Positions 1-35,787 of a stretch of DNA of 35,787 bases are shown here, in pieces; the first letter of the stretch is position 1; every line of letters begins with the position of its first letter. Made by a program: the position numbers and the translations under genes. Origin of the DNA: a virus. The DNA lies in IMG/VR virus record IMGVR_UViG_3300027824_000009, positions 1 through 35,787 of that record; one strand, written 5' to 3'. The notes beneath the pieces are model-generated. The model was not told the DNA's origin, searched no databases, and saw nothing but the letters and a program-made list of their open reading frames with translations.

Positions 1-708
1 ACCCAGCCACATGGGAAACCCTTCGCCGACTGTCTGCACCGTACCGGGCGCATCACAGCCGTACTCGATGAACACGCCATCGATGCGGGAGAACGCAAAA
101 TTAGGCGTGCCGGCGTTGTACCAAACCTCTGTGGTGTCCCGCTTTAACAGCCACAGCTCTCGGTTTGTATCCAAACCCGCTACCAGGAAATCAGCCTGCC
201 CTCCGGCGGTCGAAAAGTTCAAGCTGTTCCAGCTGAAGAAGTCGTACGGGTCCGACTGGAAAAACTCAGAGGAGTTTGCTTTTCCGATGATGCCGAACCC
301 GTCCTGATAGGCGCAAAAGGTCGGCCCGGAAAAGGGCAGCGTCAATGCGGACACCGTGCCGCTGACCACGACATAGGCGTTAACGCCATCCACGATCAGA
401 AGTTGGATTCCGTTGTCAGCGATCGTCACCGGCCCGCTGGTCGTAGCAAGGATTCCTGATAGCGCCGAACCGCCAGCATAGACCTGATTGCCGCTAACCG
501 CGTATTGCGTGCCATTGCGGTTGATTAGCGCCCGGATCGGGCCGCTGCCCTGAATGGATGCCAGCGTCAACCCAGGCGTCATATAGAGGGCCGCGATCTC
601 CTTCCCGGTCTTGGTCTCGACCACTTCCGGGTATAGATTGATGCACTGCTGGCTCGCCAGGTTCAGACTACGCGCGGTGTAGGCCGAACCAACCAAAGGA
701 GTGCGCAT
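1..708 (-). CDS. P22 gp10-like DNA stabilisation / tail hub protein (partial)
   Basis: The frame is open from an ATG at 708 to the window edge: 236 codons of the N-terminal part, with no stop. The start MRTPLVGSAYTARSLNLASQ, followed by CINLYPEVVETKTGK and later LWLLKRDTTEVWYNAG, is typical of the phage stabilisation protein family (P22 gp10), which sits under the portal and tail accessory ring and closes the DNA channel after packaging. It directly follows the gp4-like gene, the same order as in P22 (gp4 then gp10). P22 gp10 is about 470 residues, so roughly half the gene lies outside the window. Family call is from motif recognition and gene order; both agree. Confidence 0.85.
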   Translation of the reverse strand, partial: MRTPLVGSAYTARSLNLASQQCINLYPEVVETKTGKEIAALYMTPGLTLASIQGSGPIRALINRNGTQYAVSGNQVYAGGSALSGILATTSGPVTIADNGIQLLIVDGVNAYVVVSGTVSALTLPFSGPTFCAYQDGFGIIGKANSSEFFQSDPYDFFSWNSLNFSTAGGQADFLVAGLDTNRELWLLKRDTTEVWYNAGTPNFAFSRIDGVFIEYGCDAPGTVQTVGEGFPMWLG

Positions 709-715
709 CGCCGCA

Positions 716-1432
716 TCACCTTGAGTAGTTGTTCGAGATGATGTTGTAGGTTCCGGGACCTCTGCTCACGAGTTCCGGGTCGAACTTGACCTCCAGCGGG
801 CGGTAGTTCCGCCGCTTGACCCACGCCTTGCTTTCGGCCGCCCTGGCTTGCAGCGTCTGCCCCGGTTCGCCCGGCAGGAAGTCAGCCCACAGAAGCACCG
901 CCATGTTGTTGTTCAGCGCCGAAAGGTAGCCAGGCGGCAGGGACACCGCGGTTGACAGGTCCGGGAACCCGGCAAGCTGTACGGTCGCGTCGAAGAACAG
1001 CGTGTAGCCACCCGAGTTCGGCACCGGGTAGACATTCAGGATGCCGGTTGGGAATTGCGGATCGTAGAACATGTCGGTAGGCACGTTTCCGGTTACTGAC
1101 CGGTTGGTGTTCATGTTCCAGGTGTTCTGATCCCTGATGGTAATTGGCCAATTGTTGAAGTTGACATCCTGGACGTAAGCCGAGCCGGCGGCGTAGTTGA
1201 TCGAGATCGGTCGCGCAGCGCCGGTCAGGCTGTATGCCGCCTGATTGACCACCAGCGGGATAGCCGTCTCGGTGTTCGCGTAGCACATGAGATTTTCGTT
1301 CGACCATTCGTCGATCATCTCATTCAGCAGTGCGAGAGCTGTGGCGCTGTCAGCCGAACCGATCGTCTCACCGGGCGCGTAAACGCCGATGCGCGAGAAT
1401 GCCGAAGTGATGATGTCGAGCGCGGTTGTCAC
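716..1432 (-). CDS. P22 gp4-like tail accessory factor / head completion protein
   Basis: 238 residues. The N-terminus MTTALDIITSAFSRIGVYAPGE with ALALLNEMIDEWSNENL, and the C-terminal YRPLEVKFDPEL, match the P22 tail accessory factor family (gp4, packaged DNA stabilisation protein). Members add to the portal ring after packaging and form the platform for gp10 and the needle. It is longer than P22 gp4 (166 residues), as is common in proteobacterial relatives. The start overlaps the stop of the upstream small gene, and a gp10-like gene follows 7 bases after its stop. No lysozyme-type catalytic motif was recognised. Confidence 0.85.
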   Translation of the reverse strand: MTTALDIITSAFSRIGVYAPGETIGSADSATALALLNEMIDEWSNENLMCYANTETAIPLVVNQAAYSLTGAARPISINYAAGSAYVQDVNFNNWPITIRDQNTWNMNTNRSVTGNVPTDMFYDPQFPTGILNVYPVPNSGGYTLFFDATVQLAGFPDLSTAVSLPPGYLSALNNNMAVLLWADFLPGEPGQTLQARAAESKAWVKRRNYRPLEVKFDPELVSRGPGTYNIISNNYSR

Positions 1433-1749
1433 GACGCGTTAGGCTGCGCCTCTAGAAGACGCGCCTCCTCTAGCACGTTCTGCACCAGCACATCCCCGAC
1501 CCACTTTGGGTAGTCGTGATGCACAAAGGCCGGCGTGGGGCGGTGGACCTTCTGCGCCCTGAAAGCGGCCGGGTTCGGCGTTCCGCCCATCTTGTAACCG
1601 CGCGCTTCGTGCTCTAGGCGCTGGTCCTCATTGTGTACCAGCACAGGTGGGAACTTCATCGGCTGGCGCAGCGTCGGGTCGTCGGAGATTGTCGCCGACC
1701 GCATCGCCGGGTGGTGCATCCACATCGGGTAGTCCTGATACTGATCCAT
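1429..1749 (-). CDS. Hypothetical phage protein between hydrolase and gp4-like gene
   Basis: 106 residues, rich in His, Pro and Tyr near the N-terminus (MDQYQDYPMWMHHPAMRS) and ending in a short helix, VQNVLEEARLLEAQ. The ATG at 1749 is preferred over the one at 1755 because AGGAG lies 6 bases upstream of it but directly abuts the other. The segment MKFPPVLVHNEDQRLEHEARGYK looks like a conserved block: short proteins carrying such a head-like motif occur in tail or capsid clusters of related phages, but I cannot assign a function. It overlaps the gp4-like start by 4 bases, so it is almost certainly co-translated with the head-completion genes. Confidence 0.7.
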   Translation of the reverse strand: MDQYQDYPMWMHHPAMRSATISDDPTLRQPMKFPPVLVHNEDQRLEHEARGYKMGGTPNPAAFRAQKVHRPTPAFVHHDYPKWVGDVLVQNVLEEARLLEAQPNAS

Positions 1750-1758
1750 TGTCATCTC

Positions 1759-2838
1759 CTACCGGTGCCCGCCGACCGCCGATGCCAGGGCGTTCAGGAT
1801 GATGTTATCTGCCCACGGCACGGAAATCTGGTGCGCCGTGGCGGTGTAATCCCACAACAGGGTGTAGTTGATCTGCTCCGGGTTGAAGCTTGCCGTGGTG
1901 GCTCCGCTTCTCAGGTTGGCCACGTAGCCGAGTGTATAGGTATACCAGTCCTGTCCGCCGTGCGAACTGGCGCACGAGCCACTTACCCATTGCGTAGGCC
2001 CAAAGCAGCAGTCATCACTGATGCCCAGAATCTGCACCTGCCGGCGAGGCTGGGGATAGGACGCCATCAAATACATGTCGAGATAGCCAGCGATGGTGTA
2101 AAACGGGACGTTGGTTTGTTCCGCGTCGGCTGGGAGGCAGTTTTGATTGATCCCAGGCATTGAACCAGCGTCAGGGATAGAAAGCTGAATTCGCGGATCG
2201 AGGGCTGCCATCACAGTTGTGGTCCATCCTCCACCGGACAGCCCAACCATGTCGTAGCGGGAGAACGATCTGTGCGCGTCCCAGTAGTTTTCCGCCTCCA
2301 CGAGCGGTTCCAGAAAGTACTGCATCGCAGTGTTGCCGAAACTCGCAAACATCGCGGTGTGGTCACTCGCGACGCCGCAGGTGGGCGGGCGCGGCATGTT
2401 GTAGGCGAAGACGGAATACCCCGCATTGAGCAGTGCCACGAGCAATTGTGTCGTGTTGTACACCGCGGAGAATGACGGCCAATCGCAGGTGTCTTGATGC
2501 CCCATGTTGACGATGACCACGCGCCCGTTGTTTGGCGAGTTCGCGTGATAGAGCAAGCTCGTGTATGTCTGGGCGTTGCTCATGGCCGAGACATACGAGT
2601 CAACGCTGGCAACATTGGCCGGAGAGCTGCCTCCGTAGGGGTTGGTCACACCTGTTGTCACGGTGGGCAAGGTTGATGGCAATACGCCTGTCCCGATGCC
2701 CCACGCTTCATTTATGAGAGCCGCGCGGCACGTCGCCACCGACGCTGTGCTGGTCACACAGCCAAGCGTGTTGCCGTCGATCGCCCATGCCGGCGCTGAC
2801 AGAAGCGCGAGCAGCAGTGCAAGAGAGAGGCGCCGCAT
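1759..2838 (-). CDS. Exported alpha/beta-hydrolase-like protein
   Basis: 359 residues from the ATG at 2838; a GTG at 2847 overlapping the upstream stop (GTGA) is the alternative. Residues 1-19 are a Sec signal peptide (MRRLSLALLLALLSAPAWA). The nucleophile elbow is VGLSGGGW with Ser201, after a long helix and a strand (RYDMVGLSG), and NMGHQ (111-115) fits the oxyanion turn. Candidate acid and base residues are Asp254 or Asp275 and His293 or His336. This is the layout of an esterase or peptidase of the alpha/beta-hydrolase fold; the substrate is unknown. Many cysteines suit an extracytoplasmic location. It lies in the late operon between a SPRY protein and the head-completion genes, where a cell-surface or polysaccharide esterase role is plausible but unproven. 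Confidence 0.7.
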   Translation of the reverse strand: MRRLSLALLLALLSAPAWAIDGNTLGCVTSTASVATCRAALINEAWGIGTGVLPSTLPTVTTGVTNPYGGSSPANVASVDSYVSAMSNAQTYTSLLYHANSPNNGRVVIVNMGHQDTCDWPSFSAVYNTTQLLVALLNAGYSVFAYNMPRPPTCGVASDHTAMFASFGNTAMQYFLEPLVEAENYWDAHRSFSRYDMVGLSGGGWTTTVMAALDPRIQLSIPDAGSMPGINQNCLPADAEQTNVPFYTIAGYLDMYLMASYPQPRRQVQILGISDDCCFGPTQWVSGSCASSHGGQDWYTYTLGYVANLRSGATTASFNPEQINYTLLWDYTATAHQISVPWADNIILNALASAVGGHR

Positions 2839-2843
2839 GCTCT

Positions 2844-3830
2844 TCACCAGTTGGAATAACCGGTCGGCACGGTGCCGACATAGGATGTGCCCCCGACATT
2901 GACCGTTACGGTTGCGGCATTGGCGGTGAACTGCCCGGAGAACCCGAAGAAGATGTTGCCACTGACGCCAGAGATGTCATATCCGCCTGACGGTGTATTC
3001 GGGTCTTGCGGGGGAGTTAGGCCGGCATTCCAACCGCCCCCCGCCCAACGGATAACCCACACCTTCTTGGCGGTTAGATCGACGGCATACCCACAAGTCT
3101 GGCCTACATTACACGGGTCAAATGTGTCTGTGTGCGTGGCGTTATACCAGGTTAACCCCGTGCCAGTGCTGATGCCGTTTTGCCATGCATAGCCATGTGT
3201 ACTGCTCCCTAAGTAGCTGCTCAAACTGGCGCTAGCATCTGCAAGGCCAACCATAACACCGTTGGTGCCGGCGCCCGTCGCGCCGGGGGTAACCTCGAAG
3301 TAGTATTTCCCTGAGGAATGCGAAGTTGTGCTCCGCACGCTTGACCAGTTTACGTCCGCCGGGTTCGACGCGGTTAGATTGACGTTGGAGAGCGTAATCG
3401 AGGCGGATTTATCCGAAGGGTTGAAGGTGACGGCTGGCGAGCCACCAACCAGCGAAACAGCCTGAGAGAGGGGTGAGCCGACCGCGCCGGCCTGGGTAGC
3501 AACGATGTTGAAATCAGCATACGTGCCAGTCGTAGGACACGTCGAGGGGCAGGTCAGGTTGCTCGGCAGCGTAGTTGATGACAGCAAAAACCCGCCGCTG
3601 TTCGTGCCGGTGATGGCGAGCGTGCCGGTGAACGAGCCGATAGACATCGTGACGCCTACGGCAGATATGACGTAGGTGCCCGTGGTTCCCGCGGTGAACG
3701 TCCCCGAAGATGGGGTAACGCTGAGGATGGTCAGGGCGCCAGCCCCGCCGGACCCACCCGCGTCGGTCAACGCGAGTTGCGCGCTGGCCGGCGACGCCAG
3801 AAGGCAGAGAAGAAGCGCAAGCCAGCGCAT
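2844..3830 (-). CDS. Exported Ig-like repeat plus SPRY-domain protein
   Basis: 328 residues; ATG at 3830 with AGGGA 8 bases upstream. Residues 1-17 form a signal peptide (MRWLALLLCLLASPASA). Residues about 33-130 are one Ig/cadherin-like repeat ending TQAGAVGSPLSQA, the same repeat type seen in the 366-residue protein encoded at 4879-5979. From about residue 150 the protein reads as a SPRY domain: WSSVRSTTSHSSGKYYFEV, NGVMVGLADASA, GYAVDLTAKKVWVIRW and FFGFSG. SPRY domains are binding modules and occur in phage tail or surface proteins. Likely a surface-binding or virion-associated protein; export is inferred only from the N-terminus. Confidence 0.72.
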   Translation of the reverse strand: MRWLALLLCLLASPASAQLALTDAGGSGGAGALTILSVTPSSGTFTAGTTGTYVISAVGVTMSIGSFTGTLAITGTNSGGFLLSSTTLPSNLTCPSTCPTTGTYADFNIVATQAGAVGSPLSQAVSLVGGSPAVTFNPSDKSASITLSNVNLTASNPADVNWSSVRSTTSHSSGKYYFEVTPGATGAGTNGVMVGLADASASLSSYLGSSTHGYAWQNGISTGTGLTWYNATHTDTFDPCNVGQTCGYAVDLTAKKVWVIRWAGGGWNAGLTPPQDPNTPSGGYDISGVSGNIFFGFSGQFTANAATVTVNVGGTSYVGTVPTGYSNW

Positions 3831-3842
3831 GCGAGAAGTCCC

Positions 3843-4694
3843 TCAGTTGGCGACGTATGTTAGGCCACCAGTTAAAGGCCCGGTGGTAGATGTGATTAGG
3901 CATAACCCCTGAGCAACGGTTGCTGTGCGCGCGCCGGTATTCACGAGGTTGGTGCCAGTGCTCGCCGAGAAGATGAAGCCGGCGCCGGTTGTGGTTCCGC
4001 CAAGCACGCCAGCCACGGTGCCGCCGCCGCAGGTGCCCCCGGTTCCCTCAATCACGGCTACGTTATCCGCCGCGCCGGCAAAGAGCGACAGCCCGCAAAC
4101 ATAGATTTTCTTGGCGCTGACCGGCGCGGCGATCTGCACCGTGGTCGCGGTCACGACGCTAATCGGCACATAGGTTGTGGCCAGTGAGGAGCACGGATCA
4201 CCGTTCGCATTGGCCACCGCGCCGATGGTGAACAAATTGGCCGACCCGGTGCCGATTGCGTTGCCGGGGATGACGGCCTGGAGGGCGTTCAAGATGCCCT
4301 TGAGGAGGGCGACCACCGAAAAGGTGCCGGTTCCGCTCGACGCTGCGGTGTCTGCCTTGGCGCCTTGCGTGATGCTCGCGCCGTCCACCACCGAGCCCGC
4401 GGCAAAAGCCCCCGCCGCAACCGAGCCGGAGGCAAAGGTGCCGCTGGCGGCGCTGACTGGCTGAGTTGTCGCCGACGCGTCGACCTTGGCGGCCCCGCCC
4501 GCCGTGATTGCCAAACCGTTGGCGCCGGCAGTCGCGTCCCAGATGGTGTTACCAGGGCAGAAGGAGCTGCCGGGGCAGGCCGCGCCGTAAACGGTCTTAG
4601 ACGCCCCGGTGCCGTCCAGGATCGAAAGCGTCGCCGCCAGAGCCGTTCCGGCTCCAAAGACCAGGAACAGGAGGAAGAAAGGGAGCTTTTTCAT
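3843..4694 (-). CDS. Exported Ala/Gly/Thr-rich phage surface or virion protein
   Basis: 283 residues. The start is the ATG at 4694, which overlaps the stop of the 63-residue gene in an ATGA and is preceded by a purine-rich stretch; a longer frame reaching 4805 has no such support. Residues 1-20 (MKKLPFFLLFLVFGAGTALA) are a signal peptide. The middle has short degenerate repeats (ASGSVAAGAFAAGSVVDGAS) then QGAKADTAASSGTGTFSVVALLKGIL, a block common in phage structural proteins. The C-terminal half (VSAKKIYVCGLSLFAGAADNVAVIEG) looks beta-rich with paired cysteines. Function unknown; it may decorate the virion or the infected-cell surface. Confidence 0.7.
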   Translation of the reverse strand: MKKLPFFLLFLVFGAGTALAATLSILDGTGASKTVYGAACPGSSFCPGNTIWDATAGANGLAITAGGAAKVDASATTQPVSAASGTFASGSVAAGAFAAGSVVDGASITQGAKADTAASSGTGTFSVVALLKGILNALQAVIPGNAIGTGSANLFTIGAVANANGDPCSSLATTYVPISVVTATTVQIAAPVSAKKIYVCGLSLFAGAADNVAVIEGTGGTCGGGTVAGVLGGTTTGAGFIFSASTGTNLVNTGARTATVAQGLCLITSTTGPLTGGLTYVAN

Positions 4695-4882
4695 AGGACA
4701 CCCAGATATTGAGAGTTGCAGGCTTTTGAGAGGTCGAACGAATGAGAACAGGTCGCGCTTGTCCCTGTGACAAAAAAGCAAACCACCGGCTCGGCGTCGG
4801 TGCATAGGGTGCCCGATAGTGTCTCGGCCTGCGCGCCTCCGCCTATGACAGGGAACAGGAGGAAGAGAGTTAGCTTCTTCAT
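4691..4882 (-). CDS. Small exported protein, partial duplicate of its neighbours
   Basis: 63 residues. The signal peptide MKKLTLFLLFPVIGGGAQA resembles that of the next gene (MKKLPFFLLFLVFGAGTALA), while its C-terminus KACNSQYLGVL repeats that of the preceding gene (EACNSQYLGGVL). At DNA level the similarity spans the gene boundaries: the AGGAGGAAGA tracts, the start codons and the following sequence recur at about 4660-4730 and 4850-4920. It therefore looks like the product of a tandem duplication with loss of the middle. Overlaps both neighbours by 4 bases, so translation is coupled. Could be a functional small secreted peptide or a decaying copy. Confidence 0.6.
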   Translation of the reverse strand: MKKLTLFLLFPVIGGGAQAETLSGTLCTDAEPVVCFFVTGTSATCSHSFDLSKACNSQYLGVL

Positions 4883-5979
4883 AGGACGCCGCCTAGATAC
4901 TGGCTGTTGCAGGCTTCATTGAACTTCAGGGTATTGTCGCAAGCTCCGCCCGTCCCGGTAAGCGTCTTGGTTGGGGGAGTGTATGGCGAGTTGCTGAACG
5001 CTACGTCAGTAGCCGTCAGGTTGATGTTGTAGGACGATGCACTCAGGGTTGCTGCCGCGTTGAGATTGCTGCCGCTGATAGCGAAGTGTGTCGTATCATC
5101 AACCGAGAAAGTGCCACCGAACGAACCGCTGCTGGTGGGCGCAGTGAGGGTGGCCACTGTAGTCCCGCTGGTCGTGCCTATCGGGTAGGTTGAGATTGAG
5201 AGGTTGATTGCCGTGATTGTCGGCGCACTCGTGATGGTGATGGTTTCGGCCTGTCCCAGCGGAGAGCCTGTCGCCCCCGCCTGGGTTGCCAGCAGGCAGA
5301 CCTGATAGGTGCCGGCGCCCGGCGTGCCGCTGGTCTCGAGGTTCGCCACGGCAATCTGGAAGCTGGCGTTGTCCGCTCCGTTGACGCCGTTGCACCCGCC
5401 TGCGGAATTAGAGAGTGATAGCGAGCCGGTGAACAGACCTGGCGGGGAGGTCGTAACGCCTATGGCGCCTACGACCGTGCCGGTCGGGCCGGCCGCTATC
5501 GAGTTGTTTGATAGCGTGACTGAGGCCAGTGTGATCGGAACTGAGCTGATGGTGATCGTCTCGGCCTGTGCCAGCGGCGAGCCGGTCGCCCCGGCTTGGG
5601 TGGCCGTGACGGTGATGTGGTAGGTGCCGGCCCCTACGACGCCCGAGGTTTCCAGGGTCGGACCAACTAGCTGAAAACTCGCCGCATCGGCACCGGACAG
5701 CGCAAGGCTGCCGGAAAATTCGCCGCCCGGCGTGGTCGCGACGCTCACGGTGCCGACAACAGACCCGCTCGGCCCTGCGGTGATTGAATTGTTTGACAGC
5801 GCGACGCTGTTCAGCGTGATCGTCCCCACTGATGCCCCGGAGGGCAGGAGGCCGTAGGTTCTGCTTGGGCTGGGGCCGATCGCCCCCCCGGCCCCCACGG
5901 GGCCATACAGCGGTGTTGCCGGTTGCGCCGCAGCCGCCGTTGCGAACAGCAGACCGGCGAGGACTGCTACCCAGCGCAT
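4879..5979 (-). CDS. Exported protein with three Ig/cadherin-like repeats
   Basis: 366 residues; signal peptide MRWVAVLAGLLFATAAAAQ. Three tandem repeats of about 90 residues follow: 52-145, 148-250 and 252-342. Repeats 1 and 2 share SNNSI.AGP, SGSL.LS, ASFQ, LETSG, GAGTY and TQAGATGSPL.QAETITI; repeat 3 is more diverged. These are the marks of bacterial Ig-like or cadherin-like beta-sandwich domains, usually adhesive. The C-terminus ends EACNSQYLGGVL, shared with the next small gene. Start ATG directly follows the previous TAG. It sits in the late operon after the coat gene, so it could be a virion decoration or a late-expressed host-surface adhesin. Confidence 0.72.
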   Translation of the reverse strand: MRWVAVLAGLLFATAAAAQPATPLYGPVGAGGAIGPSPSRTYGLLPSGASVGTITLNSVALSNNSITAGPSGSVVGTVSVATTPGGEFSGSLALSGADAASFQLVGPTLETSGVVGAGTYHITVTATQAGATGSPLAQAETITISSVPITLASVTLSNNSIAAGPTGTVVGAIGVTTSPPGLFTGSLSLSNSAGGCNGVNGADNASFQIAVANLETSGTPGAGTYQVCLLATQAGATGSPLGQAETITITSAPTITAINLSISTYPIGTTSGTTVATLTAPTSSGSFGGTFSVDDTTHFAISGSNLNAAATLSASSYNINLTATDVAFSNSPYTPPTKTLTGTGGACDNTLKFNEACNSQYLGGVL

Positions 5980-6420
5980 CTACCCGCCGAACGCGAGGCC
6001 GGAAAAGGGGTGCGTGCTGTCCGACGAATTGACAGACACTGACCCTGCCCCAGGCGATACGTTGTAGGTGCGGTCTGCCGGAATACAGGTTGTGCTGCCC
6101 GCGGTTGTGGTGGTCGCGGTGCCGATCTCATTGATGCAAAGCGCCGCGCCTGCGCCTAGCGGATTGTAAATCCAGCCGCCGTGCACCCGGTTGCCCGCGT
6201 TGATCGCCGTTACTGCCGTCCCGCCGGTCGTCACCGAGGCCACGTCAAGCGCGCGCTGGCGCAGTGACCCCGGAGCGGTAGGCAGAGGGTTGGCGGTCGA
6301 CGCCGCTTTCAGGGTGGGATTGCCAGCGTCATTGAGAGGCCCGCTGTACGAGTATTCCGGCGCCTGCGCCAAGGCGACGCCAGGTAGCAGCAGAAGCGCC
6401 GCAAAGAGCCATGCCTTCAT
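5980..6420 (-). CDS. Exported small virion-type protein
   Basis: 146 residues from the ATG at 6420, chosen because GGAG/AGG lies 5-10 bases upstream; an in-frame GTG at 6435 that overlaps the previous stop is the alternative. Residues 1-18 form a signal peptide (MKAWLFAALLLLPGVALA). The mature part is Thr/Ala/Gly-rich with two cysteines (ALCINEIG and STTCIPAD), consistent with one disulphide in an exported beta-rich protein. The block GGWIYNPLGAGAALCINE resembles short phage-encoded proteins that follow coat genes, but I cannot name a family. First of the run of signal-bearing genes downstream of the coat. Confidence 0.65.
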   Translation of the reverse strand: MKAWLFAALLLLPGVALAQAPEYSYSGPLNDAGNPTLKAASTANPLPTAPGSLRQRALDVASVTTGGTAVTAINAGNRVHGGWIYNPLGAGAALCINEIGTATTTTAGSTTCIPADRTYNVSPGAGSVSVNSSDSTHPFSGLAFGG

Positions 6421-6431
6421 TTCCCTACTCC

Positions 6432-6641
6432 TCACGACATCCGCAACATGAGAACGCTGCCATTGCGGTACACTTCGCCGACCGCTACCCCGGCGGTGGC
6501 CGCGGCCCCGTCATTGGCGGCATTGATGACCGACGCGAGCGGCAGCAGGTAAACGCCTCCCTGCATCGGTATGACGAAGCCCTGGGTATCCTGGGCAACG
6601 GTAGTCTGAGTGGTTGATGTAACGGTGCCTGCAACTGGCAT
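6432..6641 (-). CDS. Small hypothetical protein after the coat gene
   Basis: 69 residues, MPVAGTVTSTTQTTVAQDTQ at the start and GVAVGEVYRNGSVLMLRMS at the end. No signal peptide; Thr- and Val-rich, probably all beta. It begins about 1 base after the stop of the preceding small gene and its stop overlaps an in-frame GTG of the next. Small beta proteins in this position can be capsid decoration proteins; the size and location fit, but no motif proves it. Weak assignment. Confidence 0.55.
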   Translation of the reverse strand: MPVAGTVTSTTQTTVAQDTQGFVIPMQGGVYLLPLASVINAANDGAAATAGVAVGEVYRNGSVLMLRMS

Positions 6642-6642
6642 A

Positions 6643-6852
6643 TCAGGAACTCCTGGTAGAGATCACGGGAACGACTTCAGGCGATGACCACCCGCGCATG
6701 TACCCCGCGTTGGGTCCCCGTCGCTGTGCTTGCTCGAACGCCTGCGCGATACGCTCGCAGGCACCGCGGCCCATCTTCGGGCCTAGCGCGATCTCCTCGC
6801 CTTCGCGGGTGCGCACGACGGCTTGCCACAGCGGCTGGCGCATCGGGTCCAT
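6643..6852 (-). CDS. Small hypothetical protein directly after coat
   Basis: 69 residues: MDPMRQPLWQAVVRTREGEE then a helix with RGACERIAQAFEQAQRRG. The layout (a strand with R-x-x-x-G-E, then a helix with regularly spaced charged residues) suggests a small alpha/beta protein. ATG at 6852 begins 1 base after the coat stop; a second ATG at 6843 is possible. No known family recognised. Kept because it fills a gap in a tightly packed operon and has clean coding composition. Confidence 0.5.
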   Translation of the reverse strand: MDPMRQPLWQAVVRTREGEEIALGPKMGRGACERIAQAFEQAQRRGPNAGYMRGWSSPEVVPVISTRSS

Positions 6853-6853
6853 G

Positions 6854-8035
6854 CTACGTACTTAGCCTGCAAGCCAGTTCAGGGTAGAACGTGGTAGTGC
6901 CGTACAGTACATCGATCCTGCACGGCATCCGGTGTGCGTTGATGTCATAATCCCGGATGATCGACATGCTGATGTTTTTGTACATCTGCCGCGCCGCAAA
7001 ATCGACGCCTTGCGGCAGCTCTTGCGGCACTGTCACCAGCCCGAACGCATCCTTCACGAAACCAACATTTTTTGCGGTTGTCCCGTTCGCGGCACCATGC
7101 ACGGTGATGTTGGCGCCGGCCCCAGGTGACACGTCGACCGTCTGGTAAGGCCCCGATGTGACGATGGCAGGGTAGATCGGGATTGTTGCGTTGCCGCTGC
7201 TGTCGCTGGCCACCGGGCCGGTGACGACGAAGTTCTGTAGGGCTCCGGTCGACACGCGCGAGCGCGGGTTGATGGCGTTCACGCCCTGGATCGTAATGAC
7301 CTCACCGCCTAGGAACAGCGTGGCAATGTTGCCGGTCCAGGTGTTCGTGACCAGGTTGGCGCCTGTCTGCAACGCGCTGTTGACCTTGCCCGTGCCGGCG
7401 AAGGCGCCGTTGGTCAATGACTGGATGTTCTGATCCATGAAGATTTCGAAGTTGGCTATTGCGGCAAGGAAGCCCTTCAGCGCACCCTCGGCCACGTTGC
7501 GAACGTATAGCCCTGACAATCCGACTGCTATGGACCAGTAACACGCTGGATTCAGCACCAACACGCGGGCATCCTGCGGAGCGCCGGCCTCGTCCATCCG
7601 CTGCCCCACGGCAGCCAAGTCGGCAAACGACGATGGCAGACCCGCGTTCCCGACCTCGTTGTTGACCATGCTGACGTTTGACGCCACGTCATAGTCGATT
7701 TGGTTGGCGATTTCGGCCGCCGCCGACGCCAGATACCGTTCGCTGAATTCCTCGATCGTCAGCGTAAGGTCCTGGATGGAGAACGCGAAAGCCACCTGGC
7801 AGTTGGTGTTCACCGTGATTGAGGTCGAGGGTTCCTGAACGTCTTGCAGGTCCAGCGCCACCTGCTTGACCGCCCGGAATTTCACCGGCTTGCGAACCGT
7901 GATTGTCGAGCCAATGGCTACGAACTGGTTCTCGAACATCCGGTTGACTTTGGACGCGAAGACTAGATTGTTTTCTAGCCTAACAAGCGTTTCCTTGGCG
8001 ATAACACTAGGCGTCAGTAGGGCATTATTAGCCAT
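6854..8035 (-). CDS. Major capsid protein, P22 gp5 type
   Basis: 393 residues (P22 gp5 has 430). The N-terminus MANNALLTPSVIAKETLVRL, then VNRMFENQFVAIGSTITVRKPVKFR, is the classic opening of the P22 coat family, with the E-loop region following. Later blocks include LTIEEFSERYLASAAAEIANQIDYD, LNPACYWSIAVGLSGLYV and the C-terminal QGVDFAARQMYKNISMSIIRDYDIN, all typical. It forms the T=7 shell around the scaffold encoded just upstream. GGAG lies 8 bases before the ATG. A separate inserted domain is likely in the 200-300 region (GKVNSALQTG to SGPYQTVDVSPG), as in P22 relatives. Confidence 0.92.
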   Translation of the reverse strand: MANNALLTPSVIAKETLVRLENNLVFASKVNRMFENQFVAIGSTITVRKPVKFRAVKQVALDLQDVQEPSTSITVNTNCQVAFAFSIQDLTLTIEEFSERYLASAAAEIANQIDYDVASNVSMVNNEVGNAGLPSSFADLAAVGQRMDEAGAPQDARVLVLNPACYWSIAVGLSGLYVRNVAEGALKGFLAAIANFEIFMDQNIQSLTNGAFAGTGKVNSALQTGANLVTNTWTGNIATLFLGGEVITIQGVNAINPRSRVSTGALQNFVVTGPVASDSSGNATIPIYPAIVTSGPYQTVDVSPGAGANITVHGAANGTTAKNVGFVKDAFGLVTVPQELPQGVDFAARQMYKNISMSIIRDYDINAHRMPCRIDVLYGTTTFYPELACRLST

Positions 8036-8116
8036 CGAGCGGGCTCCATCTCAGGGATGCGCCGTCATCACGACGGTGCTGCATTGCCTTGCCCAAGGGC
8101 TATGTGGGCGCCTTGG

Positions 8117-9001
8117 TCAGTTCAGCGGCTGCCCAGCGCGACGGGGCCGAAGCTCTTCGGTGCGCCGCGCGGCGTAAGCCTCCATGCTTTCATCTTCGGG
8201 TGACACCTGCCCCGCCCGCTGGCGCGAGCCGCCGAGCGGCGCGATCGGGGCCGGCGCCTTCGATACCGTCCGCGCGTTGCGCTGCCATGGGCGTTCGCCA
8301 ATGATGCGGCCGACCTCGTAGATTTGCTGCTCGGGGTCTAGCTTGGCGATGCGCGCAGCTTCATCCGGGTTCTTCCCCAGGTAATAGGCCACCTGTGGGC
8401 CATCCTCGCTCCGCACGATTGCCCGCGCGACCGGAAGGGGGATTGGCAGATTTTCCGCCGTCACGACGGTTTCCCAATCGGGCATCGTCTCCATCGCGGC
8501 TGCCTTGCGCTGTTCCCAGGTCCGCAAGATAGCTTGCTCGGCTTGCGTCTGGGCCACCTGCGCCCGCTGTTGCGTCGCCTCTTTCATCCCCTCGGCCTTC
8601 GCCCAGGAGATCACGGCCTCGTCGTACTCCGCGGGGGTCTGGTAGCTTTCGGCCCTCGGCCGCTCGGTCGGTACCGGTGGAGTGATCCGTGCCAGAGCGT
8701 CGCGCGCTAGCTTCGCTTCCGCTGCGGACTGGTCCGCCAGCGCCTGGGCCTCGCGGAGCTGTGCTTCCAGCTGCTGGAGGCGTTTGCCGACGCCGCGGGG
8801 TTCCTTTGCCGCCGGTTCTGCCGCGCCCTCAGCCTCTGGCGGGGCCGCTGGCTCGACGGCCTGCGGCTCGGCCTGCTGTGTTTCACGTGAAACATCGTCG
8901 GGCGCTTCCGGCTCCGGGGCGACCGAAGGGAGAACGGGCGCGTCGCTGGAGGTATTCAGCGCGGGAGCCGGACGCTCGATGATGTCGGGGGTGTCGCTCA
9001 T
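8117..9001 (-). CDS. Scaffolding protein, P22 gp8 type
   Basis: 294 residues (P22 gp8 has 303). Placed between portal and coat as in P22. Composition is that of a phage scaffold: an acidic Pro/Glu/Ala-rich N-terminus, a long coiled coil with KRLQQLEAQLREAQALADQS, then helical segments (QTQAEQAILRTWEQRKAAAMETMPDW) and a basic C-terminus (AYAARRTEELRPRRAG) suited to coat binding. It is expected to direct shell assembly and then leave the procapsid. The start ATG overlaps the stop of a 57-residue upstream gene. A spacer of 81 bases without a gene separates it from the coat. Confidence 0.8.
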   Translation of the reverse strand: MSDTPDIIERPAPALNTSSDAPVLPSVAPEPEAPDDVSRETQQAEPQAVEPAAPPEAEGAAEPAAKEPRGVGKRLQQLEAQLREAQALADQSAAEAKLARDALARITPPVPTERPRAESYQTPAEYDEAVISWAKAEGMKEATQQRAQVAQTQAEQAILRTWEQRKAAAMETMPDWETVVTAENLPIPLPVARAIVRSEDGPQVAYYLGKNPDEAARIAKLDPEQQIYEVGRIIGERPWQRNARTVSKAPAPIAPLGGSRQRAGQVSPEDESMEAYAARRTEELRPRRAGQPLN

Positions 9002-9171
9002 GCCTTGCTACCCTTGAATTTCTTGCCGGCCCGCTTGTCGGCCATAATAAATTCCCGGCCGACTTTCTTGGGGATGCCGAGCTGCTTCGCCTTGGCAGGA
9101 TCGTGGGCAATCATCGCCATCAGGCGGTGCTGTTTGCCGGAGGATGACGTGCGGGCTTTCTTGCCAGGCAT
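8998..9171 (-). CDS. Small basic protein upstream of scaffold
   Basis: 57 residues reading MPGKKARTSSSGKQHRLMAM and ending ADKRAGKKFKGSKA. Strongly basic (about a quarter Lys/Arg). The block GKQHRLMAMIAHDPAKAKQ followed by GIPKKVGREFIMADKR is of a type I associate with small proteins beside portal and scaffold genes in similar phages. Its TGA overlaps the scaffold ATG, and its ATG overlaps the stop of the gene before (TGATG), which supports it as a true coupled gene despite its size. Role unknown; nucleic-acid binding is possible from charge alone. Confidence 0.7.
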   Translation of the reverse strand: MPGKKARTSSSGKQHRLMAMIAHDPAKAKQLGIPKKVGREFIMADKRAGKKFKGSKA

Positions 9172-9341
9172 CAGCGTTGGTCCGCGTAGTCGACCTTGGC
9201 CGACCCGCCTCCGCCCTTCATGGCGCTGTGGGGCGCGTGCCCCTTGGCGCCGGGGCGGGGGTGCCGCTTAGGCGGTTGTGGCGCCTTTTGCAGCTTCTGG
9301 AGTTGCTTATTCCGGTCCTTCGCCGATCGGTCTGCTGGCAT
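9171..9341 (-). CDS. Small basic Pro/Gln/Lys-rich protein
   Basis: 56 residues from the ATG at 9341: MPADRSAKDRNKQLQKLQKA, then PPKRHPRPGAKGHAPHSAMKGGGGSAKVDY. Low complexity and basic, probably disordered. An in-frame TTG at 9353 would add four residues. Its stop overlaps the next start (TGATG). No family recognised. Together with the following gene it makes a pair of small basic proteins between portal and scaffold. Coding status rests on overlap and direction, not on homology. Confidence 0.5.
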   Translation of the reverse strand: MPADRSAKDRNKQLQKLQKAPQPPKRHPRPGAKGHAPHSAMKGGGGSAKVDYADQR

Positions 9342-9409
9342 GCCCCAACCCAATATCTGGTGTCGGGGCGGGACGCTGCTACATATTGCCGCAGCCTGTC
9401 AAGCGGTTA

Positions 9410-9802
9410 CTACCCTTCGGCGCTGCGGATGAAGCACCTGAGCCCGCCGCTCGGTTGCGGCTCCCCCTTGTAATAGAACGAACTCCAGCACGCCACCGGG
9501 TGGTCGACCCATGACACTACGTCGCGCAGCACCGCGCCGTCCGGGACCCGCACCCAGTCGTCCGGCGCCTCGGGGCCGAAGCTCTGCCGGTCGATCATCG
9601 CCTCGTAGTGCCCATCCGTCGCGCGCGCCTTGACCGCCCGGCAGTCGCTGATGCCGCAGCACAGCGCCCCGGTGCCAGGCTGGTGCAGAGAGCGAAACCA
9701 CACGCCGGTTTGCGGGTCGGTCTGCTCGACGCCGGGCGGTGGCGCCCCGACCGCCAACGACGCGACCAGCAGCAAAGCGAGCAATGTCAGGACCAGTCTC
9801 AC
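9410..9802 (-). CDS. Exported cysteine-containing conserved protein
   Basis: 130 residues with a GTG start at 9802 overlapping the previous stop (GTGA) and GGAGGG 8 bases upstream. Signal peptide MRLVLTLLALLLVASLAVGA. The mature region has WFRSLHQPGTGALCCGISDC, a tryptophan/cysteine block that I recognise from short exported proteins of rhizobia and their phages, with further cysteines at VACWSS and LRCF. The fold and function are unknown. It is one of two signal-bearing genes outside the run after the coat gene. About 70 bases without a gene separate its end from the next small gene. Confidence 0.65.
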   Translation of the reverse strand: MRLVLTLLALLLVASLAVGAPPPGVEQTDPQTGVWFRSLHQPGTGALCCGISDCRAVKARATDGHYEAMIDRQSFGPEAPDDWVRVPDGAVLRDVVSWVDHPVACWSSFYYKGEPQPSGGLRCFIRSAEG

Positions 9803-10047
9803 TTACGCATCCCTCCCGTCACACGAAATGGAGGCTCGTCTCCGGTGGTGGACAGTATCTGGAGATCGAAGAGATGCCGGCCATCGTCGATCCACTCGAA
9901 GTGGTCCAAGGTCCCGGCACCATCAAGAAGGGCCTTCACAAGGTCGGCGCCATCGAGCCATGCGGCAAATTCACGCAGGCAGTCGTCCCGCCGATCAGAG
10001 GGCACTTGCAGAAAGTCTACCACCGTTCGGATCGTGTATGTCTTCAC
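9799..10047 (-). CDS. Small hypothetical protein overlapping portal 3' end
   Basis: 82 residues, GTG start at 10047: MKTYTIRTVVDFLQVPSDRR, then REFAAWLDGADLVKALL and FEWIDDGRHLFDLQI. A GGGGGG run lies about 5 bases upstream of the GTG. It overlaps the 3' end of the portal gene by 53 bases in another frame, an unusually long overlap for this genome. The pattern (strand, long helix, then two strands) and sequence FLQVPSDRRDDCLREF resemble short proteins encoded beside portal genes in related phages. No function can be given. Confidence 0.65.
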   Translation of the reverse strand: MKTYTIRTVVDFLQVPSDRRDDCLREFAAWLDGADLVKALLDGAGTLDHFEWIDDGRHLFDLQILSTTGDEPPFRVTGGMRK

Positions 10048-12220
10048 TCGCGCCCCCCTGCCGCGGAGCCAGCCCCGCCATCAATTGTTGCACCGCGTCA
10101 GTCAGCTTGCCGATCTCTGACCCGATCTGCCCTTGTAGCGTAGCCTCGGCCTTCTGGACAATGCCCAGCAGCTTGGCTTCAAAGTCCTTCTCGATCTTGT
10201 CCGCCGCGAGCTGGCGGTCGGCAGTCTTGTCGTTGAGCTGGAGCGTCGCCACCGCGAGTTGCTTCTTGTGCTCCTCTAGCTCGCGCTGCATCCCGGTGAT
10301 CGCAGCCTGAACCTGCGGCGACATATCCTTGCGATCTGGCGTTAGCAGTTGCGGCGGCACCGCCTTCGCCAGCCTGCGGTACATCTCGTCGGCGCCTTCC
10401 CAGTCCTGGTTTTTCACGATCAGGTCCGCGATTATGGCCGCCTGCTGCGGCATCGCCTGTGCAAACTTCATCATGTTCTCGGCCGCCTCGATCCGCTTGG
10501 TCGCGTAGCTCGGCCCGATGGTGACAGTAACACCGTACTTGCCCGCGTTCGGATTGAACGCCTTCAGCTTCGGCGAGGACTGCCCCTGCTCGATCTCAGC
10601 CGACGCCTCATTCATCGAAGGGTCGATCATCACCCGCTCTTCGCTGTCGTCGTCGCGGATGATCGTCGCCATGCGCTTTGTGTCGTAAACCTTGGGGATC
10701 ATCTCCACCATCATCTCGCCCAGGTGGCGCAGCGCGCGGGTCATGTTGTCGGCGAAGTGGAACGAGGACAGATCACCAGACCGGCGCAACTCGCGGATCG
10801 CCTTGCCGCTTTCGTCGGTCATCCGCTCATTCACGGTGGCGTCGAACCGGATACCGGTCGTGCGCTGTATGTCCTGAGCCGCGCCTTGTTGGATGTTGAC
10901 GAGGCCGGCGGGGACCGGAACCGGCGGCACCCGCTGCGGTGGGGGCACCGGCTTGCCGGCCAAGGTGGTCGGCTTATAGGTCAGCACCGCGTAGTTCTTC
11001 CGGTTCGCTCCGTTCCACTCTGCCTCGTGCCCCTCTAGCTGGCCTTCAGCGGCGACATAGGGCGCCTTGGGCGCCGCCATTGTGACTTCAACCTCGGCCG
11101 TCTTGGAGTAGTTCAGGATACGCTGCGCGTCCTTGGCGTTCCTCACGATACCCGAGTATTTGGCCTTGCCCTCGATGTCGATTTCTTGCCCGAGCATGCG
11201 AACCAGAGGTATCCACGACCCGGCCCACACGCCAGTTTCAAGGATGTCGAGAGCCGTTATCTTGTACCACTTCACCTTGCGCTCAAAGGACCGGCGCTCC
11301 TTTACCACTTCGATCCGGCCGGCCTTGATCGCTGCGCGCGTGAATTCGTCCAGGTCGTCCCACCAACCCACGAAGCCGTTGGATAGCTGCACCAAATCGC
11401 GCACGTCCTTCTCGACCTCGAAATACTCGGCGACGCGTATTTGGTCCTTCTCTTTCCAGTTTGGGTAACGCTCGCCTATCCCGCCGCTCAGCAGGGATTG
11501 CGTAAACTCATCTCCGTACAGGTCCTCAAATTCGTCCTTTGGTATAAGCTCGGTAACGAAGGCCCAATTGGCATCGGAGCCGTCTGGGTTTTGCGCGCTT
11601 GGGTCCATGTAGATGGTAAACGGGTTCCGCACACGCTCGATCTTCAGCCGCTGGTTGAAGCTGTTGCCTTCCTCGTACTCGGTGCAGAGGCGGAGCCAGC
11701 CCCAGCCCATAGCCACCATGTGATAAGCAGCCGTATCGTATGCCTCCTCGGCATGGCTGTTGCGTTCGTCCGCCCGGATCAGGCCGCGATAGCATCGCGC
11801 AACCTCTCGGTCGCCGCGGTCCCCTACGGGGCTGACGTGGATGCTGGGCCGGTTCTGCCGCAGGTCGTTGACCACTTGGTTGACGAAATTCGGCATTGCG
11901 TTGACGGTTAGGCACGGCCGCTGGTCGAAGTTCCGCTGCGCCGCGACATCAGCCGCCCACTGCGATTCACCGAGCAGAAAGCGCAGATCGTCCAGACCGT
12001 TCTTCCGGTTCTCGCTCTCGGCAGAGATCGCAATGTCCATGTTCTTACGCGCGCGCGCTAGGATTTTCTGTATCTCTTCGGCGTCCAGCTCCGGCGCGTT
12101 TTCCCCATCGCGCAAAGGCTCCCGGTCCCCCCCCGGTCCCGTCGGCTTGTTCATGCCGATCGAGTAGGGCGGGAAATTCACCCGGCCGTCATCCTTGGGG
12201 CGTAGCGGGTCCTGGGCCAT
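9995..12220 (-). CDS. Portal protein, P22 gp1 type
   Basis: 741 residues, close to P22 gp1 (725). Recognisable blocks include SESENRKNGLDDLRFLLGESQW, RPCLTVNAMPNFVNQVVNDLRQNRP, YDTAAYHMVAMGWGWLRL, NPFTIYMDPSAQNPDGSDANWAF and GIRFDATVNERMTDESGKAIRELRRSGD, all characteristic of the P22-type portal family. The C-terminal 130 residues form a long helix with coiled-coil character, matching the barrel seen in P22 portals. The dodecameric ring occupies one capsid vertex and is the DNA channel. ATG directly follows the stop of the beta-helix gene. Confidence 0.93.
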   Translation of the reverse strand: MAQDPLRPKDDGRVNFPPYSIGMNKPTGPGGDREPLRDGENAPELDAEEIQKILARARKNMDIAISAESENRKNGLDDLRFLLGESQWAADVAAQRNFDQRPCLTVNAMPNFVNQVVNDLRQNRPSIHVSPVGDRGDREVARCYRGLIRADERNSHAEEAYDTAAYHMVAMGWGWLRLCTEYEEGNSFNQRLKIERVRNPFTIYMDPSAQNPDGSDANWAFVTELIPKDEFEDLYGDEFTQSLLSGGIGERYPNWKEKDQIRVAEYFEVEKDVRDLVQLSNGFVGWWDDLDEFTRAAIKAGRIEVVKERRSFERKVKWYKITALDILETGVWAGSWIPLVRMLGQEIDIEGKAKYSGIVRNAKDAQRILNYSKTAEVEVTMAAPKAPYVAAEGQLEGHEAEWNGANRKNYAVLTYKPTTLAGKPVPPPQRVPPVPVPAGLVNIQQGAAQDIQRTTGIRFDATVNERMTDESGKAIRELRRSGDLSSFHFADNMTRALRHLGEMMVEMIPKVYDTKRMATIIRDDDSEERVMIDPSMNEASAEIEQGQSSPKLKAFNPNAGKYGVTVTIGPSYATKRIEAAENMMKFAQAMPQQAAIIADLIVKNQDWEGADEMYRRLAKAVPPQLLTPDRKDMSPQVQAAITGMQRELEEHKKQLAVATLQLNDKTADRQLAADKIEKDFEAKLLGIVQKAEATLQGQIGSEIGKLTDAVQQLMAGLAPRQGGASEDIHDPNGGRLSASAL

Positions 12221-13939
12221 CTACTGCTGCGCTCCGCAACTGAAATATAATATCGCGCCATGGCCGTCGATCAGATCGCCATTACCGTTTCGGAAGAATG
12301 CTTGCCAAATGTTTGCGCTGCTCCCCCCTGTCATCACCGCCGTGGGGCCGAAGAAAGAACAACCGCCGCCTCCGGCTGGGACGAACGGCAGCACGATCTG
12401 GCACGAGTTGGTCGGCACAGTGCTGCCAACGGTAACATATCCAGTGAGTGTGCCGGCGGTAATGGTGGCGCCGGTTCCACAATTGGCCACCGTCGTCAAT
12501 GGTGGGGACTGCCATTGATTGCTGTTATAAGTCACTTCAAACCCAAACCCACCAGTGATTACCACATCAAGCGAGCCGGCCATGTCGTGCGATACGTTGC
12601 CGGTTATGGCGGCTTGGCCGGGTATTACCACATTGATTGCGTCGTCCAGGGAGAAGAAGGTGTTGTTCTGAACTACCAGGTGAGTTGGTTGCTTGCCTGG
12701 CATCCAGATACCATGGGAGTAAATTGTGCCGTTGCCGACTACGCGGTTGTTCTGAGCAATAATCTCCCCTGGCGCCCCGGCTGAAGCGTCGATGAAAGCA
12801 GCAGGTGCGGAGACAGACCCACTCGGGAACATCTGACTGTTTCGCACAATCACGGCACTGCCGGCGGTGCGGATCACGTCGCCTAGTGAGCCGGTGGAGT
12901 AATTGTCCAGGATCAAGTAGGAGTTAACCCCCATGTCGAAGCAGGGCATGCCCCCAATCGGGTGGGCAACATCGTGATATTGCACGGTCTCGCAAACTGT
13001 GTTCAGCCCTTTCCAAACACTGCCGGCAGACCAGTTCGCGCCCGACGCACTCGCGTCAATGAGCGTTGCGACGTTATCGCTGTTCATGTCGATGTAGCAG
13101 TTTGCGCAAAGGCCACCGGCGCCGATATGGACCCCATACCGCCAGTCAAAATTATCAACCCCCGTCATGGTGACAGTAACGCCAGTGGCGCTCGCAGGGA
13201 TATCGAGGATCGTGTTGTGTTGAGCACCCGCATCAATGGCAAGCTGGCACGGGGAGCTAAAACCACACATTGCCGTCCACGGTCCCGGCGTAAGATGCAA
13301 GTTGGTCATCTCAATGCTGTCGCCGGTGTAGGTGAAACTGAACAGATTATGCACTGCATACATCGTGCTATTGGATATGTGGGAATTGCCGGAGGACGCA
13401 TGGGCGAACACCAGCCCGTCGTAGGCATTGACGATGGTTACGTGGTCGATGTTGAAAAAACCAGAGAACGAGGAGGTGTCCGAGATTAGCGGCGGATATA
13501 CCGTCAGGCCATCAGTCTGATTGGGCCAATAGGCGCCGACACCTTCCAGGGACCAGCTATAATGAGCGATGAACGGCGGAACGGTCGTGGAGGTCAACAG
13601 GAAGAGCGTGCCGACGTTGTTCGTCAGGTCGATCGGAGATATTCCCGCGCCGCGGATCGAGCAGCTTTGCAGATTGATTGATGCCGCGCCGGTGAGGAGG
13701 ATTTTGCCTGACGGCAGTTGCAGGATGCCATTCGCGGCGGTGCAAGCAGCGGCAGCAGCGGCCAACGCCACATCATCGGAGGTAGCCCCGTCCGCGTGCA
13801 GCGTGGGGAAGATGACGAGCTTGTTGCCGCCGAAGTTCCCTTGCCCCGCATTCAGCGCGGGGCAGGTGGTGCCTGGGCAGTCGGCCATGGCCGCTTGCGG
13901 CCCGAGTAGGAATGCTGCCAGGAGGATCAGGCGACGCAT
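12221..13939 (-). CDS. Exported pectate-lyase-like beta-helix protein
   Basis: 572 residues from the ATG at 13939 (GGAGGG upstream); a longer frame to 13963 lacks support. Residues 1-19 are a signal peptide (MRRLILLAAFLLGPQAAMA). From about residue 45, LHADGATSDDVALAAAAAAC is the usual entry to a right-handed beta-helix, followed by rungs with repeated NxxI/V patterns (IRGAGIS, IDHVTIVNAYDGLV, HISNSTMYAVHN, IVRNSQMF, IIAQNNRV, LVVQNNTFFS). This is the fold of tailspikes and polysaccharide lyases. Having a Sec signal is odd for a virion tailspike, so it may instead act at or outside the host envelope. It overlaps the 104-residue gene upstream by 13 bases. Confidence 0.7.
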   Translation of the reverse strand: MRRLILLAAFLLGPQAAMADCPGTTCPALNAGQGNFGGNKLVIFPTLHADGATSDDVALAAAAAACTAANGILQLPSGKILLTGAASINLQSCSIRGAGISPIDLTNNVGTLFLLTSTTVPPFIAHYSWSLEGVGAYWPNQTDGLTVYPPLISDTSSFSGFFNIDHVTIVNAYDGLVFAHASSGNSHISNSTMYAVHNLFSFTYTGDSIEMTNLHLTPGPWTAMCGFSSPCQLAIDAGAQHNTILDIPASATGVTVTMTGVDNFDWRYGVHIGAGGLCANCYIDMNSDNVATLIDASASGANWSAGSVWKGLNTVCETVQYHDVAHPIGGMPCFDMGVNSYLILDNYSTGSLGDVIRTAGSAVIVRNSQMFPSGSVSAPAAFIDASAGAPGEIIAQNNRVVGNGTIYSHGIWMPGKQPTHLVVQNNTFFSLDDAINVVIPGQAAITGNVSHDMAGSLDVVITGGFGFEVTYNSNQWQSPPLTTVANCGTGATITAGTLTGYVTVGSTVPTNSCQIVLPFVPAGGGGCSFFGPTAVMTGGSSANIWQAFFRNGNGDLIDGHGAILYFSCGAQQ

Positions 13940-14241
13940 AAGAACCCTCCCCCGTTTATCCAAACGTCTACGCCTGGGGTTAGGCCGGCGGTTGAGGTTG
14001 GCAGCGGGTTCGCAAACCGCAGTCCTGAGATCGTCGTGACGCCTTCCACCGTCAGGTTGCCCATGATCGTTACGTTCATAGGCTGGGCTATCGAGTAGTT
14101 CAGCGTCCCCTCTACAGTTAAGTCACCTTGGACGGTCGTGTTGCCCGGCAGCGTGATCCCCTGGCTGTCCTTCGCCACATACGTTCCTACGTCGGAAGGC
14201 GACTCCACCGCCACGACAGGGTCACGATATTGCTGGAACAT
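13927..14241 (-). CDS. Short tail/virion protein sharing the tailspike head module
   Basis: 104 residues. The N-terminal 50 residues (SPSDVGTYVAKDSQGITLPG then GDLTVEG) match those of the 485-residue tailspike upstream (SPSNVGTYLAKDSQGITLPS, GDLTVEG). The rest has a second GNLTVEG copy and ends LPTSTAGLTPGVDVWINGGG then FLCVA, an ending common in phage tail and fibre proteins. It looks like a tail protein made of attachment module and C-terminal cap without the catalytic middle. Starts in an ATGA-like overlap with the tailspike stop. Could be a decoy or adaptor that uses the same docking site; this is inference. Confidence 0.65.
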   Translation of the reverse strand: MFQQYRDPVVAVESPSDVGTYVAKDSQGITLPGNTTVQGDLTVEGTLNYSIAQPMNVTIMGNLTVEGVTTISGLRFANPLPTSTAGLTPGVDVWINGGGFLCVA

Positions 14242-15698
14242 TACGCGGTTGTCCCATCTATGATTAGGCCGAGCGAAGCCAGCACGCCCAGCAACGAAGT
14301 AAGCGCCGCGCCGCTCGCGCGGGAACCCGAGACCGTGGGCGTTGTATCCGGGATCACAAACCGATCGGTGGAGCCGACCTGGTAGCTTAACCTCGGCGTT
14401 CCGGATGATACGTAGCGGAGGGTATGAAGGTTCTGGCCGGCATCGGTTAGGTCGCCAGTGAAGTCGATAGGCTGGTCTGCGGCGATCCTGATTGCCGCGT
14501 TCTTCACGCCGCCGTCGACCAACGTCGAGGAAGATAGTTCGAGGATGGCATCATAGAAAGGCGCGCCGAAAAAGAGGCCCGCGCCGAACTGGACGTTCGC
14601 TCCTGGAATGATCCCCACGCCAATGGCACGGCTAATTTGCGCCGCTTTGGTTGTGCCGAAGGCCCATACAACACCGCCATCACCGACCGTGCCCACATCC
14701 GTGGGCCACGTCGGTTCGGCCGAGCCGGAGGTCCCGGCCACCGTGCAAACATAGGTGAAGCCATTCGAGGCGGTGGGTTGAATGGCATTGCCGACAGCGT
14801 AATCGTGGCCGGCCTGCCACGCGGGCGGTTCGAACTGGAAGGCGTCAATCTCGATGAACGACCGGCCTCCGCCGCCCGGGTCCCAGGCGCTTGTAAAAAC
14901 CTCCGGGCCGTTCACGCTGAGGTCCAACTCCACCGCAACATCGGCGGCGATAGTGCGGGGAGGCAGACCTGTTGCGTCGATCGTCTGGCCGAAGAATTGC
15001 CATGCGGACCCCGAGCCGGTGCGGAACACGCTGCTGGCGATCCCTACGTTCGAGGTGCCAACTGTCGAATTGGTGTTCAGGATTGTATTGATTGCCCAGG
15101 TTTGGCCTGATCCAATCGGGCCAGCGGTAGCGGAAACGAGCAGGCCGTTTATGGTGTCTGGGCCGGGGAAAATCGGGCAATTATTATTGAGATCAATCTC
15201 AACAACAGCGTAGCCATTGGGGGAGTTGATAAGCTGTTTGCTGAAGTGCACACGGCCATCGTAGGTTTCCGTAACGTCACCGTCTCCGATGTAGTCGATT
15301 GGCTGGGAGAAGCCGGTGCCTAAGCAGTTGCCGTCCAACTTCCACAGCACAGAGCCATCAGAGCGCGGCGTCAGCGCGGTCTCAACATTGTACCCGCCGT
15401 GCGGGACGTTGATGGAGGCGTAGGTCGGAGCGGCTGTGTAGGCCGCCTGGAACGCCGCAGAGTCGTCCGTAACACCGTCGAGAACCGCCCCGTAGTCTTT
15501 GACGTTGATCCAATCGGATGGACGGTGGTTGATCTCCCCCTCCACCGTCAGGTCACCCAGGATCGTCGTGTCGCTCGGCAGCGTGATGCCCTGACTGTCC
15601 TTCGCCAGGTATGTGCCGACGTTGGATGGCGATTGGGCTACAACCGCTTCCTCCTCGGGGGACATCCACCGGATGATGATTTCCTCGGTGTCGCTCAT
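14241..15698 (-). CDS. Tailspike protein with pectate-lyase-type entry and carbohydrate-binding-like module
   Basis: 485 residues. Residues 1-55 hold the shared docking module (EEEAVVAQSPSNVGTYLAKD, GDLTVEG). INVKDYGAVLDGVTDDSAAF at 64-83 is the standard entry of pectate-lyase superfamily tailspikes. Residues about 293-348 (PAWQAGHDYAVGNAIQP, YVCTVAGTSGSAEPTWP, GGVVWAFG) resemble the W-x-x-G-x-x-Y carbohydrate-binding module seen in phage tail proteins. The C-terminus SGSRASGAALTSLLGVLASL is a familiar tail-fibre ending. Likely binds and perhaps cleaves a surface polysaccharide. Position between large terminase and portal is unusual for P22-like phages, where the tailspike is the last late gene. 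Confidence 0.75.
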   Translation of the reverse strand: MSDTEEIIIRWMSPEEEAVVAQSPSNVGTYLAKDSQGITLPSDTTILGDLTVEGEINHRPSDWINVKDYGAVLDGVTDDSAAFQAAYTAAPTYASINVPHGGYNVETALTPRSDGSVLWKLDGNCLGTGFSQPIDYIGDGDVTETYDGRVHFSKQLINSPNGYAVVEIDLNNNCPIFPGPDTINGLLVSATAGPIGSGQTWAINTILNTNSTVGTSNVGIASSVFRTGSGSAWQFFGQTIDATGLPPRTIAADVAVELDLSVNGPEVFTSAWDPGGGGRSFIEIDAFQFEPPAWQAGHDYAVGNAIQPTASNGFTYVCTVAGTSGSAEPTWPTDVGTVGDGGVVWAFGTTKAAQISRAIGVGIIPGANVQFGAGLFFGAPFYDAILELSSSTLVDGGVKNAAIRIAADQPIDFTGDLTDAGQNLHTLRYVSSGTPRLSYQVGSTDRFVIPDTTPTVSGSRASGAALTSLLGVLASLGLIIDGTTA

Positions 15699-15898
15699 CG
15701 GAGCCTCCAGCCCACCGGGGGCGGTTCAGGCGTCGAAGATTGCGTCGGGTCAGTCATCGAAGCATTCGTCGGCTCCGGCTCCGGCGGTGGCGCCGGCTTC
15801 GCCTGACCGCATTTGTCGCAAGCCTCGTGGTGGGACCAAGACCGGTAGCCGCAAGAACACGTCCAGCACAGCCCGTAGTCCGCGAGTGCCTGCGCCAT
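15695..15898 (-). CDS. Small zinc-ribbon protein
   Basis: 67 residues from ATG 15898 (GGAAGG 7 bases upstream; the in-frame GTG two codons earlier is too close to that site). LCWTCSCGYRSWSHHEACDKCG has the C-x-C-G ... C-x-x-C-G arrangement of a zinc ribbon. A Pro/Glu-rich tail follows (PAPPPEPEPTNASMTD). Overlaps the tailspike start by 4 bases. Function unknown; one of three tiny Cys-x-x-Cys proteins in the window (others at 18238-18438 and 24844-25068). Confidence 0.6.
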   Translation of the reverse strand: MAQALADYGLCWTCSCGYRSWSHHEACDKCGQAKPAPPPEPEPTNASMTDPTQSSTPEPPPVGWRLR

Positions 15899-15900
15899 AT

Positions 15901-16248
15901 TCACACCTTCCCTAGACTAAACTGGAATGTCTCACCCCAAACGTCGGTCCGGTGAGCTACCACAACCTCCCAGCCCCTGTACCGCTCTCTGGCAACCTCA
16001 CGGAACCCCTCCACATAAGACCCCGGATAAGCAAGCGCCAGTCGCCTTGCTACATCCACCAGAAACCGTTCCCGGAGATATTCAAAGGTGCCATTCAGCA
16101 CAGCTTTGATAAAGCTGACCTCTGCTCTGCCGCCGGGGAGAAGATGCGGCGGCAGGAGCATCAGCACCTCTCTTGCCATCATCGCTGGCGTGATCGGAGG
16201 AGGAGGGCTGATGATCTCCAGCGCGGAGGTTATGCCGCGGCGGCTCAT
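15901..16248 (-). CDS. Hypothetical protein between terminase and tailspike
   Basis: 115 residues from the ATG at 16248, which has GGAAGG upstream and overlaps the next gene by 4 bases; a longer frame to 16413 runs across the neighbour and is not credible. Sequence MSRRGITSALEIISPPPPIT, then helical REVLMLLPPHLLPG and VARRLALAYPGSYVEGFREV. A compact helical protein with no recognised motif; ends EVVVAHRTDVWGETFQFSLG. Part of a string of small coupled genes after large terminase. Confidence 0.6.
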   Translation of the reverse strand: MSRRGITSALEIISPPPPITPAMMAREVLMLLPPHLLPGGRAEVSFIKAVLNGTFEYLRERFLVDVARRLALAYPGSYVEGFREVARERYRGWEVVVAHRTDVWGETFQFSLGKV

Positions 16249-16493
16249 ATCACGCCTTCCTCGATCCACTTCGACCACTGGTTGCCGGCTATCCACGCCG
16301 CACCAGGCGGCGCCCCACTCTCGATCGCGTCGGCGATGGCGTTCAGCGTGGCCTCCTTCTCTGCCCGCCACGCGGCCCCGCCTCGGTCGGGGACGATCGC
16401 GTAGTACTCGCACCCTCGGCTATCATACATTGACAGCCGCGCGGCCGGCCCGCCGAGCATCACTGACCAGAAACGGTGCTGGGCGTAGCGCAT
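16245..16493 (-). CDS. Small hypothetical protein
   Basis: 82 residues, MRYAQHRFWSVMLGGPAARL, then MYDSRGCEYYAIVPDRGGAA and a helix EKEATLNAIADAIESG, ending GNQWSKWIEEGVI. The pattern of two or three strands and a helix with a YYAIVPDRGG turn resembles small phage proteins of unknown role. Start ATG at 16493 overlaps the preceding stop as TGATG; the longer frame to 16628 would overlap that gene almost fully and was rejected. Confidence 0.6.
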   Translation of the reverse strand: MRYAQHRFWSVMLGGPAARLSMYDSRGCEYYAIVPDRGGAAWRAEKEATLNAIADAIESGAPPGAAWIAGNQWSKWIEEGVI

Positions 16494-16696
16494 CAGCGCC
16501 CCTTGACCCACCGCCCCGGCTGCACGGACACGCGCGGCAGCACCACATCGGCGAGCACCGTCGAGTGCGGACTTCGCGGGAATGTCTTCTCGACCGGGAT
16601 CACAAACCGATCCGCCCCTCGAAGCCACCGAACATAGACCGCATGGCAGTCTGCCCCGCCGTGCGCGCGGATCGTCGCGTCTAGATTGTCCCTCAT
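16493..16696 (-). CDS. Small hypothetical protein
   Basis: 67 residues, MRDNLDATIRAHGGADCHAV, then VRWLRGADRFVIPVEKTFPR. Probably a small alpha/beta fold. Coupled by overlap at both ends (ATGA with the 83-residue gene upstream, TGATG with the next). No family recognised. Confidence 0.55.
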   Translation of the reverse strand: MRDNLDATIRAHGGADCHAVYVRWLRGADRFVIPVEKTFPRSPHSTVLADVVLPRVSVQPGRWVKGR

Positions 16697-16944
16697 CGTT
16701 GCAAAGCCTCCTTAGCGATCTTTCCTACCCCTTCTATGACATGTCGCATGTTATGCGCTGAGATTGCGGCGAGCGACATGCCATGGGACTTCAGTACCTC
16801 GTGCGCCCGTTCCCAACATGGTTCGGGGAATACGTCGATAGGATAGGCGTTGGACCAATCCAAAATCCTTTGAAGTGCTTCTTGCAGAAGATCAATATGA
16901 TCCTGCATTGCTTCCTTGTGGTCCTCTTCCGTCATCGTCGTCAT
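16693..16944 (-). CDS. Small helical protein coupled to large terminase
   Basis: 83 residues from ATG 16944, whose ATGA overlaps the terminase stop; an in-frame ATG at 16956 lies inside terminase and is less likely. MTTMTEEDHKEAMQDHIDLL with QEALQRILDWSNAYPIDVFP, then CWERAHEVLKSHGMSLAAIS: an acidic, mainly helical protein. No motif recognised. Immediate coupling to the packaging motor gene suggests co-regulation with packaging. Confidence 0.6.
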   Translation of the reverse strand: MTTMTEEDHKEAMQDHIDLLQEALQRILDWSNAYPIDVFPEPCWERAHEVLKSHGMSLAAISAHNMRHVIEGVGKIAKEALQR

Positions 16945-18254
16945 GCCGCCATCCACCTTGTGCTTGCTGTCCCTTGTTCCATCGGAGCCGGCGCCTCCTT
17001 AAACTCCCGCACCGGCTGGCGCGGCTCGCGCGCGCCCACCGCCAGCATGCGGAAGGCGTCGGCGTCGTGGCTCGAAAAGTCGTGCGTCGGCGAGCTGCGC
17101 CACACCTGGTTGGCCTCGTTCCACTCCCTGTGGTACGCCTTGAGCGACTTCAGCCCCGCCGCGCATCGCTTGGCGTCGAACCAGCACCGCGGCAGAACCT
17201 GCCTCACTGCATTGATCCCGTCAGCCAGAGCGCCGGGGCCGCTCGGGACCGTGTCGATGTTCCGAACGCCAAGCGAGTGTAGCGTATCCCGCCGAGACAC
17301 GCCCGACCCTAGTTCAGTCACCTCCACATCGTGCGGCAGCAGGTGGCGTTCATACGAATATTCCCGCTCATTCAGCAGCTTCACATAATGACCCAGCCCC
17401 ACGCCGCTGTCGGACAGGTGGTCTATCACCCGCCACTGCCCGCCGCGTGTGATCTGCACGAACCAGATCGAGGTGCTGTCCGCAACACCTAGGTCCCACG
17501 CGGTCGTCACCGGCAGCCGCGGGTCGTGTGGCACTTCGGTGATCTGCCCATTATCGAGCAGCTTCTGGAGTTCCTTGCCGTAGTACGAGCCGGAGTTCGG
17601 CGTGACAAAGCTGCACTCCATCTCCTGCGCAAATTCCTCCTCGGTCATCTCCTGTCGCAGCCGCGCAATGGCCTCGCCGCTGAGAACCTTTGTGTCATTC
17701 CACTTCAGCAGGTAGGCCGAGTGTCCCGGCGTCACCAGCGCTCGCTGGTAGGCCGCTTCCAGCAACCCGCGGCCCTTGGGCGTGCCAGACCGGATCAGTA
17801 CCCCGTTCCTGTCTGCCAGCATCGGCTCGACCACCGTCGTGAGCGACAGGCCGGGCATGTCGTCGTATTCGTCGAGCACCATTTCATCGGCGTAGCCGCC
17901 CCGCCAGGAGTCGATGTTATCCGCGCCTCCCGCCTGCCACACGCCGCCGTTTGGGAACCGTATCGCGTGGGTCGTTTTGTTGGCTTTCGCCCCAGGAATG
18001 TAACGCGCAGCGGCCTCCGCTACGTCCCAGAGGCCGGTGCGATCCCACATCACGGCCAGCGGGAGCAGCGACACCACGCGCGGGGTGGGGAGCTGGACGG
18101 TGCAAACCCGCTTGATGCCCCGCCAGATCAAGGCCGTGGACTTCCCGGCTCGGCGGTGGACAACGGCCGTGACCCGCAGGGCCGGGTCGGCGATCAGCGG
18201 CCGCTGCCACGCGCGCGGGCGGAACGGCACGATGATCTCAATGGTGCGCGTCAC
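16941..18254 (-). CDS. terL: Terminase large subunit
   Basis: 437 residues from the GTG at 18254 (VTRTIEIIVPFRPRAWQ), chosen because the protein then starts at the usual adenine-binding region; the frame extended to 18338 overlaps the upstream gene wholly. Walker A is VVHRRAGKST (31-40), Walker B MVLDEYDD (125-132), and the nuclease half has TAWDLGVADS (Asp254), LPHDVEV (Asp309) and SSHDADAF (Asp397 or Asp399). This is the ATP-driven packaging motor and DNA-cutting nuclease of tailed phages. It overlaps the preceding zinc-binding gene by 17 bases. Which packaging mode (headful or cos) cannot be told from the sequence alone; P22 relatives use headful. Confidence 0.93.
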   Translation of the reverse strand: MTRTIEIIVPFRPRAWQRPLIADPALRVTAVVHRRAGKSTALIWRGIKRVCTVQLPTPRVVSLLPLAVMWDRTGLWDVAEAAARYIPGAKANKTTHAIRFPNGGVWQAGGADNIDSWRGGYADEMVLDEYDDMPGLSLTTVVEPMLADRNGVLIRSGTPKGRGLLEAAYQRALVTPGHSAYLLKWNDTKVLSGEAIARLRQEMTEEEFAQEMECSFVTPNSGSYYGKELQKLLDNGQITEVPHDPRLPVTTAWDLGVADSTSIWFVQITRGGQWRVIDHLSDSGVGLGHYVKLLNEREYSYERHLLPHDVEVTELGSGVSRRDTLHSLGVRNIDTVPSGPGALADGINAVRQVLPRCWFDAKRCAAGLKSLKAYHREWNEANQVWRSSPTHDFSSHDADAFRMLAVGAREPRQPVREFKEAPAPMEQGTASTRWMAA

Positions 18255-18438
18255 TGCGCCACACCCGGTTTTCGCTCGGCAGCGCGCACTGAGCGCACGA
18301 GCACGCCGAGCTCTCGCGGGAAGAGAACCAATAGCCACACTTCGGGCATCTGATCTTGACCATCCCAGAAGGCGGGTCCCAAGGCCGCTCGTTGATCTCG
18401 CGGGCCTCAGCCTCCGCAGTCTGGCGCCGCGCCCGCAT
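18238..18438 (-). CDS. Small zinc-ribbon protein upstream of terL
   Basis: 66 residues, MRARRQTAEAEAREINERPW, then IRCPKCGYWFSSRESSACSC and AQCALPSE. C-P-x-C-G ... C-x-C-x-x-C is a zinc ribbon. Start ATG overlaps the previous stop (TGATG). Role unknown; DNA-binding or packaging-linked function would be a guess from its neighbour. Coding confidence comes from the motif and the overlaps. Confidence 0.6.
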   Translation of the reverse strand: MRARRQTAEAEAREINERPWDPPSGMVKIRCPKCGYWFSSRESSACSCAQCALPSENRVWRSDAHH

Positions 18439-18632
18439 CAGTCGCCCTTCATGCCGGTCTGCTCCATCGCGCCGGGGGGCTTGCGCCCGAGGCCGTGCGG
18501 GTCCTTCGGCGCTGAGGTCTCGATCTTGTGCTTGCTAGGCCCCGGCCGGCTGCCAGAACCTACCGCAACGCCAAGCTTGGCGCTGGTCCTCTTGTCGGCT
18601 ACGGGGAGGGTGGGGCTGTCTGAGAACGACAT
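18438..18632 (-). CDS. Small basic disordered protein
   Basis: 64 residues, MSFSDSPTLPVADKRTSAKL, then GVAVGSGSRPGPSKHKIETS, ending MEQTGMKGD. Low complexity, Ser/Pro/Gly/Lys-rich, probably disordered. AAAGGA is 8 bases before the ATG, and the gene is the first after a promoter-like sequence at 18666-18695. No family recognised. Confidence 0.55.
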   Translation of the reverse strand: MSFSDSPTLPVADKRTSAKLGVAVGSGSRPGPSKHKIETSAPKDPHGLGRKPPGAMEQTGMKGD

Positions 18633-18665
18633 TACTGGTGTCCTTTCGGTTGATATAGCGTCAAT

Positions 18666-18695
18666 ATCCTACCCAGGTTCGGAACGGCGGGTCAA
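18666..18695 (-). promoter_or_regulatory. Putative promoter ahead of the terL segment
   Basis: Reading the minus strand: TTGACC (18690-18695), an 18-base spacer, then TAGGAT (18666-18671), 34 bases before the ATG at 18632. It lies in the only gap (18633-18703) of the late block between DUF5681 and terminase, so it could restart transcription for packaging and head genes. Consensus match only. Confidence 0.45.
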
Positions 18696-18703
18696 CCGTG
18701 CCG

Positions 18704-18892
18704 TCATCCTGGGGGCGGTGATTGGAGGATCGCTTTCCCTTTGCCGGTTCCGGTGTCCCAGACCACAATGAACTGTACCCATCCCGTCGTGTTCGTCATC
18801 ACGACGATCCCGTTGTGTTCGTAGACAGTATGTAGATCGGCGGTGGCAATGGTCGTGGTCGCGCCATCTGGCGGCGATGTAGTGGCGCTCAT
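18704..18892 (-). CDS. Small beta-rich hypothetical protein
   Basis: 62 residues, MSATTSPPDGATTTIATADL, then VYEHNGIVVMTNTTGWVQFI and VVWDTGTGKGKAILQ. The start overlaps the upstream stop in ATGA form. An alternative longer frame on the same strand (18669-18908) is out of phase with this overlap and less likely. Two or three long strands suggest a small barrel or sandwich; no family recognised. Confidence 0.55.
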   Translation of the reverse strand: MSATTSPPDGATTTIATADLHTVYEHNGIVVMTNTTGWVQFIVVWDTGTGKGKAILQSPPPG

Positions 18893-19068
18893 TTCCTACC
18901 CCCAGCATTCCACAGGTCTGACGCCTGCTTGGCGAACTCGCCTGACTTGACCCGCCAGGCTTTCGCCTCTTCGGTTGGCGTCAGCCAGAAGTCTGCCATG
19001 TCGCGCAGCAAGACCGCCTCCTCGAGAAGTCGGCAAGCCTCTATCTGTTCACCAACGTCGTGGCTCAT
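18889..19068 (-). CDS. Small helical hypothetical protein
   Basis: 59 residues, MSHDVGEQIEACRLLEEAVL, then DMADFWLTPTEEAKAWRVKS. Wholly helical in appearance. Overlaps its neighbours by 4 bases at both ends (ATGA), which is the main support for a gene this short. Function unknown. Confidence 0.55.
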   Translation of the reverse strand: MSHDVGEQIEACRLLEEAVLLRDMADFWLTPTEEAKAWRVKSGEFAKQASDLWNAGGRK

Positions 19069-19214
19069 TTCTCGAATACCACCCCGTAGTGTCCTTCGAT
19101 TTGGGCCATCCTAACCTCGAGCGGCAGCCGTAGCCACAACGCGCGTACGGCAGCCAATTCGCGCTCTAGATGCACCATCCGCTCGTACAGGGCGTCGGCG
19201 TCTGTTGTGGTCAC
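19065..19214 (-). CDS. Very small coiled-coil protein
   Basis: 49 residues with a GTG start at 19214 (GTGA overlap with the preceding stop): MTTTDADALYERMVHLEREL, then AAVRALWLRLPLEVRMAQIE. The first 30 residues show a heptad pattern (L-x-x-x-M-x-x-L-x-x-x-L). Supported by frame overlaps with both neighbours. Function unknown. Confidence 0.5.
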   Translation of the reverse strand: MTTTDADALYERMVHLERELAAVRALWLRLPLEVRMAQIEGHYGVVFEK

Positions 19215-19441
19215 GACGCATCGCTCCGGGCCAGCTCGGTAGGCATTGTTGGTCGCGACGGATCAATCAAATCGGCGAGTAGCTTAATGTCGCGCTCGGT
19301 CAACAGGTTCGGCGTATCCTTTAGACGCGCAATCATCGCTGTCATTTCGGCGATGTACGCCGCTGCCGCTTCGCGTTGTGTGCGTTCTCTTTCTAGCTGT
19401 TCGGCCATAGCTTCACGCGCCAGCTTAGTGTCATAGGCCAT
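19211..19441 (-). CDS. Small coiled-coil protein
   Basis: 76 residues, MAYDTKLAREAMAEQLERER, then AAAYIAEMTAMIARLKDTPN and LLTERDIKLLADLIDPSRPT. Two helices joined by a turn. GGAG is 9 bases upstream of the ATG. Could be an oligomerising accessory protein such as a small-terminase partner; nothing proves that. Confidence 0.55.
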   Translation of the reverse strand: MAYDTKLAREAMAEQLERERTQREAAAAYIAEMTAMIARLKDTPNLLTERDIKLLADLIDPSRPTMPTELARSDAS

Positions 19442-19447
19442 GTGCGG

Positions 19448-19759
19448 TTACTCCGGGTTTTCGTCGGTAGGCGTTGTGTCAGGGCGGGCGGCGCGGAACC
19501 GGGCGAAAGCCGCCGCGAGGTCTGCCAGGGTATAGCCGTTCCGTTTCATGTGGGTTGGCACGTCGTCGCCGTCGCCGGTGCCCAGCCACCTGGCCATGAT
19601 CGTCTCGAACGCGAGGGCTAGGTCCGTGTAGGAGGCGAGCGCGTCGGCCACATCGTCAGCGTGGTTCGCGCCGCCGGCAGTCAACCATTCGTAGGCGATG
19701 GCATCGAGCATGTTCCGCTTGCCACGATAGAGGGGGCCTTGGAAAAAGTAATCGGGCAT
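19448..19759 (-). CDS. Hypothetical helical protein, first gene after a promoter
   Basis: 103 residues from ATG 19759, which has GGAGGAG about 8 bases upstream; a longer frame to 19807 would start inside the promoter and is rejected. MPDYFFQGPLYRGKRNMLDA, then YEWLTAGGANHADDVADALA and THMKRNGYTLADLAAAFARF. Helical; not recognised. It is the first translated gene downstream of the promoter at 19809-19837. Confidence 0.6.
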   Translation of the reverse strand: MPDYFFQGPLYRGKRNMLDAIAYEWLTAGGANHADDVADALASYTDLALAFETIMARWLGTGDGDDVPTHMKRNGYTLADLAAAFARFRAARPDTTPTDENPE

Positions 19760-19808
19760 CGAGTAGCTCCTCCACAAAACCGCAGGGGGTGTCCCGTCCG
19801 GTGGCATT

Positions 19809-19837
19809 GTATTAGCACAATCGCGCAGCTAGCGCAA
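19809..19837 (-). promoter_or_regulatory. Strong putative promoter
   Basis: Minus strand: TTGCGC (19832-19837), 17-base spacer, TAATAC (19809-19814), with GTGC just before the -10. Start of transcription would fall near 19801, 42 bases before the ATG at 19759. The spacer holds TAGCTGCGCGA, giving a direct TGCGC repeat. Best promoter match in the window; it would drive the small genes ahead of terminase and possibly the whole late block. Confidence 0.6.
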
Positions 19838-19857
19838 GTGTTAATTCGCATCGTCGC

Positions 19858-20127
19858 TTAAGTTTTTTCTTCCTCTCCCCCGCCCGCCCACCTGATCTCC
19901 ACTATCACCGGCCCTCCCTCCTCGTCGCCCTCGATCACCCTCGGCAGCACCCGCGCGAGTGTGTTGAGGTACTGCCCTGGGTCTAGCTCGCGGGCCTTGG
20001 CGACAGCGGCTTCCCCGTGCTCATTGAAGTCTGCCAGCAAAGCCCTCAGGAAAGCCTCGGCTAGCTTGTGGCGCGCTCCCTTGGGCCTTCCCTTGGGATT
20101 TCCGCTCTGCCCTGGCTTCCAGTCCAT
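19858..20127 (-). CDS. DUF5681-type protein, candidate small terminase or DNA-binding protein
   Basis: 89 residues. WKPGQSGNPKGRPKGARHKL at residues 3-22 is the hallmark N-terminal block of DUF5681 proteins, which are widespread in alphaproteobacterial phages and prophages and often lie just before packaging genes. The basic loop suggests nucleic-acid binding. GAGGAG precedes the ATG. It is the first gene after the GCTACGG repeat locus and lies six genes ahead of large terminase, so a small-terminase role is possible; I see no classical HTH. C-terminus is acidic (GDEEGG, GGGEEEKT). Confidence 0.7.
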   Translation of the reverse strand: MDWKPGQSGNPKGRPKGARHKLAEAFLRALLADFNEHGEAAVAKARELDPGQYLNTLARVLPRVIEGDEEGGPVIVEIRWAGGGEEEKT

Positions 20128-20171
20128 CGGTCGATCTCCTCATCGTGTTGTATCAGCCGTCCTGCCGTTCA

Positions 20172-20380
20172 GTAGCGCGCTACCGTAGCACCGTAGCAAC
20201 CCTTAAGAATATCTGCTACGCTACGGATAGAAGGAGGGGTATAAATACCCCCCTCCGTATCCGGTATGCTACGGCCTAAGTTATTGTTTTTGCTGACGGA
20301 ATAACGTATCGTAGCAGCATCGTAGCACAAAACCGTATCCGCGCTACGGTGGTTTGTTCCGTAGCCGACACATGCTACGG
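20172..20380. repeat. GCTACGG / CCGTAGC repeat cluster (candidate origin or operator array)
   Basis: The 266 bases between 20128 and 20393 have no gene. They contain at least ten copies of one 6- to 7-base word in both orientations: CCGTAGC at 20183, 20191 and 20359; CGTAGC at 20310 and 20321; GCTACGG at 20220, 20268, 20343 and 20374; GCTACG at 20215. A perfect 12-base palindrome GTAGCGCGCTAC lies at 20172-20183. An AT-rich stretch (20275-20310) and a long hairpin (20225-20262) sit inside. Such arrays next to a RepA-like ATPase are what replication origins with iterons look like; a regulator binding array ahead of the late block is the alternative. Confidence 0.75.
20225..20262. other. Long hairpin within the repeat cluster
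   Basis: GGAGGGGTA (20233-20241) pairs with TACCCCCCTCC (20246-20256, one or two extra C) around a TAAA loop. An outer stem GGATA (20225-20229) / TATCC (20258-20262) extends it. There is no run of T on either side, so it is not a standard terminator. It may act in origin function or as a transcription pause between the ATPase gene and the DUF5681 gene. Confidence 0.5.
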
Positions 20381-20393
20381 CAAGATACTACTA

Positions 20394-21503
20394 CTAGTTG
20401 CATTTCTTCGCCTCTTTTTCGCCCTTCTCGGTCAGTTCCCAGGGCCCGCCCTTGCGGCGCTGCACTATCATCTTGTCATCGCACAGTGTCCTAAGCGCCC
20501 GCTGTACGAGGTACTTCATGGGCTGGCCGTCCTCGTCGACCCAGCCCGCCTCCCGCGCGATCTGGCCGTAGGACCACTCTGGATGGTCATGCAGCGCCCG
20601 GAGCACCGTATCCTCGTTGGCAATGCTCTGTTTGGAGTGATCCGCCACGGCCTCATCGGACATCGGTTCCGCGACGATGGTCACTTCCGGCCGGTCGTGC
20701 TCGTCGATCAACCCAGTCGGCACGGGACGGAGCCGGTATCCGAGCGGGGCAAAATCGGGTCCCCGGATTTTACCGCACCAGTGCATTTCGGTGACTTCCC
20801 CTTGGCTCTCGGACCACAGCACCAGGTTGCCGTCCATTTCGTTCAAGAAGGCCCCGCCCCCGCGCGGGAGCAGATTGCCCCGAGCTGCCCCTTTGGTCGG
20901 GTGTGACAGCACCACGACCGCGGGGTTTCCCCGGCATTCTGTGAGGGTGCGCAGTGATCGAGCGTAAGCCCCTGCCTGGACGTTCGAGTTTTCGTCATCG
21001 CCTGGGAAATAGCTGGAGGCCGTGTCCCCCACGATCAGGGATAACGGCGCCCCGAGCCCATCGACCTCCTGCTTCAGCGTGTACATTTCTTCCTCGGTCA
21101 GTGGGAACCCACCCGGCAGCACGTACGGCAGCAGGCCGGGCTGTAGCCGATAGGTCTGCAACATGCCCAGCATACGGGCCTCGAGGTCAGTTGGGTTCTC
21201 GCCCGCCAGGTAAAGCACATTTCCTTTGAATACATCGAGTTGTCCTATCATGCGGCCCGAATGGATCATGCAGGCATTATAAAGCCACACAGCGGTTTTG
21301 CCGTGCCCGGTGAGGGATGTGCAGGAATACAACCGCCCACGCTGGACGATGCCATCGATCAGCCACGCCGCCGGGCTGTGTCCTTCCACGAACGCCTCCC
21401 CGGCAAGGATGCGCCCGGATCGGTCCCGGCCGTTTCCCCGGAACCTAGCGGTAATCTGGGCTAGCTCGAATAATAGCGGGTCGTTCTCGATTTCGCCCGT
21501 CAT
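20394..21503 (-). CDS. RepA-like AAA ATPase / helicase with C-terminal winged helix
   Basis: 369 residues. Walker A SLTGHGKT at 63-70, GEN-P at 101-104, Walker B LSLIVGD at 154-160, and VVVLSHPTKG at 197-205 are the successive motifs of the RecA-fold RepA/AAA_25 ATPase family used as replicative helicases by phages and plasmids. Residues about 290-365 (LRALHDHPEWSYGQIAREAG, YLVQRALRTLCDDKMI) read as a winged helix. The gene ends at the edge of the GCTACGG repeats, consistent with an initiator/helicase acting on a nearby origin. No primase domain is seen. Starts in ATGA overlap with the preceding gene. Confidence 0.8.
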   Translation of the reverse strand: MTGEIENDPLLFELAQITARFRGNGRDRSGRILAGEAFVEGHSPAAWLIDGIVQRGRLYSCTSLTGHGKTAVWLYNACMIHSGRMIGQLDVFKGNVLYLAGENPTDLEARMLGMLQTYRLQPGLLPYVLPGGFPLTEEEMYTLKQEVDGLGAPLSLIVGDTASSYFPGDDENSNVQAGAYARSLRTLTECRGNPAVVVLSHPTKGAARGNLLPRGGGAFLNEMDGNLVLWSESQGEVTEMHWCGKIRGPDFAPLGYRLRPVPTGLIDEHDRPEVTIVAEPMSDEAVADHSKQSIANEDTVLRALHDHPEWSYGQIAREAGWVDEDGQPMKYLVQRALRTLCDDKMIVQRRKGGPWELTEKGEKEAKKCN

Positions 21504-21868
21504 ACTGCACGACGCCGCGCAGCTGCCGCCACGATGGGGGCGATCTCTTCCTCGGCAAACGGGAAGCCCGCGAAGCCGTTCTCCCCGTGCGCCTCGGCAA
21601 GCCGAACGTTCGTGGGCCGGTCAGCCAAGTCCCGCAGGCGGTGGCGGATGCGGCTTCGGGTGACGGCCCGGCGCGATTCCAGGCGGTGCAGATGCGCGCC
21701 AAAGTGGTGTTGCAGCCCGTGAAAGACATTCTCGGCCAGATAGGGACTGCCCAGGCGTTCCGCGCGCAGAGCTGCGGCCAGAAGGGTGGCGAGCGCGCTG
21801 GAGCTATGCAGGCGCCCCCAGGCGACAGGTTGAGCGAGAGAAGCGGCTAGGGTGTACAAGTCGGACAT
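21500..21868 (-). CDS. Hypothetical protein of the replication block
   Basis: 122 residues from ATG 21868, preferred to 21874 because AGGAG is 6 bases upstream. MSDLYTLAASLAQPVAWGRL, then LLAAALRAERLGSPYLAENV and a basic region RLESRRAVTRSRIRHRLRDL. Helical, with an Arg-rich middle that could bind nucleic acid. Lies between the VRR-NUC nuclease and the RepA-like ATPase and is coupled to the latter. No family recognised. Confidence 0.55.
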   Translation of the reverse strand: MSDLYTLAASLAQPVAWGRLHSSSALATLLAAALRAERLGSPYLAENVFHGLQHHFGAHLHRLESRRAVTRSRIRHRLRDLADRPTNVRLAEAHGENGFAGFPFAEEEIAPIVAAAARRRAV

Positions 21869-21897
21869 GAGCATCTCCTACAGGGACGGGACTATAG

Positions 21898-22311
21898 CTA
21901 GGCCGGATAGCCGGTTGGGCCGGTGGTGGCCTTGAGCGGCACGCCTGTGTCCCGCAGGCCCCTCTCGACCTCCTCGAGGCTGCGGCACGTCAGGACGATA
22001 GCGCCGCAGTAGTGCAGCCGCCTGATAGTCTGCTTCTGGGCCTCGGACAGGACGCCGCGCGCGGACTTCATCTCGACGAACCGAACCCTCCCGCGCCACA
22101 CAATAGCGAGGTCGGGAACGCCGGCAACCACGCCCAGGCCCTTGAGCCGGGCGGCTGCGCGTGGATGGCGCTGCCCGCCGTTCGGCACCGCGAAGGCCAT
22201 CGCATCGTCAGGCAGCGCGACGGCAAGGAACGCCACGACGGCCCGCTGGAGGTCATCCTCCTCGTGCCGCCGCCTGGGGCGGTCAGGCAGCAGTGTGGCG
22301 GTGGGGATCAC
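21898..22311 (-). CDS. VRR-NUC domain nuclease
   Basis: 137 residues with a GTG start at 22311 (GTGA overlap). HEEDDLQRAVVAFL (16-29), AVPNGGQRHPRAAARLKGLG (41-60), GVPDLAIVWRGRVRFVEMKS (64-83) and SEAQKQTIRRL (89-99) are the successive motifs of VRR-NUC, a PD-(D/E)xK fold. Catalytic residues are Asp67, Glu80 and Lys82 with an N-terminal Glu. Phage members act on branched DNA or as nucleases in recombination and replication. It shares its core with the adjacent upstream regulator gene. Confidence 0.88.
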   Translation of the reverse strand: MIPTATLLPDRPRRRHEEDDLQRAVVAFLAVALPDDAMAFAVPNGGQRHPRAAARLKGLGVVAGVPDLAIVWRGRVRFVEMKSARGVLSEAQKQTIRRLHYCGAIVLTCRSLEEVERGLRDTGVPLKATTGPTGYPA

Positions 22312-22799
22312 GCCGCCGGTTCGCGCTCGGGCACATCCACGAGGCGCTGATATATCGAGATTTTGGGGCTATGCTGGCCGGCTCGCCACCGGTAGAACGT
22401 GGAAAATGGGATGCCAGCCTCTCGGCACATGTTCCGCAGTAACCGCCCGGACACACCCGCGTCCAGGCTGTCCTTCAGCTCGACGAACCGAACCCGACCA
22501 CCCCCTACAACAACAAGGTCCGGGATGACGCCAGACTCGCCGCTCGGCGGCTTCGCGTTGGAAGCCGGCGCGGCGGCAAGCTCGACGCCGGGCGGTGGCG
22601 CCGCGTTTGCGACCGGCTCGCGCTCGGCCACGACGGCCACGAGGCGCTGGTAATTTTCGATATTGGGGCTATGCTCGCCGGCTCGCCACCGGTACCAGGT
22701 GGAAAGCGCGATGCCAGCCTCTCGGCATAAGTCAGGCAGGGACAGCCCCACGAGTTTCGCGCGCTGCTTGATTTCTTCGGGTGTCAGTAATGGTTCCAT
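22308..22799 (-). CDS. Regulator with two HTH segments flanking a VRR-NUC core copy
   Basis: 163 residues from ATG 22799. Residues 19-55 (LSLPDLCREAGIALSTWYRW to NIENYQRL) and 119-155 (RLLRNMCREAGIPFSTFYRW to KISIYQRL) are near-copies of one small XRE-like helix-turn-helix with the W/F-Y-R-W-R-A-G turn. Between them, residues 91-110 (VIPDLVVVGGGRVRFVELKD) copy the PD...ExK core of the VRR-NUC nuclease encoded next door, with the same 13-residue spacing (Asp94, Glu107, Lys109). The rest of the nuclease domain is missing. It faces the early genes across a divergent promoter, the place of a phage repressor. Function as a repressor is inference; nuclease activity is unlikely without the missing motifs. 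Confidence 0.7.
   Translation of the reverse strand: MEPLLTPEEIKQRAKLVGLSLPDLCREAGIALSTWYRWRAGEHSPNIENYQRLVAVVAEREPVANAAPPPGVELAAAPASNAKPPSGESGVIPDLVVVGGGRVRFVELKDSLDAGVSGRLLRNMCREAGIPFSTFYRWRAGQHSPKISIYQRLVDVPEREPAA
22321..22728. repeat. Direct duplication of about 108 bp inside the regulator gene
   Basis: The segment 22321-22428 recurs at about 22618-22728, offset by 297-300 bases. Runs such as GGGGCTATGCT, CCGGCTCGCCACCGGTA and GATGCCAGCCTCTCGGCA are identical in both. The copies encode the two HTH segments. A second stretch (TCGACGAACCGAACCC) is shared between the middle of this gene (22480-22495) and the nuclease gene (22073-22088). Together they show a duplication of an HTH plus nuclease unit followed by partial deletion. 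Confidence 0.8.
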
Positions 22800-22806
22800 G
22801 CAGACA

Positions 22807-22835
22807 CCCATAACAGCAAAAAAATCACTGGTCAA
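22807..22835 (-). promoter_or_regulatory. Putative regulator promoter giving a leaderless transcript
   Basis: Minus strand: TTGACC (22830-22835), 17-base spacer, TATGGG (22807-22812). Seven bases further on is the ATG at 22799, so transcription would start at or next to the start codon. No Shine-Dalgarno site is present there. Leaderless repressor messages are known for lambda cI from PRM. Confidence 0.4.
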
Positions 22836-22849
22836 GCTCGAACTTGCGC

Positions 22850-22878
22850 TTGCACGAAGTTGGCGGTCGTGCTACTTG
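22850..22878 (+). promoter_or_regulatory. Putative early promoter with dyad operator
   Basis: Plus strand: TTGCAC (22850-22855), 17-base spacer, TACTTG (22873-22878), preceded by GTGC as in the promoter at 19809. GCACGA (22852-22857) and TCGTGC (22867-22872) form a perfect inverted repeat with a 9-base spacer lying between -35 and -10, a fit for an operator of the divergent HTH protein. The first early gene starts at 22907 after AGGAGG. Confidence 0.45.
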
Positions 22879-22906
22879 TGCGTCTGTAAATAGGAGGAAC
22901 CCTCGC

Positions 22907-23104
22907 ATGACCAACAAACCGGACATCACCGCGGCCTTGGCACGGGACGCCGACGGCCTCGCGGGCGCCTTGCGTGTGCTGCTCGACCAAATCGGATCGT
23001 ATCCGGGAGTAGTACTGCCGCAGGAAATCACCGGCCTGTGTGAGCTGCGGTTGACTGTGCACGCGGCCATCCAAGCAATGTGGGACTGGGAGGGCACCCG
23101 ATGA
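22907..23104 (+). CDS. First early gene, small helical protein
   Basis: 65 residues, MTNKPDITAALARDADGLAG, then LRVLLDQIGSYPGVVLPQEI. AGGAGG sits 9 bases before the ATG, the strongest ribosome site nearby; the frame opens earlier at 22844 but without such a site. It resembles small early phage proteins of no known function. Stop overlaps the next start (ATGA). Confidence 0.65.
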   Translation: MTNKPDITAALARDADGLAGALRVLLDQIGSYPGVVLPQEITGLCELRLTVHAAIQAMWDWEGTR

Positions 23105-23370
23105 CCGAACGCGAGCAAGCGGAGGAGATGGTCAGGCTAGCCTGGTCCGACTGCGACGCGGCCGGCGAAATGCGCGAATGGAGCCGCTGGTCTGGCCGGC
23201 GGGATGACCAGAAGGCCATTGCCGCGAACCTGATCGACGAAGCGGAGCAGATGTGCCAGGACAAGACGGGGGAACAGGTCTCGCTGGCGGCGATGCTCCG
23301 CGCGCGGAGCCTGCTGATTGACGAGGCCGACGCCTGGCTGGCGCGCGACGCCGAGGTTGGTGCGCCATGA
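23101..23370 (+). CDS. Small early hypothetical protein
   Basis: 89 residues, MTEREQAEEMVRLAWSDCDA, then REWSRWSGRRDDQKAIAANL and RARSLLIDEADAWLARDAEV. Acidic and helical. ATG chosen for the ATGA overlap with the first early gene. Followed, again by overlap, by the heptad-repeat gene. No family recognised. Confidence 0.6.
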   Translation: MTEREQAEEMVRLAWSDCDAAGEMREWSRWSGRRDDQKAIAANLIDEAEQMCQDKTGEQVSLAAMLRARSLLIDEADAWLARDAEVGAP

Positions 23371-23999
23371 ACCGCGCCTTGATCCGGCGGCGCTCCTCCC
23401 CCCTACCCGCCGGCCTCACCGGCGACTGCTCCGGCCTCACTGGGGACTGCTCAGGACTGCGCGGCGACTGCACCGGCCTACGAGGCGATTGCACCGGCCT
23501 CCGCGGCAACTGCTCCGGCATTCGCGGTGTATGCACGGGCCTCACGGGTGACTGCACCCTCCTACGGGGCGATTGCACCGGCCTCGTGGGAAGCTGCACC
23601 AACATTCGGGGCGACTGCACCGGCCTCACCGGTGATTGCTCCGGCCTAATGGGCGATTGCTCCGGCCTGGATGGCGACTGCACCGGCCTCCAGGGCGACT
23701 GCACCGACCTCCGCGGCAACTGCTCCGGCCTCCAGGGCGACTGCTCCGGCATCCGCGGCAACTGCTCCGGCCTCACCGGTGACTGCTCAGGCCTCCTGGG
23801 AAGCTGTACGGCCCTACGGGGCGACTGCACTGGCCTACGCGGCATATGCAGCGGCCTCACGGGCGACTGCACCGGCCTCACCGGGTTCTGCACCCGCATC
23901 ACCGGCGACTGCACCGGCCTCCAGGGAGACCTGGACGCCTGCTGGCTGACCCCCGAAGAGCGCCGCGCTGGCGTCGCCATATTGGAGTTGGTGGCATGA
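23367..23999 (+). CDS. Cysteine-centred heptapeptide-repeat protein
   Basis: 210 residues. After a 16-residue basic head (MNRALIRRRSSPLPAG), residues 17-191 are 25 perfect-length heptads of the form (L/I)-x-G-(D/N)-C-(S/T)-G with no gap. Of these, 24 carry the Cys at position 5 and only the last reads LQGDLDA. A 19-residue cap follows (CWLTPEERRAGVAILELVA). Phage proteins with heptads of the GD-V/L-(S/T)-G-L-x type and a similar GDLDAC/ERxxGI ending are known to me as uncharacterised; one Cys per repeat is what stands out here. Regular Gly and aliphatic spacing suggests a narrow beta-solenoid with a ladder of cysteines. It is encoded between two early small genes and the ERF gene. Not a pentapeptide-repeat protein (period 7, not 5). 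Confidence 0.8.
   Translation: MNRALIRRRSSPLPAGLTGDCSGLTGDCSGLRGDCTGLRGDCTGLRGNCSGIRGVCTGLTGDCTLLRGDCTGLVGSCTNIRGDCTGLTGDCSGLMGDCSGLDGDCTGLQGDCTDLRGNCSGLQGDCSGIRGNCSGLTGDCSGLLGSCTALRGDCTGLRGICSGLTGDCTGLTGFCTRITGDCTGLQGDLDACWLTPEERRAGVAILELVA
23415..23939 (+). repeat. 25 tandem 21-bp repeats
   Basis: In-frame repeats close to GGCCTCACCGGCGACTGCAC (unit 21 bases) without a single length error over 525 bases. Third-position changes are scattered (TGC kept, GGC/GGT/GGG mixed), so the copies are old enough to have drifted in DNA while the protein motif was kept. This indicates selection on the protein and not a fresh slippage tract. Confidence 0.85.
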
Positions 24000-24847
24000 C
24001 GACTGACGAGGCATCTCATATACCGGCGGACTGCGGCGTTGTGGACAAAGGCTACAACGGTGAGCCACGGCAGCTCGGTCCCGATCCTTGGTCTCCAGAG
24101 GAGAACGCGGCGCGCGAGAAGCTGGCGGCAGTCGGCGACCAGCAGGTGGTCATCCAACACGCCCCGGGCTCACTGCTGCCGGCGATCGTGCAACTCGCAT
24201 CCGACCCACGGGTGGATGTAACCAAGCTGGAGGCCATCCTGCTTATGCAGGAACGCATGGAGGCGCGCGAGGCTACTACGCTATTCCATGGCGCCTTGGC
24301 GCGGCTCCAGGCGAATATGCCGAGAGTTAAGAAGAACGGGACGATTGATCTGCGCAAGGGCAGGCCCGTGCCGTTCGCAAAATATGAGGATGTCATGGCA
24401 GTAGTGGGGCCGATGCTCGCCGCGGAAGGCTTTACGGTCTCGTTCAGCGAAGGAGAACCGGGTCCATTGATTAGGTGGGTGGCGACCTGGCGCGCGCACG
24501 GCCACACCGAAAGCAACACGATCTCGCTTCCCCCCGATACCGGCCCTGGCAGGAATGAACTGCAGGCCAGAGGGTCCACGAACTCATATGCAAAGCGGTA
24601 TCTGGTAGAAGACTTTCTGAACATCGTCAGGGAGGGCGCCGACGATGACGGCCATCGAGGGGGCGTGCGGTTCATAGATGGCGCGCAGTGCCGTCAGATA
24701 GAGGAGCTGCTGGCGGAAACCAAGAGCGACCGCGACCAGTTCCTAGCGTACTTCGGCGCTTCCGATGTGGCGACACTGGAGCAAGCCGCCTTTGTACCGG
24801 CGACCAACATGCTTAACATCAAGCTGCAAAGGATGACGACGCCATGA
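23996..24847 (+). CDS. erf: ERF-family single-strand annealing protein
   Basis: 283 residues. The ERF core is about 92-225: LFHGALARLQANMPRVKKNG, PVPFAKYEDVMAVVGPMLAA, GFTVSF, then RNELQARGSTNSYAKRYLVE with DFLNIV, followed by an acidic DDDG stretch. The C-terminus (IDGAQCRQIEELLAETKSDR, FLAYFGASDVATL) is a small helical tail seen in many phage recombinases. ERF proteins anneal complementary strands and circularise P22-type genomes after entry. Paired here with a YqaJ exonuclease 220 bases downstream, forming a lambda-Red-like two-component system. Confidence 0.88.
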   Translation: MTTDEASHIPADCGVVDKGYNGEPRQLGPDPWSPEENAAREKLAAVGDQQVVIQHAPGSLLPAIVQLASDPRVDVTKLEAILLMQERMEAREATTLFHGALARLQANMPRVKKNGTIDLRKGRPVPFAKYEDVMAVVGPMLAAEGFTVSFSEGEPGPLIRWVATWRAHGHTESNTISLPPDTGPGRNELQARGSTNSYAKRYLVEDFLNIVREGADDDGHRGGVRFIDGAQCRQIEELLAETKSDRDQFLAYFGASDVATLEQAAFVPATNMLNIKLQRMTTP

Positions 24848-25068
24848 CCTCAATTAAGGCGCCCGATCCGGTCTGCTGGTTTGACGCCTTTGGCGTCTGC
24901 CGCTGCGGGAAATCGGCACAGGGAGTGCTCCGGGGGCCGCGCAACGAAAGTTTCGGCCCCTACTGCACCAAGTGCGCCACTTCCCGACTGGCCAAGGCCC
25001 AACGCGAACGTGCGGCATGGTTGAAGGCCAACGATAAAGAACCTAACGAAGATAAGAGGATGACATGA
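24844..25068 (+). CDS. Small zinc-binding protein between recombinase and exonuclease
   Basis: 74 residues. CWFDAFGVCRCGKSA followed by YCTKCATS gives C-x7-C-x-C-G ... C-x-x-C, a zinc finger, and a basic/acidic helical tail (AKAQRERAAWLKANDKEPNE). Coupled to both neighbours by ATGA overlaps. Possible helper of the recombination pair; no known family recognised. Confidence 0.65.
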   Translation: MTSIKAPDPVCWFDAFGVCRCGKSAQGVLRGPRNESFGPYCTKCATSRLAKAQRERAAWLKANDKEPNEDKRMT

Positions 25069-25787
25069 TAGAACACAATGTAGACCAAGGGTCGGCCGCG
25101 TGGCACCAACTGCGCGCCCGCATCCCCACCGCTAGCCAGTTTCACAGGGTCATAACGCCCGCCCGGCTCAAGGCCTCGGAGGCTCGCTGGAAGTACGCCG
25201 TCGAGATCATCGCCGCGCGCGTGCTGAACTGGCAACCGGAAAGCCTCGACAAAATCGAGCACATAGAGGCCGGCAAAAACAAAGAGCCGATGGCCGTTTC
25301 CCAACTCGAATTTACGACTGGCCTACAGACGCGCCGCGTCGGGTTCATCACAACAGATGACGGACGTTTCGGCGCGTCGCCCGATCGGCTCACGACGCCG
25401 ACAGGATTGACCACGATCGAGGTAAAATGCCCCACCGTGCCGACGCATCTGCAATACCTGCTGCTAGGCCACGATGACGCCTATGTTTGCCAGGTTCAGG
25501 GTCAACTATGGGTGGCAGAGGCAGACAAGGCCATCTTCTACAGCTTCCACGAACGGATGCCGCCCTACCTAATCGAAACCGTCCGGGATGCGGCCTTCAT
25601 CAAATCCCTTGCCGACAGGCTAAATCAATTCCACCACGAAGTAGCGGTGCTGGAGGATCGCGCCAGATCACTCGGCATATACCAAGCGTTCCAGGAGATG
25701 CTACCACCGGCCGAAATAGCCGCCTCCTCGATAACAAGTGAGGCCGAAGCGAGCAGCGAACTAGAATCATGGTTGGAGTTGGAATGA
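25065..25787 (+). CDS. YqaJ / lambda-exonuclease-like recombinase nuclease
   Basis: 240 residues. MIEHNVDQGSAAWHQLRARI is the usual start (Q-G-S-x-x-W-x-x-x-R). FGASPDRL (Asp107), IEVKCP (Glu119, Lys121) and YVCQVQGQLWV (140-150) are the PD-(D/E)xK motifs of YqaJ and lambda exonuclease. It degrades one strand of double-stranded ends, giving single strands to the ERF protein. Typical length for the family. Followed by a holin-like gene. Confidence 0.92.
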   Translation: MIEHNVDQGSAAWHQLRARIPTASQFHRVITPARLKASEARWKYAVEIIAARVLNWQPESLDKIEHIEAGKNKEPMAVSQLEFTTGLQTRRVGFITTDDGRFGASPDRLTTPTGLTTIEVKCPTVPTHLQYLLLGHDDAYVCQVQGQLWVAEADKAIFYSFHERMPPYLIETVRDAAFIKSLADRLNQFHHEVAVLEDRARSLGIYQAFQEMLPPAEIAASSITSEAEASSELESWLELE

Positions 25788-25788
25788 A

Positions 25789-26082
25789 ATGAGCGGAACA
25801 GACAGCGCCCCGCCGGGGCCAAACCAACGCGGGGCCGTTATCACCTCAGTTGTCGGCCAGGTCACGTTCCTTGGCGCTCTGACCTTCTCCGGCTGGCTTG
25901 CCTGGACCCAGAAGGATGCCGCCTCTATCGCCTTGTTCACGGCACTCTGCGGCGCAGCCTCGACCAATGCCACAACGATTATCGGCTTCTGGGTCGGGTC
26001 CGCGCACGGCTCGCAAGCGAAGGACGGCACGATTGCCAACCTCGCCCTTAAATCCACGCCGCCAACCGGGACAACGCCATGA
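25789..26082 (+). CDS. Holin-like membrane protein
   Basis: 97 residues. Two hydrophobic segments: about 18-42 (VITSVVGQVTFLGALTFSGW) and 48-70 (ALFTALCGAASTNATTIIGF), then WVGSAHGSQAKDGTIANLAL, the polar G-S-x-x-G-S-x-x-K tail that is frequent in small phage holin-type proteins. Such proteins make membrane holes at the end of the cycle. It precedes a lipoprotein gene, as in lysis cassettes. No endolysin is next to it, which weakens the call slightly. Confidence 0.65.
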   Translation: MSGTDSAPPGPNQRGAVITSVVGQVTFLGALTFSGWLAWTQKDAASIALFTALCGAASTNATTIIGFWVGSAHGSQAKDGTIANLALKSTPPTGTTP

Positions 26083-26327
26083 AAACCCTCATCTACACCT
26101 TATGCACGATCGTCGTCGCCACCCTCTGCGCTCTCGTGCTCTCCAGCTGCACCGCGCAGCAGATCAATCAAAACCCCGGGTACGTGCAAACCCACTGCGA
26201 TCCCAACTCGTCACTATCGATCATCGGCGGGGCTAACGCTTTCAACGGGCTGAACGGCAGCATCACCTGTAACGGAAGTGTCACCGTCCAGTGGGGGCCC
26301 GTGCCTCCAGCTGAGACCGCGCCATGA
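26079..26327 (+). CDS. Small lipoprotein
   Basis: 82 residues. A lipoprotein signal peptide (MKTLIYTLCTIVVATLCALV then LSSC lipobox, Cys at 24) is followed by a short mature part with CDPNSSLSIIGGANAFNGLN and NGSITCNGS, two cysteines that could pair. It is coupled to the holin-like gene by ATGA. An outer-membrane spanin role would suit its place, but it lacks the proline-rich sequence of Rz1; function open. Confidence 0.65.
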   Translation: MKTLIYTLCTIVVATLCALVLSSCTAQQINQNPGYVQTHCDPNSSLSIIGGANAFNGLNGSITCNGSVTVQWGPVPPAETAP

Positions 26328-26872
26328 CCTTGCACTTGACAATGCCGCCGGAGGGCGCGCAGACTTCCACCATGTCAGGTAGATCACTCCCGATAGACCC
26401 GGTAAAACTATCCGGGACACTGAATGTCACCCTGCCCAGCGAAATACTCAAACTCGCCGCCGCCCTGACAAGGCTCTATACGCCAGCAGGAACCGTCGCT
26501 GTTGCTCTGACGGTGCAGGGAGTGACCGTGTTCCTGACCCCAGAGGAGAACCTTCACATGGCTGTCACCCTGTCCCTCGGCCACACGCTGTCCATGAGCA
26601 TCGCCTTCATGGATCAAAACGGCAATCCCATGCTGACAACGCCCACCCCCGACGCGGCGCCCGCCTGGTCAGACACCACGCCGGCTACGGAAACGCTCGC
26701 CCCCTCCGGCGACGGGCTGACCTGCACTGGCACCCCCGTAGCGGTCGGCACCGATACCGTGAGCCTGGCGCTCGCAGTGGGCGGGGCCGCCTTCTCCGCC
26801 ACCCTGGACGTGACCGTTACAGCTGCGCCGCAGGTCCTGACCAGCATCGGGATCGTGCCTGTCGTCAACTAA
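26324..26872 (+). CDS. Ig-like beta-sandwich protein with possible internal start
   Basis: 182 residues. Residues 1-78 (LPIDPVKLSGTLNVTLPSEI, AVALTVQGVTVFLTPEENLH) are beta-rich but unfamiliar. From residue 79, MAVTLSLGHTLSMSIAFMDQ, then PDAAPAWSDTTPATETLAPS and TDTVSLALAVGGAAFSATLD, it reads as a bacterial Ig-like (Big) domain of the type seen in phage tail proteins. GAGGAG lies 9 bases before the codon at 26558 that begins this part, so a 105-residue product may also be made. Coupled to the lipoprotein gene. It ends 57 bases before a strong terminator. Confidence 0.6.
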   Translation: MTLHLTMPPEGAQTSTMSGRSLPIDPVKLSGTLNVTLPSEILKLAAALTRLYTPAGTVAVALTVQGVTVFLTPEENLHMAVTLSLGHTLSMSIAFMDQNGNPMLTTPTPDAAPAWSDTTPATETLAPSGDGLTCTGTPVAVGTDTVSLALAVGGAAFSATLDVTVTAAPQVLTSIGIVPVVN

Positions 26873-26929
26873 CCCCATCCGGGGCGCGGCGGAGCTTCCG
26901 CGCCAAGTTCCTCCCTTGCTACCAAACTG

Positions 26930-26968
26930 CCGCTGTCCTGGCTCGGACCCAGGGCGGCGGTTCTTTTT
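26930..26968 (+). terminator. Rho-independent terminator of the early operon
   Basis: A 12-base-pair stem, CCGCTGTCCTGG (26930-26941) with CCAGGGCGGCGG (26949-26960), two of the pairs G-T, loop CTCGGAC, then TTCTTTTT. It closes the plus-strand operon that began at 22907. On the opposite strand there is no comparable T-run, so it acts mainly on the plus strand. Confidence 0.8.
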
Positions 26969-26983
26969 GCTAGGATGGACGCA

Positions 26984-27328
26984 ATGCCTATCAGACCGGA
27001 GAACCGCAACAAATACCCAAAAGAGTGGCCGGTTATCAGCCTGTGGGTACGCCTCTGCGCGGGATGGAGGTGTGAGTGGTGCAATGCAGAACAAGGCAAG
27101 CCAAACCCGGCAACCGGATCAATCGTGGTGCTGACCGTCGCCCACGTCCTGAATGATGATCCCGGCGATGTGCGGCCATGCAACCTCGCGGCCTTATGTC
27201 AATTATGCCACAACCGACACGACGCAAAAGCCAGAGCGGCAGGAATTAGGTCTCGCTTCCGGGCGACGTTGGCAGTGTCGGACCTGCTATCTCCCGTCGT
27301 TCGCCTGGCCACGCATATGAGCGAGTAA
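26984..27328 (+). CDS. HNH endonuclease
   Basis: 114 residues from ATG 26984, where AGGA lies 8 bases upstream (the ATG at 26975 is too close to it). CEWC (about 29-32) and CQLCHNRHD (about 70-78) make the zinc knuckle pair, and TVAHVLNDDPGDVRPCNLAA holds the first catalytic His and the Asn. This is a small ββα-metal HNH nuclease of the free-standing phage type. Free-standing HNH genes are often near terminase and assist packaging, or are selfish homing elements; here it lies after a terminator, alone between two blocks. The 3' end overlaps the convergent membrane-protein gene by 42 bases. Confidence 0.85.
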   Translation: MPIRPENRNKYPKEWPVISLWVRLCAGWRCEWCNAEQGKPNPATGSIVVLTVAHVLNDDPGDVRPCNLAALCQLCHNRHDAKARAAGIRSRFRATLAVSDLLSPVVRLATHMSE

Positions 27329-27550
27329 TAGGTCCCTCAGTCCCGACACTTCCGATTTTAGCGCCCTGATCTCTGCCGGGTTTGACTCACGGTCCAGCGC
27401 GTCCAGACGAAGGGTATTCACCTTCATCTGGTTCCATCCCGCGCCCAGGAAGAAGGCCATGGTAATGATGGAGCCGGCAAACGCCCACAAGAGCGCCACA
27501 AGCCAAGACGGGGCCGCAAAGCGGAGTTCGCTTTCCTGCTCTGACGTCAT
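27287..27550 (-). CDS. Membrane-anchored coiled-coil protein (spanin- or lysis-like)
   Basis: 87 residues from ATG 27550 (GGGAGGG upstream; the frame runs on to 27592 without a site). One membrane segment at about 14-37 (WLVALLWAFAGSIITMAFFL) followed by a coiled coil (MKVNTLRLDALDRESNPAEI, ALKSEVSGLRDLLLAHM). N-in/C-out with a coiled coil is the design of inner-membrane spanins and of some lysis accessory proteins. It is on the other strand from the holin-like gene, so the link is only by type. The region 27551-27633 has no gene and a CTCCCTGGGAG palindrome. Confidence 0.55.
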   Translation of the reverse strand: MTSEQESELRFAAPSWLVALLWAFAGSIITMAFFLGAGWNQMKVNTLRLDALDRESNPAEIRALKSEVSGLRDLLLAHMRGQANDGR

Positions 27551-27633
27551 CGCACCGCCCTCCCAGGGAGGTCTGTGCTCAAAGGTAATCACATTCCTGT
27601 GAAGAAGCGAGTTATAATTTCGTCAATGCTGCG

Positions 27634-28959
27634 TTACGAGAACCGCATCTGTGTCGCGTACCCGTGCTCGTGCAGGAACGGAAGCTGGTCTGCCAGCTTC
27701 TCCCCGATGTCGGTGCGGAACATGCGGTTTGCGAAGCGCACCTGATCCACGGTGTCGTACACCCGGCGCCGGGCCTGCTCGACCGTGCGGCCTAACCCGG
27801 TCGCCACCGCGACACACTCCCCCGAAGTCTGGCAGATAGTGCCGGCGACTACCTCGCCGTCCCGCATCATAGGGCCTTTCCCGGCCATCACCGCGAAGGG
27901 ATAGACATCCGGCCACGCGCCCTCCAAACCCCGGATCGGGTTGCCCTCGACCGCCTCCGTCGGCGCCCCTCCGTACGGGAAACGCGGCTGCGCAAGCACT
28001 ACGCCGATCGCCACGTCAGTCCGCACCCGCAGGGTGTCCTTGCCGAGCATCAGATCCTTCATCCACAGCACGGGATCGCCGCGGTGGCTCGCGAGCTGGA
28101 TCGGGAAGGCCGGCCATCCCAGGCGCGCCGTGAACTCGAAAGGCCAGCATCGGCCTTTACTGTCGATCCCTGCGCCCACCGCGAAGTCGCCGCGGTGCCC
28201 GGCCGTCCTAAGGATCGGAGCCATCGGCACGAGCATTTCATCGGCAAGCTTGTCGGTCTCGACGTACTGACAAACCGTGCCCATTTCGCCGGTATTTGGG
28301 CCGTTGTCGCCCGCCATGAGCTTCTTGTGCTCAAAACAAGTCTGCCACTTGTCCGGCAGAAAGCCCTCGGGGCCGAACCACCCGGACACGCCGATCTCTG
28401 CAACCATGTCAATCTTAGCCTGGAGCATGCACGGCCCCTTTAGCCGCATGCCGCGCGCTATCTGCCTGCCGAGCCAGCCCACCATGTCGGCCGGATCGTC
28501 GGCAACGTAGGTCAGCGACTTGTCGTCCTCGCTGCCGAGCGTCTTGAACACCATCGGGTCGGGCGACTTGCGCGCGAGCTTCTCGGCTTCCTCGAGGCTG
28601 TTGCACGACTGGTACGCTGGCACCTCGATGCCCACGGCCTGCATCGCCTCCATGCCTGCCTGGCGGTTAATTTCCAGCTCCGCGCTGCGCGCGGTGGGGC
28701 CGAAAATGTCAAAGCCGAAGTCGCGGAAGCGGTCCATCTCGGTCATCCAGCGAGCGTTGCCCGTGGTGATGACAAGCCCGCCCTTGACCCACGCCATGCT
28801 GGGCCGCCAGTCGTCAACGATCGAGATGCTGGAGAAGCCGTCTCCGTCGCGAATCGGCGTGCGGCTCCAGCGGGCGAGCCGCACCTCGTGACCGGCTTCC
28901 ACGGCCCGTAGCGCCAGGCCTAATCCTTGGGATTCCACGTCAGCGATCAGGATGCGCAT
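27634..28959 (-). CDS. PurD-like ATP-grasp enzyme
   Basis: 441 residues from ATG 28959; an in-frame GTG five codons upstream is possible. The N-domain MRILIADVESQGLGLALRAV is Rossmann-like; GPTARSAELEINRQAGMEAM (87-106) and MVFKTLGSEDDKSLTYV (136-152) fit the ATP-grasp lid; EHKKLMAGDNGPNTGEMG (210-227) matches the GpNTGGMG loop of PurD (phosphoribosylamine-glycine ligase), and PFEFTARLGWPAFPIQLASH (273-292) is the metal-binding strand (Glu275). PurD joins an amine and an amino acid using ATP. The usual PurD N-terminal GGREHAL is replaced, so the substrate may differ. Such genes in phages may serve nucleotide supply or base modification. No other purine genes are visible. Confidence 0.8.
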   Translation of the reverse strand: MRILIADVESQGLGLALRAVEAGHEVRLARWSRTPIRDGDGFSSISIVDDWRPSMAWVKGGLVITTGNARWMTEMDRFRDFGFDIFGPTARSAELEINRQAGMEAMQAVGIEVPAYQSCNSLEEAEKLARKSPDPMVFKTLGSEDDKSLTYVADDPADMVGWLGRQIARGMRLKGPCMLQAKIDMVAEIGVSGWFGPEGFLPDKWQTCFEHKKLMAGDNGPNTGEMGTVCQYVETDKLADEMLVPMAPILRTAGHRGDFAVGAGIDSKGRCWPFEFTARLGWPAFPIQLASHRGDPVLWMKDLMLGKDTLRVRTDVAIGVVLAQPRFPYGGAPTEAVEGNPIRGLEGAWPDVYPFAVMAGKGPMMRDGEVVAGTICQTSGECVAVATGLGRTVEQARRRVYDTVDQVRFANRMFRTDIGEKLADQLPFLHEHGYATQMRFS

Positions 28960-28997
28960 TGCTTTCGTCCGCACGTCGTGGCAGAAAAGCTGCTGAT

Positions 28998-29186
28998 ATG
29001 ATCTCTAAAGGTAGTCGGGTGACGCCAAGGGGCGTGGAGCACGGCAACGCAAAGTTGACTGCGGAGCAAGTGCGCGCCATCCGAAGCGATCCTAGACCGC
29101 AGAGAAAAATTGCCGCCGATTTTGGCGTGAGCCACCCCGTGATTGGCTACATCAAAAAAGGGAAGTTTTGGGGCCATGTCGCGTGA
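28998..29186 (+). CDS. Small HTH protein
   Basis: 62 residues from ATG 28998; the frame is open back to 28959 but would overlap the opposing start. VEHGNAKLTAEQVRAIRSDP with QRKIAADFGVSHPVIGYIKK and FWGHV is a homeodomain-like HTH of the kind that accompanies phage HNH and homing proteins (N-A-K-L-T-x-x-Q-V-x-x-I-R ... W-x-H). It is alone on the plus strand, head-to-head with the PurD-like gene (38 bases apart). Regulator or degenerate homing-type fragment. Confidence 0.65.
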   Translation: MISKGSRVTPRGVEHGNAKLTAEQVRAIRSDPRPQRKIAADFGVSHPVIGYIKKGKFWGHVA

Positions 29187-29191
29187 TAACG

Positions 29192-29578
29192 TCACTCGAC
29201 TTTGCCGTAGGACCACAGGCCTAGCATCATCGCCATGGTGTGTTCGATCATCATGGCACAGCGATGCTCGCGCTGATATGGCGCGGCCGGATCGTCGCCC
29301 GGCTCATCGCGCTCGCCATCATACTCCAGATCAAATGCATCCACTTCGCCTTGTGTTATGCCGTGCTTTGCGCATAGCTTAACTTCTATAAGCTCGTGGA
29401 GCGCAATCAAAAATGCCTCGTCCTGGTCGAACGGATCGGCCCCGGTGACGCGGATCACCAGATTGCCGGCGTCGTCCCAGAACCAATCGCCCAATGTGTC
29501 GTATCGCTGTTGCTCTTGCGGGACGGCCTCGATTATGATGCGCGTTGTGAGAGGGGATGGCGGATGTTGACCTGGCAA
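29192..29578 (-). CDS. Conserved phage protein with HELIE motif
   Basis: 128 residues with a TTG start at 29578, supported by GGAGG five bases upstream. RIIIEAVPQEQQRYDTLGDW, then EAFLIALHELIEVKLCAKHG (HELIE), ITQGEVDAFDLEYD and EPGDDPAAPYQREHRCAMMI are the conserved blocks of a phage family common in alphaproteobacteria. The HE pair and later His and Asp residues suggest a metal site, so a hydrolase or peptidase is possible; the function is not known. Confidence 0.7.
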   Translation of the reverse strand: MPGQHPPSPLTTRIIIEAVPQEQQRYDTLGDWFWDDAGNLVIRVTGADPFDQDEAFLIALHELIEVKLCAKHGITQGEVDAFDLEYDGERDEPGDDPAAPYQREHRCAMMIEHTMAMMLGLWSYGKVE

Positions 29579-29728
29579 TACTTCCTCCGTGGCGTTGCGA
29601 TCGGGATGGGAAATTACATCGTATGGTGCATGGTTGCACCCTACTTCGCGCGGCGACGGGACCGGCGCTGGCGCAGATCATGGTCGTTCGATCCGCCGAT
29701 CACTGACCACCGATCCGACCACCGATAA
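29564..29728 (+). CDS. Possible small membrane protein
   Basis: 54 residues, MLTWQYFLRGVAIGMGNYIV, then WCMVAPYFARRRDRRWRRSW. One hydrophobic segment then an Arg-rich tail. GGGGATGG lies upstream of the ATG. It opposes the two minus-strand genes, overlapping the start of one and the end of the other by a few codons, so it is doubtful. Confidence 0.3.
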   Translation: MLTWQYFLRGVAIGMGNYIVWCMVAPYFARRRDRRWRRSWSFDPPITDHRSDHR

Positions 29729-32009
29729 CGCCCGCCGGAACCGCTATCCGCGGCGCGTATCGCTGCAACTCGTCGGCGAGCATGTTCCGCATGGCAGGTG
29801 CCCCGGACGCGGACATACGGTTTATCATGTTGACCCCAGTCTGTGAATACATCGGGGCCGCCAGCATCGCCGCGCCCGCCCCCGCCGCCCAGCCATAGGG
29901 CGAGGTCGCGCGCATACCGAGCGGGGTTCCGCTGTCCGGACCCTTGTTGCCCATCGCCTTTTGTGCGTCTCGCGCCAAGTCCTGCAAGTGCGCTCGCCCC
30001 GTCTTGAAAGCTGCCTTGCGGCGCGTTTGATCGTCGGTCTTGATGGCCTGCAACAAATCTCCGGGCGTGAAAATCCCGTCGCTTGTCGCCCGCCTGATCG
30101 ACGCATCTTCGACCGGCATGAAGCGCGACCATGCCCGATTGATCGCCCTCAACTGATCCGCTTCCGCTGGGTTGGTGCGCTCCAGGTTCTCGCGCACCAG
30201 TTGCTGCGCCTCCCGCAACGCATCGCCCAACTGCTGTTGTGACACGAGACCGGACGCGCGATAGCGACGCGACAAGTAGCCCAGCTCGCTCTCGACGAGC
30301 TTCAGATTGTCGCCCAACATGACGCCATTCGGCCCCATCCTGGACCACAACCGGTTTTGCAGGATGTTGGCGAACTGCTGCCTTTCCGGGACCGGCATCT
30401 CTCTTGCCAGCGTGGCCAACTGCTGCATGTCGCGGGCGAATTCCGGCGTGGGCCGCCACACCACCCGCGGCAGAAGCCCGTCATAGGCGTCTGTCAGAGC
30501 CTGCCTGCCTGCCGCAATCAACTCGGTCCCCCGAAGCCCCGCCGCCCTTGGGATATATCCCACGCCCTCCAGCGCGCGGTTCACGGCTACATGGTTGAAG
30601 TCGACCAACTGCCGCACTTCGGCGTTCCTCACGACTGACCCCGCCAAGGGCAGCCGCTTCAGCGCCTGCTCGATCGTTTTGATCGGCTCGCCAAGGGCTT
30701 GCCCTGGCAAAGCGTTGATCCCCTGCTTGAGCAGGTTAGCTGCCGGCGACGCCATTGGCCGGATCAATTGTGAGATTGCATTGGCAGCCGCGCCCCCCAG
30801 CATGCCGAGGGACGCTTGCAGCTCTTTGGTTGACCAGTAGTCCGCCCCCTCGGGGGTTGGCTGCGATATGGCGGGGATCAGGCTTCCGAGCGCCGTGGCA
30901 ACCCGCGGGGCCGCCCCCACCGCCCTTGCCACGCCCTGTCCCATCCAGTTCACCGGATTGACCACATCGACGCCCATACGTAGCCAGTCGATGCCCTGCT
31001 CTTCCGGCGCCCCCCCGCGCAACTCGGCAATCCGGCGCTCATTCTCGGCCGAGGTGACATCGCTTTGTCCGGTTATCCGGCCGCCGAACAGCGCCTGGTC
31101 CAGCACGGGCGGGATCAGAATGTGATTGACCGCGCGCGCCAGCTCGATTGTTTGCGATGCCGCATAGCGCCCCACCCGTTCGGCCAGGCCAGCGCCGGTC
31201 TGTCCTTCCGGCGTCCCGAAGGCCTCCTCTGCGGTTGGCGGGCCTTTGTTCTGTAGTCGGGCGCCAGGGACTATTCGCCCGCCGGCCCCCACAAGCTCGC
31301 TGGGCAGCTCCCCGCTGCCGCTCTTGACGACGACCGGGATCAGATCAACCCCGCCCTCCTGGGCCGCCAGGGCGCGGTGGCGCCCGTCCTGGTCGGTGAC
31401 CTTGCCCCCCTTGATGGTCAGGCTCGGCAGATCGGTTATCGCCTCGCCGCGGCCCAAAGAGGCCTTCAGGTCCTTCCCCTGCCGACTAGTCCAGGGCGGC
31501 TCCTCGAAGTCTCCCGCTAAGGCCAGGTAGTCCTGCGGCGACATGTAGCGGACTTCCTGATTGCCGGTGGTGGCGCCCATGTTCTCGGCGCGCGTGATGG
31601 CGCCACTGTCGAACCGGACAGTGCTGGAGGAGTAGGTCGGAGGGGCGGAATCCCCCCACGGGCGATCCCCATACTTCGCCTGGATAGCTTGCTTAACCTG
31701 GGTCTGCACCTCCGGGGGGGCACTGATGGCGGTGGGATACTTCTTTGTATCCACTCCGACAGAGGGCGCGACCTCGTTCCACAGCGGATCAGTGATCTGA
31801 TAGAAACCCGACGCCGTGAACTTCTGCGGGTCCTCGTCGTGCCGGTAGTTGTAGACATTTCGGCCGCCGCTTTCCCGCTGGGCTATCGGGTCTGCCATGA
31901 TCTCTGGTGTCGGCTGGAAAGCCCCAGCACCAAACGGCCCGGATGGAGTGACAGTGACGGTCGAAATGGTGCCAGGCCCGAAAGCCTCATCAGCGGTTGG
32001 TAGTGCCAT
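29700..32009 (-). CDS. Ejection protein with N-terminal lysozyme-like and ParB-like segments
   Basis: 769 residues from ATG 32009, whose start overlaps the upstream stop (TGATG); an ATG at 32021 is the alternative. Residues about 38-110 (MADPIAQRESGGRNVYNYRH, TASGFYQITDPLWNEVAPSV) match the start of soluble lytic transglycosylase-like folds (E-S-x-G ... G-x-x-Q-I), with Glu46 as candidate catalyst. Residues 150-230 (YLALAGDFEEPPW, LPSLTIKGGKVTDQDGRHRA) look like a ParB-type domain. The rest is long, Ala/Gln-rich and helical with hydrophobic patches (WAAGAGAAMLAAPMY). Position and length suggest the gp16-like ejection protein that enters the cell with the DNA. Confidence 0.7.
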   Translation of the reverse strand: MALPTADEAFGPGTISTVTVTPSGPFGAGAFQPTPEIMADPIAQRESGGRNVYNYRHDEDPQKFTASGFYQITDPLWNEVAPSVGVDTKKYPTAISAPPEVQTQVKQAIQAKYGDRPWGDSAPPTYSSSTVRFDSGAITRAENMGATTGNQEVRYMSPQDYLALAGDFEEPPWTSRQGKDLKASLGRGEAITDLPSLTIKGGKVTDQDGRHRALAAQEGGVDLIPVVVKSGSGELPSELVGAGGRIVPGARLQNKGPPTAEEAFGTPEGQTGAGLAERVGRYAASQTIELARAVNHILIPPVLDQALFGGRITGQSDVTSAENERRIAELRGGAPEEQGIDWLRMGVDVVNPVNWMGQGVARAVGAAPRVATALGSLIPAISQPTPEGADYWSTKELQASLGMLGGAAANAISQLIRPMASPAANLLKQGINALPGQALGEPIKTIEQALKRLPLAGSVVRNAEVRQLVDFNHVAVNRALEGVGYIPRAAGLRGTELIAAGRQALTDAYDGLLPRVVWRPTPEFARDMQQLATLAREMPVPERQQFANILQNRLWSRMGPNGVMLGDNLKLVESELGYLSRRYRASGLVSQQQLGDALREAQQLVRENLERTNPAEADQLRAINRAWSRFMPVEDASIRRATSDGIFTPGDLLQAIKTDDQTRRKAAFKTGRAHLQDLARDAQKAMGNKGPDSGTPLGMRATSPYGWAAGAGAAMLAAPMYSQTGVNMINRMSASGAPAMRNMLADELQRYAPRIAVPAGVIGGRIGGQ

Positions 32010-33562
32010 CACCTGATCCATCCGTTATCGCGCGCGATTTTCTCTGCCTCCGAGCGCGACAGTTTATTTGCCTTCAAAGCCTCCTGAACGTCGGCCAATG
32101 ATTTGTATTGCTTCCCACCGCCTTCTCCGGCAGCGCCCTTGGTCTGCGCGCCGCTCACCCGATCAAGCTGTCTCCGTGTCTCCGGTAAGAGCTTGTGGTC
32201 GAAGCTGAACTCTCCATCCCCCCTAAATATCGCTGTGTTTGGGGTTGCGTCCTCGTACTGCTGCCTTAGCCCTTGGGCTTGCCCGCCCATCAGCTTCAGG
32301 AACTCGTCAATGATGCCGCCGGGCTTTTGCAACTGAGCTGGCGAATTGATCCTGTTCAGAGAACCAATAAGCCTGTCGCGGTCGGCCTCGGCCAACACGC
32401 CCCCGGCCGATGCCTTTAGGATTTCGCCAGATACAATCTGCCGCAGGCCATCGAAGTTTGTCGGGGCAGGCCGACCAGTCCAGCGCGCTATGAGCTGCCC
32501 CGCCGCATTGAATGCGGGCATATTCCCAGAGTGCAAAGCATTCGCCGCTTCGACCATCACATCAAGATGTTGGGCTGCGACGTTAATCGACCGAACGATA
32601 TCGCCTTGCTTCCCAGTCCCAAATGCTGTCATCGTTCGGTTGACTTCGGTATATCGGCTCGACTGGTAGTCAGGATTTATTTTCTTGACCTTGCCCATTA
32701 CACGGACGCCTTCAGGTCTGCTCATGGCGAACGTGGACATGGGCGCCATCTGGTATGACGCAATCAGTTTCGCGGTGTTGTCCTCATCCTCTGACGAAGC
32801 CTGCGCGGGCGCCCCCGGCTTCCCAAGTTTCGCGCCTTCTTCCTCCGAGCCTATGGGTTCTATTGTTTTTGTCGCCTTGTTCACCCGGAATATCTGCTTG
32901 GTGTCCGGGTCCTGCCATATCGATAGGTTCGCCGACTTCTGCTCTTCATCGGCACTCTTTTGCTTTAACTTCAGCTCCTCTTGCTTAATTCGCAGCTCCT
33001 CATTTTTCCGATACTCTTCGCGCTGCTTGCCATACATGGTATTCAATCGCGCGCTGACTGCAAACACACTCTCGGGCACGAAGTTTCGTGGCAGGGACTG
33101 CATATCCTCCTTGGTCAACTGCCCGCCCTTCTCCAGGCGGTCGTAGCCTTCATCCATCTTCCGCTGCCCGGCCGCAATCTTCGCTTGTTCATTGCCCTGC
33201 GTGCTCTCGTATATCCCATAGGATTCGTCTAACACCCCCTGAACCAAGCCCATCTTAGATTTGTAAGCCTCGCTCTGGAGCAGTTGCCGCCTGGCCATGT
33301 TCTGTTGCATCTGCATGCCGATCTGCGGGCTGACCTGCATGACCTGAGCAAGCGTGTTCTGTGTCGGCATCCCGGACTTGTCGAGCGCATCCGGCGACTG
33401 CATCAGTTGCTGCAATGCGTTCTGTGTCTGTCGCGCGCGCTGCTCGTCCTGAAGCTGTAGGATGGCGTTCGCAGCGCCAGCGATCTGCCCTAGGTTGATG
33501 CCTGGGCTTGGCTGCGGCACCCCTACCCCAGCCTGCAACGCGACGGTAGGATCAATGGGCAT
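32009..33562 (-). CDS. Ejection protein candidate (P22 gp20-like position)
   Basis: 517 residues. MPIDPTVALQAGVGVPQPSP, then INLGQIAGAANAILQLQDEQ and a long Gln-rich helical region (QTQNALQQLMQSPDAL, MQQNMARRQLLQSEAY). A charged coiled coil (EELRIKQEELKLKQKSADEE) and C-terminal AEADRDRLIGSLNRINSPAQ follow. N-terminal Gln/Ala-rich coiled coils before a large internal protein are typical of phage DNA-injection proteins. No catalytic motif. Between the two other ejection candidates, in the order gp7, gp20, gp16 of P22. Confidence 0.65.
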   Translation of the reverse strand: MPIDPTVALQAGVGVPQPSPGINLGQIAGAANAILQLQDEQRARQTQNALQQLMQSPDALDKSGMPTQNTLAQVMQVSPQIGMQMQQNMARRQLLQSEAYKSKMGLVQGVLDESYGIYESTQGNEQAKIAAGQRKMDEGYDRLEKGGQLTKEDMQSLPRNFVPESVFAVSARLNTMYGKQREEYRKNEELRIKQEELKLKQKSADEEQKSANLSIWQDPDTKQIFRVNKATKTIEPIGSEEEGAKLGKPGAPAQASSEDEDNTAKLIASYQMAPMSTFAMSRPEGVRVMGKVKKINPDYQSSRYTEVNRTMTAFGTGKQGDIVRSINVAAQHLDVMVEAANALHSGNMPAFNAAGQLIARWTGRPAPTNFDGLRQIVSGEILKASAGGVLAEADRDRLIGSLNRINSPAQLQKPGGIIDEFLKLMGGQAQGLRQQYEDATPNTAIFRGDGEFSFDHKLLPETRRQLDRVSGAQTKGAAGEGGGKQYKSLADVQEALKANKLSRSEAEKIARDNGWIR

Positions 33563-33572
33563 GGGTCGTCCC

Positions 33573-34460
33573 CTAAGCGTAGCCGAGTAGATTTGATAGG
33601 TCGAAGCCTTGACCGGATGATGTCATATATCCGCCAGCCGTTTGTCCAGAGATGTTGGTTCCCGCAGTGCCTGCCTGGTTCCCCATCAGAAATTGCGAGA
33701 GCAGATAGTTGCTGACAGCGTTCTGCCCCGCGTTGGCAACCCCGGTGTACCCCGCGGATGTGGCATTTGCTGACCCGACCGCGCCGGCCCCCGCGGCGGT
33801 TCCGTAGGCGCCAAGGGAATTGCCTATGTTCGCCCCGGTGGCGCCCGCCTGCTGTGCCGTCCCAGCCGCCGCCGCTTGCCCGCGGGTTGCCTGATTGATC
33901 GTTGAATTGAGCAGGTTGTTCTGTAGCCCGGAGTAGTAGTTGGCCGCATTCCAATAGGCGCCGCTGTTGGCGTTGTATGCGTTCCACCAGTCCTGGCTGG
34001 CCAGCCCCTGCGCGTTGGTCTGTAGGTCGCGCAGCGTATTACCCGAGATCGCCGACCCGCGCGCTGCCGCGCTGTTCTGGATGGCCGACATTGCCTGCTG
34101 TAGCTGGTAATTGTAACCGGGCGACGCCTGAAATCCCTGTTGGGTCAGCACTGGCGACTGCGGCGACCCAGGCACCAATCCCCCTTGCGGGTTGTAGGGC
34201 GCGAACAATGGCGACGCTTGGGGGTTGTCCAGCCCATATTGCAACTGATAATTGGCCGTATATCCAAGGTCACGGTACGGGCCTTCGATCGCGACCCCCT
34301 GCGCGTACGCCTGCTGCTGGGCCTGGATCGAGGTCAGTTCCGCCAGCATCTGATCCCAGGAAGCGGTCCCCGCCGCCTTAGATTGGCTGCCGCTCCCGAG
34401 GAGTGACGAGCCGGCGCCAAGTAGAGCGGAGCCACCAATTGCGGCGGCAATAAACCCCAT
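33573..34460 (-). CDS. Ejection protein candidate (P22 gp7-like position)
   Basis: 295 residues from ATG 34460 (GGAGG 6 bases upstream; the frame to 34589 is only a read-through of the upstream gene). MGFIAAAIGGSALLGAGSSL, a hydrophobic Gly/Ala head, then QASPGYNYQLQQAMSAIQNS and AAARGSAISGNTLRDLQTNA, ASQDWWNAYNANSG. These blocks are those of the DNA transfer proteins found next to fibres in many podoviruses and siphoviruses. Membrane-active head suits passage through the envelope. Confidence 0.75.
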   Translation of the reverse strand: MGFIAAAIGGSALLGAGSSLLGSGSQSKAAGTASWDQMLAELTSIQAQQQAYAQGVAIEGPYRDLGYTANYQLQYGLDNPQASPLFAPYNPQGGLVPGSPQSPVLTQQGFQASPGYNYQLQQAMSAIQNSAAARGSAISGNTLRDLQTNAQGLASQDWWNAYNANSGAYWNAANYYSGLQNNLLNSTINQATRGQAAAAGTAQQAGATGANIGNSLGAYGTAAGAGAVGSANATSAGYTGVANAGQNAVSNYLLSQFLMGNQAGTAGTNISGQTAGGYMTSSGQGFDLSNLLGYA

Positions 34461-34461
34461 G

Positions 34462-35034
34462 TTATGCCTCCATCGCCTGCAACTCCTGGTCGAGTTGCTG
34501 CGCCTCTTGCACGATGCACCTAATCCGATCCAACCGCGCGCCGAACAGGGCATTTTCAGCGGCAACATCGGTGTTGATCTTCTGCGCATCGATCCGCGAC
34601 CATCGCGTATAGTCGAACGGGCGCCCCGGCTTCACTTCACGCCAAAGCAACGCGGCCACGGTCGGCCGGGAAATCTCGTCAAACCGGAACGACTTCGCCC
34701 CCGCCGCCTCGATCTCATCCAACATCGACGCGCGCGCCTGGAGCTCGTCACGAAGCCCAGGCGTCATCTTCCATTGCTGCCGCTCCAGTGACGCACAGAC
34801 CTCGGCCACCGGCCGTCTTATGGTGACGAACCGGGCGTGAGGCATCGCTTTGCGGAGCGTGCGCCAGGCCACCATGCCGGCCGTTTCCACCGTCCCGCCG
34901 CGCCTCTGGATCGCCGCAATGTACTCGGCCATGCTGTCACACCGCGGCATCAGATCGTGGCCGCCCTTCAGCCATGCTGCCAGCCATGTGGTGCGGCTCC
35001 GGGGCAGCGCAAAGACGACAAATGGCGTGGTCAT
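34462..35034 (-). CDS. Sulfotransferase-like P-loop protein
   Basis: 190 residues. FALPRSRTTWLAAWL (8-22) matches the 5'-phosphosulfate loop P-R-S-x-T-T-x-L of sulfotransferases, and VTIRRPVAEVCASL (70-83) the 3'-phosphate site. The size is short for a full enzyme. It could move sulfate or a related group onto a surface sugar or virion protein, or use another nucleotide donor. Overlaps the fibre stop by 4 bases and precedes the ejection genes, so it belongs to the tail block. Fold call is firm; activity open. Confidence 0.65.
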   Translation of the reverse strand: MTTPFVVFALPRSRTTWLAAWLKGGHDLMPRCDSMAEYIAAIQRRGGTVETAGMVAWRTLRKAMPHARFVTIRRPVAEVCASLERQQWKMTPGLRDELQARASMLDEIEAAGAKSFRFDEISRPTVAALLWREVKPGRPFDYTRWSRIDAQKINTDVAAENALFGARLDRIRCIVQEAQQLDQELQAMEA

Positions 35035-35787
35035 CTTGCCCTCCTGGCACCGATAAAGCCGCCGGCCGACAGAGTAGACGCCGAAAACGCCGCCTGCGCC
35101 ACCAGGTAGAAGATGCCGCCCGCCCCGTCCAGCGACACGCGGAGCTGCCCCACCGGGAACGCCGCGTACTGCCCGGCGGTGAATGGCAGCGCCAGCCTGG
35201 CATACGCTCCGTCCCCCGGAGGGGTGGGTAACGTGGCAGCCGTGTCGCTGATAGCCCCATCCAGTTCAGTCATCACCGTCGCCCCGCCGGGGAAGAACAC
35301 GACATTACCCGCGACCGTCCAATCCCCTGACGTGAGCGTGATCGAGGTCACAGTCGCCGGCGTGCCGCTTGTCAGGGACATCGCCCCCCCCGACCCGACG
35401 CTGGACGATACGTACTCCCCGATATTGCCCGCGGTCGCGTTGTCCGGAAGGGTTGTGCCGGGGAGCTGACTTGTCGGGGTGTAGACCACAGCGCCAAGCC
35501 CGCTCGACACTGGCACCGCTGCCGCTGCGGGGCTGGCGGGATACGCCACGCCGTTGACCTTGGCCACCCCTGGGTTGGGATAGGTGCCGCTCAGGTCGCC
35601 GCCAGCGGTCCCCCCGAGGGTCGGGGCCGACCAGGCGCCATTAGCATGCAGGACGTTGACGCTGCCGCCGCCCGACGCCGGGACAATCCCAGCGGTGGTC
35701 GGCGTGAACACCGCTATCGGAGGTATGGCTGACCAGGTGCCGTCGGCATGCAGGACGTTGACGCTGCCGCCGCCCGACGCCGGGACA
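35031..35787 (-). CDS. Tail fibre protein (partial)
   Basis: 252 codons, open past the right edge. The visible part repeats VPASGGGSVNVLHANGAWSA (residue order from the edge: VPASGGGSVNVLHADGTWSA then a second copy), followed by APTLGGTAGGDLSGTYPNPG, a motif widespread in phage fibres. The C-terminal half (ATAGNIGEYVSSSVGSGGAM, LTSGDWTVAGNVVFFPGG, QLRVSLDGAGGIFYLVAQAA) is a typical fibre end with beta structure. The true N-terminus and virion anchor are outside the window. Confidence 0.75.
   Translation of the reverse strand, partial: VPASGGGSVNVLHADGTWSAIPPIAVFTPTTAGIVPASGGGSVNVLHANGAWSAPTLGGTAGGDLSGTYPNPGVAKVNGVAYPASPAAAAVPVSSGLGAVVYTPTSQLPGTTLPDNATAGNIGEYVSSSVGSGGAMSLTSGTPATVTSITLTSGDWTVAGNVVFFPGGATVMTELDGAISDTAATLPTPPGDGAYARLALPFTAGQYAAFPVGQLRVSLDGAGGIFYLVAQAAFSASTLSAGGFIGARRAR
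35644..35787. repeat. Direct 42-bp repeat in the fibre gene
   Basis: The 42 bases at 35644-35685 recur exactly at 35746-35787, 102 bases apart (34 codons), starting GCATGCAGGACG and ending GGGACA. The second copy runs into the window edge, so the repeat array may continue. It encodes the fibre module VPASGGGSVNVLHA. Confidence 0.85.

Follow-up and report, generated by a model that had tools for sequence, protein, structure and literature searches.

The cytoplasm is generally taken to be the place where the virions of tailed phages are put together. Among described phages, one point of comparison for the locus analysed here is PBR31 and the P22/Sf6 group, which have a P22-like coat and gene order, as is the case here. 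A second likeness is to Lom of the tailed phage lambda, a protein that bears a signal and whose gene lies among those for the tail (PMC12309495).

In the window, by which we mean the whole stretch of 35,787 nucleotides that was analysed, six genes with predicted Sec-type signals lie together in one slot, and two further genes (9410 and 12221; genes are named by their lower coordinate) carry such signals elsewhere. The preliminary description had pointed out these signals; it did not mention the C-terminal tag or the pattern of cysteines, nor that the slot is exchanged wholesale and recurs in other phages.

A proposed cargo slot in the late head operon

The window carries a P22-like head module with coat, portal, scaffold and connector homologues in order (phrog_283, 156, 8865, 12985, 578). 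The six signal-bearing genes sit between the P22-like coat gene and the gp4/gp10-like connector genes, which bears out their earlier placement in the late head operon. The slot is framed by the following features.

1..708, minus strand: gp10-like head closure protein, cut by the window end (phrog_578 Hc3, E 2e-38)
716..1432, minus strand: gp4-like connector protein (phrog_12985, E 1.5e-36; phrog_637 head-tail adaptor)
1429..1755, minus strand: conserved small protein, kept in relatives; downstream border of the slot
6854..8035, minus strand: P22-like coat protein (phrog_283, E 9.9e-73); upstream border region of the slot

Within these borders lie the six genes, listed with their heuristic signal scores.

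1759..2847, minus strand: 362 aa, MKSMRRLSLALLLALLSAPAWA before the predicted cut, then ID; 8 mature Cys; signal score 20.1
2844..3830, minus strand: 328 aa, MRWLALLLCLLASPASA before the predicted cut, then QL; signal score 17.0
3843..4697, minus strand: 284 aa, MKKLPFFLLFLVFGAGTALA before the predicted cut, then AT; 6 Cys; signal score 17.2
4691..4882, minus strand: 63 aa mini of the tag family, consisting of a Sec signal, about 25 aa and the C-terminal tag CSHSFDLSKACNSQYLGVL; signal score 15.3
4879..5979, minus strand: 366 aa, MRWVAVLAGLLFATAAAA before the predicted cut, then QP; Ig-like repeats; C-terminal tag CDNTLKFNEACNSQYLGGVL, matching the minis; signal score 15.7
5980..6435, minus strand: 151 aa small protein with one cysteine pair (2 Cys); Sec signal score 18.1

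All eight signal-bearing genes are minus-strand open frames at the positions assigned to them previously, save for the start of 3843, which is the ATG at 4697, overlapping the stop of 4691-4882, and not 4805. Translational coupling, which had been proposed between the set and the capsid genes, is plausible at the three junctions where start and stop overlap, namely 4879/4691 (ATGA), 4691-4882/3843 (ATGA) and 2844/1759 (GTGA). Lysogenic conversion morons of the Lom/Bor type would have a promoter and terminator of their own; within the slot a consensus scan found no promoter-like site, and terminator-like sites, by the same kind of scan only, were scarcer than in shuffles.

In the nearest relative, whose coat protein is 86% identical, the whole slot has been swapped for large proteins without signals, one of which shows a weak Ig-domain match. 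Complete slots in other relatives hold 0 or 1 signal-bearing protein. The wholesale exchange of the slot is well supported, and we interpret the slot as a cargo region of that operon.

Predicted export signals and cysteine parity

Each of the eight N termini has a basic n-region, a hydrophobic core that is 8-16 residues long, and a cleavage site of the A-x-A type. They were scored with a custom heuristic, on which eleven known E. coli signals gave 13.1-18.8 and which is independently backed by the cysteine tests below; the eight genes reach 15.3-20.1. The remaining genes of the window score 9.2 or less, with the exception of an Rz1-like lipoprotein. The features outside the slot are as follows.

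9410..9802, minus strand: 130 aa secreted-type protein between the scaffold and portal genes; 5 Cys; signal score 18.9
12221..13963, minus strand: 580 aa; from an in-frame ATG at 13939, MRRLILLAAFLLGPQAAMA before the predicted cut, then DC; 14 Cys; signal score 17.5
26079-26327, plus strand: Rz1-like lipoprotein; heuristic signal score 15.4

Since shuffled N termini of the same genes reach a score of 14 in only about 1% of cases, eight such signals lie far beyond chance. Chance hydrophobic N termini are ruled out by the score gap to all other genes together with the cysteine parity.

The mature signal-bearing proteins are rich in cysteine (2.24% versus 0.77%, p=2.5e-7), and cysteine counts are even in 6/6 slot genes, which fits the pattern of an oxidising compartment. 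Across 25 related loci, the count is even in 33/37 signal-bearing clusters versus 27/76 for other genes (p=6e-8). Parity is broken by 9410, whose five cysteines make an odd number, and among coat relatives outside the tag loci the signal-bearing genes show no parity signal (even in 6/11). A signal-bearing protein of another locus (L184, 8318-8632) has a CC..DC motif like that of 9410, as judged by eye only.

The predicted signals are very probably real, and export of the slot proteins with paired cysteines, as predicted from signal scores and from cysteine enrichment and parity, is well supported; the original proposal of export is very probable on the same grounds. The hydrophobic N termini could instead be uncleaved membrane or virion anchors, given that signal cleavage is predicted only, yet the cleavage-site pattern speaks against this, as does the surplus of mature parts with an even number of cysteines, and we consider it extremely improbable.

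Domain content and a shared C-terminal tag

The domain labels first attached to the slot genes (Ig-like, SPRY, hydrolase) find weak support. The Ig-like repeats of 4879 are common to two large viral proteins (L009 and L010; L numbers denote individual loci). For 2844, the SPRY label yields no Pfam match and insignificant PDB matches to SPRY proteins (E 0.18); its C-terminal half matches phrog_10080 (E 3.3e-15) and the virion structural family phrog_19943 (E 2e-7), and a signal-bearing homologue is encoded at L198 (10074-10808, E 1.2e-11). Gene 1759 has no significant family match in a profile search, its AF2 single-sequence fold model is useless (pLDDT 31), and the motif GLSGGG marks it as a possible alpha/beta-hydrolase. 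3843 comprises an ITQGAKAD module and, at its C terminus, a predicted jelly roll similar to phage decoration proteins (residues 151-264 form a block of pLDDT 64-94 in the AF2 model); in a fold search this jelly roll lies nearest to viral proteins, some of them named virion structural proteins. Homologues of 3843 occur both with a signal (L199, L206, L189, L184) and without (L011, L013, L014). No match to 5980 was found in the phage collection. 12221 is spike-like by eye only, profile and sequence searches returning no match, and adjoins signal-less fibre/spike-like genes, its neighbour at 14241-15698 matching tail-spike and head-decoration PHROGs. No signal-bearing protein of the window significantly matches any named tail-fibre family.

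Such matches are found in relatives, whose signal-bearing proteins match the tail-fibre families phrog_4492 (L092, E 3e-42), phrog_12796 (L203, E 1.5e-11) and phrog_863 (L039, E 6e-29). A further case is a 609 aa protein of L081, in which the signal stands directly ahead of the domain that forms the N terminus of the tailspike of the Xanthomonas phage PBR31. The PBR31 tailspike itself has no signal and no cysteine within its first 110 residues, and the CSGC found in the L081 domain occurs at the same place in 0/60 distinct signal-less homologues compared. A signal on a fibre N-terminal module is rare (1/61 distinct cases).

L081 also encodes a signal-bearing alpha-galactosidase (PF16499), which, along with the possible hydrolase motif in 1759, would suit a set of enzymes and lectins that are secreted to loosen the polysaccharide outside the cell, letting progeny exit and spread, and that are not virion-attached. 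The PBR31 gp40 esterase, which has a signal peptide and is thought to help lysis (PMC10975493), offers a parallel. This explanation appears quite unlikely to us, as most members of the arrays described below, being small proteins and minis, lack enzyme domains and the hydrolase assignment of 1759 is insecure.

Two genes of the window, 4691 and 4879, both with Sec signals, end in ACNSQYLG. The tag has a strongly conserved consensus, C[ST]Nx[LF]DF[ST]xACNSQY, and 25 loci carrying it were found among viral contigs. It is C-terminal in 25/25 ORFs, which end 8-13 residues past the motif start, and 23/25 bear a signal. In these loci, which come from several virion types, the tagged genes sit inside arrays whose exported products are fibre-, spike- and decoration-like, and gene families and their order (a tag mini beside a 3843-like gene) recur across different phages. 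There is about one copy of the tag per genome, and the protein that carries it is mostly a mini lacking an adhesin body. A copy without cysteines ends a signal-less fibre-tail adaptor of family PF23148 (one protein only, on the two near-identical contigs L205 and L194). The wider array class and its shared tag are well supported.

A general host sorting tag was considered and, for the alphaproteobacterial genomes sampled, rejected: one pattern gave 3 matches in 385 alphaproteobacterial genomes, none reading ACNSQY, and a stricter one gave 0 in 297 genomes of one order. A literature search for the tag letters returned no match; it covered open-licence papers only, so this absence is weak evidence. 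Protein searches with the tested array families found no isolated phages, bar short matches leading to the Synechococcus phage Ssp-JY42, in which signal-bearing fibre-like genes lie at 21016-23376 and 23387-23803 of PP438432.

The slot genes might also be unrelated morons acquired singly, each with its own surface function and no common system. Slot content wholly different between close relatives would agree with this, as would the resemblance, in our judgement, of 9410 to a small host-type secreted protein. The shared tag with its recurring families and order, the absence of the tag from the two alphaproteobacterial samples and the lack of promoter-like sites in the consensus scan make such a history decidedly improbable.

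Candidate roles and comparison with known systems

We tentatively propose the following mechanism, which we regard as quite possible if short of probable. The slot proteins, of virion-adhesin or decoration type, would be made late and exported through Sec, and their signals would be cut off. Disulfide bonds would form and the proteins fold in the periplasm. At lysis they would meet finished heads and attach as decorations or fibres, with the C-terminal tag as a docking peptide, a role proposed for it because a fibre-tail adaptor ends in the version that has neither cysteines nor a signal. A model for attachment at this stage is P22, whose tailspikes can be added to completed heads in vitro. 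The homologues of 3843 with and without signals and its predicted jelly roll count in favour of a link to the virion, as do the large signal-less proteins in the slot of the nearest relative. That the proteins attach to virions, that they do so at lysis and that the tag serves in docking are inferences. More tentatively still, a widespread class of tailed phages may build its attachment apparatus in part outside the cytoplasm: fibre and decoration proteins would be exported by Sec, oxidised in the periplasm and docked at lysis through a conserved C-terminal disulfide tag, to which the tag of the fibre-tail adaptor would correspond in the cytoplasm.

Several points count against this periplasmic maturation of adhesins: adhesins of tailed phages are as a rule assembled cytoplasmically, the signal-bearing proteins of the window lack significant matches to named tail-fibre families, the cysteine-less tag comes from a single protein, the cysteine count of 9410 is odd, parity is missing outside the tag loci and the 3843 fold matches have a Z of about 8 or below. 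A general docking role is also odd for a tag that occurs about once per genome, mostly on minis.

These same features, in a strongly conserved tag, would favour effectors that, once exported, remain with the infected cell, inside it or on its surface, and block superinfection or the binding of progeny to debris, the minis serving as soluble decoys for a receptor or for incoming virions. T5 Llp is a precedent for an exported late or lysogenic phage protein. Lambda Lom (PMC12309495) and T4 RI, whose cleavable signal is named in the title of PMC8385771, are others. We regard this alternative as unlikely, if a serious one, in that multi-gene arrays with spike, lectin and fibre domains exceed what exclusion needs and one exported protein, that of L081, retains an intact tailspike N-terminal domain.

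The preliminary description had reasoned that exported proteins would not be virion parts. That step is not supported in view of the relatives' signal-bearing tail-fibre matches, the L081 tailspike domain and the tagged adaptor. Among the roles it had listed, the coating of virions after lysis fits best on this evidence, because the relatives' exported proteins are fibre-like and the tag ends an adaptor; superinfection blocking and polysaccharide modification are possible.

The recurrence of exported rows in many environmental phages suggests that part of the attachment gear is sent through the cell envelope. Arrays of exported, disulfide-paired adhesin-type proteins within the structural module of several virion types make the extracytoplasmic finishing of adhesins testable; if not virion-attached, they represent exported phage effectors that are numerous and have drawn little attention. 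Under either reading, the tag is a simple sequence handle for finding such arrays.

The comparison with known systems shows both shared and distinct features. The C-terminal domain of 3843 gives middling matches to beta-sandwich decoration folds, those of the HFTV1 turret (8qpg) and of the KHP40 (7dou) and Pam1 (7eel) capsid proteins, at Z 6.7-8.1 and 11% identity to turret/cement proteins. Beta-sandwich arrangements that are merely common can match this strongly, and unrelated folds score similar Z. The tagged adaptor belongs with the Gp77 fibre-tail adaptor (PF23148; a BcepIL02 virion-associated protein; PDB 8jou) and has no signal, whereas the tag proteins of the window have both signal and cysteines. 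PBR31 gp40 resembles what 1759 may be, a hydrolase that a phage encodes together with a signal (PMC10975493), but its gene lies beside lysis genes, whereas the set in the window lies between coat and connector genes. Finally, Lom is a single outer-membrane barrel, while the genes described here belong to arrays of fibre- and decoration-like proteins.

Signal peptides and the exchangeable slot

The window, taken from a virus record, carries on its minus strand a P22-like head module with large terminase, portal, scaffold and coat genes, followed by the slot, a six-gene stretch of 4.7 kb, and then by gp4- and gp10-like connector genes. The preliminary description had assigned signal peptides to the slot genes (1759, 2844, 3843, 4691, 4879 and 5980) and to 9410 and 12221, and these assignments hold: by a signal score that, like the gene calls, is a heuristic written for this analysis, the eight reach 15.3–20.1, against 13.1–18.8 for 11 known E. 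coli signals. The remaining window genes score at most 9.2 with one exception, the sole further strong signal:

26079-26327, +, Rz1-like small lipoprotein with an LSSC lipobox

Few-base overlaps occur at three gene pairs (4879/4691, 4691/3843, whose downstream gene starts at 4697, and 2844/1759), and a consensus scan of the slot found no promoter-like sites. Two further features were observed in the window, the first of which looks as if it were a recombination unit:

4640-4925, -, tag-stop-start-signal junctions 4879/4691 and 4691/3843, near-duplicates in DNA
25065-25787, +, RecE-like exonuclease

Coat relatives were gathered from viral and genome contigs. In the nearest, L002 (coat identity 86%), the slot flanks align with the window at 71–77% DNA identity, the alignment breaks off sharply at either slot border, and the slot holds four proteins, all without signals. 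Complete slots of the other coat relatives carry 0 or 1 signal-bearing gene by our gene calls. The slot is a cargo region. Where coat relatives carry signal-bearing genes, these are for the most part fibre- or spike-like, and one locus, L081, has a run of three ahead of the portal gene and a fourth past the gp10-like gene.

Signal-bearing proteins of coat relatives
L092, tail fibre match (phrog_4492, E 3e-42)
L039, match to phrog_863 (E 6e-29)
L055, spike-like, judged by eye
L081, 3246-5102, alpha-galactosidase (PF16499/PF17801), within the run ahead of the portal gene

Cysteine content and parity

Export of the signal-bearing proteins is well supported. Cysteine makes up 2.24% of the mature signal-bearing window proteins versus 0.77% of other window genes (p=2.5e-7), and each of the six slot genes encodes an even number, the pattern expected for proteins oxidised in the periplasm. 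Among cysteine-containing proteins of the tag loci, counts are even in 76/81 signal-bearing proteins versus 36/91 others and, after clustering, in 33/37 versus 27/76 (p=6e-8). The signal-bearing genes of coat relatives are likewise enriched in cysteine, with no parity signal among the 11 proteins.

A C-terminal tag in signal-bearing arrays

ACNSQYLG(G)VL forms the C-terminus of both 4879 and 4691. A search at DNA level for ACNSQYxG, blind to stops and signals, hit 11 viral contigs, and in each the motif lies in frame inside the final 10–12 residues of an ORF; ten of these ORFs bear a strong signal. A second pattern brought the total to 25 loci and 25 tag ORFs (a few of the contigs being near-duplicates), 23 with signals; the two without a seen signal (L190, L204) reach the contig end. 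Both patterns require the second cysteine, so that signal-less forms are under-counted, and the genome searches for the tag covered only a sample of one class and a sample of one order. Most tag ORFs are minis of 53–84 residues, in which a signal and a Gly/Pro-rich linker precede the tag, whose consensus is C[ST]Nx[LF]DF[ST]xACNSQY followed by a short hydrophobic terminus.

Signal-bearing genes account for 87/237 distinct genes in tag loci versus 13/1002 in coat relatives. The arrays adjoin genes that encode terminase, portal, coat or connector proteins and represent several head types; one lies near a baseplate gene, and a tag mini followed by a 3843-like gene is a recurring arrangement. Other observations in these loci include twin-arginine-like signals in place of plain Sec, and a terminase whose matches suggest an insert near residues 150–400, possibly an intein:

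L184, 2650-3411, and L205, 5641-6441, array members with twin-arginine-like signals (RRRFLLG, SRRRLIQVAAP)
L200, 6561-9050, large terminase subunit of 829 aa, matching both helicase and terminase

Relation to virion proteins

From homology, position and an adaptor that carries the tag, we infer that the exported proteins join virions. A signal-less protein of loci L194/L205 ends in a cysteine-less tag, EDPDLDFSDAENSQYIPLIGG; its body is the fibre-tail adaptor Gp77 (PF23148, E 2.4e-15), related to a BcepIL02 virion-associated protein and PDB 8jou. Since there is about one tag per genome, chiefly on a mini, a docking model would fit only if the mini itself were the docking or capping part. The proteins may instead act in superinfection exclusion or as secreted enzymes.

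Virion joining is also the context for L081, where the domain that begins the PBR31 tailspike directly follows a signal and carries CSGC; among 61 distinct homologues, no other bears a signal, and CSGC is absent from that place in the rest. Two signal-bearing genes lie near a fibre gene in Ssp-JY42, an isolated phage. None of the signal-bearing window proteins significantly matched a named tail-fibre family. Homologues of 3843 occur with and without signals. Its C-terminal domain is a predicted beta-sandwich (block pLDDT 64–94, residues 151–264). This fold is closest to viral proteins, of which some are named as virion structural proteins, and it resembles the HFTV1 turret and the KHP40 and Pam1 capsid proteins with middling match strength.
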